Shown: positions 1-64,000 of the stretch, piece after piece
How the letters are laid out: the number at the start of each line of letters is the position of its first letter
Numbering within the stretch: position 1 is the stretch's first letter
DNA from: Cymodocea nodosa
Taxonomy: Eukaryota > Streptophyta > Magnoliopsida > Alismatales > Cymodoceaceae
NCBI GenBank assembly: GCA_036874045.1
Contig: CM072336.1
Location: forward strand, 12,953,001 to 13,017,000
Reading direction: 5' to 3'
DNA length: 64,000 bases
Notes under the pieces: generated by a model
The model's input: only the letters and a program-made list of their open reading frames with translations
Told to the model about the DNA's origin: nothing
Databases searched by the model: none
Made by a program: the position numbers and the translations under genes

Positions 1-118
1 TTAAAGCATATAATAGTGCAATTATAACATAATGACTTAATTCTCATATGATAAGCTAAATATTATGCAATTAACCATCATTTAACCGTTAATATTATGC
101 ACTTTTTCATTCTAAACA
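1..118 (-). repeat. Athila LTR start (3' LTR, cut by window edge)
   Basis: The reverse complement begins TGTTTAGAATG and matches the first 118 bases of the LTRs at 2658, 12119, 49842 and 57357. The polypurine tract lies immediately to its right on the plus strand, as expected for the 3' LTR of a minus-strand element. Confidence 0.85.
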
Positions 119-1430
119 CTTCCCCCATACTTAAATTTTGCTAGTCCCTTAGCAAACTGAGATCTAATTAATTGATCTTTCTAAAGTGCTAGATTTAATT
201 CTTCATTTTGTTCTTCTTTAGAGTAATAAATTAGATTACTATATAGATATTCTATATGCTTCAATAATCTATTTTAGGTTTGTTTTCTCCTCTTCAACCC
301 GCAAATATATTTAGAATATATGTAAATTACATACAAAATATATTAGCATCACATAAGTGTTAATTATATTATCATTTGTTCTTCTTTTCATCATATGTCA
401 TCTTGAATTTTCCAATAAGATTTCCAAAATAAATTTCAACAACATATGAATCAAAACACAATCCAATTCAATATGATTAAGACAAGTAGAATAAAGAATT
501 GTATCTCAAATAAACAACTTCAAAAGTTTATTCTAGATTCATATTTCAGCAATTTTAGATAACAAAAAATATACTCGATTCAAAAGATATCTGTATTTCA
601 CAAAACACTTGTATCTTTTCAGAACAGTATATGTATTTTTGTACTTTAAAAGTTAATTTGACAAGCTTGAATCATACAAGAGCTTTCTAGTGTATCCATG
701 TATCGAGCCTTCAGTCAACAATCCCAGATCTGATCAGGATCTTAGGTTGCTAGATTTAAAGAGTCCTTTTTCAGGTCAACAATCCTTATATACTTATCTG
801 CTCAAGTACAAAAGGCTCATGATCAAACAAGTCAATAAACTCTCAAAGCTTTTCTCTCTCTCTTTTTTTTTTTTTTTCTTTTCAACATAGTATATGTACG
901 TATTTCATTAATACAGATGTAATAAAACACTAATCTCATATAGTCCTGCTTCTATTATTTATTGAAAATATGAATCCATATCAATAAGCTCATACTTTTT
1001 TCTATAGTTTAATAAGATCTACACATAAATCATTCTACAAGTTTAATTAGTCAAATTAAATGTATCTTTGATCATATGTGTTTCATTTAATCTAAAAATC
1101 AACATTTCAGCTCTTTCAGGACTTCAGATAATTTACTAAGTTTTAGTTAAGCATTCTGATTTCATTTTAAAATCGTGAAATTGTTAAACTCATAAAATTC
1201 AGCAACAACATAAGATATTATATCTAGATTTGCATAAATAGTAAATTCTATAACATCTTATATAGCATTCTAAATATAACATTCAAGTAGTTACAGTTCT
1301 TAAAAAAATTTACAGTCTCAATTATCGGATAGTTATAGCAAATTCATAAAAATTTTCGATTTCCACAAAACTTCGCAGTACCATTCTAATTCCTTTAATT
1401 AACAAACTTACATGGCTGTTACTTTAATTA

Positions 1431-1450
1431 CCCCCCCCCCCCCCCCCCCC
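1431..1450. repeat. C-homopolymer of about 18-20 bases (expanded internal polypurine-like tract)
   Basis: An uninterrupted run of C on the plus strand. On the element's sense strand it is a G-run followed by GTAATTAAAGTAAC, the position where sibling copies have 6-10 G (near 10811, 39153 and 56021). Length may be slippage during replication or an assembly artefact. Confidence 0.8.
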
Positions 1451-1751
1451 ATACCTATTGTTTCGCATTGTCCTCAATGTAAAAGATTTGACAATAAATA
1501 CAGTAATTGTAGCAGACATGAATATTGTTTCGTTGACTTAGCATCTAACTCAACGAACTGAATTCCTTGAGTTAATGAATAACTCCACGAATTGAGTTTA
1601 AATCTAAGTTCAAGATAAGTAATCAATTACATACCTTGTGTCGTTTGTATCTCTTTCGGTATATTCTAATTTTTTTGATTCTGAAAAGCTTTTCATTCAC
1701 AGATAAAAGTCGAATATATAACAAAATAACATTTAACAGATATTGATAAAT

Positions 1752-1837
1752 CAGTGTTTTGTGTGGAACCCAGGTTCCTATGCCTTTGGTGGCTCACAAG
1801 CAAGCCAGTTGGTTTCCCAGAACAGATACCAACAAAC
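1752..1837 (-). other. Conserved 3'-UTR block of the Athila family
   Basis: About 85 bases nearly unchanged in every copy (10496-10578, 38815-38898, 55703-55786 on plus; 31113-31200 on minus), although neighbouring UTR has drifted. It contains a small possible stem TGGCT/AGCCA around TGCTTGTG and the phrase CCAAAGGCATAGG. It may be an RNA signal such as export, packaging or 3'-end formation; the function is unknown. Confidence 0.6.
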
Positions 1838-1920
1838 AAGATTGATATTTTGTTTGTTTTTTTTTTTTCTAAAAATAAATGCAAAATACACACAAGATTA
1901 AAAGCATAGAATTATAATGT

Positions 1921-2657
1921 AAGAATATGATTGAAAAGTAGTAACAAATGGAATAAACGTGTCTGTCTAAGCAAACTTTTTAGGCATAATTCTTCTTGCT
2001 ATTAATTCTGTTTTAATGCAATTCGTGTTCCTTTTTAATTTGTAAACTTGTAGTATGTTATCAATATTAAATACAAGTGTATTACCATTAATGAAATGAA
2101 ATGCAGAAAGGGATCCTTTTTGGTTCCAAGATAATGTAGCTGTTATTATTTCTACATCTATTTCAATATATTCTTCTTCCTACTTCCATTCATTTATGTC
2201 TTTCATAATCCATATTTGAAATTTCATCAATTCATCCCACCATCTTATTAGACATAAAGTAGGATCATCATATTCATTATACCACATCTCTATTTGAATT
2301 TTATCATATTCTACAGATGGTGGTTTAGCTATTTCTCTCGATATAGGTAATATTTCTATAAAATCATCATCATAACTATCTATGCTTACTATGTATAAAT
2401 CAGATCTAAATGCAACTGATATATCTATGACTAGATATATATATCCATCAAGTATGACATGTATGCTGTTAATTAATGATTTCTGTCCTAGATATATCAT
2501 AGTGTTTTCAGTCCAAGATCTATTCAGAAAATTATACACACTTAAGTATAAATCTTCATCCCAATTTCCAGTAGGTCTCCAATAATATAATTTTTCAGGA
2601 ATGATCAAATTTTTATCAGAAAATATTAAAGCTGACCCACAATTTTCAGTTGGTACT
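1921..2657 (-). pseudogene. F-box/FBA-like accessory gene, 3' part (minus-strand Athila)
   Basis: Minus-strand reading gives the C-terminal two-thirds of the same protein as at 9229-10368 and 54433-55569, with landmarks such as KLYYWRPTGNW, NFLNRSW, HVILDGYIYLV and LIRWWDELMKFQIW. These look like the F-box-associated repeat region of plant F-box proteins. The N-terminal F-box is absent because copy A inserted here. Degraded. Confidence 0.75.
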
Positions 2658-3009
2658 TGTTTAGAATGAAAAAGTGCATATTATTAACAGTTAAATGATG
2701 GTTAATTGCATAATATTTAGCTTATCATATGAGAATTAAGCCATTATGTTATAATTGCACTGTTATATGCTTTAATTGAAGAATCTGCTTAATTTGGGGG
2801 AATTAATGTTAATTTAGTACATTTCTGAACTGTCGGTAAGTTGCAGGCTGTGAAATTCTTAAGTATCCAAATTTTCTGATATTTCGGACAGTTATGTTTA
2901 ACATACTGAACATATTCGGACAGTTATGTTTAACAGACCGAACATGTATCAGATAGTTATGTTTAAATTGCCGAACAATTATGTTTTGAGAGAATAGTTT
3001 ATTATTTCC

Positions 3010-3425
3010 TGAAGTACACGTGTTGAAACCATAATATATGACTTAAGTGAACTTTCGGTGAGTTATCTATAACTATCTGAAATTGCAGCTGGGCATCGGA
3101 TAGTTAGCCATGTAACTCTCCGAAATCTCTTTTTATTTAGAAAATAGCTGAGGACACGTGTCATGTTCTGGGAAAGTGACTTAAGTGGATTTTCAATGAG
3201 TTATCTGTAACTATCCGAAATGCATCTGAGCATCAGATAGTTAACTCCGTAACTCTTTGAAATGTTATTTTATGATTAAACTACTGCTGGCATGTGTCGA
3301 GATTTGGTAGATTTACTTAAGTTATATATCGATGAGTTATCTGTAACTATCCGAAATGCATCTAAGCATCAGATAGTTAAGTTTATAAGTATCCAAAATG
3401 CACCTGAGCATCGGATCGTTCGATT
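3010..3425 (+). repeat. Imperfect tandem repeats of about 130 bp with dyads, in LTR U3
   Basis: The unit begins near GACTTAAGTG, passes through a GAGTTATCTGTAACTATCCG segment and ends with CATCGGATAGTT. AACTATCCGA and TCGGATAGTT form a 10-bp inverted pair with about 14 bases between. Dyads lie near 3080, 3210, 3345 and, weaker, 3390. The block is present in the long-LTR copies at 12400-12830 and, reversed, at 28850-29260, but is missing from the short LTRs of copy E. Confidence 0.7.
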
Positions 3426-3677
3426 TATGCATGTGTTGAATTTAAATGCTTTAGTATATCACGTGAGATGCACATGTTTAACTCGTTAAGTTAGCATAAT
3501 TGTACGTGTTGAGTTACATGAATACACACTAAGGTAATGCATTATGTTAGCGGCTTATTTCTTTATTGCACGTGTTTTATAGTTAAATCTATTTTCTAAT
3601 ATGCCATTGTAGCGGTTGTAGGAACAAACAGTTGAAAGAGAAAAACCATGTTTGCATGTATTGCACAGGGAAAGAAA

Positions 3678-4004
3678 TCATCGCTGTTGATATGAATGAA
3701 GGAAATCCAACTGACCATTCAGGTAGAAGCAGTTACTACTAAAGAAATATAAAAGAAAAGAAGAAAAAAAGAAGAGGTGTGATCGATAGGCGGATAGTGT
3801 GTGTAGAGGAGGATGAGCGTCGCAATTCTCTGAAGTTCCACACCAACAATCATCATCACCATCACCATTATCACCACCATAATCACCAACCATCGGAGGT
3901 CTGTGAGGATACTTGTCTGATGTCGGGTCGATTCCGTGCCAAACATAGTGCCTGACAACCACTGTGAGGAGTGATCGCGTCGCAGGAAGGGAAGCCATTT
4001 TCAC
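3678..4004 (-). other. Antisense, GC-richer open frame inside the Athila LTR (108 codons)
   Basis: Minus-strand frame with the phrases KMASLPATRSLLT, PTSDKYPHRPP and a run of G/D before CWCGTSENCDAHPP. The same frame recurs at 13083-13424 (-), 28277-28618 (+, inside a minus LTR) and, shorter, at 15364, 41408 and 50490. It could be a captured piece of a host gene or a chance frame in a GC-rich segment. I recognise no family, and function is not claimed. Confidence 0.35.
3748..3755 (+). promoter_or_regulatory. Putative LTR promoter TATA box
   Basis: TATAAAAG in the sense orientation, about 1.1 kb before the LTR end. The same octamer in the same setting (GAAATATAAAAGAAAAGAAG) occurs in the other Athila LTRs at 13153 and 50502. 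Transcription would start about 30 bases downstream. This is inferred from motif and conservation only. Confidence 0.5.
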
Positions 4005-4920
4005 TAAGCGCCGACTTATATTTTAGGAGATCATAAAGCTTTTAGCCTTGGCTTTGGGTTGATGCTTGTATGCTGAAGAGAGGATCATCTTGCAATTCTG
4101 GATTCGCGATTCTATAGGGAGAGGAGACAGAATTGTAAGTGGTTTAATTTTCAGTGGTGTAATCGCGTTGCAAGTAGTGTTAGAAGTATTTACTATCAAG
4201 TGAGATTACTTTACATTTCTCCTTTCGCCCATTCCCATGTTCATATTAAAACAAAAAACACAAAAAACAATTTATTTATGTTTTTATGTTGTATTTGAGT
4301 GTTGTATTGTTTGTGTTGTATCGTGATTAATGTATCTTTGTTAGTGTGTGATTGTTTTATATTTATTTTAGTTTTACAATTTACTGAAATTGGTTTGTAC
4401 AAAAGACTTAAAGATTTTAATGGTTACTGTTTGAATTATCCGAATGTTAGTATTGCTTAATGATAAATCCAATGTTAACTAACATTAAAGAGCTTAATTG
4501 ATGTTATTTACAATCTGTGGAATCGCCCAATGGTTGGCTGAATTCCTTTGTAAATAGTAGTATTAAAAAGAAAAGACAGGCTCATGGAGTTAATTTAAGT
4601 CCACGAGGTTAGTCCGTTCAGTTAACTGTAATTCAACAGAGAGCTTATTGAATATATAAATTTGATTATTAACTAACGAACAGTTCTCAAATTCTTCAGC
4701 AATTCCCTATGGGATCGACCTATACTTGCACACTAATACAATAGACACTGTGCACTTGCAGTTAAAGTACAAATTTGAATTAATATCTAAATTGTATTAA
4801 AGGTTGTTTGTTTACTTCTAAAAGAAAGAATAGGCATAAAGATAAAGTAACTAAGTAAAAATAGAAGTAACAAATCCAAGTTTTTCTAGTGTAGTGCTGG
4901 GAAAATGCAAACAAGTTTTA

Positions 4921-4938
4921 TGGCGCCGTTGTTGGGGA
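4921..4938 (+). other. Primer-binding site, tRNA-Asp type
   Basis: TGGCGCCGTTGTTGGGGA lies 7 bases after the LTR end and is complementary, with small differences, to the 3' end of plant tRNA-Asp. This primer is typical of Athila elements. Confidence 0.8.
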
Positions 4939-5047
4939 ATTGACTTGACTTGAATTGAATTGAATAGAATTGAATTAATATAAGCAATTGTTAGAGGTGT
5001 TTTGTTTTAATAGCTAGAGTTGTATGTTTTCTTTTGTAATTGAGAAT

Positions 5048-5458
5048 ATGGCATATGCTTATGCTAAAAGATTTCTGAAACCTGTAATTAGCATATGTGA
5101 ATTCTGGAATTCTGAAGTATATGACATTTCTGACTGTTTGGAACTGAGACGTTTACAGATGGTTAGATCTTATGAACAACAAATGAATTATCCTTAGTAT
5201 AACAGATCCGAGTATGAGAATCCTATAGTTTACCCAAGTAATGGTCAGTATAGAATGTGTAATATGATGAGAGACACTGAAGTTTGGGATAGGTATGACA
5301 GACTAGAGCATAGTATAGAGCAAAATTTGGACAAATTGGAATACTTTATGTGTCAGCAACAAGAAGTCAACCAATTAAATTATAAGGAAGCATATTTAGA
5401 ACCTAAAAAGGATATAATGTGTGAAACTGAAAAAAACATAATGCATAAAGCTTATTGA
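5048..5458 (+). pseudogene. Gag zinc-knuckle (nucleocapsid) leader ORF, copy A
   Basis: The frame opens at an ATG about 110 bases after the primer site. Around residue 15-30 it carries what in the sister copy at 14463 reads CEFCNSEGH, part of a CX2CX4HX4C zinc knuckle, followed by a charged segment (YDRLEHSIEQNLDKLEYF) that may be helical. No capsid domain precedes it, unlike ordinary Athila gag; the capsid is encoded at 7860-9045 instead. The frame is followed directly by integrase C-terminal sequence. Broken. Confidence 0.6.
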
Positions 5459-5872
5459 GTATTAAAAACTCTGAACACTAATTTAAATTAAGCTGCTGAA
5501 AATAGAAAAATGCAATTAATTGAATTAGAAGAATTTAGAAATGAAGCTTATTCGAATACTGTAAGAGAAAAAGAAAAAATTAAATTTTGGCATTATAGAA
5601 AAATTATTCCTAAAAGCTTTGAAATAGGATAAGAAGTATATCTTTATATGGCTAGACTCCATAACCATCCGGGAAAACTAAAATCTAGATGGGTAGGACC
5701 TTACATAGTTCGAAATATTTACCCTTATGGAGCTATTGAAATTGAAAATCCTAAAAATCAGAATATATTTAAAGTAAATGGACAAAGACTGAAACCTATT
5801 CTGAAAACATCAAAAAGCTCATTTGGAATTATAGAAGAAGTTAGAGTAGAGGACTACTCGAGCTTTACTTAG
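5441..5872 (+). pseudogene. Integrase C-terminal part, copy A
   Basis: Reads KAYW.LKTLN, then EKEKIKFWH, then a segment EVYLYMARLHNHPGKLKSRW and GPYIVRNIYPYGAIEIENP. These are the hallmarks of the Ty3/gypsy integrase C-terminal domain, where 'HKAYWA' and 'KLKSRWxGP' are standard. The catalytic core is not seen in this copy. The close relative is at 31848-32305. An AT dinucleotide run (5896-5933) follows. Confidence 0.8.
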
Positions 5873-5895
5873 TAAGAAATTAGTTTTTTATGTTT

Positions 5896-5933
5896 ATAAA
5901 TATATATATATATATATATAAATATATATATAT
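5896..5933. repeat. AT microsatellite
   Basis: Runs of TA/AT after the integrase end of copy A. Low complexity, no coding signal. Confidence 0.85.
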
Positions 5934-5934
5934 G

Positions 5935-6300
5935 AAATATAAAAAGTCGTTGCAGTTCAATCGATTGGATCCATCGGTATGATCGGAACATAAAAAATAT
6001 GTATATTAATTTTCAGAAAAAAAAAATGTTGGTTTTACCGAAACATAGTATCGGTTCAATCGGGAAAAAAAAAATATAAATATTTTAGGTCTGACCGAGA
6101 CCTAATATCGGTTAAACCAGTAAAAAAAATAGAAAAACTATTATCTGTAGTATTTTATTATTATATCTGTTTGTATAGGAAGTTTGTTAAGTTATGCTTA
6201 ACTCAACGAGCTTACTTCGTTGAGTCTTGAGTTAGTCAACGAGCTTATTCCGTTGAGTTAACTATAACTCAACGGAGTACCGTAGCTAAGACCGCGGATA
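5935..6300 (+). repeat. Linker with CGGTT-n-AACCG dyads and ACTCAACG/CGTTGAGT dyads
   Basis: No gene. Short blocks repeat around TAGTATCGGTT and GGTTCAATCGG-like dyads (5945-6125), then the ACTCAACGAG...CGTTGAGT motif occurs several times at 6200-6280. The same linker lies at 32400-32820 in copy C and 51800-52110 in copy E. It may be a regulatory region for the genes downstream of integrase. Confidence 0.6.
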
Positions 6301-6344
6301 AAATAATAATAGTTGGATTGGAAAATGACCTGATTACCTACCTG

Positions 6345-6459
6345 AACTTAGGGCTTATTTAAACTAAAACCTAGGGTTTTGGGGGCATTATCCAGCAAAT
6401 CATTTAGAATCTAGAATAGTAGAAATCAGAGCGATTCCATGTTATTGTGTAACTCGACG
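6345..6459 (+). promoter_or_regulatory. Putative internal promoter of ORF X, copy A
   Basis: A TATTTAAA box at about 6355 and a telobox-like CCTAGGGTTT at about 6370-6381 lie 80-105 bases before the ATG of ORF X (6460). Teloboxes and TATA boxes are common in plant promoters. The arrangement recurs at 32915-33024 (TTATTTATAC, TTAGGGTTT). Motif-based inference. Confidence 0.45.
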
Positions 6460-6846
6460 ATGAGGAAGATGACGCCCAAGTTCTAGGAAGAGGCAGTGGA
6501 TACCGCACAGTTTCTGAGGGAATCTGAAGAATGGCACACGCGGCAAAAGATCCAAAATACAACAAGAGAGAAAGAGCTACAAAAGGTAGAATCAGAACTC
6601 TTTAACTTGAGGAAAATTTTGGTTGAGTTAGAAATACAGATACCACAGATAATGGAGACATGGATTAGAGTGACAACTAAAATTGCAGTAAGTAAAGAAA
6701 GAAAAATCTAGCCAAACAATGAAGTAACCTTAGAGCTAATTCAGTGTAAAGCCAAATTATGGTTTAAGAAACGCATTGCTGGTCATGCAAGATGGGAAAT
6801 ATGGCAGCAGCAAAGAAGTAGATGAAGTTAGGCATAGAGATTAAAT
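6460..6846 (+). pseudogene. ORF X remnant (accessory gene after integrase), copy A
   Basis: Starts MRKMTPKF like the longer copy at 33025-35245, continues with a charged, probably coiled segment (REKELQKVESELFNLRK) and ends with the same last codons before a conserved TAAATTGTATTGTTCGTCTAC. The conserved central domain present in the 33025 copy is not seen here. Broken and short. Confidence 0.65.
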
Positions 6847-7595
6847 TGTATTGTTCGTCTACTTATGTAAAATTGTATGATGTACTTGTAATGTAATTGA
6901 TTCTTATTAATGAATGTAAATTTTTTAGATGCAATTTTCATACGTGTTTTGGATGTGAAAATGAATGGAATGTATTGACTGTTATACATATTTTGTGAAA
7001 TATTATGGAAGAATGTTTAACAGATTTACAATTTGCTGAATGATAGGATAAATGCTTAAAAATTTCTACATGTTGCAAGGAAAAATGTAAATTTTGCATA
7101 ACATAAAATGACCTGTAAGTTAAATCTTTATATAATGTTCAGATTTAAACGAATTTTAATCAGAATGATGCATTAATGACATAGATTTAACTTTATTTCA
7201 ATTAGCAGAATGAAAAAAAAAAAAAAAACAAAGAGGAACTTATGAGAGTAAAACTTAGAGGTTGCCAAGTGTTAACTCAACGAAGTTAGTCCTTGGAGTT
7301 AACAACAGTAACCGACTATGTTTTGTTGAGTTATTTGTAACTCAACGAGGTTAGTTATTGGATTAAGCAGAATGGTTTTTTTTTTTTTTAACCATGAATG
7401 AAACTTCGTCGATTTAGCGGTTACCAAAATTTGAAATTAGTAGTGGTACACGTACCCATAAAAATAGGAACCACGATGCACGTTGCAAGACACGTTCTTG
7501 CAACGAGATTTAGTCACTTTATGAATGTGTAGTATATATATAAAATAGAATGTTATTTACGAGTTACCAACACTTTTAAAAGAAAGGAGAAAGCG
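6847..7595 (+). promoter_or_regulatory. Spacer between ORF X and capsid gene, with putative capsid promoter
   Basis: AT-rich and without genes up to about 7240. Then come AACTCAACG/CGTTGAGTT dyads (7270-7355), the perfect inverted repeat GTTGCAAG-n7-CTTGCAAC (about 7481-7503) and a TATATATA box near 7531. These signals recur before the capsid gene in copy C (35690-36070, weaker) and twice in copy E (52372-52851). I infer a separate promoter for the capsid gene. Confidence 0.45.
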
Positions 7596-9045
7596 TTGGA
7601 GGAACTAGAAGGAGAAGCAGCTGATTCAACTTCATTCGACAACAAATATTTATTGAATGGAAAGCTTCAGACTGGTATAAAATTAATCTTCTGCTATTTA
7701 TTTATGAGTACATGGATCCGTTCTCCTAGCACTAAACGATTAGTAAGAACACCTACCCAGGAATTTTCGTCGCAGAGGAGTACTGAAAAATTTTCTGAAC
7801 TGAACTTTCACGAAATTCTTTGGGATGTAGTTAACCTTTCTATAAAAGAGAACGTAGAAATGGCTGCTCCAGTAGAAAAACCATTAGGAGAGATTCTGTA
7901 TCCTGAATTAATTGATGAACCTTCATGTATTCGATTGCCAAACTTTGAGGGAGATAGGTTTGAACTGAAATCTAATTATATTAGTCAATTACCACATTTT
8001 CATGAATTAGAAAGAGAGGATGCCTATTATTTCCTTAGAGAATTTAACGAAGTTTGTCAAATGATGAAAATACCGAACATGAGTATAGATGCTATTAAAC
8101 GTAGATATATCCCTTTTTCTTTAAAAGACAGCTAAGAGATTGTTATATACTCTATCGCCTGATTCAATTTCTACATGGACTGAATTTTACTCTATTTTTC
8201 TGGAAAAATATTATCCAACACATCAAATGATTAAAAAGAAGAAAGAAATATTAATGTGTAGCCAAAAATAGGGTGAATCATTCTAGAAATATTTTGAAAG
8301 ATTTAAAGATTTATTGACTCAATGTCCACATCATGCAATGAGTAAAGCATAATTAATAGGTATAATTTATGAAGGCATAGATGTTTGGACAAAATCTTTA
8401 TTAGAATCTACTTGTCAAAATGGATTTTTAATGTTATGTAGTGAAGAAGCATGGGCATATTTAGAAAAATTTGCAAAAAGAACTGCACAGTGGAAAAACT
8501 CGGCTGAAGCTATTGCAGATAAAAAAATATTGCCAAGAGGAATGCATGAAATAGATTCAAATACTATGCTTGAGGTGAAATTAAATGAATTAACAAAGAA
8601 AATAGAAGAGTTATCATTAAATGAAAAGCTAGCAGAAAAGAATGCAAACATAAATGACTTAGATATTATTTATGCTAGAAACTAGAGAGATAACTTGGGA
8701 AATTCTTATCATCCTAATTGGAGAAATCACCCAAATTTATCTTAGAGAAACAACAATTTTCAAGGAGGAGAAAATATAAACGAGAAGAAGATAAGTTATG
8801 AAGCATTAATTGAACAAGGATCTAGAATAGAGAAATTAGAAAAGATAATCCAACAATTAAACAATCGTCTAGATTTTGTATTTGGAAATGTTGCAGTTCA
8901 AAATCAAAATAGAAATTTACCACTTAGACAAAAGGAACCAATGGAAGTTAGACCTACTGGAGGATTGCCAATACAAGCAATACCTAACCCTATCAATAGA
9001 TCTGTTAATGAAATTGATACCTCTTCTTGGAGGGTAGCTGAATGA
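7596..9045 (+). pseudogene. Gag capsid gene placed 3' of integrase, copy A
   Basis: From the ATG at 7860 the frame gives MAAPVEKPLGEILYP, then the Athila retrotransposon-gag (capsid) domain: LPNFEGDRFELKSNYI, LEREDAYYFLREFNEVCQM, SIDAIKRRYIPF, LYTLSPDSISTW, YFERFKDLLTQCPHH. Next come a helical stretch (LNELTKKIEELSLNEK), an NPNWRNHPNLSW segment typical of Athila Gag tails, and a closing coil. A short leader frame starts at 7596, and a GT...AG pair between it and the capsid suggests an intron. No zinc knuckle is found here; it lies at 5048. Several breaks. Confidence 0.8.
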
Positions 9046-9228
9046 AGCAGTATTCTGAAGCAACTATCTGTATGTATATATGTTTTTATTTATAGTTAAT
9101 CGTAGAGTTAATTTTTAACTCAACGAACTTAGTCCGTTGAGTTATACCTTAACTCCATGAGGGTGTGCAGTAGTTATGTTAATTTTTGTCTCTACTAAAT
9201 TTTTGTTTGTGTTATACAGAATTGACAA
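9046..9228 (+). promoter_or_regulatory. Spacer before the F-box gene, with dyad and splice-acceptor-like site
   Basis: Contains the dyad AACTCAACG-AACTTAGTC-CGTTGAGTT (about 9118-9145) and, just before the F-box ATG, TTTGTGTTATACAG, a good plant 3' splice site. A GTATGTATAT donor-like sequence lies at about 9070. Both recur in copies C (37560-37761) and E (54245-54432). The F-box may therefore be expressed by splicing. Confidence 0.4.
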
Positions 9229-10368
9229 ATGGAATTGATGCAATTACCATTGGATGCACTAAAGGAAGTACTAAGTAACTTGTTAGCTAAAGATTTTTGC
9301 AGGCTGTGTTGTGTATCAAAGGAAATTAAAGACTGTATTGAAGAAAAATATTTTTAGGGACTACAAGCTGCAAAAATGACTAAGATTAGAGATGGATTCA
9401 TTTGGAGGTCATTTAATCGTAGTTCCAATACCCATGAATATCTGGCTATGGAAGAAACTACTGGAATTCCACCCAATACATTAGAAGGAATAAATCATAT
9501 TATGGGGATAGATGAAGGGTTAATCATATACAGTACGAGACCAAGGTATGCAAGTTTATTATTACCTGATATTTTGATAAGAAATCCTATAATAAGAGAA
9601 GAATGGAATATAGGAAGACCTAATAGATTTGAAGTACCAACTGTGAATTGTGGATCGGCTTTAATTTTTTCTGATAAAAATTCTACAATTCCTGAAAAAT
9701 TATATTATTAGAGACCTACAGGAAATTGGGGTGAAGATTTACGCTTAAGTGTGTATAACTTTCTAAATAGATCTTGGAATGAAAATATTATGATATATCT
9801 AGAACAGAAATCATTAGTTAACCAAACACATGTCATACTTGATGGATATATATATCTAGTCACAGATATATCAATAGCATTTGGATTTGATTTACACATA
9901 GTGAGCATAGACAGTTATAATGAATATATAGAAATTTTACCTATATCGAGAGAAATAGCTAAACCACCATTTGAAGAATTTAATAAAATTCAAATAGGAA
10001 TGTGGTATAATGAAAAAGATGATCCTACTTTATGTCTAATAAGATGGTGGGATGAACTGATGACATTTCAAATATGGATTGTGGAAGACATAAATGAATG
10101 GAAGTGGGAAGAGGAATATATTGAAATAGATGTAGAAATAGAAACTGCTACATTACCCTGGAATCGAAAAGGATCCCTTTTTGCATTTTATATCATTAAT
10201 GGTAATACACTTGTATTTGGAATTTATAATATATTTCATGCCTACAAATTAACAAGGAACAAGAACTGCATTAAAACAGAATTAATAGCAAGAAGAACTA
10301 TGCCTAAAAAGTTTGCTTGGACGGATACATTTATTCCATTTGTTCCTACTTTTCAATCATGTTCTTAA
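9229..10368 (+). pseudogene. F-box protein with F-box-associated-like domain, copy A
   Basis: About 379 codons, the usual size of plant F-box/FBA proteins. Residues 1-40 (MELMQLPLDALKEVLSNLL... LCCVSKEIKDCI) fit the F-box, which binds SKP1 in SCF ubiquitin ligases. The rest shows FBA-like segments: DEGLIIY, ILIRNPI, KLYY.RPTGNWG, NFLNRSW, HVILDGYIYLV, LCLIRWWDEL, GNTLVFGIYN, FIPFVPTFQSC. It lies in sense orientation between the capsid gene and the 3' UTR, as in copies C and E. Probably a captured host gene. Broken. Confidence 0.75.
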
Positions 10369-12118
10369 GGTGTGATTTTGTGTGTTTAATGTTGTGTGTA
10401 TTCTACATTTATTTTTAGAAAAAAAAAAAAGAATTTTGAAGTTTTCATGTTTATTTTATAAAAAAACAAAAAACAAAACAAAATATCAATCCAGTTTGTT
10501 GGTATCTATTTTGGGAAACCAACTGGCTTGCTTGTGAGCCACCAAAGGCATAGGAGCCTGGGTTCCACACAAGACATTGAATTATCAATATCTATTAAAT
10601 GTTATTTTGTTATATATTCTACATTTATCTATGAATGAAAAGTTTTTCAGAATCAAAAATCGGAATATGCAAAAGGAGATACAAATGTAACAAGGTATGT
10701 AACTAATTACTCATCCTGAATTTAAATTAAACAAAACTTTATTCATGCTTGCTACAATTACTGTACTTATAGTCAAATCTTTTACATTAAGGACAATGCA
10801 AAATGTAGGTACGAGGGGGGAGGTAATTAAAGTAACAACCATGTAAGTTTGTTAATTAAAGGAATTAAAATGGTACTGCAAAGTTTTGAACTTGCTGTAA
10901 CTATCCAATAATTGAGACTGTAAATTTTTATAAACTACTTGAATGTTATATTTAAAAGGCTATATAAGATGCTATTGAATTTACTATTTATGCAAATCTA
11001 GATATAGTATCTTATGTTTTTTTTTCTGAATTTCATGAGTTTAACAATTTCACAATTTTAAAATGAAATCAGAATGCTTAATGAAAAATCAGTAAATTAT
11101 CTGAAGTCCTGAAAGAGCTGAGATGTGAATTCTAGATTAAATGAAACACATATGATTAGAGATACATTTAATTTGACTGATTGAATTTGTAGAATGATTT
11201 ATGTGTAGATCTTATTAAACTACAAAAAAAGTATGAGCTTATTGTTATGGATTCATATTTTCTGTAACTAATAGAAGCAGGATTATATGAGATTAGTGTT
11301 TTACTACATCTGTATTAATGAAATACGTACATATATAGTATGCGATTAATGTTTTGTTTTGTGTTTGTAGTTTGATTGAAAAGAAAAAAAAAGAAAAGAA
11401 AAATTTTGAGAGTTTATTGACTTGTTTGATCACGAGCCTTTTGTACTTGAGCAGATAGGTATGTAAGGATTGTTGACTTGAACAAAGACTCTTGAAATCT
11501 GGCAACCTAGGATCCTGATCAGATCTGGGATTGTTGACTAAAAGCTCATTACATGGGTACATTAGAAAGCTCTTGTATGATTCAAGCTTGTCAAATTAAC
11601 TTTTAAAGTACGAAAAAAAAAAAAAGAGAAAAAAGAAAACATATACTGTTCTGAAAAGATACAAGTGTTTTGTGAAATACTGATATCTTATGAATCAAGT
11701 ATATTTTTTGTTATCTAGAATTGCTGAAATATGAATCTGAAATTGACTTTTGAAGTTGTTTAATGGAGATACAATTCTTTATTCTACTTGTGTTAATCAG
11801 ATTGAATTGGATTGTACTTTGATTCGTATGTTGTTGAAACTTCTTCTAGAAATCTTATTGGAAAATTCAAGATAATAGATGATGAAAAGAAGAACAAACG
11901 ATAATGTAATTAACACTTATGTGATGATGATATACTTTGTATGTAATTTGCGTATAATGTAAGTATATTTGCAGGTTGATTACTGAAACCTACAGAATAT
12001 ATTTTATGTTAAATAGAAGAAAAACAAAGGGGAATAATTAATTCTAGCACTTTTTGAAAGACCAATTAATTAGATCTTAGTTTGCTAAGGGACTAACAAA
12101 ATTTAGGTATGGGGGAAG
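10369..12118 (+). other. 3' untranslated region of copy A, with internal and terminal polypurine tracts
   Basis: No gene. Contains the conserved block 10496-10578, an internal polypurine-like G-run in GGTACGAGGGGGGAGG near 10807-10822, and a conserved stretch at about 11400-11600. The true polypurine tract (TATGGGGGAAG, about 12105-12118) abuts the LTR. The internal G-run shares its AAATGTAGGTA context with the terminal tract (AAATTTAGGTATGGGGG), so the two look duplicated. Confidence 0.7.
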
Positions 12119-14328
12119 TGTTTAGAATGAAAAAGTGCATATTATTAACAGTTAAATGATGGTTAATTGCATAATATTTAGCTTATCATATGAGAATTAA
12201 GCCATTATGTTATAATTGCACTGTTATATGCTTTAATTGAAAAATCTGCTTAATTTGGGGGAATTATTGTTAATTTAGTACATTTCTGAACTGTCGGTAA
12301 GTTGTAGGCTGTGAAATTCTTAAGTATCCTAATTTTCTGATATTTCAGACAGTTATGTTTAACATACCGAACATATTCGGACAGTTATGTTTTGAGAGAA
12401 TAGTTTATTATTTCCTGAAGTACACGTGTTGAAACCATAATACATGACTTAAGTGAACTTTCGGTGAGTTATCTATAACTATCCCAAATTGCAGTTGGGC
12501 ATTAGATAGTTAGCCATGTAACTTTCCGAAATCTCTTTTTATTTATAAAATAGTTGAGAACACGTGTCATGTTCTGGGAATTGACTTAAGTGGATTTTCG
12601 GTGAGTTATTTGTAACTATCTGAAATGCATCTAAGCATCGGATAGTTAGCTCCGTAACTCTTCGAAATGTTATTTTATGATTAAACTACTGCTGACACGT
12701 GTCGAGATTTGGTAGATTTACTTAAGTTATATATCGGTGAGTTATCTATAACTATCCGAATTGCATCTGAGCATCGGATAGTTAAGTTTATAAGTATCTG
12801 AAATGCACCTGTGCATCGGATCGTTCGATTTATGCACGTGTTGAATTTAAATGCTTTAGTATATCACGTGAGATGTACATGTTTAACTCGTTAAGTTAGC
12901 ATAACTGTACGCGTTGAGTTACATGAATACACACTAAGGTAACGTGTTATGTTAGCCGCTTATTTCTTTACTGCACGTGTTTTATAGTTAAATCTATTTT
13001 CTAATATGCCACTATAGTGGTTGTAGGAACTGATAGTTGGAAGAGAAAAACCACGTTTGCACGTATTGCGCAGGGAAAGAAATCATTGCTGTTGATACGA
13101 ATGAAGGAAATCCAACCGACCATTCCAGTAGAAGTAGTTAGTACTGAAGAAATATAAAAGAAAAGAAGAAAAAAAGAAGAGGTGTGATCGATGGGCGGAC
13201 AGTGTGTGCAAAGGAGGATGAGCGTCACAATTCTCTGAAGTTCCACACCAACAATCATCATCACCATCACCATCATCACCACCATAATCACTAACCATCA
13301 GAGGTCTGTGAGGATACTTGCCTGATGTTGGGTCGATTCCGAGCCAAACACAATACCGGATAACCATTATGAGGAGTGATCGCGTCGCGGGAAGGGAAGC
13401 CATTTTCACCAAGCGCCGACTCATATTTTAGGAGATCGTAAAGGTTTTAGCCTTGGCTTCGGGTTGATGCCTGTATGCTGAAGAGAGGATCATCTTGCAA
13501 TTCTAGACTTGCGATTCTATAGGGAGAGGAGACATAATTGTAAGTGGTTTAATTTTCAATGGTGTAATTGCATTGCAAGTAGTGTTAGAAGTATTTACTG
13601 TCAAGTGAGATTACTTTACATTTCACCTTTTGCCCATTCCCATGTTCATATTAAAACAAAAAACACAAAAAACAATTTATTTATGTTTTTATGTTGTATT
13701 TGAGTGTTGTATTGTTTGTGTTGTATCGTGATTAATGTATATTTGTTAGTGTGTGATTGTTTTATATTTATTTTAGTTTTACAATTTACTGAAATCGATT
13801 CGTACAAAAGACTTAAAGATTTTAATGGTTACTGTTTAAATTATCTCAATGTTAGTATTGCTTAATGATAAATCCAATGTTAACTAACATTAAAGAGCTT
13901 AATTGATGTTATTTACAATCTATGGAATCGCCCAATGGTTGGCCGAATTCCTTTGTAAATGGTAATATTAAAAAGAAAAGATAGGCTTGTGGAGTTAACT
14001 TAAGTCCACGAGGTTAGTTCGTTGAGTTAACTGTAATTCAACAAAGAGCTTATTGAATATATAAATTTGATTATTAACAAACGAATAGTTCTCAAATTCT
14101 TCAGCAATTCCCTGTGGGATCGACATGTACTTGCACACTGATACAATAGACACTGTGCACTTGCAGTTAAAGTACAAATTGGAATTAATATCTAAATTGT
14201 ATTAAAGGTTGTTTGTTTACTTCTAAAAGAAAGAATAGGCATAAAGATAAAGTAACTAAGTAAAAATAGAAATAACAAATCCAAGTTTTTCTAGTGTAGT
14301 GCTGGGAAAACGCAAACAAGTTTTATGG
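12119..14328 (+). repeat. Athila LTR (long subfamily; 3' LTR of copy A and/or 5' LTR of copy C)
   Basis: Starts TGTTTAGAATG after the polypurine tract and ends GCAAACA, followed by a primer site at 14336. An LTR flanked on the left by a polypurine tract and on the right by a primer site is expected where two elements share an LTR, through recombination or tandem joining. TATA box at 13153-13160. It has the dyad repeats and the antisense frame of the long subfamily. Confidence 0.85.
13083..13424 (-). other. Antisense open frame in LTR (113 codons)
   Basis: Same frame as 3678-4004: KMASLPATRSLLI, YPHRPLMVSDYGGDDGDG and CWCGTSENCDAHPP. It is preserved over its full length here and at 28277-28618. 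Status unknown. Confidence 0.35.
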
Positions 14329-14796
14329 CATCGTTGCCAATGAATTGACTTGAATTGAATTGAATTGAATTGAATTGAATAGAATTGAATTAATATAAGC
14401 AACTGTTAGAGCTATTTTGTTTTAATAGCTAGAGTTGTGTGTTTTCTTCTGTAATTGAGAATATGGCATATGCTTATGCTAAAAGATTTTTGAAACTTGT
14501 AATTAGCATATGTGAATTCTGCAATTCTGAAGGACACGACATTTCTGACTATTTGGAACTGAGACGTTTACAGATGGTTAGATCCCATGAACAACAAATG
14601 AATTATCCTCTATATAACAGATCCGAGTATGAGAATCCTATAGTTTACCCAACTAGTGGTTAGTATAGAATGTGTAATATGATGAGAGACACTGAAGTTT
14701 GGGATAGGTGTGACAGACTGGAGCATAGTATAGAGCAAAACCTGGACAAATTGGAATACTTTATGTGTCAGCAATAAGAAGTCAACCTTTCTAGTT
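14329..14796 (+). pseudogene. Athila 5' leader: primer site and zinc-knuckle ORF (likely copy C)
   Basis: The primer site TGGCATCGTTGCCAATGA is at 14336-14353, followed by GAATT repeats. An ATG at 14463 opens MAYAYAKRFLKLVISICEFC; the residues CEFCNSEGH belong to a CX2CX4HX4-type knuckle, and EHSIEQNLDKLEYFM follows. It ends where a minus-strand LTR begins at about 14797. The element's protease and RT probably resume at 24356. Broken. Confidence 0.65.
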
Positions 14797-16435
14797 TAAT
14801 ATTGCTATTTACAAAGGAATTCGGCCAACCATTGGGCGGTTCCACAGATTGTAAATAACATCAATTAAGCTCTTTAATGTTAGTGAACATTAGATTTATC
14901 ATTAAGCCATACTAACATTCAGATATTTCAAATAGTAACCATTAAAATCTTTAAGTATTTTGAACGAATCAATTTCAGTAAACTGTAAAACTATTATCTA
15001 TTTTTTAAATCAAACAAACATAAAACATTCATAATACTAACAATGATAACTTTAATCACGATACAAAACAAACAATACAACACTTAAATACGAAATACAA
15101 ACACAGATAAGTTGTTGTTTTTGGTATTTTTGTTTTGAGATGTTCATGAAAATGGGCGAAAGGTGAAATGTAAAAATTCTCTATCGACAGTAAATACTTC
15201 CGTCACTACATGTGACGTGATTACACCATTGAAAACTTAATCACTTACAATTCTGCCTTCTCTTCCTATAGAATCGTGAGTCCAAAATTGCAAAATGATC
15301 TCCTCTTCAGCATACTGGCATCAACTCGAAACCAAGGCTAGAAGCTTTACGATCTCTTGAGATATGAGTTGGTGCTTGGTGAAAATGGCTTCCCTTCCTG
15401 CGACGCGATCACTCCTCACAATGGTTGTCAGGCACCGTGTTGGGCTCAGAATCAACCTGACATCTGGAAAGTATCCTTACAGACTTCCGGTGGTTGGTGA
15501 TTATGGTGATAGTGGTGATGGTTGGTGTGGAACTTCCGATGTTGCCTACAGATAGCTCGATTTGTCCTCCTCCACACACACACTAACCACACCCTTTGTT
15601 TTTTCTCATTTTCTTTTATATTTCTTAGTAGTAACTGCTTCTGCTTCTATGATCGGTTGGATTTCCTTCATTCATATCAATGATAGTGATTTCTTCTCCC
15701 TTCCACGATTGAATTCCTACGTGATACGTGCAATCGTGGTTTTCCTTCGAATGTCCTATTTCTGTAACCGCTATAGTGGCATATTAGAAAATAAATGGTT
15801 CGTGGAGTTACAGATAACTCAACAGACTTACTTCATTGATTTAACTATAAAACATGTGCAATAAAGAAATAAGCTGCTAACATAACGCGTTACCTTAGTG
15901 TGTATTCACGTAACTTAACGCATATAGTTATGCTAACTTAACGAGTTAAACATGTGCATCTCACAAGATATACTAAAGCATTTATATTCAACACGTGCAT
16001 AATTCTAACTTAATGATTACAAATATTTCAGATACTTAAAAACCTAATTATCCGATGCCCAGATGCATTTCGGATAGTTAATAGATAACTTACCGAAAAT
16101 CCACTTAAGTCATGCATTGTAGTTTCAACACGTGTAATCCAGGAAATAATAAAATATTCTTTAAGCATTTAAAACATAACTGTCTGGTACATTAAACATA
16201 ACTTTCTGAAATAACAGAAAATTCAGATACTTAAGAATTTCACAGCCTGTAATTTACCGACAGTTCAGAAATATACTAAATTAACATTAATTCTCTGAAA
16301 TTATGCAGATCCTTTCATTAAAGCATATAACAGTGCAATTATAACATAATGACTTAATTCTCATATGATAAGCTAAATATTATGCAATTAACCATCATTT
16401 AACCGTTAATATTATGCACTTTTTCATTCTAAACA
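14797..16435 (-). repeat. Athila LTR, partial, minus strand
   Basis: The reverse complement begins TGTTTAGAATG (at 16435) and follows the long LTR through most of its length. It includes the counterpart of the antisense frame (15364-15555 on plus, MASLPATRSLLTMVV). No element interior is attached on either side: left is the leader of copy C and right is copia internal sequence. It reads as a truncated LTR inserted in, or recombined with, the copia 5' end. Confidence 0.8.
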
Positions 16436-16593
16436 ATATCAACTTAATTAATATCAGAGCATGTTTTACCTTCCTTGTTTTTAAAGAAAAATTAATATTT
16501 GAGCATAAGTTTAACTTTGTTGATTTTAGGCTCAAGTTGTTTTTGAAAGTTTTAAATTGTTTAAAACCTTATAGGTTGAAAATCTAAGGTAAG

Positions 16594-18834
16594 ATGGCTA
16601 CTGGAAATGATAATTTTTCTTTGTATGAAGGCTAGAATCTTAACCATCCTCCTTTATTTGATGGAATACATTTTCAATATTAGAAATATAGGATGACAAT
16701 CTTTCTTCAAAGTATAGAGCATAGGTTATGGTTCATGATTTCTAAACCATATAATCTACTAACTACTCCTTATAATACTTGGATAGTTATTGAAAAAGAA
16801 AATGAAACTCTAAATGCAAAAGGCTTAAATATCTTATTTTGTGCATTGAGTTATGAAAAGTTCAGTAAAGTGTCGGCATATAAATCTGCTTATGAAGTGT
16901 GGCATGCATTAGAAGTTTCATATGAAGATACTTCTCAAGTTAAAGTGACTAAGATTAATATGTTAATTCATAAGTATGAACTCTTTAAGATGCATGAAGA
17001 GGAAAATATTTTTGAGATGTTTTCTAGATTCCTAGATATCATAAATTCTTTAAAATGCTTAGGAAAGAATTTTGAACAGAAAGATTTGGTGAGAAAAATT
17101 CTCAGATCCCTAAGTTCTAAATGGTTTTAGAAAGTGACATTAATTGAGGAATCACATGACTTAAATGTTTATACTATAAATGAACTTACAAGAAATTTAA
17201 TTGCTTATGAAGTTCAATTAAATGATTCACTAAGTCACAACAAATTAAAAATGAAGAAAGAAATAGCCTTCGAAATTATTTCAGATTTTGAAATATTAGT
17301 TGATTCTGACAAGGATTTGATTTTGCTGACTAGGAAATTCAAGAAAGCATGGAAAGCTAGGAGATAGCAAAGGAACAAAAATGACAAACCCTTAATGTCA
17401 AAGTCTCTAAATGAAAAGAATTCTTCATCTAGAAAGTATGCATGTTACAATTGCAAGAAACCTAGACATCTTTCTCCAGATTGTCCTATAAGGAAAAATG
17501 AAAAACAAAGTAGGACAAATCAGAAGAAGGCTAAAAAAACTTAGAAAAAGTTTTACAAGAAAAAGGCTTTGAAAGTCACTTGGGATGACATGTCAAAAGA
17601 GTCTAAATTTGAGAAATCATCATCAAAATCTTCACATTCAGAAGAAGAACAAGAGTTAGAAGATGTTGCTCATGTGTGCTTCATGGTAAATGAGTCTAAG
17701 GTAATATCTGATCCTAAAAGTCATACAGATTTTAACTTTGATGAATTATTATGTGCTTATCATGCATTGTTACATAAACTTAAAGCTTGTAAATTGGAAA
17801 ATAAGAATATTAGAAATTCTTTGTCCATTATGGAAGAAGAAAAGTGTTTCCTGTCTACAACTTTAGAAAATTTTAAATGTGATAATGAAAATTATGCTAT
17901 AGATTTGCATAAATTTAGATTTAATGAATATGTCTTGCATGAACAAATACAGAATATAAATGCTAAAAAATTAAAGATAGAATCTAAAAATGAAAAATTA
18001 AGCATCAACATAAATGATCGTGAGTGAGAGATTGATAAACTAAAAATGAGAGAGCTAGAGTTAAATTCCACCATTGAGAAATGGAATTTATGTCAAACTA
18101 AGTTAGACAAACTAACTAGTACTCTTGTAGTGTCTTATAAATTTGGCTTAGGATTTGATTATCCTAAATACCTTGAATCTCAAGTCAACAAAAGATTTAT
18201 TAGTTGCAGTACAAGTAAATCTAAGACTAAAATTCCTTTTATTATGAAACAAGGTAATAAATGTGTAGAAGTAGGTACTTCAAGGGATGAATCATGTAGT
18301 AATAATATAAATCAAAGTGATTTATCTAAATGTACTTCTAACATGACTATCAATATTTCTAAAAATTTTGTTTCTTATTCCAAAAATTCAGTTACTAATG
18401 TTTCTAAAATTTAAGACAATTATAGTAAACTAGAAATTCAGAAACCTGAGCATGAAATTCAAAATACTAGTATTAGACCCATTATTGTTTCTACATATTC
18501 TTTATTTGAAAATTCTTGTGTAGAAAAAGATTTTGTATGTAGTGAAAAATTGAATACAAGTACAAAATCTTAGTACGATCTTATTGAAATGTATGAGAAT
18601 GACCAAAATAAATTAACATCTAGTAAAAATCAGTTTGGTCTTGGTTATACTACATTTGAAAATAAAAAGAATATTAATAAGAGCAATAATTCTATATGTG
18701 AGTATGAAGCTAATGATAAATCAATAGTACTTACAACTAATAAGAATATAAATGATAATGTTAGACTATTCTTAAACAAAAAGAAGAAATATGTTTTTAA
18801 TGAACTTGGTCCTCAAAGACATTAGGTACTAAGA
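16594..18834 (+). pseudogene. copia 2 Gag with zinc knuckle and long coiled coil
   Basis: The capsid part has the copia Gag signatures YKSAYEVWHALEVSYE, TSQVKVTKINMLIHKYELF and FSRFLDIINSLK. The CCHC knuckle CYNCKKPRHLSPDC is at 17444-17485, then an acidic serine-rich segment, then a long region rich in Leu/Lys/Glu/Asn (17730-18110) predicted by eye to be coiled coil. A long Gag with a coiled coil after the knuckle is characteristic of Sireviruses. Homologue at 47334-48965. Broken. Confidence 0.8.
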
Positions 18835-18867
18835 AACAGTTCTTCTTAATTTGTTTTGTAGGAGAAA

Positions 18868-19548
18868 ACAACATTAAAATGGATTTTGGATAATGGAGCA
18901 TCAAGTCACATGATCGGACAGAAAGGCCTATTGAAAATTTTTACAAATACTAAGAAAGGAAGTGTAATATTTGGAAACAAAAATAAGGATAAAATTATAG
19001 GTATGGGCAATGTTCAAATAACTCCTACTTATGTTATTTTGAATGTACTGTATGTAGAAAACCTAGGATTTAATTTGCTAAGTGTTATAAAACTAATTGA
19101 TAATGGATACTATATACTGTTTGAAGATAATATATGCAAAATTATTGATAAAATTATAGATGAACTTAAGTTTATTACTAAAAGAAAAGGTTTTATATGT
19201 ATTTTATCTTTACCTTCTAGTGTAGTTGATTTAAATTCATGTTTGCTAGTTGAAACTAATGATGCATATCTTTGGCATAGAAGTATTAGACATATAAATA
19301 TGAAACTATTGTATAAATTATCTAGTAAAAATTTAGTGAGAGGTTTACCAAAGATTAAATACTTAAAGGATTTCATGTGTGATGCATGTGAGTTAGGTAA
19401 ACTTCATAAAAACTCTTTTAAATCCAAAAGTGATATATCAAGTAAGAGAGTCTTAGACCTTGTACATATTGATCTATTTGGACTAACAAGAATCATGAGT
19501 TTTGGTGATAAACGGTATGTGTTTGTTTTTTTTAAAAAAATCATATAA
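18868..19548 (+). pseudogene. copia 2 protease, GAG-pre-integrase and integrase start
   Basis: Protease motif DNGASSHM (copia form of the aspartic protease DSGAS), then NLLSVIKL, then the HHCC-type zinc-binding region with LWHR, HINMKLLYKLS and CDACELGK, and the integrase opening VHIDLFG. Close relative at 49002-49841. Confidence 0.85.
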
Positions 19549-19714
19549 AGGTTAGACATCATTTTCTAAGAGATAATGTAATTAAAGGAAAAATTAAATT
19601 AGGATTTGTGTTTAGTAAAAATCAATTAGTTGATATATTTACAAAACCTCTAGATGAAAATACATTTTGCAATCTAAGATTAAATTTAGGTATTTGTAGG
19701 TTATGTGATGTGTA
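19549..19714 (+). pseudogene. copia 2 RNase H C-terminal end
   Basis: Reads HHFLRDNVIKGKIKLGFV, then QLVDIFTKPLDE, the standard last motif of copia RNase H, and ends CRLCDV. It lies directly after the integrase start, so the middle of pol is not represented. Confidence 0.8.
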
Positions 19715-20458
19715 AAATGCTTAAACTCCACAAAAGATAAATATTGTTGATGATGTTGTTTACCTCATAGATATTATATACTTATCATAAATAGTTAAGT
19801 AATATCTAAACTAGTGCATAAGATACTGTTTATTTATGATGAAATTATTATAGTATTTTATTGATTTTACCTTTTTTCTATGTTTAATGGTTTTTTAAAT
19901 TTTTAAGTGGAAATGTCAATGAAAAACTTTAAATACCTCTGAAATCCTAAAATTTTGATTAAGTGGTTTTTTAGATAAATGAAAGTGCATATGATCAAGA
20001 ATGAGTTTGACTTGATTGATTAAACTTGTAGAATAATTTATATGTAAATCATAATAAACTACTAGTCAAAAGTATGAACTTATTAAAATTGATTCATATT
20101 TTCAGTAAAATTATAGAAGTAAAAATTATATGAGATTTGTGCTTTATTACATCATGTTTGGGTGAATTTTGTTTGCTTTAATTATATGCTTATAATTTCT
20201 TTTAGAAGTAAACAAGTGATTTTCACAAATTAGATATTAAATCCAATTTACTTTTAACTGCAAGCGCACAATGTCTATTGTATAAATGTGCAAGTATAGG
20301 TTGATCCCATAGAGATTGAATTAACACTTTATACTATTTTGCTTTTTACAACCAAAGTTTTGTGTTAAATTACGCACTCCGTTGACTTACTACTAACTCA
20401 ACAGACTTAGTTCATTGAGTTACAGCTAACACAACAGTCTAACCTCGTAGACTTAAGT
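19715..20458. other. Scraps: copia tail, Athila 3'-UTR fragment (+), Athila LTR end (-)
   Basis: 19715-19969 is AT-rich with no assignable content, probably the copia 3' flank. 19970-20160 matches the Athila 3' UTR near 11140-11310 on the plus strand. About 20175-20458 matches the last part of an Athila LTR on the minus strand (reverse of TGCACTTGCAGTTAAAG and the tract before it). The pieces are short and diverged, the leftovers of older insertions. No genes. Confidence 0.55.
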
Positions 20459-21979
20459 TGTAGGATCGTATGGCTACACAAGAGGGGGGTGAATTGTGTT
20501 TTTCAACATTTTCATTATAATTGAAACTTCAAAACTCAAAAACAAGTCGAGACACTATTTTCGTAAAATCATTTTTATTCAAGGTTTCAATTACAATATA
20601 CAATTCAATTCTCCTCAGAAATTATAGATGCAATTATATATCGATACCATATTTCATCTATATAATTTCATAACTACAAATAGAGAAAACTAATGTGCAG
20701 AATTTAAAACATTTCTCCCTGTTTGAGATCTTTCTTCTTCTTCTTCTTGTTCTTCTTCAGTGACGAATATCTTGTCTTTCTCTACTTCACTGAATTTGCT
20801 TCCTTCTGATACTTCAAATCTTCAATGACATAAATTTAACCTTTTTTGCTTCATTGAATTTTCTTCTATCTGAGAGCTTTTCCCTAAAGTGGTGTTTTTG
20901 ATCCTTGAAAAGATTTTTCGTTTGGTGTGCAGGGATAATTGATCAACAAGAATTCTATGCCTTTTATACTGTATCTTCATTTCATGCATATCCTCCACGT
21001 TTAATCACTACCAGTTTTCCACTTCTTCACATCTTCTCTTTTTCCTTCATCGAAATACACACGTTCTGACCCACGTTTACATTTCGAATTTTCTTTAATC
21101 ATCAATCCTGGATCTCTAAAAAATTTCTTGCAAAATAAACTTTCTCGTCCAAAATTTTTCATCAAATGTAATAAGAAGTCATTGTTTTAATGTTAACTAA
21201 ACGAGTAAAACAAGTAGATATATAACTTAACGAGTTCCTCATGTGACAACTCACGTGACAAGTACTATAGCTAACTCAATGAACTATGTCCATGGTGTTA
21301 CGCTAACTCAACCAACCAACTCTGTTGTGTTACAGATAACTCAACAAACTAGTAATAAACAAATATTTTTATAATAAGAATTTTACCACGTGCAAAAATA
21401 ACAACTTAAGTTTATAACGCTAACCTAACGCGTTGCCTTAGTGTTCAATATAGCAACTCAACGCGTTTAGTTATGTTAACTTAACAAGTTAAACATGTGC
21501 AACTCACATGATATAATATAACATTCGTAACCTTTAATTTCACCATGCGTACAACACTAACTTAACGAGTTCGTCTCTTCTTTTACTTACTAACTTAATG
21601 AGTTCTCACGTGACCTATTTTAACCTTTAAGCCTCTAACTTAATGACTTCTCACGTGACTTCTATATAAATAACACTCTAACTTAACGAGTTGTCTAAAC
21701 GTATACTATTCATGATACAAAAAATATAACTTTAAAACATATCATGCTTTTCAATAAAAACACATGTTAACTTAACGTTTAGTTAAATGAGAAATTAATG
21801 CAACGAAACAACTAGTAATTTAACTTCATATAATTTCAGATCCAATACAGACAAGTATTTATATCAGTAAACTTTTTCTATATTAATTGATGTTCTTAAT
21901 TTCCTTTCACAAGCAATAGTAATTGAGCAAATATGATTACTTTCATTCAACACACATCATCAAAACAAAATACTCAACA
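20459..21979 (-). repeat. copia LTR (3' LTR, minus strand, about 1.52 kb)
   Basis: The reverse complement starts TGTTGAGTA and ends GATCCTACA, as in the LTR at 45378-47133. It includes the TATAAAAGG promoter box (reverse, near 20958), the TAACTTAACGAGTT-type motifs and the block of about 100 bp (about 21400-21480) also found in Athila copy E LTRs. It ends with the C-rich tract preceding CTCTTGTGTAGCC, a Sirevirus-like LTR end. Confidence 0.85.
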
Positions 21980-22290
21980 ATCTCCCCCTTTTTGATGATG
22001 ACAAAATCATATTAAATCAATTATGAAATATATATAACTCAACAAGGCACCTTCGTTGGATTAATTTTTAATTTAACAAACAAGTTTGTTGATTTAAGTT
22101 CACTTAAGCTTATTTCTATTGTTTGTGTAAAATTCACCTCTTAGAAATAAAACTTTCATGTCAATAATTACATAAGTATCTTTCAGATTTACAATAACCA
22201 CATAAATATCATCTCCCTTTATAATATATGCAATTAAAATCATAATCATCTTCTTCTTTTGAATTTATAATATCCCTCCCCCTTTTTGTC
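21980..22290 (-). other. Two polypurine tracts before the copia 3' LTR
   Basis: The reverse complement gives AAAAAGGGGGAGATTG next to the LTR and a second CAAAAAGGGGGAGGGATA about 290 bases upstream, matching the pair at 62675 and 62948. Multiplied polypurine tracts are a reported Sirevirus trait. Confidence 0.7.
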
Positions 22291-22460
22291 ATTAATCAAA
22301 AAGATGATTACACAGTATATAAATCAAGAGATAAGTGTATACAACTCAACTTTTTGTAATCATTTATAGAAAAAAAATGTATTGTTCAAATAATCAAACA
22401 ATAGATACAAACATTACATGTTGTATTCAGAATCAAGCAAACAGACAAATGACTTGACAT

Positions 22461-24340
22461 TTATCTATTCCTCCTAAGTCTATCACTGATAGCATTACAT
22501 GTTTTATCTCCTAGATGCCTAATATCATTTCTGATGTCGTTAAGCACATCATCTAAGGAAGGAGGTAGTTGGGGATGCTGTTCTGATTGATCTGAATAAC
22601 TTGGCTGTTGTGGTTGTATCTGTTCTGTACATTCGATTTATTGTTGTTGTTGAGGTTGATGTATGGCCTGAAATCTTTGCAAATCTTTTACACTAAAAGC
22701 TCTCATGCTTTTAGTTTTAGAGGGCCAATCAGACAAATTCAATTGGTTTGTAAGGAGTCTACATATAGCATCACCAAAAAATAACTTTGAACTCATATGC
22801 TGTAGTTGAGAAATAAAAACATGAAACCAATTGATTTGAATTCTATTCAGCAGGCCATAAGTTGCATATAAACAGCTTCTATTGACTTTCATATTGTGTC
22901 CGACTCTCTGAAATAAATTGGCATGCAATATATTTACAATAAACATTGCCTCTACATTCAGATTTTCCATTAACCTCATTTCACTATATACATTTGGAAT
23001 CTTTGATAGCGAGTGAATGTCCTATTCTAGTTGTCTGATCATGTTAAATCTATTTGTAACAACAACACCTTCATTTTTTAATCCCAAAATTTCAAAAATT
23101 AATTCAAGAGACAATGTGAACTCCTGTTGATTTATTTGAGTTTTTAGTATATTGTCATTCTTGACCAGATTTCTATAAAAGGTTGCAATAAGCTCTTTAT
23201 ATTGTTTCCATTTTGTTTCAACTGGCAAAAATTGAATTAGGCCTTGAAACTCAAATAGATCTCTTATTTCTAACAAATTTCTGAATTTTATTGGACGAGC
23301 ATGCAGAATTTGACAAGTAATCATATTATTGTATTTCTGCAATGCTTCCTTAGATCTAAAATGAATTGATTTACCTTGATGTGTAATACTTTGTACAAAG
23401 AAGGTGATACCTGAAGCCTTGATTCAGAGTTGAATTCTTCTTTAGGAACCTCTTCTTCAAAATGAATGTCATGTTGTTCCTTTGTGAAAATATTTTCTTG
23501 AAGTTGTGTAGGTAGGCTCGATTCTCCAGCTTTAATAGTGTAAGAAACATCCTCAATATGCTCAACATTCATATATTTAGTCTCTATAGAATGTTCAGAG
23601 TTTAATTTTTCTACAAATTCTACAATCGGTGTAACTGTCTGCAATTTTTCATTTTGTTCAACAGATATCTCCATTGATACATGTTGTGAATTCTTAGACT
23701 CTGCTTCTATAGATTCTGAAGAAGGCTGATTGACATTAAGCTCTTCTAGAGTCTTAACTTTTTCAATATGTACTACTCTAGACAATTCAGCCTGTGAACT
23801 AGTTACTGCCTCAACATTGCAATAACTTGTTCTATGTCAGTTGCTTGATGCTCTGATTTTTCAATTTTTGCATCATTAGGGCTTGAACTAATAGAAAAAC
23901 TTGAACTCATATTCGACTTGGATTTCTTTTCAAATTTTCTAGCAAGAGAAAATAAAGTCTCATAATCTTCATCAGTTTTAGTATGCTTGGAACTAATGAG
24001 TTTTTCAGATGCACTAAAAGGAACAATGTCTAGACATACATTTTCCTTTGGAAATAAATGCTCATCTGATTTTTCTTTTCCAGCAGACTTTGTTTCCGTA
24101 GACATAAATTTTCTAATTTTTCTTCTTCTATAACAAGTCAGTTTCTCTTCTTCAAGTATTGCTGTTTTCTTTTGAAATTGTTCCATAAAAGTTTTTTGAT
24201 TCAATTCTTCTAAGACACTTTCTATTGCTATTGCCTTTCAAAGACCTTCAACTTTTCTTTTATCCACAGTAATATTTGTTTGTTTTTCTTTTGAATATAA
24301 AGGAGTAGGAATAGCAGATTTATGTTCTTCCTCAAATGCA
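22461..24340 (-). pseudogene. ORF Z, copia accessory gene after pol (minus-strand copy)
   Basis: Parts from N to C: a charged, Ser-rich region (23803-24204) with a basic patch CYRRRKIRKF; an acidic repeat-like region (NSEHSIETKYMNVEHIEDV; 23321-23785); a conserved domain with RDLFEFQGLIQFLP, YKELIATFYRNLV and EILGLKNEGV; then RVGHN, ATYGLLNRIQINWFHVFIS and KLFFGDAICR; and a Gln-rich tail. No membrane segment or signal peptide is seen, so it is not an obvious envelope. The conserved domain is homologous to Athila ORF X at 33025-35245. It resembles what databases call 'putative plant transposon protein' (from memory). Broken. Confidence 0.7.
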
Positions 24341-24358
24341 TGTAATCTTGTATCGTTT

Positions 24359-25170
24359 ATGGGTATCGTTTATGGAGTAGGAATGTCTAGATTTATACCA
24401 TCAAGAATTCAAAACGAAAATAATATGAAGGTGGATAAGAACAAAAACCAAAATGATAATGAAAATGTGATAATTGAAAATATAGACAACAATGAAGACA
24501 AATCTGAATCTACAAATGAGACTAAAAATGATCAAACAAATCAAATGAAAGAAAAAGAATATCTTAAATCACAATTATTAGCTCCCTATCCTAAAAGATT
24601 ACAACAAACATTTCCTGAAAAATAAGAAAAAATTAGAGAAATTTTTGAAAAAGTACAAGTTAACATTCCTTTGTTAGATTTATTGTAGAAAATGCCACCT
24701 TATGCTAAATTTCTTAAGGATTGGTGTACTAAGAAAAGAGAGTGAAAAGTTTTAAGGAAAGTCTTTTTAGCTGAGCAAAGTAGTTCTCTATTTCTGCCAC
24801 AAATTCCTAAAAAGTTATCTGATCTTGGAATCACTGTTATATCATGCACCATGGGAAATACCATTCTAGAAAGAACCTTAATAGACTTAGGTGTAGGTAT
24901 AAATGTTATGCCAAGTGATATATTTGCATCCTTAGGATTAGAAGGCTTAATCCCTACTAGGACTGTTATTCAATTAGCTGATAGAAGTATAAGATACCCT
25001 AGAGGAAAAATAGAGGATGTCTTAATTAAAATCAAAAACTTCATATATCCTATTGATATTGTAATTTTGGATTCTCAATGAATTAAGCATAAAAATAGTG
25101 ATACATCTTTAATTTTAGGAAGACCATTTTAGCAACATCAGGGGCTATTATTAATTGTAAAACTGGAGTA
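24359..25170 (+). pseudogene. Athila Gag-Pol linker and aspartic protease
   Basis: A charged linker (NDNENVIIENIDNNEDKSES) is followed by the pre-protease region with LLAPYPKRLQQ, IPLLDLLQKMPPYAKFLKDW, LPQIPKKLSDLG and ISCTMGN. Next is the protease with LIDLGVGINVMPSDIFASLG, where Athila proteases have LCDLGASVNLMP, then IQLADRSIRYPRGKIEDVL and LILGRPF. The match to Athila is strong. Confidence 0.85.
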
Positions 25171-27212
25171 ATGAAGTTAGCATATGGTAATGAGGATACT
25201 CAATTAAATATTTTCAAACCAGAAAGGTTTGAGGAGTTAGAAATGTCCTTACATACCATAGATTTTTTAGAGGATGAAGGAGATATGCTAGATGATGTGA
25301 TTCAAGAAGAGTTAAATAGGCAACTCGATTCTGAAACTTTAGAGGAAAGTGAAAGCATAAATATAGAAGGAGATCAGGAAGAAATTAATTTAGAAAATGA
25401 TGATGTTCAATTAGGAGCTCTAACTTCTGATGGGCATCAATTAGAATTAAAACCTTTACCTCTTGAATTAACCTATATATTTCTGGAAGAAAAACGAACA
25501 TGTCCAATCATTATTGCTTCAGATTTAAAAGGGGATCAAATTGCTAAATTGAAAGATGTAGTCAAAACTTATAAAGAAGCAATAGGATGGACTATGACTA
25601 ATATAAAAGGGTTAAGTGCAACTTTATACTGTCACCACATATATTTAGAAGAGAATGCTAAACCTGTTAGAATTCTTGAGAGGAGATTAAATCCAAACCT
25701 TAAAGAAGTAGTTACGAAGGAAATAGTTAAATGGTTAGATAATGACATAATTTATCTGATTTCTGATAGCTCATGGGTTAACCCAATCCATGTAGTTCCT
25801 AAGAAATCAGGATTAACGGTTATTAGGAATGAAAGTCAAGACTTGATACTTACTAGAATTCAGGCTAGAGAGTGTGTATAGACTATAGAAAGCTGAATAT
25901 AGTGAATAGGAAAGATCATTTTCTCTTACCTTTCATAGATCAAATGCTAGAAAATTTAGCAGGGCAAGAATATTTTTGTTTCCTAGATGGGTATTCAGGA
26001 TATAACCAAGTCCTAGTAGCATTAAAGGATCAAGAGAAAACAACTTTCACCTGTCCTAATGGAACTTATGCTTTTAAGAGAATGTCATTCAAACTATACA
26101 ATGCACCAGCCACCTTTCAAAGGTGTATGCAAGGCATATTCACTAAAATGTCTGAAGATTTTTTAGAAATATTTATGGATGATTTTATTGTTTATGGAAC
26201 TTCATATGAAGTGTGTTTAAACAATTTAGACTAAGTATTAAAATGCTGTCTGGAAAAAAGTTTGGTTCTGAATTGGGAAAAATGTCACTTCATGGTTAAA
26301 CAAGGAATAGTCTTCGGACATGTTGTTTCAAAGAAAGGGTTTGAAGTAGATAAAGCTAAAATAGAAGTAATTTCTAATCTACCAGAACCTAAATCAGTAA
26401 AAGATATTAGATCATTTCTAAGACATGCTGGATTTTATAGAAGATTTATTAAAGATTTTAGCGAAATAGCTAGACCTTTAACCAATCTATTAAAAGATGT
26501 CCCATTCAACTTTGATAAAAATTTCAAAGAAACATTTTTCAATCTTAAAACTAGCTTAATTTCAACTCCTATAATTCAAGCACTTGATTGGAGCCATCCA
26601 TTTGAATTAATGTGCAATGCATCTGATTTTACTGTAGGAGCAGTGTTGGGACAGAAGATAGAAAAATCTCTTAGAGTGATTTATTATGCAAGCAAAACCT
26701 TAAATGATGCTCAAGTTAATTATACAACTACTGAAAAAGAACTGTTAGCTATTGTGTTTGCCTTAGAAAAGTTTAGATCATATCTGATTGGACCTAAAGT
26801 GATAGTATACATGGATCATTTAGCTTTAAAACACCTAATAGCAGAAAAAGAGACCAAACCTAGATTGATCCGGTGGATATTATTATTACAAGAATTTGAT
26901 CTAGAAGTTAAAGATAAAAAAGGTTGTGAGAATGTAGTAGTAGATCATTTATCAAGATTACAAATAGAAAAATCAAATATTGAAATTAAGGATAATTTTC
27001 CTCATGAACAATTAATGACCATCAACACAATGCTTTGGTATGCAGACATAGTTAATTACTTAGTTACTGGTTTAACACCTAAAGATTGGAATAGACAGGA
27101 TAAGAAATTGTTCTTTTCAAGAGTAAAATATTACTATTGGGAAGACTCATACTTATTTAAGAAATGTCCTGATCTGGTTTTAAGGAGGTGTGTTCTAGAA
27201 ACTGAATATTAG
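25171..27212 (+). pseudogene. Athila reverse transcriptase and RNase H
   Basis: RT landmarks: WVNPIHVVPKKSG, CIDYRKLN, FCFLDGYSGYNQ, FKRMSF.LYNAPATFQRCM and the catalytic FMDDF, then [17 protein letters not shown] and [17 protein letters not shown]. RNase [36 protein letters not shown] and [13 protein letters not shown]. It ends DHLSRL and continues towards integrase. RT copies viral RNA into DNA in the capsid. Order and motifs are standard for Ty3/gypsy, Athila branch. Confidence 0.9.
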
Positions 27213-27393
27213 AGCATGTTGTCTTTCAGCCATGACCAAGCATGTGGAGGGCATTTTGGTTCAGAGAAAACTGTTGCTAAAATTTTGCAATGTAGATTTT
27301 ATTGGCCAACACTATTCAAAGATGCTCATAAATATTGCTTAAGTTGTTTAAAATGTTAACAAATAGGAAGAATATCAAAGAGGAATATGTTGC
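27213..27393 (+). pseudogene. Athila integrase N-terminal zinc-binding part
   Basis: Reads CHDQACGGHFGSEKT-like sequence (HDQACGGHFGSEKTVAKI), RFYWPTLFKDAH and CLSCLKC, the HHCC finger of gypsy integrases. It is interrupted at 27394 by the LTR of the minus-strand Athila. Confidence 0.85.
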
Positions 27394-29599
27394 TGTTTGC
27401 GTTTTCCCAGCACTACACTATAAAAACTTGGATTTGTTACTTCTATTTTTACTAAGTTAATTTATCTTTATACTTATTCTTTCTTTTAGAAGTAAACAAA
27501 CAACCTTTAATACAATTTAGATATTAATTCCAATTTGTACGTTAACTGCAAGTGCACAGTGTCTATTGTATTAGTGTGCAAGTACAGGTCGATCTCATAG
27601 GGAATTGTTAAGAATTTGAGAACTATTCGTTTGTTAATAATCAAATGTATATATTCAATAAGCTCTCTATTGAATTACATTTAACTCAACGGACTAACCT
27701 CGTGGACTTAAGTTAACTCCACTAGCATGTCTTTTCTTTTTAATATTGCTATTTACAGAGGAATTTAGCCAACCATTGGGCGATTCCACAGATTGTAAAT
27801 AACATCAATTAATCTCTTTAATGTTAGTTAACATTGGATTTATCATTAAGCAATACTAACATTCAGATAATTCAAATAGTAACCATTAAAATCTTTAAGT
27901 CTTTTGTACGAACCGATTTTAGTAAATTGTAAAACTAAAATAAATATAAAACAATCACACACTGACAAAGATACATTAATCACGATACAACACAAACAAT
28001 ACAACACTCAAATACAACATAAAAACATAGATAAATTGTTTTTGTTTTAATATGAACATGAGAATGGGCGAAAGGTGAAATGTAAAGTAATCTCACTTGA
28101 CAGTAAATACTTCCGACACTACTTGCGACGGGATTACACCACTGAAAATTAAACCACTTACAATTCTGTCTCCTCTCCCTATAGAATCGCGAGTCCAGAA
28201 TTGCAAGATGATCTTCTCTTCAGCATACAGGCATCAACCCGAAGCCAAGTCTAAAAGCTTTACGATCTCCTGAAATATGAGTCGGTGCTTGGTGAAAATG
28301 GCTTCCCTTCCTGCGACGCGATCACTCCTCACAATGGTTGTTAGACATTGTGTTTGGCTCGGAATCAACCCGACATCAGACAAGTATTCTCACAGACCTC
28401 TGTTGGTTGGTGATTATGGTGGTGATGATGGTGATGGTGATGATGATTGTTGGTGTGGAACTTCAGAGAATTGCGACGCTCATCCTCCTCTACACACACT
28501 GTTCGCCCATCAATCACACCTCTTCTTTTTTTCTTCTTTTCTTTTATATTTCTTTAGTAGTAACTGCTTCTACTTGAATGGTCGGTTGGATTTCCTTCAT
28601 ACGTATCAACGGCGATGATTTCTTTCCCTACACGATACGTGTGAATGTGGTTTTTCTCTTCCAACTGTCTGTTCCTGCAACTGCTACAATGGCATATTAG
28701 AAAATAGATTTAACTATAAAACACGTGCAATAAAGAAATAAGCCGCTAACATAATGCATTACCTTAGTCATGTAACTCAACGCATACAATTATGCTAACT
28801 TAATGAGTTAAACATGTGCATCTCACGTGATATACTAAAGCATTTAAATTCAACACGTGCATAAATCGAACGATCCGATACTCAGGTGCATTTCAGATAC
28901 TTATAAACTTAACTATCCGATGCTCAGATGCATTTCGAATAGTTATAGATAACTCACCGATATATAACTTAAGTAAATCTACTAGATCTTGACACGTGTT
29001 AGTAGCAGTTTAATCATAAAATAACATTTCAGAGAGTTACAGAGCTAACTATTCAATGCTCAGATGCATTTCGGATAGTTATAGATAACTCACCGAAAAT
29101 CCACTTAAGTCACTTTCGCAGAACATGACACGTGTCCTCAGGTATTTTATAAATAAAAAGACATTTCGGAGAGTTACATGGCTAACTATCTGATGCCCAG
29201 CTACAATTTCAGATAGTTATAGTTAACTCACCGAAAGTTCACTTAAGTCATGCATTATGGTTTCAACACGTGTACTTTAGGAAATAATAAACTATTCTCT
29301 CAAAACATAACTGTTTGGCAATTTAAACATAACTATCTGATACATGTTCGGTTTGTTAAACATAACTGTCCGAAATATCTGAAAATTCGGATACTTAAGA
29401 ATTTCACAGCTTGCAACTTACCGACAGTTCAGAAATGTACTAAATTAACATTAATTCCCCCAAATTATGCAGATTCTTCAATTAAAGCATATGACAGTGC
29501 AATTATAACATAATGGCTTAATTCTCATATGATAAGCTAAATATTATGCAATTAACCATCGTTTAACAGTTAATAATATACACTTTTTCATTCTAAACA
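27394..29599 (-). repeat. Athila 3' LTR of copy D (long subfamily, minus strand)
   Basis: The plus strand begins TGTTTGCGTTTTCCC and ends TTCTAAACA, about 2206 bp. It has the dyad repeats (about 28850-29260), ACGTGTC sites, a TATA box in reverse and the antisense frame (28277-28618 on plus). The polypurine tract follows at 29600. Confidence 0.9.
28277..28618 (+). other. Open frame antisense to the LTR (113 codons)
   Basis: Counterpart of 3678-4004 and 13083-13424: SRCLVKMASLPATRSLLT, PTSDKYSHRPLLVGDYGG and CWCGTSENCDAHPP. An in-frame product survives at full length here. Origin unknown; possibly a captured host exon. Confidence 0.35.
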
Positions 29600-31321
29600 C
29601 TTCCCCCATACCTAAATTTTGCTAGTCCCTTAGCAAACTAAGATCTAATTAATTGGTCTTTCAAAAAGTGCTAGAATTAATTCTTCCCCCTTGTTTTTCT
29701 TCTGTTTATCATAAAAATATATTTTGTATGTTTCAGTAATCAACCTACAAATATACTTAGAATATATACAAATTACATACAAAGTATATCATCATCACAT
29801 AAGTGTTAATTATATTATCGTTTGTTCTTCTTTTCATCATTTGTCATCCTGAATTTTCCAATAAGATTTCTAGAAGAAATTTCAACAGCATACGAATCAA
29901 AGTACAATCCAATTCAATCTGATTAAGACAAGTAGAATAAAGAATTGTCTCTCCATTAAACAACTTCAAAAGTCAATTCCAGATTCATATTTCAGCAATT
30001 CTAGATAACAGAAAATATACTCGATTCATAAGATATCTGTATTTCACAAAACACTTGTATCTTTTCAGAATAGTATATGTTTTTTTTTTTTTTATACTTT
30101 AAAAGTTAATTTGACAAGCTTGAATCATACAAGAGCTTTCTAATGTACCCATGTAAAGAGCTTTCAGTCAACAATCCCAGATTTGATCAGGATCTTAGGT
30201 TGCCAGATTTCAAGAGTCTTTGTTCAGGTCAACAATCCTTACATACCTATCTACTTAAGTACAAAATGCTCGTGATCAAACAAGTCAATAAACTCTGAAA
30301 ATTTTCCCTTTTTTTTTAGATAACATAAACACAAAACAAAACATTAATCACATACTATATATGTATGTATTTCATTAATACAGATGCAGTAAAACACCAA
30401 TCTCATATAGTCCTGCTTCTATCAGTTACTGAAAATATGAATCCATAACAATAAGCTCATACTTTTTGTGTAGTTTAGTAAGATCTACACATAAATCATT
30501 CTACAAGTTCAATTAGCCAAATTAAATGTATCTCTAATCACATGTGTTTCATTTAATCTAGAATTCACATCTCAGCTCTTTCAAGACTTCAGATAATTTA
30601 CTGATTTTTCATTAAGCATTCTGATTTCATTTTAAAATCGTGAAATTGTTAAACTCATGAAATTCAGAAAAAACATAAGATACTATATCTGGATTTGCAT
30701 AAATAGTAAATTCAATAGCATCTTATATAACCTTCTAAATATAACATTCAAGAAGTTTACAAAAATTTTACAGTCTCAAATTATCGGATAGTTACAACAA
30801 GTTCAAAACTTTGCAGTACCATTTTAATTCCTTTAATTAACAAACTTACATGGCTGTTACTTTAATTACCTCCCCGCCATATCTACATTTTGCATTATCC
30901 TCAATGTAAATGATTTGACAATAAGTACAGTAATTGTAGTAGACATGAATACAGTTGTGTTTGATTTAAATTCAGGATGAGTAATCAGTTACATACCTTG
31001 TTTCATTTGTATCTCCTTTTGCATATTTCGATTTTTGATTCTGAAAAACTTTTCATTCACAGATAAACGTAGAATATATAACAAAATAACATTTAACAGA
31101 TATTGATAATTCAGTGTCTTGTGTGGAACCTAGGCTCCTATGCCTTTGGTGGCTCACAAGCAAGCTAGTTGGTTTCCAAGAACAGATACCAACAAACTGG
31201 ATTGATATTTTGTTTTGTTTTGTTTTTTTTTATAAAATAAACATAAAAACTTCAAAATTCTTTTTTTTTTTCTAAAAGTAAATGCAGAATACACACAACA
31301 TTAAACACACAAAATCACAGC
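29600..31321 (-). other. 3' UTR of copy D with polypurine tract and conserved block
   Basis: No gene. The polypurine tract (reverse of TATGGGGGAAG) is beside the LTR, a weaker internal tract lies near 30872, and the conserved UTR block is at 31113-31200. It aligns with 10369-12118. Confidence 0.7.
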
Positions 31322-31847
31322 TTAAGAACATGATTGAAAAGTAGGAACAAATGGAATAAATGTATCCGTCCAAGCAAACTTTTTAGGCATAGTTCTTCTT
31401 GCTATTAATTCTGTTTTAATGTAGTTCTTGTTCCTTGTTAATTTGTAAACATGAAATATATTATAAATTCCAAATACATGTGTATTACCATTAATGATAT
31501 GAAATGCAGAAAGGGATCTTTTTTGATTCCAGGGTAATGTAGCAGTTTCTATTTCTACATCTATTTTAATATATTCCTCTTCCCACTTCCATTCATTTAT
31601 GTCTTCCACAATCCATATTTGAAATTTCATCAATTCATCCCACCATCTTATCAGACATAAAGTAGGATCATCTTTTTCATTATACCACATTCCTATTTGA
31701 ATTTTATTAAATTCTTCAGATGGTGGCCTAGCTATTTCTCTCGGTATAAATAATATTTCTATATATTCATTATAACTGTCTATGCTCACTATGTATAAAT
31801 CAGATCCAAATGCTATTGATATATCTGTGACTAGATATATGGAAAAA
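31322..31847 (-). pseudogene. F-box/FBA-like accessory gene, C-terminal part, copy D
   Basis: Minus-strand reading matches the C-terminal half of the protein at 9229-10368: IYLVTDISIAFGSDLY, IEILFIPREIA, LCLIRWWDELMKFQIWIVED, GNTHVFGIYNIF, FIPFVPTFQSCS. It ends abruptly against copy C integrase. Degraded fragment. Confidence 0.75.
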
Positions 31848-32305
31848 GTTGTCATTTACCAGTTGAAATTGAACATAAAGCTTATTGGGCATTAAAAACT
31901 CTGAATACTAATTTAAATCAAGCTACTGAAAATAGGAAAATACAATTAATTGAATTAGAAGAATTTAGGAATGAAGAAGTTTATTCAAAAATTGTAAGAG
32001 AAAAGGAGAAAATGAAGTTTTGGCATGACAGGAAAATTATTCCAAAAACTTTTGAAATAGGACAAGAAGTATATCTTTACATGACTAGACTCCATAACCA
32101 TCCAGGAAAATTAAGATCTAGATGGGCAGGACCTTACATAGTTTGAAATATTTATCCCTATGGAGTTATTGAAATTGAAAATCCTAAAAATTAGAATATA
32201 TTTAAAGTAAATGGACAAAGACTTAGGCCTATTTTGAAAATACCAAAAAGTTCCTTTGGAATTATAAAAGAAGTAAGAGTAAAGGATTACTCGGGTTTCA
32301 CTTAG
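31848..32305 (+). pseudogene. Integrase C-terminal part, copy C
   Basis: Opens YGKSCHLPVEIEHKAYWALK, the standard gypsy integrase 'YGKxCHLPVE' motif, then EKMKFWHDRKIIP, the EVYLYM and HPGKLRSRW motifs, and GPYIV. The C-terminal domain is thought to bind DNA and direct integration. Confidence 0.85.
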
Positions 32306-33024
32306 TAAGAAATTTTCTGAGTATAAAAAAAAAACCTTATTTAAATATAATCACAGTTAAACTGAAAGGAATTATCGATTTTACTAAAACATATTTTAAA
32401 AAGAAAAAAATTGTTGCGATTTAATAGACAAGATCCATTGGTCTGATCGAAACACAAAAATATAAAAAGATATTTATATTATATTTAGTTTAATGTCAGT
32501 GTTACCGAAGTATAGTATCGGTTCAACTGATAGAAAAAAAAAGAAAAAAAGAAAAGATATATGTAATTTAGGTTCAACCGAGGAATATAACGGTTTGATT
32601 GAAAAATTTTAAAGTGTGGAAAAAGTAAGATCGGTTAGACTGGAAATTCTTTGGTCTTGACCGAAGTAAAAATTATTATTATATGTATTTTTATTAGATA
32701 TAACTTTACGGGAAGTCTGTTGAGTTACAATTAACTCAACGAACTTACTCCATTGAGTCTAGGATAAGTTAACGAATTTACCCCGTTGAGTTAACTCTAA
32801 CTCAATGGAGTACTGTAGTTAAGTCTACGAACTAAGTCTGTGGAGTTAACCGTAATTCCACAAATGAGAGAGCGAGAGTTTTGCGTGGGAAGTGACCCGA
32901 TTAACCGCTTAAACTTAGGGCTTATTTATACTAAACTTAGGGTTTGGGGGCATTATTCGTAGAATCATTTAGAACTTAGAATAGTAGAGATCAGAGCAAT
33001 TTCGTTCCATTGTGTAACTCCACA
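32306..33024 (+). promoter_or_regulatory. Linker with dyads and putative ORF X promoter, copy C
   Basis: ATCGGTTCAAC-like motifs (32420-32650) and AACTCAACG/CGTTGAGTT dyads (32727-32800). Then GCTTATTTATAC (TATA-like, about 32921) and TTAGGGTTT (telobox, about 32936) lie about 90-105 bases before the ATG at 33025. The layout is the same as in copy A at 5935-6459. No gene. Confidence 0.45.
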
Positions 33025-35245
33025 ATGAGGAAGATGACACCTGAGTTCTGGGAAAATGCAGTTGACACGTCAGAATTTCTTAAAGATTTAGAGGATTGGC
33101 ACACGAGGTAGAAAATCAGAAATACAATGAGGGAAAAAAAGCTACAAAAGGTAGAATCTAACCTTTCTACTAGAGGAAAGTGTTAGTAGATTTGGGTATA
33201 CAAATACCTCAGATAATGGAAACTAGAATCAAAGTTGCTACAGAAGTTGCTGTAAGCAGAGAAAAGAATCAGGCTAAATAACGAAGTTGCCCTAGAACTA
33301 ATCCAACATAAGTCCCGAATATGGTTCAAAAGGCGCATTGCTAGTTGTGCAAGGGGAGAAATTAGGCGGGAACAACAAAGGAAGGAAAATGAAGAACAAG
33401 AGGGATTGACTACTGAAAGACCTATTCCTGAGGAACAGCAACCAAGACCTTCAATTCCACAACCAAGGTCGTTAGAAAGAGCAGCAATTTTGGGGCCTTC
33501 TACTAAGGAAGAAAGAAGAGAATTTCAAGAACTAGTTTAAATAGGAAAAGACCAAGGAGAACCAGAAGAATTGGTAGTAGCTATAACACATCCGGTGCAA
33601 AAAGAGGGTTGCAGAAAAGTTGAAAGCCCAATATAAAATCAAAGTGGAACAACATCAAGAAGCTACTGCTAGACCTACTGCAAAAGGAGTTGAAGTTGGT
33701 CCTTCGAGACCAAAAATTATAGAAAAAGTTAAATAGGAAGAGCTAGTACTTGTGGCTCAAAGGCCTACAGAGCCTATTTTTGTAGATTTAATCTCAGAAG
33801 AAGAAGAGGAATACCAGGTAAAATTAATCAAAAGAAGGAAAGGAAAAGAGATAGTGCCTGAATATCAAGAGGAGATTAAATCTGAAATACTAAGATTAGT
33901 AGGGCTTGTAGAGCCAATTTTTGTAAACCTGCTATCCGATTCTAAAGAGGAGTAGGAGGAGCAGTAGCAAGAGCAAAGAGAAGAAGAAAATAGTTTGAAA
34001 CTAGTCTGCAGCCTGTACAAGCAGAAGAAACAGAAATTAGGGCAGAAGCTGATTTGCCCGTAACTCCATCCTAATCTGCCACAAAATTAGAAAGAATCGT
34101 GACATTGCAGATTGGTAGTCAGGAGGAAGAAGAAAAAGAAGAAAATGAACAAGAAGTTGAACAATTACATATGGAAAGAGATGGCTCGATAGATTCCACT
34201 AAAGAGCAAAGAACTCTTCAGCAAATTTTGGATAGTATTCAAGACAGAGTGGAGAGTTCTATCGGCTCACCATCATAGACAAAAGTAGAAGCAAAAATAC
34301 AAGAATCTATGGAGCATTTTCAGCAAGTTCAAGTTCAACATATGGAAGAGGAAGTTCAAGAACAAACCCCTCTAAAGCAACAAATTTACATTCCTGACCC
34401 AACTAAAACAACAGTTCTAAATGAAGTACACTTTTGGAGTTAGGAAGCTTATAATAAATACCAAGAGATAAGGGGTTGTGATATCATTTACAGTAGACCA
34501 GTAAATTGGGACAGAATGCAAGAAATCAAAGATTTATTTGAGTTCCAAGGTCTACTGCAGTTTATTTCTCAAGAAAGAGGACATGCAGTATATGAAAATC
34601 TAGTGCCCTACTTTTATGCAAATTTAAGAGAAGGAGAAGGAGGATTAATTTCTAATGTGGAGGAAGCTGATGTACAGATAACACCAGAGCTTCTCCACAA
34701 CATTCTAGGATTGAAGAATGAAGGACTAGAAATTCTGGAAAGCACAACTACAGTTGAGTGGACAGAACATACCATAAAGGATTGTTTAGCTATCAATCTT
34801 GGTGTGCCATTATTAAATAGACTAAAGCAATTAAATGGTAAAGCACACATGATAGCTAATATTTTGATTAAGAATGTCTACCAACGACAAGGCCATGATA
34901 TAGAACTGAGTCAATTTGTCAAATGAGCCACATATGCAGTTGTGAACAAAATTCAGATAAATTGGTCTGTAGTTTTTATATCCAAGCTGAGAATAGTGAA
35001 GAAGAAATTATTTTATGGAGATTTGATTCCACTACTGATGGTGGACTATATCGATTTCACTAAATGGGCATCCAAAAGGATAAGATCTAGAACCATTTTA
35101 GTGAAAGAGTACAGAAATTATGCTGCTACAGAGATTGCTGAACCTTCTGGAGGAGTTATAGGAGCTGTAGAAAGGATTAACCAATTAGAGAACCAAGTAG
35201 AAAAACTTTAGAAGGAAGTAGATGAACTTAGGAGAAAAGATTAAA
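33025..35245 (+). pseudogene. ORF X, Athila accessory gene between integrase and capsid (longest copy)
   Basis: About 740 codons. N-terminal part starts MRKMTPEFWENAVDT. The middle is rich in Glu/Lys/Gln (PIFVDLISEEEEEYQVKL, KRRKGKEIV) and probably disordered. The C-terminal third is a compact domain (34450-35110): EIKDLFEFQGLLQF, YENLVPYFYANLREG, LGLKNEGLE, AHMIANIL, YQRQGHD, NKIQINWSVVFISKL and KLFYGDL. A terminal coil INQLENQVEKL follows. This domain aligns with ORF Z of the copia elements (22461-24340, 60961-62482). No transmembrane segment is seen. Function unknown. Broken. Confidence 0.75.
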
Positions 35246-36359
35246 TTGTATTGTTCGTCTACTTGTATATATTTGTATGAAAAATATCTGATTGATTGTA
35301 ATGTAAATTATTCATATAAATGAATCTATGTTATTCAGATGTTTTTGTATTAGTATTGGAGAATGATGTAATGGATGAATTATCTTGAATATTATATAAT
35401 TGTTTGAACAAGATGCAAGATTGTTTAAAATATATACAAATTTTATGAATGATAGGATTAAATGCAAGATAATCGGTTAATGTTGAAAATATCTGCATGC
35501 TGTAGAGTAAAATATAAATTCTGCATAATATGAAATGAACTGTAAGTTAAATATTTATATAATGTTCAGATTCAAATGAGTTTAATGACATGTATTTAAC
35601 TTTATTTAAGTTAACAGAATGTAGGAGAGAAAAATGTAGAAGTTAATACGAGGAGTAAGCTTAGAAGTTGCAAAGTGTTAACTCAACGAAGTAAGTTCAT
35701 TGAGTTAACCTTAACTCCACGAGGTTAATAATATAATATAAGGTCACTCCATTGAGTTATCTATAACTCAACGAAGTTAGTCCGTGGAGTTAACAACAAT
35801 AACTGAAGCTTGTCCGTTGAGTTAACTGTAACTCAATGAGGTTAGTTCATGGATTAAGCTAAACAGTTATTCTTTTAGCCACAAACGAAACTTTGTAGAT
35901 CTAGCGGTTATTAAAATTTGAAATTAGAAGTGACACATGTACCCATAAAAATAGGAACCGCACTGCACATTACAAGACATGTTCTTGCAATGAGATTATT
36001 TGCTTTATGGACGTGCATTATAAATATAGAATAGAATGTTATTTATGAGTTACCAGCACTTTTGAAAGAAAAGGAACATCGTTAGGGAACTAGAAGGAGA
36101 AGCAACTGATTCAACTTTATCTGTCAACAACTATTTACTGAGTATAAAGCTTCAGACTGGTATGTAATTAATCTTCTGTTAGTTTACTTTATGTTAAGAG
36201 TTTATGAGCACATGGATTCGTTGTCCTAGCACTAAATGATTAGTAAGAACACATACACAGGATTCTTCAACACAGAGATGTACTGAAGTATTTTCTGAAT
36301 TAGACTTTAACAAAATCCTTAGGGGTGTAGCTAACCTTTCTTTAAAAGATAACGAAGAT
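35246..36359 (+). promoter_or_regulatory. Spacer between ORF X and capsid gene, copy C
   Basis: No gene to about 35690. Then AACTCAACG/CGTTGAGTT-type dyads (35690-35850), a decayed form of the GTTGCAAG/CTTGCAAC palindrome near 35965-35990 and a TATAAATATA box near 36021. A donor-like GGTATGTAATT follows at about 36159. Matches 6847-7859 and 52130-53056. Confidence 0.45.
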
Positions 36360-37553
36360 ATGGTTGCTCCAGTAGAGAAACCATTAGGGGAAATTCTGTA
36401 TCCTAAATTAGTTGATGAACCTTCATGTATTCGATTGCCAAACTTTGAGGGAGATAGGTTTGAACTGAAATCTAATTATATTAGTCAATTGCCACATTTT
36501 CATAGATTAGAAAGAGAGGATGCCTATTATTTCCTTAGAGAATTTAACAAAGTTTGTCAAATGATGAAAATGCCGAACATGAGTATTGATGCTATTAAAC
36601 ATAGATATATCCCTCTTGCTTTAAAAGACACAACTAAGAGATGGTTATATACTCTATCGCCTGATTCAATTTCTACATGGACTGAATTTTACTCTATTTT
36701 TCTAGAAAAATATTATCTAACACATCAAATGATTAAAAAGAAGAAGGAAATATTAATGTGTAGCCAAAAACAAGGAGAATCATTTTGGATATATTTTGAA
36801 AGATTTAAAGATTTACTAACTCAATGTCCACATCATGCAATGAGTAAAGCACAATTAATAGGTATAATTTATGAAGGCATAGATGTTGCAATGAAATCTT
36901 TATTAGAATCTACTTGTCAGAATAGATTTTTAAAACTGTATAGTGAAGAAGCATGGGCATATTTAGAAAACTTTGCAAAAAGAACTGCATAGTGAGAAAA
37001 CTCAACTAAAGCTATTATAGATAAAAGAATATTGCCAAGGGGAATGCATGAAATAGATTCAAGTACTATGCTTGAAGTTAAATTAATTGAATTAACAAAG
37101 AAAATAGAAGAGTTATCATTAAATCAAAAGCTAGTAGAAAAGAATGCAAACGTTAATGATTTAGATATTATTTATGCTAGAAATAAGAAAGATAACTTTG
37201 GAAATTCTTATAACCCTAATTGGAGAAATCACTCGAATTTATCTTGGAGAAACAACAATTTTTAGGGAGGAGAAAATATAAATGACAAAAATATAAGTTA
37301 TGAAGCTTTGATTGAACAAGGATCAAGAATAGAGAAATTAGAAAAGATAATCCAACAATTAAACAATTGTTTGAATCTTGTATTTGGAAATGCTGCAATT
37401 CAAAATGAAAATATAAATAGAAATATACCCCCTAGACAGAAAGAATCAATGGAAGTTAGACCTACTAGAGGATTGCTAATGTAAGCAATACCTAATCCTA
37501 TCAATAGAACTGTTAATGAAATTGATACCTCCTTTAGGAGGGTAGCTGAATGA
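36360..37553 (+). pseudogene. Gag capsid gene placed 3' of integrase, copy C
   Basis: Frame MVAPVEKPLGEILYPK, then the Athila capsid domain with FELKSNYISQLPHF, LEREDAYYFLREFN, ALKDTTKRWLYTLSPDSIST, FLEKYYLTH, GESFWIYFERFKDLLTQCP and GIIYEGIDVAMKSLLE. The tail has LTKKIEELSLNQK and NPNWRNHSNLSWRN. Assembles the virus-like particle in ordinary Athila. Here it is a separate gene between ORF X and the F-box gene. No knuckle in this ORF. It is more open than in copy A but still broken. Confidence 0.85.
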
Positions 37554-37761
37554 AACAGTATAACTGAAGTAACTATGTATAATATAGTAATCAGAAAAAA
37601 AAAAAAATTGTAAGTTTAATTGTAGTTAATAGTATTATAGAGTTATTACTTAACTCAACGAACTTAGTCTGTTGAGTTATGACCTAACTCCACGAGGGTG
37701 TGAAGTAGCTATGTTAATTGTCTCTATTAATTTTTGTTTATGTTATACAGAATCACAACAG
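37554..37761 (+). promoter_or_regulatory. Spacer before F-box gene, copy C
   Basis: Carries AACTCAACG-AACTTAGTC-TGTTGAGTT (about 37651-37677) and a TTTATGTTATACAG acceptor-like site just before the F-box ATG, as in copies A and E. Confidence 0.4.
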
Positions 37762-38699
37762 ATGGAATTGATGAAATTACCATTAGATGCACTAAGGGAA
37801 GTACTGAGTAACCTGTCAATTAAAGATTTGTGCAGATTGTGTTGTGTATCAAAGGAAATCAAAGACTGTGTTAGAGAAAAATATTTTCATGGACTACAAG
37901 CTACAAAAATGACTAAGATTAGAGATGGATTATTATGGAAGTCATTTAATCGTAGTTCAATCTATTATGAATATTTGAATATGGAAGAAACTGCTGGAAT
38001 TCCACCCAATATATTAAAAGGAATAGATCATATTATGGGGATGGATGAAGGATTAATTATATACAGGATTTATGCTTAAGTGTGTATAATTTTCTAAATA
38101 GATCTTGGACTGAAAATACTATGATATATTTAGGACAAAAATCATTAATTAATAACATGCATGTCATACTTGATGGATATATATATCTAGTCACAGATAT
38201 ATCAGTTGCATTTAGATTTGATTTATATATAGTAAGCATAAACAGTTATGATGATTTTATAGAAATATTACCTATATCGAGTGATATAGCTAAACCACTG
38301 ACTTTAGAATACGATCAAATTCAATTGGGAATGTGGTATAATGAATATGATGATGCTACTTTATGTTTGATAAGATGGTGGGATGAATTGAAGAAATTTC
38401 AAATATGGATTATGAAAGACCTAAATGAATGGAAGTAGGAAGAAGAATATATTGAAATAGATGTAGAAATAGAAACAACTACATTATCTTGGAACACAAG
38501 AGGATCCCTTTCTGCATTTCATTTCATTAATGGTAATACACTTATATTTAGTATTGATAACATACTACAAGTTTACAAGCTAAAAAGGAAAGCAAATTGC
38601 ATTAAAATAGAATTAATAGCAAGAAGAATTACGCTTAAAAAGTTTGCATAGACTGACACGTTTATTCCATTTGTTACTACTTTTCAATCATGTTTTTAA
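37762..38699 (+). pseudogene. F-box protein, copy C (shorter)
   Basis: The F-box is the clearest of the set: MELMKLPLDALREVLSNLSI, KDLCRLCCVSKEIKDCV. Then TKIRDGLLWKSFNRSS, MGMDEGLIIY, NFLNRSWTENTMIYLGQKSL, HVILDGYIYLVTDIS, LCLIRWWDELKKFQIWIM. It is shorter than copies A and E in the middle. By family knowledge the F-box recruits SKP1-CUL1; the C-terminal FBA-like part would choose the target. Broken. Confidence 0.75.
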
Positions 38700-40497
38700 A
38701 CTATGATTCTGTGCTTTTAATGTTGTGTGTATTCTGCATTTTTTTTTGAAAATAAAAATTTTAGTTTTAGTTTTATTCTATAAAAAAAAAGAAACACAAA
38801 ATATCAATCCAGTTTGTTGGTATTTGTTCTAGGAAACCAATTGGCTTACTTGTGAGCCACCAAAGGCATAGGAGTTTGGGTTCCACACAAGACACTGATT
38901 TAACAAGTTAAATTGTTATTTTGTTATATACTTTGCTTTTATGTGTGAATGAAAAGTTTTTCAGAATCAAAAATCGGAAGATATTGAAGGAGATACAAAA
39001 GGATGAGGTAAGTAATTGATTACTTATCCTGAATTTACATTTCAACTAAGTTCATTGAGTTAGATGCTAAGTCAACAAAAAAATATTCATGCTTGCTATA
39101 ATTACTGTATTTATTGTAAAATCTTTTACATTAAGGATAATGCAAAATGTAGGTTTGGGGGGGGGGAGGTAATTAAAGTAACAGCCATGTAATTTTGTTA
39201 ATTAGAAGAATTAGAATAGTATTGCAAAAGTTCTGTCTGTGGAAATTGAAAATTTTTTTTTTTTTGAACAAGAATTTGCTGTAACTATCAGATATTTGAA
39301 ACTGTAAAATTTTTAAGAACTGTAACCACTTGAATGCTATATTTATAATCTTATATAAGATGCTACAAATTTTATTATTCATACAAATCTAGATATAGTA
39401 TCTTATGTTGTTGTTGAATTTTATGAGTTTAACAATTTCATGATTTTAAAATGAAATTAGAATGCTTAACTAAAACTTAGTAAATTATCTGAAATCCTGA
39501 AAGAGATGAAATGTTGATTTTTGGATTAAATGAAATACATATGATCAAGGATACATTTAATTTGATTGATTAAACTTGTAGAATGATTTATGTGTAGAGC
39601 TTATTAAACTACAGAAAAAGTATGAGCTTATTGACATAGATTCATATTTTCAGTAAATAATAGAAGTAGGACTATATGAGATTTGTGTTTTATTGCATCT
39701 GTATTAATGAAATATATACATATACTGTGTTGAAAAGAAAAAAGAAAAAGAAAAAAAAGAGAGAAAAACTTTGAGAGTTTATTGACTTGTTTGATCACAA
39801 GCCTTTTGTACTTAAGCAGATAGGTATGTAAGGATTGTTGACCCGAAAAAGGACTCTGAAAATCTAGCAACCTAAGATCCTAATAAGATATGAGATTGTT
39901 GACCGAAAGCTTGATACATGGGTACACTAGAAAGCTCTTGTATGATTCAAACTTGTCAAATTAACTTTTAAAGTACAAATATGCATATACTATTTTGAAA
40001 AAATACAAGTGTTTTGTGAAATACAAATATCTTTTGAATCGAGTATATGTTCTGTTATCTAAAATTACTGAAGTATGAATCTAGAATAGACTTTTGAAGT
40101 TGTTTATTTGAGATACAATTCTTTATTCTACTTGTCTTAATCATATTGAATTGGATTGTGTTTTGATTCGTATGTACTTGAAATTTATTCTGGAAATCAT
40201 ATTGGAAAATTTAGGATGACAGATGTTGAAAAAAAGAACAAATGATAATATAATTAACACTTATGTGATGCTGATATATTTTGTATGTAATTTACATATA
40301 TTTTAAGTATATTTGCAGGTTGAAGAGGAGAAAACAAAGTTAAAACAGATTATTGAAACATATAGAAATCTGTATAGTAATCTAATTTATTATTTTGAAG
40401 AATAACTAGGTGAAGAATTAATTCTAGCACTTTAGAAAGACCAACTAATTAGATCTTAGTTTGCTAAGGGACTAGCAAAATTTAAGTATGGGGGAAG
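38700..40497 (+). other. 3' UTR of copy C with internal and terminal polypurine tracts
   Basis: No gene. Conserved block 38815-38898; internal tract AGGTTTGGGGGGGGGGAGG near 39150-39168; terminal tract AAGTATGGGGGAAG at about 40484-40497 beside the LTR. Minus-strand frames here (39173, 39628) are not supported. Confidence 0.7.
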
Positions 40498-41615
40498 TGT
40501 TTAAAATGAAAAAGTACATAATATTAACGGTTAAATGATGGTTAATTGCATAATATTTAGCTTATCATATGAGAATTAAGCCATTATGTTACAATTGCAC
40601 TATTATATGCTTTAATGAAAGAATCTTCATAATTTTAGGGAATTAATGTTAATTTAGTATATTTCTGAACTGTCGGTAAATTGCAGGCTGTGAAATTCTT
40701 AAGTATCCAAATTTTCTGTTATTTCAGAGAGTTATGTTTAATGTACTGGATAGTTATGTTTTAAAGAGTATTTTATTATTTCCTAAAGTACACCTGTTGA
40801 AACCATAATTCATGACTTAAGTGGATTTTTGGTAAGTTATTTGTTAACTATCCGAAATGCATCTAGGCATTGGATAGTTAGGTTTGTAAGTGTATGAAAT
40901 ATTTGAACTTATTAAGTTAGAATTATGCACATGTTGAATTTAAACGCTTTTGTATATCACGTGAGATACACATGTTTAACTTGTTAAGTTAGCATAACTG
41001 TACGCGTTGAGTTACATGAATACACACTAAGGTAACACGTTATGTTAGTAGCTTATTTCTTTATTGCATGTGTTTTATAGTTAAATCAACGAAGTAAGTC
41101 CATTGAGTTATCTGTAACTTCACGAACCATTTAATTTCTAATATACCACTATAGCGATTACAGAAACAAGATGTTTGAAGGAAAACCACGAATGCACGTA
41201 TCACACAGGAATTCACACGTGGAAGGGAGAAGAAATCACCATCGTTGATCTGAATGAAGGAAATCCAACCAATCATCTAAAGCAGAATTAGTTACTACTG
41301 AAGAAATATAAAAGAAGAGGAGAAAAAATGAAGAAAGTGTGGTTGGCGATGTGTGGTAGTGTGTGTAAAGGTGGAGGACCGCGCTAACTGCAGGCAGTGT
41401 TGGAAGTTCATTGAAGCATCCACACCATCACCAACAATTCACCAACATCACTAACATTACCATAATCACCAACCATTGGAGGTCTGTGAGGATACTTTCC
41501 TAATGTCGGGTTGATTCTGAGCCAAACACAGTGCCTGACAACTATTGTGAGGAGTGATCGCATCGTGAGAAGGGAAGCCATTTTCACCAAGCATCGACTC
41601 ATATCTCAGGAGAAA
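40498..41615 (+). repeat. Athila 3' LTR of copy C, truncated
   Basis: Starts TGTTTAAAATG after the polypurine tract and follows the Athila LTR as far as the MASLP antisense frame (41408-41602 on minus), then stops. It has the CGCGTTGAGTTACATGAATA block of the long subfamily but lacks most dyad repeats, so its structure is intermediate between the long and short LTRs. Confidence 0.8.
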
Positions 41616-41717
41616 TATTGCCTAGAACTCGGGTGTCATCTTTGTCATCGTGGACGAAATGGAACAGAATCGCTTTGATCTCTATTGTTCTAAGTTTTAA
41701 ATGATTCTACAGATAAT
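41616..41717 (-). repeat. Scrap of Athila ORF X leader, minus strand
   Basis: The reverse complement matches the leader and first codons of ORF X (about 32975-33060): AGAATCATTTA, TAGAGATCA, AAGATGACACCCGAGTTCT. It lies between the truncated LTR and the next copia LTR. Remnant of another Athila insertion or of an inversion. Confidence 0.65.
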
Positions 41718-43155
41718 TGTTAGGACCCGAGTATTTTGATAATGCAAAAACCTATGTGACGAAACATATTGTATTTCATAGAAAAGTCAGTGCTACAAAA
41801 GATTAGAAGGTAGACAAATAGTTGTAGTTAATTCCAGAATGTGCTGTTATAAGCTACAGAAAATCAGACAATTCTAGGCTTATGTATCCAGAAGAAAGTT
41901 AATCTTCGGTGAGTTACAGACTTAAGTATCTGAAGAGTTAATTTTAAGCAGCAGCAATACTATCGGACAATTAGATAAATAACTATCCAAAATCACAAAG
42001 CCTTCGAAGAGTTGTGAAAGATAGTTGGTTGAATGATCGGAAGGTTAATGAGTTAACTATTCGAAAGCTCAAGAAAAATTGAAAAGTTAGAAAGGCTAAC
42101 TATCCGAAACTTAAGTCATTTAATTAACCACGTGTAGAAATCTAGAATAGTAGCTTAAAGGACTTTTCGGAGAGTTAGAAAGCTAACTATTCGAAATTTG
42201 AAGAATTTCGGTGAGTTACAGGTATAACCATTCGGAACTTAAGTTATCCTATTACGCACGTGCAGAATTAAATAGACAGTAGTCGGAAGCTTAAAAGAAA
42301 AATTGGAGAGTTACTGTAGTTAACTATCCGGAAGTCCAGAGCTTTTCGGTAAGTTAAAACTACAAGTCTCCGAACACTTGACACCTCACGTGAGTAACTT
42401 AAAATCCTCACGTGACATAGACAATAGGATGTAAGTGAAGGTTCGGTAAGTTATAGATGCTTTTTGGTGAGTTATTAATATAACCATCCAAAATCAAAGA
42501 AAATTGGAAGGTTACTTACTAAACATCAGACAGAATGGTAACTTACCATATTTAGCAAATACTATAGAATACATCGTTGGAAGAAAAATTTGATCGTTAT
42601 AGCTTTTGGTATAAATATGAGAAGTTTAAGAGAAGATCAGATAGAGATAACAATCATACATTATACAATGAGCTACACATAATTCCAGATACACTCTCAA
42701 GTCTGCAAACAGTCAAGTATACTCTTGAAGATTCACTGCAGAAAAGCTCCGTGTGCCAAAACTTTGATAGAAACATTTAAAGTTGTTGGTTCGTGAGTTA
42801 AAACCTGAAAAGTCATTGTTGGTTGAGAGCTTCAACTTGAAAGCTCGAGAAAGAAAGGTTGGTTATTGAGTTTATACCTGAAAGTTCTAAGTGTTGGTTC
42901 TTGCTTCAACCTGAAAGCAAGTGTTGTAAGTATTTGACTACTTAGTGAAGCCCAAGTATATCTTGGGGGTGGACTAGCCAAGTTGGTGAACCACCTAAAA
43001 TTTGTTGTGTGTTATTTTCTTCATACTGTTTTGTTTACATTTAAGTCATTTCATCTCACTATTTTGTAGAATCAATTGATTCTAAGTTAAAAGAATTAAA
43101 ACTTACACACCTTTACCATTCACCCCCCCATCTAGTGAGCCTATCGATCCTAACA
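41718..43155 (+). repeat. copia 4 5' LTR (about 1.44 kb)
   Basis: TGTTAGGACCCGAG...CGATCCTAACA, with 8-base inverted ends. The primer site follows. Inside are many TCGGTGAGTTA/AACTATCCGAAA motifs like those of the Athila LTRs, CACGTG sites, a TATAAATA box near 42610, and CACCCCCCC before the end as in Sireviruses. Confidence 0.8.
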
Positions 43156-43157
43156 AT

Positions 43158-43169
43158 TGGTATCAAAGC
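43158..43169 (+). other. copia 4 primer-binding site, tRNA-Met type
   Basis: TGGTATCAAAGC two bases after the LTR; one change from the usual TGGTATCAGAGC. Confidence 0.8.
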
Positions 43170-43206
43170 TTGGTTAATCTGTTATAAGATTTAACCATCT
43201 GGATTT

Positions 43207-44500
43207 ATGACTCAATTTACTAAGGGACAAAACATCCACAGATCACCTCTATTTGGTGCTTCCAATTATAATTATTGGAAAAATAGAATGGAGTGTTTCC
43301 TTAGGAGTTCTGAGTAAAACTTTGGAAGATTGTTGTTCTTGGAACTACACTTCCAACCAGTGATGTTCTGAATTGGTCTGAGGAGGATGAGAGAATCATC
43401 TAGTTGGATGCTAGAGGACTAAATGCCATATATTGTGCACTAACTGTTGAACAATATAATAAAGTATTTGTATGCGCATGAGGCTTGGAAAATCCTTCAA
43501 GTTACTCATGAAGGTACAAGCCAAGTAAAGGATACTAAAATCAGTATTCTATTGAGAAAATTAGAATTGTTTAAAATGGATGAAAATGAAAACATAACTG
43601 AAATGTTTTCAAGATTCATTGAAATTTTAATAGTCTAAAAGGCCTAGGAAAGGAATTTTCTTCTCGTGAACAGGTATAGAAGATCCTGAGGAGTTTAACT
43701 GTTGAGTGGAAACAGAAATCCACATTTATCCAAGATTCCAAGGATCTCAACAATTACATAGTTGAAGAACTATTGGGCAATCTTCTGGCCCACGAAGTTC
43801 AAATGAAAGACTGGAAAGAGCAAGGAGTTGTTGAAAAGAAAGCTGAGAAGAAAAAGGAAATAACATTTCCTTCAATAGAAGAAGCTCCAAGCTCAGATGA
43901 TGATGAGATCATGTTGTTGGCAAGGAACTTCAGAAAGTTCATGAAGAAAAAGAATAAGACCAGCTCCTCTAAAAGAACTATCCCTACATGCTTCAAATGC
44001 AAAAGGCAAGGACACATACAAACTTTCTGTCCATTTTAGATTGAAGAGGATCAGGAAAATAAGAAGAAGAGATGGAAGGACAAAAAGAAGATGACACTCA
44101 AAGCTACGTGAGATGACAGTAGCTCATCAAGTAGTTCATCTGATTCTGAAGATGAAGCTGCAACAAATGTGTGTTTTGCAGCTCAAGAGGTATGCTCCAC
44201 TTCTTCTTCTAGCTTAGAAGATGAGCATGATGAAATAGATATTAATAGTCTTCTATCTACTGTAGATAATCTCTATGTTAAATGTAGAGAATTTAAGAAA
44301 GAAATTAAAAGATTAAATAATTACTTAGAAGATTCTTTTGTTGAATTAGAAACAGCTGTAGTTGATAATAGAAATCTGAAATCTAACTTGGATAAATATA
44401 GTTGTGATAACTATAAATTGAAAGAAGAAAATAAAATCTTATTAACTACAATATCTGATATGAAAAATATCATATGTAAATTTACTCAAGGTTAAAAAGG
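43207..44500 (+). pseudogene. copia 4 Gag with zinc knuckle and coiled coil
   Basis: Capsid motifs FGASNYNYWKNRME, AHEAWKILQVTHEGTSQVK, KISILLRKLELFKMDENENI and EMFSRF; then a Lys/Glu stretch; CCHC knuckle CFKCKRQGHIQTFC (about 43990-44031); a serine/acidic run; then a coiled-coil region KKEIKRLNNYLEDSFVELET to 44495. Broken. Confidence 0.8.
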
Positions 44501-44784
44501 ACTAAATAAAATTATAGGATCTCAACGACCAAATGGAAGTAAATATGGCCTAGGGTATGCTACACCATTGGAAGTACCTTATTGTGGTGGAATGATTCGA
44601 TCATACAGAGATGGCACCACCATGTTTGCCATCAAAAGAAGGTCATATCATATGTGGCTGCCAAGAGGCAATAGGTTTAATATTTTAAGGACTAACACGA
44701 CTGGACCCAAGAAGATTTAGGTACCAAAAGCCTTAATTTCAATATAAATTGTAGGATGACAAGGAGCTCCAAGCACGTACAACA
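44501..44784 (+). pseudogene. copia 4 linker before protease
   Basis: Reads RPNGSKYGLGYATPLE and a short basic segment leading to the protease. No domain recognised. It matches the Gag-to-protease linker of Sirevirus polyproteins by position only. Confidence 0.45.
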
Positions 44785-45124
44785 AAATGGATTGTGGACA
44801 GTGGAAGCTCAAAGCACATGATAAGTAAGAAAAGATTTCTTGATTTTGTTCAAAGTTTAAATTCAGGATCTGTTAAATTTGGAAATAATGAAAAGTGTAA
44901 AATTACTGCTATAAGAAATATCACATCAGAAAATGGCATAATTGAAAATGTCTTGCATGTCAATGGAATAAAACAAAACTTATTAAGTGTAGGACAATTA
45001 TGTGATAAAGGGTATACAATTTCCTTTACTATTGAAAATTGTTACATTATTAATCTGGCAACAAATGAAGTAAAATTTACTAGTTTTAGAAACTGTTCTA
45101 TTTATACATTAATCTTGTTAATTC
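44785..45124 (+). pseudogene. copia 4 protease
   Basis: WIVDSGSSKHM-type motif (MDSGSSKHMISKKRFL visible), SVKFGNNEKCKI, VNGIKQNLLSVGQLCDKGY. Typical copia aspartic protease followed by the start of the pre-integrase region, then sequence of another origin begins. Confidence 0.8.
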
Positions 45125-45377
45125 CTTGACGAATCGTTTAGTTAACCTTCTATGATGCGATACTGAAATACTCAGCTCTAAACTCACCGATGCTAGGAGT
45201 GAAGAGTAAGAGAAGAAATAATACAGAGAAGAAACAAGATTTACGTGGTTCAGTAACAGCCTACGTCTATAGAGAGTTGAGGGTTCCTTATGAGCTTTGG
45301 CATAATCAATCGCAATGTTTTACAACATCATAAAGGTTTATATACTACCCAACTTAGGGTTTATAATCCTTTAATTA
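45125..45377 (-). repeat. Fragment of a third LTR, copia (Tork-like) type, minus strand
   Basis: The reverse complement has GTATATAAAC (TATA), then GACGTAGGCTG, GAACCACGTAAATCTTGT, a motif I know from many Tork/Tnt1-type copia LTRs, followed by a pyrimidine-rich tail. No element interior attached. Assignment is by motif memory only. Confidence 0.45.
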
Positions 45378-47133
45378 TGTTGAGTACTTTTGTTTTGATG
45401 ATGTGTGTTGAATGAAAATAATCATATTTGCTCAATTACTATTGCTTGTGAAAAGAAATTAAAATCATCAATTAATACAGAAAAAGCTTACTGATATAAA
45501 TACTTGTCTGTATTGGATCTGAAGTTAATAACTAGTCGTTTCATTGCATTAATTTCTCATTTAGCTAAACGTTAAGTTAACGTGTGTTTTTATTGAAAAG
45601 CATGATATGTTTTAAAGTTATATCTTCTGTATCATGAACAGTGCACGTTTAGACAACTCGTTAAGTTAGAGTTTTGTTTGTATAGAGGTCACGTGAGAAC
45701 TTGTTAAGTTAGAGGCTTAAAGTTTAAAATAGGTCACGTGATAACTCGTTAAGTTAGTGAGTAAAAGATCAGACGAACTCGTTAAGTTAGTGTTATACAC
45801 GTGGTGAAATTATAAGTTACGAATGTTGTATTGTATCACGTGAGGTGCACATGTTTAACTCGTTAAGTTAACATAACTAAACGTGTTGAGTTGCTATATT
45901 GAACACTAAGGCAATGCGTTAGGTTAACGTTATAAACTTAAGTTGTTATTTTTGCACGTGGTAAAATTCTTATTATAAAAACATTTGTTTATTACTGAAT
46001 CGGTGAGTTAAAGTTTTTTCGGAGACTTACAGTCATAACTATCTGAAAGGTAACTTAAGTCATGTTTTCAGGTCTTGACACGTGTCTCACTAGTTTTATA
46101 ATATAAAGAGTTTTTCGGTGACTTACATCCGTAATTATCCGAAACTTAAACTATTTTCGATGAGTTATCGTTTAACCTTCCGAAAGAAAGGTTAAGCTAG
46201 TTCGTTGAGTTAGCATAACACCACAGACTTAGTTCGTTGAGTTAGCTACAGTACTTGTCACGTGAAATGGCACATGGTGAACTCGTTAAGTTAGAAAGGT
46301 TAAGTTATATATATATACTTGTGTTACTCGTTTAGTTAACATTAAAGTAATGACTTCTTATTACACTCATGAAAAATTTTTGGATGAGAAAGTTTATTTT
46401 GCAGGAAAATTTTAAGAGATTCAAGACTGATGATTAAAGAAAATTTGAAATATAAATGTGGGTTAGAATGTGTGTGTTTCAATCAAGGAAAAAGAAAAGA
46501 CGTGGAGAAGTGGAAAACTAGTAGTGATTAAACATGGAGGATATGCATGAAGTTAACATACAATATAAAAGGCATAGAATTCTCGTTGATCAAACCATCC
46601 TTGCACACAAAACGAAAACTCTTTTCAAGGATCAAACCATCCCTGCACACCTAAAGAAAAATCTTTTTCAAGGATCAAAAACATCTCTTCGGGCAAAATC
46701 TCTCAAGTGGAAGAAAATTCAGTGAAGTAGAAAAGGTTAAATTTATGTCATTGAAGATTTGAAGTATTAGAAGAAAGCAAATTCGGTGAAGCATGAAAAG
46801 ACAAGATATTCGTCACTGAAGAATTGCTGAAGAAGAAAGAAGAAGAAGAAGAAGAAAGATCTTAAACAAGAAGAAAAGTTTTAAATTCCGCAAATTAGTT
46901 TTCTCTGTTTGTAGTTATGAAATTATTTAGATGATACATGGTATCGAGTTATAATTGCATCTACAATTTCTGAGGAGAATTGAATTGTATATTGTAATTG
47001 AAACCTTGAATAAAAATGATTTTATGAAAACAATGTCTCGACTTGTTTTTGAGTTTTAAAGTATTAATTATATTCTAGAAAATATTAAAAATACACAATT
47101 CACCCCCCTCTTGTGTAGCCATACGATCCTACA
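45378..47133 (+). repeat. copia 3 5' LTR (1756 bp)
   Basis: TGTTGAGTACTTTTG...ACGATCCTACA, followed by the primer site. It holds TAACTCGTTAAGTTAG motifs, CACGTGA sites, the block of about 100 bp shared with Athila copy E (about 45860-45965), TCGGTGAGTTA/ATCCGAAA motifs, a TATA box at 46564 and the Sirevirus-type C-rich end. Confidence 0.9.
46564..46572 (+). promoter_or_regulatory. copia LTR TATA box
   Basis: TATAAAAGG, conserved in the minus-strand copia LTR near 20958, about 570 bases before the LTR end. Likely sets the start of the element RNA. Confidence 0.55.
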
Positions 47134-47135
47134 AG

Positions 47136-47147
47136 TGGTATCAGAGC
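47136..47147 (+). other. copia 3 primer-binding site, tRNA-Met
   Basis: TGGTATCAGAGC two bases after the LTR end, the exact standard initiator tRNA-Met site of plant copia elements. Confidence 0.9.
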
Positions 47148-47333
47148 TTTGTTAATAGTATTTGATATAAAATCTATACCAACTTATTTAATATCATTGC
47201 TTATTCTAACTTCCTTATTTTTAAATAGAAATTAATATCTGAGCATACGTTTAACTTTCTTGATTTAAGGCTCAAGTTGTTTTAAAGTTTTTAGACTATT
47301 TAAAATCAAATTGGTTGAAAAATCTAAGGTAAG

Positions 47334-48965
47334 ATGGCTACTAGAAATGGTAATTTTTCTTTATATGAAGGCCAAAATCCTAATCGTCCTCCTTTATTTG
47401 ATGGAATACATTTTGAATATTGGAAATATAGGATGACTGTTTTTCTTCAAAGTATAGATCATAAATTGTGGTTCATGATTTCTAAACCATATACTCCGTT
47501 AACTACTCCTTATAATACTTGGATAATTATTGAAAAAGAAAATGAAACTCTGAATGCTAAGGGCTTAAATATTTTATTTTGTGCATTGAGTTATGAACAG
47601 TTCAGTAAAGTGTCAGCATATAAATCTGCTTATGAGGTGTGGCATGCATTAGAAGTTTCACATGAAGGTACTTCTCAAGTTAAAGAGACTAAAATAAACA
47701 TGTTGATTCATAAGTATGAACTCTTTAAGATGCATGAAGATGAAAATGTTTCTGAGATGTTTTCCAGATTTCTTGATATCATAAACTCTTTAAAATATTT
47801 AGGAAAGAATTTTGAACAGAAGGATTTGGTGAGGAAAATTCATTCAGATTTCAACTTTGATGAATTATTATGTGTTTATCATGCATTATTACAAAAACTT
47901 AAAGTATGTAAATTGGAAAATAAGAATATTAGAAAATCTTCATCCATTATGGAAGAAGAAAATTGTTTCTTGTCTACTACTTTAGAAAAGTTTAAATGTG
48001 ATAATGAAAATCATGCTAGAGATTTGCAAAAATTTAGATTTTATGAATGTATCTTGCGTGAACAAATACAAAATATAAATGTTGAAAAATTAAAGATAGA
48101 ATCTGAAATTGAAATATTGAGAAATAATATAAATGAACTTGAATTAGAGATAGATAAATTAAAACTGAGAGAGCAAGATTTAAATTCTACCATTGAGAAA
48201 TGGAATTTATGTCAAACTAAGTTAGACAAACTAACTAGTACCCCTGTGGTGTCTTATAAATTTGGCTTAGGATTTGATTATCCTGAATATCCTGAATCTC
48301 AAGCCAATAAAGGATTTATTAGTTGCAGTTCAAGTAAATCTAAGACTAAAATTCCTTTTATTATGAAACAAGGTAATAAATATGTAGAAGTAGGTACTTC
48401 AAGGGATGAATCATGCAGTAATAATATAAATCAATGTGATTTGTCAAATTGTACTTCTAAGATGACTATAAATGTTTCTAAAAATCTTGTTTCTTGTTTT
48501 GGAAATTCAGTTTCTAATGTTTCTAAAATTTCAGACAATTGTAGTAAACTGAAAATTCAGAAACCTGAGCATGTAATTCAATACACTGGTATTAGACCAA
48601 TTACTCATTATACATGTGATAAAACTAAAAATTCTTGTGCAGAAAAAGATTTTGTATGTACAAAAAATGTTAATACAAGTACAAAATCTTGGTATGAACT
48701 TACTAAAATGTATGAGCATGACCAAAATAAATTATCTGATAAAAATCTGTTTGGTCTTGATTATACTACATCTGAAAACAAAAAGAATGATTGTAAAAGC
48801 AATAATGCTATATGTGAGTATGAAGCTAATGATAAATCAATAGTACTTACAACTAATAAGAATATAAATGATAATGTTAAACTATTTTTAAACAAAAAGA
48901 AGAAATATGCATTTAATGAACTTGGTCCTCAACAACATTGGGTACCAAGAAAAAGTTTTTCTTAA
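47334..48965 (+). pseudogene. copia 3 Gag (543 codons open)
   Basis: Starts MATRNGNFSLYEGQNPNRPP, with RPPLFDGIHFEYWKYRM and the capsid motifs YKSAYEVWHALEVSHEGT and FSRFLDIINSLKYL. Next is a long heptad-like region (LCVYHALLQKLKVCKLENKN to LELEIDKLKLREQD), then a Ser/Thr/Asn/Lys-rich tail ending NELGPQQHW just before the protease. The frame is open along its length, but compared with copia 2 no zinc knuckle is seen, so it is not taken as a working Gag. Confidence 0.8.
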
Positions 48966-48989
48966 TTTGTGTTGCAGGAGGAAACAACA

Positions 48990-49841
48990 TCAAAATAGAT
49001 CTTGGACAGTGGAGCGTCAAGTCACATGACCGGACAGAAAAGTCTATTACAAAATTTTACAAATATCATGAAAGGAAGTGTAACATTTGGAAACAAAAGC
49101 AAAGATAAAATCATAGGTATGGGCAATGTTCAAATAACTCCTACTTGTGTTATTTTGAATGTACCATATGTAGAAAACCTAGGATTTAATTTGCTGAGTG
49201 TCATAAAACTAACTGAAAATGGATATTATGTAGTGTTTGAAGATAATGTATGCAAAATAATTGATAAAAATACAGATGAAATTAAGTTTATTGCTAAAAG
49301 AAAAGGTTCTATATGTATTTTATCTTTACCTTCTAGTGTAGTTGATTTAAATTCATGTTTGCTAGTTGAAACTAGTGATGCATATCTATGGCATAGAAGG
49401 ATTGGGCATATAAATATGAAACTATTACATAAACTATCTAGAAAACATTTAGTGAGAGGTTTACCAAAGATTAAATACTCAAAGGACTTTATGTGTGATG
49501 CATATGAGTTAGGTAAACTTCATAAAAACTATTTTAAATCCAAAACTAATATTTCAAGCAAGAGAGTCTTAGAACTTATACATATGGATCTATTTGGACC
49601 AACAAGAATCATGAGTCTTGGTGGTAAACAGTATGTATTTGTTTTAGTAGATGACTTCTTTAGATACACTTGGGTATATTTTCTAGCATCTAAGACAGAA
49701 GTTTTTGAAAAATTTAAAATGTTTTGCAATTTTGTTCAAAATGAGCAAAGTGTCTCTATTCAAAAACTTAGGAGTGTTCATGGAACTGAATTTGATAATG
49801 ATCAAATGGATAACTATTGTAATGAGCATTGCATTGATCAC
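48990..49841 (+). pseudogene. copia 3 protease and integrase, first part
   Basis: Protease LDSGASSHMTGQ, NLGFNLLSVIKLTENGY; pre-integrase zinc region LWHRRIGHINMKLLHKLS and CDAYELGK; integrase core opening IHMDLFGPTRIMSLGGK, FVLVDDFFRYTWVYFLASK. It ends where the LTR of copy E enters at 49842. Confidence 0.85.
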
Positions 49842-51702
49842 TGTTTAGAATGAAAAAGTGCATATTATTAACGGTTAAATGATGGTTAATTGCATAATAT
49901 TTAGCTTATCATATGAGAATTAAGCCATTATGTTATAATTGCACTGTTATATGCTTTAATTGAAGAATCTACTTAATTTTGGGGAATTAATGTTAATTTA
50001 GTACATTTATGAACTGTCGTTAAGTTGCAGGCTGTGAAATTCTTAAGTATCCGAATATGTATCGGATAGTTATGTATAAATTGCCGAACAATTATGTTTA
50101 GAGAGAATATTTTATTTCCAGATGTACACGTGTCAAGATCTGGTATATTTACTTAAGTTATAACTCGTTAAGTTAGCATAACTGTACGCGTTGAGTTACT
50201 ATATTGAACATTAAGGCAACACGTTAGGTTAGCGTTATAAACTTAAGTTGTTATTTTTTTGCACATGTTTTATAGTTAAATCAACGAAGAAAGTTCGTTG
50301 AGTTATCTGTAACTCCACAGACTATATATTTTCTAAAATGCCACTGTAGCAGTTGCAGGAATAGACATTTGGAAGGAAAAACCACGTTTGCACGTATCAT
50401 GTAGGAATTCAATCGCGTAGGGAGAAAGAAATCATCGTCGTTGATCTGAAGGAAGGAAATCCAACCGACCATTCAAGTAGAAGCAGTTACTACGGAAGAA
50501 ATATAAAAGAAAAGAAGAAAAAAAGAAGAAGAGTGTGTGATCGATGGACGACCAGTGTATACAGAGGAGGAGCACCGAGCCTTCTACAGACAGTATCGGC
50601 GATTCTCCGAAGTATCACACCAACCATCGTATCACCACCATAATCACCAATCATCGGAGGTCTGTGAGGATACTTGCCTGATGTCGGGTCGATTCCGAGC
50701 CAAACACAGTGCTTGACAACCACTGTGAGGAGTGATCGCGTCACGGGAAGGGAAGACATTTTCACCAAGCACCGACTCATATTTCAGGAGATTGTAAAGC
50801 TTTTAGCCTTGGCTTCGGGTTGATGCCTGCATGCTGAAGAGGAGATCATCTTGCAATTCTAGACTCGCGATTCTATAGGGAGAGGAGACAGAATTGTAAG
50901 TGGTTTAATTTTCAGTGGTGTAATCGCGTTGCAAGTAGTGTCCGAAGTATTTACTGTCACGTGAGATTACTTTACATTTCACCTTTTGCCCATTTCATCA
51001 AAAACAAAAATACCAAAAACAATTTATCTTTGTTTGTATGTTGTATTTGAGTGTTGTATTGTTTGTGTTGTATCGTGATTAATGTTATGTGTATCAGTTT
51101 TATAATTGTTTTATGTTAGTTTTAATTTTACAGTTTACTGAAATTGGTTCGTACAAAAAAACTTAAAGATTTTAATGGTGACTGTTTGAATCATCTGAAT
51201 GTTAGTATTGCTTAATGATAAATCCAATGTTAACTAGCATTAAAAAGCGTAATGGATGTTATTTACAATCTGTGGAATCGCCCAATGGTTGGCCGAATTC
51301 CTCTGTAAATAGCAGTATTATAAAGAAGAGACAAGCTCGTGGAGTTAACTTAAGTCCACGAGGATAGTCCGTTGAGTTAGCTATAACTCAACGAACTTAG
51401 TCCGTTGAGTTAACTGTAACTCAACGGAGTGCTTATTGAATATAAATTTGAATTGTTCACAATCAATCATTTCTTAAATTCGTCAGCAATTCCCTATGGG
51501 ATCGACCTATACTTGCACATTGATACAATAGACACTGTGCACTTGCAGTTAAAGTACAAATTGGAATTAATATCTAAATTGTATTAAAGGTTGTTTGTTT
51601 ACTTCTAAAAGAAAGAATACGCATAAAGATAAATTAACTAAGTAAAAAAATAGAAGTAACAAATCCAAGTTTTTCTAGTGTTGTGTTGGGAAAACCCAAA
51701 CG
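49842..51702 (+). repeat. Athila copy E 5' LTR (short subfamily, 1861 bp)
   Basis: Begins TGTTTAGAATG and ends CCCAAACG. The dyad-repeat block of the long LTRs is replaced by a shorter stretch. Near 50160-50270 a TTGAGTTACTATATTGAAC block matches the copia LTR rather than the long Athila LTR. TATA box at 50502-50509. The antisense frame (50490-50780) is present in diverged form. Confidence 0.9.
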
Positions 51703-51709
51703 AGTTTTA

Positions 51710-51727
51710 TGGCACCGTTGCCGGGGA
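51710..51727 (+). other. Primer-binding site of copy E, tRNA-Asp type
   Basis: TGGCACCGTTGCCGGGGA, the closest match in the window to the Athila tRNA-Asp site. Followed by GAATT repeats. Confidence 0.85.
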
Positions 51728-52371
51728 ATTGAATTGAATTGAATTGAATCGAAGTGAATTGAATTGAGTTAAATATTAAAAATATATGTAAAACATAAAA
51801 ATAGTTGCGGTTCAACCGATTGGATCCATCGGCATGACCAAAACATTAAAAAAAAAAAAAAAAAAATTTGGTTTTATCGAAACATAGTATCGGTCCAACC
51901 GAAAGAAAAATAAAGAAATAAAAAATATTTAGGTCTGACTGAAGCATAGTATCGGTTAAACCGGAAAAAAAATTGTATATTAATTTTCAGAAAAAATAAT
52001 GGTTTTACCAAAACATAGTATCGGTTCAACCGAAAGAAAAATAAAATAAAAATAAAAAATATTTAGGTCTGACTAAAGCATAGTATCGGTTAAACCTGAA
52101 AAAAAAAAAACACAGAATAGAAAACTTACGAGAGTGAAACTTAGATGTTGCCAAGTGTTAACTCAATGAAGTAAGTCTGTTGAGTTAACCGTAACTCCAC
52201 GAGGTCAGTAATACAATATAAGGTCACTCCGTTGAGTTATCTGTAACTCAACGAAGTTAGTCCGTGGAGTTAGCAACAGTAACCGACTGTGTTCTATTGA
52301 GTAATCTATAACTCAACGAGGTTAGTTCGTGGATTAAGCAGAACAGTTATTCTTTTAACCACAAATGAAAC
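51728..52371 (+). repeat. Linker of copy E: GAATT repeats, TCGGTT-AACCGA tandem blocks, ACTCAACG dyads
   Basis: No gene. About 51800-52110 holds three to four repeats of a unit around ATAGTATCGGTTCAACCGAAAG and TAGGTCTGAC, with poly-A spacers. 52150-52330 holds the AACTCAACGAAG/CGTTGAGTT dyads that precede the capsid gene in all copies. Confidence 0.65.
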
Positions 52372-52851
52372 TTCGTCGGTTTAGCGATTACTAAAATTTG
52401 AAATTAGTAGTGGTACACGTACCCATAAAAACAGGAACCACGATGCACGTTGCAAGCCACGTTCTTGCAACGAGATTTATTCCCTTTATGGATGTGCAGT
52501 ATATATATGAAACAGAATGTTATTTACGAGTTACCAGCACTTTTAAAAGAAAGGAGAAAGTGTTGGAGGAACTGGAAGGAGAAGTAGCTGATTCAACTTC
52601 ATTCGTCGGTTTAGCGATTACTAAAATTTGAAATTAGTAGTGGTACACGTACCCATAAAAACAGGAACCACGATGCACGTTGCAAGCCACGTTCTTGCAA
52701 CGAGATTTATTCACTTTATGGATGTGCAGTATATATATGAAACAGAATGTTATTTACGAGTTACCAGCACTTTTAAAAGAAAGGAGAAAGCGTTGGAGGA
52801 ACTGGAAGGAGAAGCAGCTTATTCAACTTCATCCGACAACAAATATTTATA
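52372..52851 (+). repeat. 240-bp tandem duplication covering the capsid-gene promoter and leader
   Basis: Two head-to-tail units (52372-52611 and 52612-52851) almost identical (a handful of differences). Each contains the GTTGCAAG-n7-CTTGCAAC palindrome, the TATATATA box (GCAGTATATATATGAAAC) and the leader frame MHVASHVLATRF...EELEGEAA. Copies A and C have one unit. So the putative promoter is doubled only in the young copy. Confidence 0.85.
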
Positions 52852-53056
52852 GAATGGAAAGCTTCAGACTGGTATGTAATTAATCTTCTGTTATTTATTT
52901 ATGAGCACATGGACTCGTTCTCTAAGCACTAAACGATTAGTAAGAACACCTACTTAGGAATTTTCATTGCAGAGGAGTACTGAAAAATTTTCTGAACTGA
53001 ACTTTAACGAAATTCTTTGGGGTGTAGCTAACCTTTCTTTAAAAGAGAACGTAGAG
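52852..53056 (+). promoter_or_regulatory. Putative intron before the capsid gene, copy E
   Basis: ACTGGTATGTAATT (donor-like) at about 52869 and TTTTCATTGCAGAGG (acceptor-like) at about 52960-52973 enclose about 100 AT-rich bases. The same pair is recognisable in copies A and C. Splicing is inferred from the consensus only. Confidence 0.4.
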
Positions 53057-54244
53057 ATGGCTGCTCCAGTAGAAAAACCAGTAGGAGAGATTTTGTATCC
53101 TGAATTAATTGATGAACCTTCATGTATTCGATTGCCAAACTTTGAGGGAGATAGGTTTGAACTGAAATCTAATTATATTAGTCAATTGCCACATTTTCAT
53201 GGATTAGAAAGAGAGGATGCCTATTATTTCCTTAGAGAATTTAACGAAGTTTGTCAAATGATGAGAATGCCAAACATGAGTATAGATGCTATTAAACTTA
53301 GATATATCTCTTTTGCTTTAAAAGATACAGCTAAGAGATGGTTATATACTCTGTCGCCTGATTCAATTTCTACATGGACTGAATTTTGCTTTGTTTTTCT
53401 GGAAAAATACTATCCAACACATCAAATGATTAAAAAGAAGAAAGAAATATTAATGTGTAGCCAAAAATAGGGTGAATCATTTTGGAAATATTTTGAAAGA
53501 TTTAAAGATTTACTGACTCAATGTCCACATCATGCAATGAGTAAAGCACAATTAATAGGCATAATTTATGAAGGCATAGATGTTTCAACAAAATCTTTAT
53601 TAGAATCTACTTGTCAAAATGGATTTTTAAAATTATGTAGTGAAGAAGCATGGGCATATTTAGAAAATTTTGCAAAAAGAACTGCATAGTGGGAAAATTC
53701 GGTTGAAGCTATTGCAGATAAAAGAATATTGCCAAGAGGAATGCATGAAATAGATTCCAATACTATGCTTGAGGTGAAATTAAATGAATTAACAAAGAAA
53801 ATAGAAGAGTTATCATTAAATCAAAAGCTAGTAGAAAAGAATACAAACATAAATGACTTAGATATTATTTATGCTAGAAACCAGAGAGATAACTTGGGAA
53901 ATTTTTATAATCCTAATTGGAGAAATCACCTGAATTTATCTTAGAGAAACAACAATTTCCATGGAGGAGAAAATATAAATGAGAAGAACATAAGTTATGA
54001 AGTATTAATTGAACAAGGAGCTAGAATAGAGAAATTAGAAAAGATAATCCAACAAGTAAACAATCGTTTAGAATTTATATTTGGAAATGCTGCAATTCAA
54101 AATCAAAATAGAAATATATCATTTAGACAGAAGGAACTAATGGAAGTTAGACCTACTAGAGGATTGCCAATATAAGCTATTCCTAATCCTGTCAATAGAA
54201 CGGTTAATAAAATTGATACCTCTTCTAGGAGGGCAGCTGAATGA
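53057..54244 (+). pseudogene. Gag capsid gene, copy E
   Basis: MAAPVEKPVGEILYPELIDE, then RLPNFEGDRFELKSNYISQL, LEREDAYYFLREFNEVCQMM, AIKLRYISFALKDTAKRWLY, FVFLEKYYPTHQM, YFERFKDLLTQCPHHAM, EEAWAYLENFAKRTA; tail LNELTKKIEELSLNQK and NPNWRNH. It is the Athila Gag capsid, and copy E is young, so this gene probably mattered for recent movement. A few lesions. Confidence 0.85.
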
Positions 54245-54432
54245 AGTAGCATATCTGAAGGAACTATCTGTATGTATATATGTTTTATTTTAAGTTAATA
54301 GTATCGTAGAGTTAATTTTTAACTCAACGAACTTAGTCCGTTGAGTTATGCCTTAACTCCACGAGGGTGTGCAGTAGTTATGTTAATTTTTGTCTTTGCT
54401 AAATTTTTGTTTTTATTTTACAGAATCAAGAA
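54245..54432 (+). promoter_or_regulatory. Spacer before F-box gene, copy E
   Basis: AACTCAACG-AACTTAGTC-CGTTGAGTT (about 54321-54347), a GTATGTATAT donor-like site at about 54271 and TTTTATTTTACAG acceptor-like site just before the ATG at 54433. Same design as in copies A and C. Confidence 0.4.
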
Positions 54433-55569
54433 ATGGAATTAATGAAATTACTGTTGGATGTACTAAAGGAAATACTAAGTAACTTGTTAGCTAAAGATCT
54501 GTGCAGGCTGTGTTGTGTATCAAAGGAAATTAAAGACTGTATTGAAGAAAAATATTTTTAGGGACTACAAGCTGCAAAAATGACTAAGATTAGAGATGGA
54601 TTCATATGGAGGTCATTTAATCGTAGTTCAAATACCTATGAATATCTGGCTATGGAAGAAACTATTGAAATTCCACCCAATGCATTAGAAGGAATGAGTC
54701 ATATTATGGGGATAGATGAAGGATTAATCATATACAAGACGAGACCAAGGTATGCAAGTTTATCATTACCTGATATTTTGATAAGAAATCCTATAACAGG
54801 AGAAGAATGTAATATAGGAAGACCTAATATATTTGAAGCACCAACTGAAAATTGTGGGTCAGCTTTAATATTTTCTGATAAAAATTCTACAATTCCTGAA
54901 AAATTATATTATTGGAGACCTACAGGAAATTGGGGTGAAGATTTACGCTTAAGTGTGTATAATTTTCTGAACAGATCTTGGAATGAAAATATTATGATAT
55001 ATCTAGGACAGAAATCATTAATTAACCAAACACATGTCATACTTGATGGATATATATATCTAGTCACGGAGATATCATTAGCATATAGATCTGATTTATA
55101 CATAGTGAGCATAGACAGTTATGATGATTATATAGAAATTTTACCTATATCGAGTGAAATAGCTAAACCACCATCTGCAAAATTTAATGAAATTCAAATA
55201 GGAATGTGGTATAATGAAGAAGATGATCCTACTTTATGTCTGATAAGATGGTGGGATGAACTGATGAAATTTCAAATATAGATTATGGAAGACATGAATG
55301 AATGGAAGTGGGAAGAGGAGTATATTGAAATAGATGTAGAAATAGAAACTGCTAAATTACCCTGGAACCAAAAAGGATCCCTTTCTGCATTACATATCAT
55401 TAATGGTAATACACTCGTATTTGGAATTTATAATATATTGCATGTTTACAAATTAAAAAGGAACAAGAACTGCATTAAAACAGAATTAATAGCAAGAACT
55501 ATGCCTAAAAAGTTTGCTTGGACTAATACATTTATTCCATTTGTTTCTACTTTTCAATCATGTTCTTAA
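54433..55569 (+). pseudogene. F-box protein with F-box-associated-like domain, copy E
   Basis: About 378 codons. N-terminal F-box (LLLDVLKEILSNLLAKDLC, then LCCVSKEIKDC). Then TKIRDGFIWRSFNRSSNTYE, DEGLIIYKTRPRYASLSLPD, ILIRNPITGEECNIGRPN (FBA hallmark), EKLYYWRPTGNWGEDL, SVYNFLNRSW, HVILDGYIYLV, YIEILPISSEIAKPP, GMWYNEEDDPTLCLIRWWDE, WKWEEEYIEIDVE and FIPFVSTFQSCS. No transmembrane or zinc motifs. It keeps position and strand in all copies. Likely substrate adaptor of an SCF ubiquitin ligase, host-derived. A few lesions. Confidence 0.8.
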
Positions 55570-57356
55570 GATGTGATTTTGTGTGTTTAATGTTGTGTAT
55601 TCTGCATTTATTTTTAGAAAGAGAGAAAAAAAAGAATTTTGAAGTTTTCATATTCATTTAAAAAAAAAAAAAAAAACAAACGAAACAAAATATCAATCCA
55701 GTTTGTTGGTATCTATTTTGGGAAACCAACTGGCTTGCTTGTGAGCCACCAAAGGCATAGGATCCTGGGTTTCACACAAGACACTGATTTTTTAATATCT
55801 GTTAAATGTTATTTTGTTTTATATTCTGTGTTTATTTGGGAATGAAAAGTTTTTCAGAATTAAAAATCAGAATATGCAGAAAGAGATACAAATGGAACAA
55901 GGTATGTAACCAATTACTTATCCTGAATTTTAAATCAAACAAAACTTTATTCATGCCTGCTACAATTACTGTACTTATTGTCAAATCTTTTACATTGAGG
56001 ACAATGCAAAATGTAGGTATGGGGGGGAGGTAATTAAAGTAACAGCCATGTAAGTTTGTTAATTAAAGGAATTAAAATGGTATTGCAAAGTTTTGAGGAA
56101 ATTGAAAATTTTTATGAACTTGCTGTAACTATCTGATAATTGAGACTGTAAAATTTTTATAAACTGCTTGAATGTTATATTTAGAAGGCTATAGAAGATG
56201 CTATAGAATTTATTATTTATGTAAATCTATATATGGTATCTTATGATTTTCTTGAATTTCATGAGTTTAACAGTTTCACGATTTTAAAATGAAATCAAAA
56301 TATTTAATGCTTAATCAGAAAATTATCTGAAGTCCTGAAGGAGCTGAGATGTGAATTCTAGGTTAAATGAAACACATATGATGAAAGATACATTTACTTT
56401 GACTGATTGAACTTGTAGAATGATTTATGTGTAGATCTTATTAAACTACAGATAAAGTATGAGCTTATTGTTATGGATTCATATTTTTAGTAAATGATAG
56501 AAGTAGGATTATATGAGATTGGTGTTTTACTACATCTGTATTAATGAAATACGTGCATATACAGTATGTGATTAATGCTTTGTTTTGTGCGTGCATTTAT
56601 TTTTAAAAAAAAAAGAAAAAAAAAAAACTTTGAGAGTTTATTGACTTGTTTGATCACAAGCCTTTTCTACTTGAGCAGATAGGTATGTAAGGATTGTTGA
56701 CCCGAAAAACGACTCTGAAAATCTAGCAACCTAAGATCCTGATCAGATCTGGGATTGTTGACTGAAAGCTCGTTACATGGGTACACTAGAAATCTCTTGT
56801 ATGATTCAAGCTTGTCACATTAACTTTTAAAGTACACAAAAAAAAGAAAAAAAGAAAAAGAAGAAAAAAACATATACTATTCTGAAAAGATACAAGTGTT
56901 TTGTGAAATACAGATATCTTATGAATCAAGTATATTTTCTGTTATCTAGAATTGCTGAAATATGAATCTGGAATTGACTTTTGAAGTTGTTTAATGGAAA
57001 TACAATTATTTATTCTACTTGTCTTAATCAGATTGAATTGGATTGTACTTTGATTCGTATGTTGTTGAAATTTCTTCTAGAAAAAACTTATTGGAAAATT
57101 CAGGATTACAGATGATGAAAAGAAGAACAAACGATAATATAATTAACACCTATATGAAGATGATATACTTTGTATGTAATTTACATATATTCTAAATATC
57201 TTTGCAGGTTGATTACTGAAACATACAGAATATATGTTTATGCTGAACAGAAGAAAAAAAACAAAAGGGGAAGAATTAATTCGAGCACTTTTTGAAAGAC
57301 CAATTTATTAGATCTTAGTTTGCTAAGGGACTAGCAAAATTTAGGTATGGGGGAAG
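55570..57356 (+). other. 3' UTR of copy E with internal and terminal polypurine tracts
   Basis: No gene. Conserved block 55703-55786; internal tract AATGTAGGTATGGGGGGGAGG at about 56010-56030; terminal tract ATTTAGGTATGGGGGAAG at about 57339-57356. The shared TAGGTATGGGGG shows the two tracts are copies of one another. Confidence 0.75.
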
Positions 57357-59217
57357 TGTTTAGAATGAAAAAGTGCATATTATTAACTGTTAAATGATGG
57401 TTAATTGCATAATATTTAGCTTATCATATGAGAATTAAGCCATTATGTTATAATTGCACTGTTATATGCTTTAATTGAAGAATCTACTTAATTTTGGGGA
57501 ATTAATGTTAATTTAGTACATTTATGAACTGTCGTTAAGTTGCAGGCTGTGAAATTCTTAAGTATCCGAATATGTATCGGATAGTTATGTTTAAATTGCC
57601 GAACAATTATGTTTAGAGAGAATATTTTATTTCCAGATGTACACGTGTCGAGATCTGATAGATTTACTTAAGTTATAACTCGTTAAGTTAGCATAACTGT
57701 ACGCGTTGAGTTGCTATATTGAACATTAAGGCAACACGTTAGGTTAGCGTTATAAACTTAAGTTGTTATTTTTTTGCACATGTTTTATAGTTAAATCAAT
57801 GAAGAAAGTTCGTTGAGTTATCTGTAACTCTACAGACTATATATTTTCTAAAATGCCACTATAGCGGTTGTAGGAATAGACATTTGGAAGGAAAAACCAC
57901 GTTTGCACGTATCACGTAGGAATTCAATCGCGTAGGGAGAAAGAAATCATCGTCGTTGATCTGAAGGAAGGAAATCCAATCGACCATTCAAGCAGAAGCA
58001 GTTACTACGGAAGAAATATAAAAGAAAAGAAGAAAAAAAGAAGAAGGGTGTGTGATCGATGGACGACCAGTGTATACAGAGGAGGAGCATCGAGCTTTCT
58101 GCAGATAGTATCGGCGATTCTCCGAAGTATCATACCAACCATCGTATCACCACCTTAATCACCAATCATCGGAGGTCTGTGAGGATACTTGCCTGATGTC
58201 GGGTCGATTCCGAGCCAAACACAGTGCCTGACAACCACTGTGAGGAGTGATCGCGTCGCGGGAAGGGAAAACATTTTCACCAAGCACCGACTCATATTTC
58301 AGGAGATAGTAAAGCTTTTAGCCTTGGCTTCGGGTTGATGCCTGTATGCTGAAGAGGAGATCATCTTGCAATTCTGGACTCGCGATTCTATAGGGAGAGG
58401 AGACAGAATTGTAAGTGGTTTAATTTTCAGTGGTGTAATCGCGTTGCAAGTAGTGTCAGAAGTATTTACTGTCAAGTGAGATTACTTTACATTTCACCTT
58501 TGGCCCATTTCATCAAAAACAAAAATACCAAAAACAATTTATCTTTGTTTGTATGTTGTATTTGAGTGTTGTATTGTTTGTGTTGTATCGTGATTAATGT
58601 TATGTGTATCAGTTTTATGATTGTTTTATGTTAGTTTTAATTTTACAGTTTACTGAAATTGGTTCGTACAAAAAAACTTAAAGATTTTAATGGTGACTGT
58701 TTGAATCATCTGAATGTTAGTATTGCTTAATGATAAATCCAATGTTAACTAGCATTAAAAAGCTTAATCGATGTTATTTACAATTTGTGGAATCACCCAA
58801 TGGTTTGCCGAATTCCTGTGTAAATAGCAGTATTATAAAGAAGAGACAGGCTCATGGAGTTAACTTAAGTCCACGAGGATAGTCCGTTGAGTTAGCCATA
58901 ACTCAACGAACTTAGTCCGTTGAGTTAACTGTAACTCAATGGAGTGCTTATTGAATATAAATTTGAATTGTTCACAATCAATCATTTCTTAAATTTGTCA
59001 GCAATTCCCTGTGAGATCGACCTGTACTTGCACACTGATACAATAGACACTGTGCACTTGTAGTTAAAGTACAAATTGGAATTAATATCTAAATTGTATT
59101 AAAGGTTGTTTGTTTACTTCTAAAAGAAAGAATACGCATAAAGATAAATTAACTAAGTAAAAAAATAGAAGTAACAAATCCATGTTTTTCTAGTGTAGTG
59201 CTGGGAAAACCCAAACA
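57357..59217 (+). repeat. Athila copy E 3' LTR (1861 bp)
   Basis: Same length as 49842-51702. By eye about 12 differences in the first 560 bases and a similar rate further on. Ends CCCAAACA, after which copia 3 integrase resumes. Confidence 0.9.
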
Positions 59218-60470
59218 AGCACCATGTCAAAATGGTGTTGTTGAGAGAAAGAATAGATCACTTCAAGAAATGGCCAGAACTATGTTGAATGAACATAACT
59301 TACCTCAAAATCTTTGGGTTGAAGCAGTAAATACAGCTTGTTATGTTATTAACAGAAGTCATTTATGACCTCATGTTAATAAAACTCCTTTTGAAATTAT
59401 GTTTAATAGGGTTCCAAAAATTTCCTATATGAAACCATTTGGCTGCAAGTGTTTTGTTCTTAATACTAAGGATAAAAGGGATAAATTTCAAGCCAAATTA
59501 GATGAAGGAATTTTTGTAGGTTACTCTACTAGAAGTAAAGCCTATAGAGTATATAACAAGACTTCTAGGACTATTGAAGAAACCCTCCATGTAAGCTTCA
59601 ATGAAAATTCTTTTAGAGAATCTCAATCTAATGTTGATAATGATGATTTGATCAATCTTCCAAAAGAGTTAGAGATCAATAAAGAGATTGATGATTTATT
59701 TGAGAAAATAAAAAATATGAACTTAAATGATCAAACTAATGATGAAAGTGATGTACCTTCAGATGTTGATGAGAATATTGAGGAAAATGAGAGAAATTGA
59801 CGTTATTCTTCATCACATCCCATTACTCAAGTCATTGGTAATATTAATGAGGGAGTTAAAACTAGAGCTTCAGTAAATTTAATTAGTATGTGTATGTTTG
59901 TTTCTATGGTGGAACCAAGGAATATACAAGAAGCATTATCTGATGAAAATTGGATAGTGGCAATGCAAGAAGAACTAAATCAATTCATTAGACATGATGT
60001 ATGGGAATTAGTATCTCCTCCAGAAAATCAGTCCATAATAGGTACAAAGTAGATCTTTAGAAACAAAACTAGTGAAACTGGTCAAGTTATAAGGAATAAA
60101 GTTAGATTAGTTGCACAAGGGTATACATAGAAAGAAGGATTAGATTATGATGAAACATTTGCTCCTATGGCTAGGTTAGAAAGTATTAGAATATTATTGG
60201 CCTATGCTTGTTATATGGATTTTAAATTATATCAAGTGGATGTAAAGAGTGCATTTCTAAATGGTTTAATTAATGAAGAAGTCTATGTAAAACAACCACC
60301 TGGATTTGAAGATATTAAAAATCATGACTTTGTGTATAAATTGAAGAAAGCCTTATACGGTTTGAAGCAAGCACCTAGATCATGGTATTAAAGATTGTTT
60401 ACTTTTTTAATAGAAAAAGACTATATCATGGGAAAAGTGGATGATACTCTATTTATCGAAAATAGATTAA
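59218..60470 (+). pseudogene. copia 3 integrase tail and reverse transcriptase, first part
   Basis: Integrase: QNGVVERKNRSLQEMARTM, LPQNLWVEAVNTACYVINRS, FGCKCFVLNTKDKRDKF, EGIFVGYSTRSKAYRVYN. RT (RVT_2): NWIVAMQEELNQFIRHDVWE, NKVRLVAQGYT, DYDETFAPMARLESIRILLA, YQVDVKSAFLNGLINEEVYV, QPPGFED, KALYGLKQAPRSWY. The catalytic YVDD region and RNase H are not present. Broken. Confidence 0.9.
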
Positions 60471-60960
60471 TATAATTTAGAATACAAATCTTAGTTAATA
60501 TGAATTAATGTCCTCTTAAAATCTTGATGAAATAATTTAAAAAGACAAATAAACTATTTTAGATTCAAAGGACAAAATGTTCAAATAGTTTACGATGTTC
60601 TCAAGATAATGTTAAGTTTAACTTGTATGTTGTTTTCGGAACGTTTCAGTTGGAAGCATCCGAAAATTGTTTTAAGTGTACTAACTAGACGTTATGTTAG
60701 ATAAGGTAACGTGTAAAACTGCCTCTTGACAGCGTTTTACTCGTTAGGTTAGTTAACTCAATGAGTTATACTTGAATATTTCGGGTACCTTGATTGAATA
60801 AACTTTATTCAATATTTATTTAATTTCTAAACCGGACTTCTCTTCACATTGAGTTGCACGCCTAAAAACCCTATTTAAACACTTATTACATGGGCACTTA
60901 GGTTATTTGTAAACTTTGTTAAGAAAATCTTTCTTGCTTGTTGCTGTTACAACCTACGAC
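60471..60960 (+). promoter_or_regulatory. Spacer and putative internal promoter of ORF Z
   Basis: No gene. Includes ACTCGTTAGGTTAG and AACTCAATGAGTT motifs (60736-60765) like those of the LTRs, and CCCTATTTAAAC (TATA-like, about 60869) about 90 bases before the ORF Z ATG at 60962. The TATTTAAA-plus-90 spacing matches the ORF X leader of Athila copy A. Confidence 0.4.
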
Positions 60961-62482
60961 GATGGTCTCCAAGTTCTACAAAGGTCGTGGCAAAGGAAAA
61001 GGCAAAAGCAGAAGAGATGCAAAAGGAAAAGAAATAGAGAATGATGAAGTTCCACGTACTTGGTTCAAGAAAATATTTTGAGTATATTAGAATTGACAAA
61101 TCAGAGCATCAGGCACCTAACATTAAACAAGTTATTACAGATATAATTGACAATGTTGAGGCAGTAACTAGTTCAAAGGCTGACTTGTCTCGAGTAGCAG
61201 ATATTGAAATTGTTAAGACTCCAGAAGAGCTAAAATTTAACCAACCTTCTACGGAATCTATAGAAGCAGAGTTTGAGAATTCACAGCATGAATCAATGGA
61301 ATTATTTGTTGAACAAAATGAACAATTACATATAGATACAACGGTTGCAAAATTTGTGGAGAAATTGAACTCTGAACATTCTATAGAGACTGAACAGATG
61401 AATGTTGAGCATATTGACAATGTTCCTAACATTGTTGAAGCTGAAGAATCAAGCTTACCTGAGCAGCTTCAAGATAATATTTTGGAAGAGGAACAACATG
61501 ACATTCATTTTGAAGAAGAGGTTCCTGAAGATGAATTAAACTCTGAATCACGACTTTAGGTATCACCTTCTTTGTGTACAATATTAAAAATTCAAGGTAA
61601 TGCAATTCATTTTAGATCTGAAGAAGCATTGCAGAAATATAATAATCTAATTACATGTCAGATTCTGCATGCTCATTCAATAAAATTCAGAAATTTGATG
61701 GAAATAAGAGATCTGTTTGAGTTTCAAGGCCTCATTAAATTCTTGCCAGTAGGAATGAAATGGAAGCAATACATAGAGCTTATTGTAGCTTTTTATAGCA
61801 ATCTGGTCAAGAATGGAAATTTTCTGAAAACTTAAATAAATGAATAGGAGTTTATATTGTCTCCTGAGTTAATTTTTGAAGTTTTAGGATTAAAGAATGA
61901 AGGTGTTGTTGTTACCAACAGATTTGACATTATAAGACAACTGGAATGGAACATTCAGTCTTTATCAAAAATTCCAGATGTATATTCTGAAATGAGATTA
62001 ATGGAAAATCTGAATGCAGAGGCAAGAATTATTGCAAAGATATTGCATGCAAATTTATTTTAGAGAGTTGGACACAATTTGGAAGTTAGCAGAAGTTGTT
62101 TATATGCAACTTATGGCCTGCTGAATAGAATTCAAATAAATTGGTTTGATGTTTTTATGTCTCAACTACAGCATATGAGTTCAAAGTTATTTTATGGTGA
62201 TGTTGTATGTAGAATCCTTGCAAGCCAATTGACTTTATCCGACTGGCCCTCTGAAACTAAAGGCCTGAGAGCATTTAGTGTCAAAGATTTGTAAAAATTC
62301 CAGGCCATGCATAAACCTCAACGACAACAACAACAACAACAAAGTTATTTAGTTCAAGCAGAACAGCAAACCCAGCTACCTCCTGACTTAGATGTAGTGT
62401 TTAACGACATCAAAAATGATATTAAGCATCTAGGAGATAAAATATGTAATGCTATAAGTGATATACTTAGGAGGGGTCGATA
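60961..62482 (+). pseudogene. ORF Z, copia accessory gene after pol (plus-strand copy)
   Basis: Starts MVSKFYKGRGKGKGKSRRDA, a strongly basic N-terminus (possible nuclear or RNA-binding tail). An acidic region follows (61109-61556; NSEHSIETEQMNVEHIDNV, DIHFEEEVPEDEL). Next is the conserved domain: KYNNLITCQILHA, EIRDLFEFQGLIKFLP, VLGLKNEGVV, AEARIIAKILHANLF, RVGHNLE, YATYGLLNRIQINWFDVF, KLFYGDVVCR. The tail has a CAA-coded Gln run (about 62322-62343) and a short helical end. Position after pol is that of the envelope-like ORF in Sireviruses, but no signal peptide or membrane segment is seen. Homologous to Athila ORF X. Broken. Confidence 0.75.
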
Positions 62483-62960
62483 ACTGTTTTTGTTTGTTTC
62501 TGAATACAAAATGTAATGTTTGTATTACTTGTTTGATTCATTGAACAATACATTTTTCTGTAAATGTGTTCAATTATTATTCTTGTTTACATAAAGAGTT
62601 GTTGTAATTATATCTCTTATATATATATATATATATATATATATTCTCTGTAATTATCTTTTTGATTAATGACAAAAAGGGGGAGAAATATTATAAAAAG
62701 ATGATTATGATCTTAATTGCATGTATATATTATAAAAGGAGATGCTATTTAAATGGTTATTGTAATCTAGCAGATGATAATTGGAAAACTGATACTTATA
62801 TAATTATTGACATCTAAGAGTTTTAGTTCTGAGAGGTAAAATTTACATAAACAATAGAAATAAGCTTAAGTGAACTTAAGTCAACAAAGGTGCTTTATTG
62901 AGTTAAACATATTTCATAATTGATTTAATATGGTTTTGTCATCATCGAAAAGGGGGAGAT
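62483..62960 (+). other. copia 3 3' UTR with AT microsatellite and two polypurine tracts
   Basis: An AT run lies at about 62619-62644. The first tract GACAAAAAGGGGGAGAAAT is at about 62674-62692 and the second, GAAAAGGGGGAGAT, abuts the LTR at 62947-62960. The spacing of about 270 bases resembles the minus-strand copia. Multiple polypurine tracts fit Sireviruses. No gene. Confidence 0.75.
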
Positions 62961-64000
62961 TGTTGAGTACTTTTGTTTTGATGATGTGTGCTGAATGAAA
63001 ATAATCATATTTGCCCAATTACTATTGCTTGTGAAAAGAAATTAAAATCATCAATTAATACAGAAAAAGCTTACTGATATAAATACTTGTCTATTTTGGA
63101 TCTGAAGTTAATAACTAGTTGTTTCATTGCATTAATTTCTCATTTAGCTAAACGTTAAGTTAACATGTGTTTTTATTGAAAAGTATGATATGTTTTAAAG
63201 TTATATCTTCTATATCATGAATAGTGCACATTTAGACAACTCGTTAAGTTAGAGTTTTGTTTGTATAGAGGTCACGTGAGAACTCATTAAGTTAGAGGCT
63301 TAAAGTTTAAAATAGGTCACGTGATAACTCTTTAAGTTAGTGAGTAAAAGAAGAGACAAACTCGTTAAGTTAGTGTTATACACGTGGTGAAATTATAAGT
63401 TACGAATGTTGTATTGTATCACGTGAGGTGCACATGTTTAACTCGTTAAGTTAACATAACTAAACGCGTTGAGTTGCTATATTGAACACTAAGGCAATGC
63501 GTTAGGTTAGCGTTATAAACTTAAGTTGTTATTTTTGCACGTGGTAAAATTCTTATTATAAAAACATTTGTTTATTACTGAATCGGTGAGTTAAAGTTTT
63601 TTCGGAGACTTACAGTCATAACTATCTGAAAGGTAACTTAAGTCATGTTTTCAGGTCTTGAGACGTGTCTCACTGGTTTTATAATATAAAGAGTTTTTTG
63701 GTGACTTACATCCGTAACTATCCGAAACTTAAACTGTTTTCGGTGAGTTATCGTTTAACCTTTCGAAAGAAAGGTTAAGCTGGTTCGTTGAGTTAGTATA
63801 ACACCACAGACTTAGTTCGTTGAGTTAGCTATAGTACTTGTCACGTGAAATGGCACATGGTGAACTCGTTAAGTTGGAAAGGTTAAGTTATATATATATA
63901 CTTGTGTTACTCGTTTAGTTAACATTAAAGTAACGACTTCTTATTACACTGATGAAAAATTTTTGGACGAGAAAGTTTATTTTGTAGGAAATTTTTCAGA
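62961..64000 (+). repeat. copia 3 3' LTR, cut by window edge
   Basis: Begins TGTTGAGTACTTTTG and matches 45378-46417 with about 3% difference by hand count. It includes the block shared with Athila copy E LTRs (about 63440-63545). Confidence 0.9.

Follow-up and report, generated by a model that had tools for sequence, protein, structure and literature searches.

One family of Athila-like Ty3/gypsy LTR retrotransposons carries an F-box/FBA-type gene as a fixed resident, as supported by its recurrence at the same place in element copies across a genome of 374.6 Mb in 28 contigs. Silencing keeps plant LTR retrotransposons down, and genes that might help them to resist it are seldom encountered. 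A resident F-box gene that is constrained between lineages is a concrete candidate for counter-defence, with a testable partner in Skp1 and a target that should be findable. Two features of the family, a capsid gene that appears to be spliced out as an intron and the existence of pol-bearing relatives, are new beyond the sequence-only reading of this DNA.

The F-box gene and its element family

Self-comparison of the window, the whole stretch of 64,000 nt that was analysed, revealed nested elements, with copies A, B and C on the plus strand and copies D and E, both truncated, on the minus strand. The F-box genes are found at 9229-10368 (copy A), 37762-38699 (copy C) and 54433-55569 (copy B) on the plus strand, and at 1921-2657 (copy E) and 31322-31855 (copy D) on the minus strand; since the latter two reside within minus strand elements, all five genes read in the sense of their element, as the sequence-only reading had claimed for five copies of the same gene. 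Its further claim, that the gene sits behind the capsid gene, holds in the three plus strand copies and does not extend to the two minus strand copies, which are truncated inside the F-box gene. None of the five F-box genes is intact.

Copy B (49842-59219, plus strand) lies inserted in a copia integrase gene, and a target-site duplication is not clear at its flanks. The 5' LTR (49842-51704) is 97.3% identical to the 3' LTR (57357-59219), with a K2P distance of 0.028. Five bases past the 5' LTR is a primer-binding site (51710-51727) that starts with TGG and that by eye is putatively of tRNA-Asp type. The putative intron holding the capsid (gag) gene extends over 52872-54423, with the donor ACTG/GTATGT and the acceptor TTTTACAG/AATC (the slash marks the junction), and the broken capsid gene inside it (52958-54290, end approximate) is the same gene as that at 36360-36992 in copy C. 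The F-box gene (54433-55569) comprises 379 codons including stops, which fall at codons 43 and 283, and it is followed by a 3' UTR (55570-57356) with a short purine-rich tract at its end, before the LTR.

In copy A, also on the plus strand, the F-box gene (9229-10368) has stops at codons 43 and 161 and is preceded by a capsid-bearing intron at 7675-9219. Its LTRs (2658 to about 4913 and 12119 to about 14318) differ by a K2P distance of 0.059, and the direct repeat continues to 5372 and 14787, respectively. This repeat is thus ~400 bases longer than the LTR and at both ends includes the primer site and the internal start, a pattern suggestive of a cut through a tandem arrangement. At an assumed rate of 1.3e-8 per site and year, the LTR distances correspond to about 1.1 million years for copy B and about 2.3 million years for copy A.

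The F-box gene of copy C (37762-38699, plus strand) is shortened and frame-shifted past about codon 105. Its capsid-bearing intron (36160-37750) contains an ORF at 36360-36992 that matches Retrotrans_gag (PF03732, E 4.9e-17), which bears out the capsid call made earlier. Upstream of the capsid gene are a Transposase_32-like ORF (34444-34923; E 4.3e-5, under the curated cut-off) and an integrase C-terminal remnant (31835-32146), recognized by eye and without a match in Pfam, and a partial 3' LTR is found at 40498-41613, all on the plus strand. On the minus strand, copy D has the truncated F-box gene (31322-31855) and a 3' LTR (27394-29599), while the F-box gene of copy E (1921-2657) ends where copy A starts. 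An Rfam search over the 64-kb window at gathering scores gave no match.

A protein search of the genome with the C-terminal half of copy A as query gave 5691 candidate places, which are search candidates and not a copy number; 150 of them, copy A included, were scored, and all 150 have E<=4.3e-119. In 40 places of 5 kb each, fetched from elsewhere in the genome, the whole copy A F-box gene aligns in 36, a capsid match is present in 33 and an LTR-start match in 38. This recurrence indicates that the place of the F-box gene in the element is not due to chance, and the earlier proposal that the gene resides in an LTR family is upheld. Another 20 shorter pieces were added, 18 of which are full length. 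Only 11 of the 54 full-length copies fetched are open throughout and 43 are broken, in a sample biased by the choice of places as the best matches to copy A. In addition, a genome-wide run of an F-box HMM scored 150 of 4219 candidates. Of the ten best places, nine belong to this element and the tenth, L045, is cellular, and four further places, opened as possible cellular genes, all proved to be element copies, so that 13 of the 14 places opened belong to the element.

The encoded protein has 378-379 residues in open copies. Its N-terminal F-box (PF00646) scores above the cut-off in all three window pieces that hold the domain (37762-38079, E 1.8e-11; 9229-9354, E 3.9e-9; 54433-54558, E 1.7e-7, the last spanning codons 1-42 of copy B) and in 8/8 open copies scanned. 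The C-terminal part matches F_box_assoc_1 (TIGR01640) at E 2.6e-7 and 6.6e-5 in both copies scanned, and FBA_1 at E 0.002-0.044 in three of eight open copies, in each case below the curated cut-off. The predicted layout, an F-box followed by an FBA-like part, is that of a plant SCF adaptor; the sequence-only reading of an F-box/FBA adaptor is accordingly confirmed by profile search for the F-box, with the FBA part matching at sub-threshold level. No homologues of the C-terminal piece or of the L009 protein were found in the protein collection, and a PDB search returned no relatives or spurious matches only. An AlphaFold2 model of one window piece, with the four other window pieces as alignment, reached a pLDDT of 30 and was discarded.

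In-frame stops in the 59 aligned copies are C-to-T or G-to-A changes in 57 of 79 cases, as expected of methylated, silenced copies. Stops recur at F-box gene codons 43, 59, 167, 193 and 311 (in 5, 5, 8, 5 and 7 copies, respectively), again as C-to-T or G-to-A changes, and probably reflect repeated deamination of methylated sites.

A capsid gene inside a putative intron

In the capsid-bearing copies, GTATGTAATTAATC or a similar sequence comes directly after the leader, and the GT is kept in 20/20 places found by pattern and also in copy C. At the other end, unspliced copies carry the 3' splice site TTATACAG/AATCRACARATG, or a variant, just before the F-box ATG, and the acceptor AG is retained in 52 of 59 of them (37/42 in the first set and 15/17 in the second). 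In six further copies (L025, L027, L039, L050, L069 and L072) the leader, ending in GGAAAGCTTCARACTG or a variant, abuts AATC directly and the capsid gene is gone. The capsid gene is therefore absent from donor to acceptor in 6 of the 65 readable junctions, three of which lie in the window (one of 66, L062, is without the start); five of the six are exact at the join and L072 is degraded. These junctions indicate that the capsid gene lies in a GT..AG intron, the removal of which by splicing would join the leader to the F-box gene.

The spliced copies are not each other's nearest kin. In a tree of the F-box gene plus 3' UTR with 42 rows, the first four spliced copies need four changes, at least three of which are forced by starred branches, and a single clade of these four copies is rejected (AU p 2.8e-67). 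Similarly, six changes, two of them forced by starred branches, are required for all six spliced copies when 59 F-boxes are placed in a tree (p 2.6e-5). Because the gag-less copies are scattered over the tree, spliced RNA was probably made, packaged and reverse-transcribed several times, and these copies would form a natural record of that process. The Transposase_32 region is retained upstream in the four spliced copies of the first set, which counts against the use of spliced RNA for the F-box protein, as ribosomes would have to reach the F-box gene on a long RNA. On an RNA of the copy B type, splicing would place the F-box gene beside the leader.

The leader exon contains an ATG just before the donor, at 7657-7674 in copy A and 52854-52871 in copy B. 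In the spliced copies L025, L027, L039 and L050 this ATG is, by eye, in frame with the F-box gene and would add nine residues, and in 20 unspliced places it opens a nine-codon ORF (seven codons in one), the commonest form of which is MESFRLVCN (13/20); copy C and L069 are without it. The idea that copy B as a whole stems from a multiply spliced RNA was rejected, as no clean GT..AG marks its other joins, which fall in AT-rich repeats.

Pol-bearing relatives were recognized in L051, L052 and L053, the 9-kb stretches upstream of L027, L039 and L026, respectively. L053 encodes RVT_1, RT_RNaseH and Integrase_H2C2 after a weak Asp_protease_2 match (E 0.0059, below the cut-off), L052 has a reverse transcriptase and an integrase core (rve) below the cut-off, and L051 has an integrase (rve). 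The order in L053 fits the Ty3-type arrangement PR-RT-RNaseH-INT, with all domains detected by Pfam in no single copy. From its 5' end, L053 shows an LTR, a zinc-knuckle ORF, protease-RT-RNaseH-integrase and a region that matches the Transposase_32-like ORF of copy C, and the capsid and F-box genes follow in the adjoining L026. The zinc-knuckle ORF (1889-2359 of L053) has a CX2CX4HX4C pattern by eye, starts within about 100 bases of the LTR and gives no Pfam match; the 5' end of copy A agrees, with a broken zinc-knuckle-like ORF at window positions 4960-5458. The capsid gene is thus not placed ahead of pol, as it is in Athila/Calypso elements, at either of the two 5' ends examined (L053 and copy A), and gag seems to have been split, with the capsid shifted to the 3' part. 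Copy B, which is without pol and without the Transposase_32 region and has joins in AT-rich repeats, looks like a deletion form of these pol-bearing relatives.

Selection on the F-box gene and its origin

Raw pairwise dN/dS ratios of the F-box gene are 0.40-0.65 among the window copies and 0.29-0.55 in most comparisons with C, E, L041, L043 or L046, L050 compared with the main group gives 0.50-0.79, and comparisons with L042/L048 give 0.18-0.26. In raw Nei-Gojobori counts wrong frames often fall below 1 as well, and close-pair ratios of 0.5-0.8 were not counted as constraint. The ratios were calibrated with the exchange spectrum of the UTR at codons with one difference, comparing each lineage with the main group of six copies. 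The calibrated ratio of replacement changes to neutral is 0.34 (0.21-0.54) for L048, 0.55 (0.40-0.77) for L041, 0.53 (0.36-0.78) for L043, 0.51 (0.35-0.75) for L046, 0.53 (0.34-0.84) for copy C, 0.58 (0.32-1.03) for copy E and 0.84 (0.52-1.37) for L050, that is, 0.34-0.58 of neutral in six of the seven lineages, and wrong frames give 0.65-1.76. The lowest of these controls, 0.65 (0.41-1.05), belongs to copy C and is near its in-frame value, so this control is not clean. Among the other lineages, five pairs have ratios of 0.35-0.56 in the true frame and of 0.93-2.25 in wrong frames. These ratios below neutral point to constraint on the F-box gene during the divergence of the deeper lineages.

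Within the young main group, neither the calibrated ratio, 0.72 (0.41-1.29), nor the variant-frequency test shows constraint. In 38 copies the latter gives 0.97 for private variants and 0.49 and 0.64 for shared ones, with one UTR control frame off in the opposite way at 1.63 (1.15-2.31). In 59 copies with a pooled spectrum the values are 0.75 and 0.78 (0.56-1.08), and wrong frames give 0.74 and 0.83 for shared variants. The F-box domain by itself stands at 1.08 (0.45-2.60) in the young group. The comparison of silent with replacement changes that the sequence-only reading had proposed as a check on selection thus comes out mostly below neutral for pairs from different lineages, with no constraint visible within the young group. 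Against L041, L042, L043 and L048, uncalibrated pN/pS is 0.17-0.38 in the F-box domain and 0.37-0.53 in codons 45-183. If an SCF adaptor had to follow a changing target, its F-box would be expected to stay conserved and its C-terminal part to evolve faster, as here.

The F-box gene was probably taken up once, before the present lineages split. L042 and L048 form a deep F-box lineage with ~57% protein identity to L009 over 184 residues, beyond which both share other sequence. The capsid-to-F-box spacing of L042 and the letters of L042/L048 at the acceptor match those of the other copies, which favours a single capture. The F-box dS of L042/L048 to the main group, C and L043 (1.03-1.36) is about twice the capsid dS (0.53-0.60), and to L041 it is 0.80-0.82; the twofold difference may mean that this lineage recombined or had a history of its own. 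A cellular donor was not found among the 14 F-box HMM places opened in the genome, and the one cellular F-box gene among them, L045, has no blast match to the element. The FBA_1 model (PF07734) had no match among 31 candidates over the genome, and controls were equally unmatched, so this result has no bearing on the donor.

Several other explanations of these observations have to be weighed. The F-box gene might be a passenger that was transduplicated once and then copied along unused, which would fit the 43 broken copies among the 54 fetched, the young group without visible constraint and the near-neutral private variants (0.97 in 38 copies). We consider this unlikely, since constraint is seen between lineages, where most wrong-frame controls come out at about 1 or higher, the acceptor is conserved even in the deep lineage L042/L048, and any retrotransposon gene can be expected to decay in individual copies once they have inserted. 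Decidedly improbable, in our judgement, is the capture of several related host F-box genes, the constraint then being selection in the host before capture. The numerous F-box genes of plants and the doubled F-box dS of L042/L048 are in its favour; however, the matching spacing of L042 and the matching acceptor letters of L042/L048 would not be expected if genes had been captured repeatedly at one base, and L041, L043 and L046 are similarly constrained. As for the gag-less copies, they could have arisen by deletion or template switching at the RNA or cDNA stage instead of from spliced RNA, and copy B, with its deletion-like joins in AT-rich repeats, demonstrates that such events occur in the family. 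Five of the six joins, however, are base-identical and fall at GT and AG in copies that are not nearest kin, which makes this origin very improbable.

Proposed function and relation to known systems

The explanation as a whole, an Athila-kind family with a resident F-box gene, a capsid intron and SCF-mediated destruction of a host or element factor, appears to us reasonably probable. Unspliced RNA would serve for the capsid and spliced RNA for the F-box protein, and the capsid intron, if true, would let one RNA serve two proteins. The F-box protein would dock on Skp1 via its F-box, and its C-terminal domain would recruit a substrate for destruction by the SCF ubiquitin ligase, either a host factor restricting the element or one of the element's own proteins. 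The likeliest function, in our view, would be the destruction of a host defence factor via the SCF ligase, and a silencing or chromatin factor would be a first guess at the target. P0 and similar F-box-like proteins of viruses are reported to act on ARGONAUTE1 (PMC6593998), and FBW2, an F-box protein of the plants themselves, targets AGO1 (PMC9035678), which makes a silencing factor a sensible choice.

A role in the element's own cycle, for example the removal of the capsid or of a pol protein with the effect of limiting copy number, is the main alternative to a host target. It agrees with splicing that would make capsid and F-box RNA mutually exclusive, in the manner of a switch, and nothing specific speaks against it; self-limitation would nevertheless be expected under weaker selection than counter-defence, and we regard such a role as somewhat unlikely. 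Returning to a host target, a more specific version of that reading would be that the element has made a host ubiquitin-ligase adaptor its own, as a gene dedicated to counter-defence at the place of the envelope gene, and that retention or removal of the capsid intron sets packaging against the destruction of a silencing or chromatin factor. We put this forward tentatively, as possible rather than probable.

The sequence features suggest that the family is Athila-like Ty3/gypsy, of the plant endogenous retrovirus lineage. It resembles the Athila/Calypso elements, as described in the Diaspora paper (PMC1142308), in a primer-binding site five bases past the LTR, putatively of tRNA-Asp type by eye, in the Ty3-type pol pieces of L051-L053 and in an extra 3' gene at the place where those elements have an envelope-like gene. 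It differs in that the 3' gene is an F-box gene and that the capsid gene, within its putative intron, follows INT in the pol-bearing copies examined; the search for an envelope-like gene in this family covered Pfam scans. Copy B, with two LTRs, a capsid gene and no pol, is reminiscent of the non-autonomous TR-GAG elements (PMC8704663), but gag is not the sole coding gene in copy B, since the F-box gene is there as well, and copy B seems to have arisen by deletion from a pol-bearing form.

Among the open-licence papers of PubMed Central, judged by titles, parts of abstracts and some passages, none was found to describe an LTR element that carries an F-box gene as a resident. A parasite-encoded F-box domain is also known from viruses, in polerovirus P0 and further F-box-like proteins that bind SKP1 or have ARGONAUTE1 as their object (PMC6593998, PMC6784205, PMC3588083). 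The present protein, in contrast, is a plant-type F-box/FBA protein in an LTR retrotransposon, and the likeness to P0 is one of domain. In maize, Bs1 represents a host gene copied by an LTR retrotransposon. The LTR-retrogenes of Thlaspi arvense are reported to include F-box genes (PMC8764390), and both cases share with ours a host gene moved by, or within, LTR elements. Those are described as single host genes, whereas the F-box gene has its fixed place throughout a large family of elements and is constrained between the lineages of that family.
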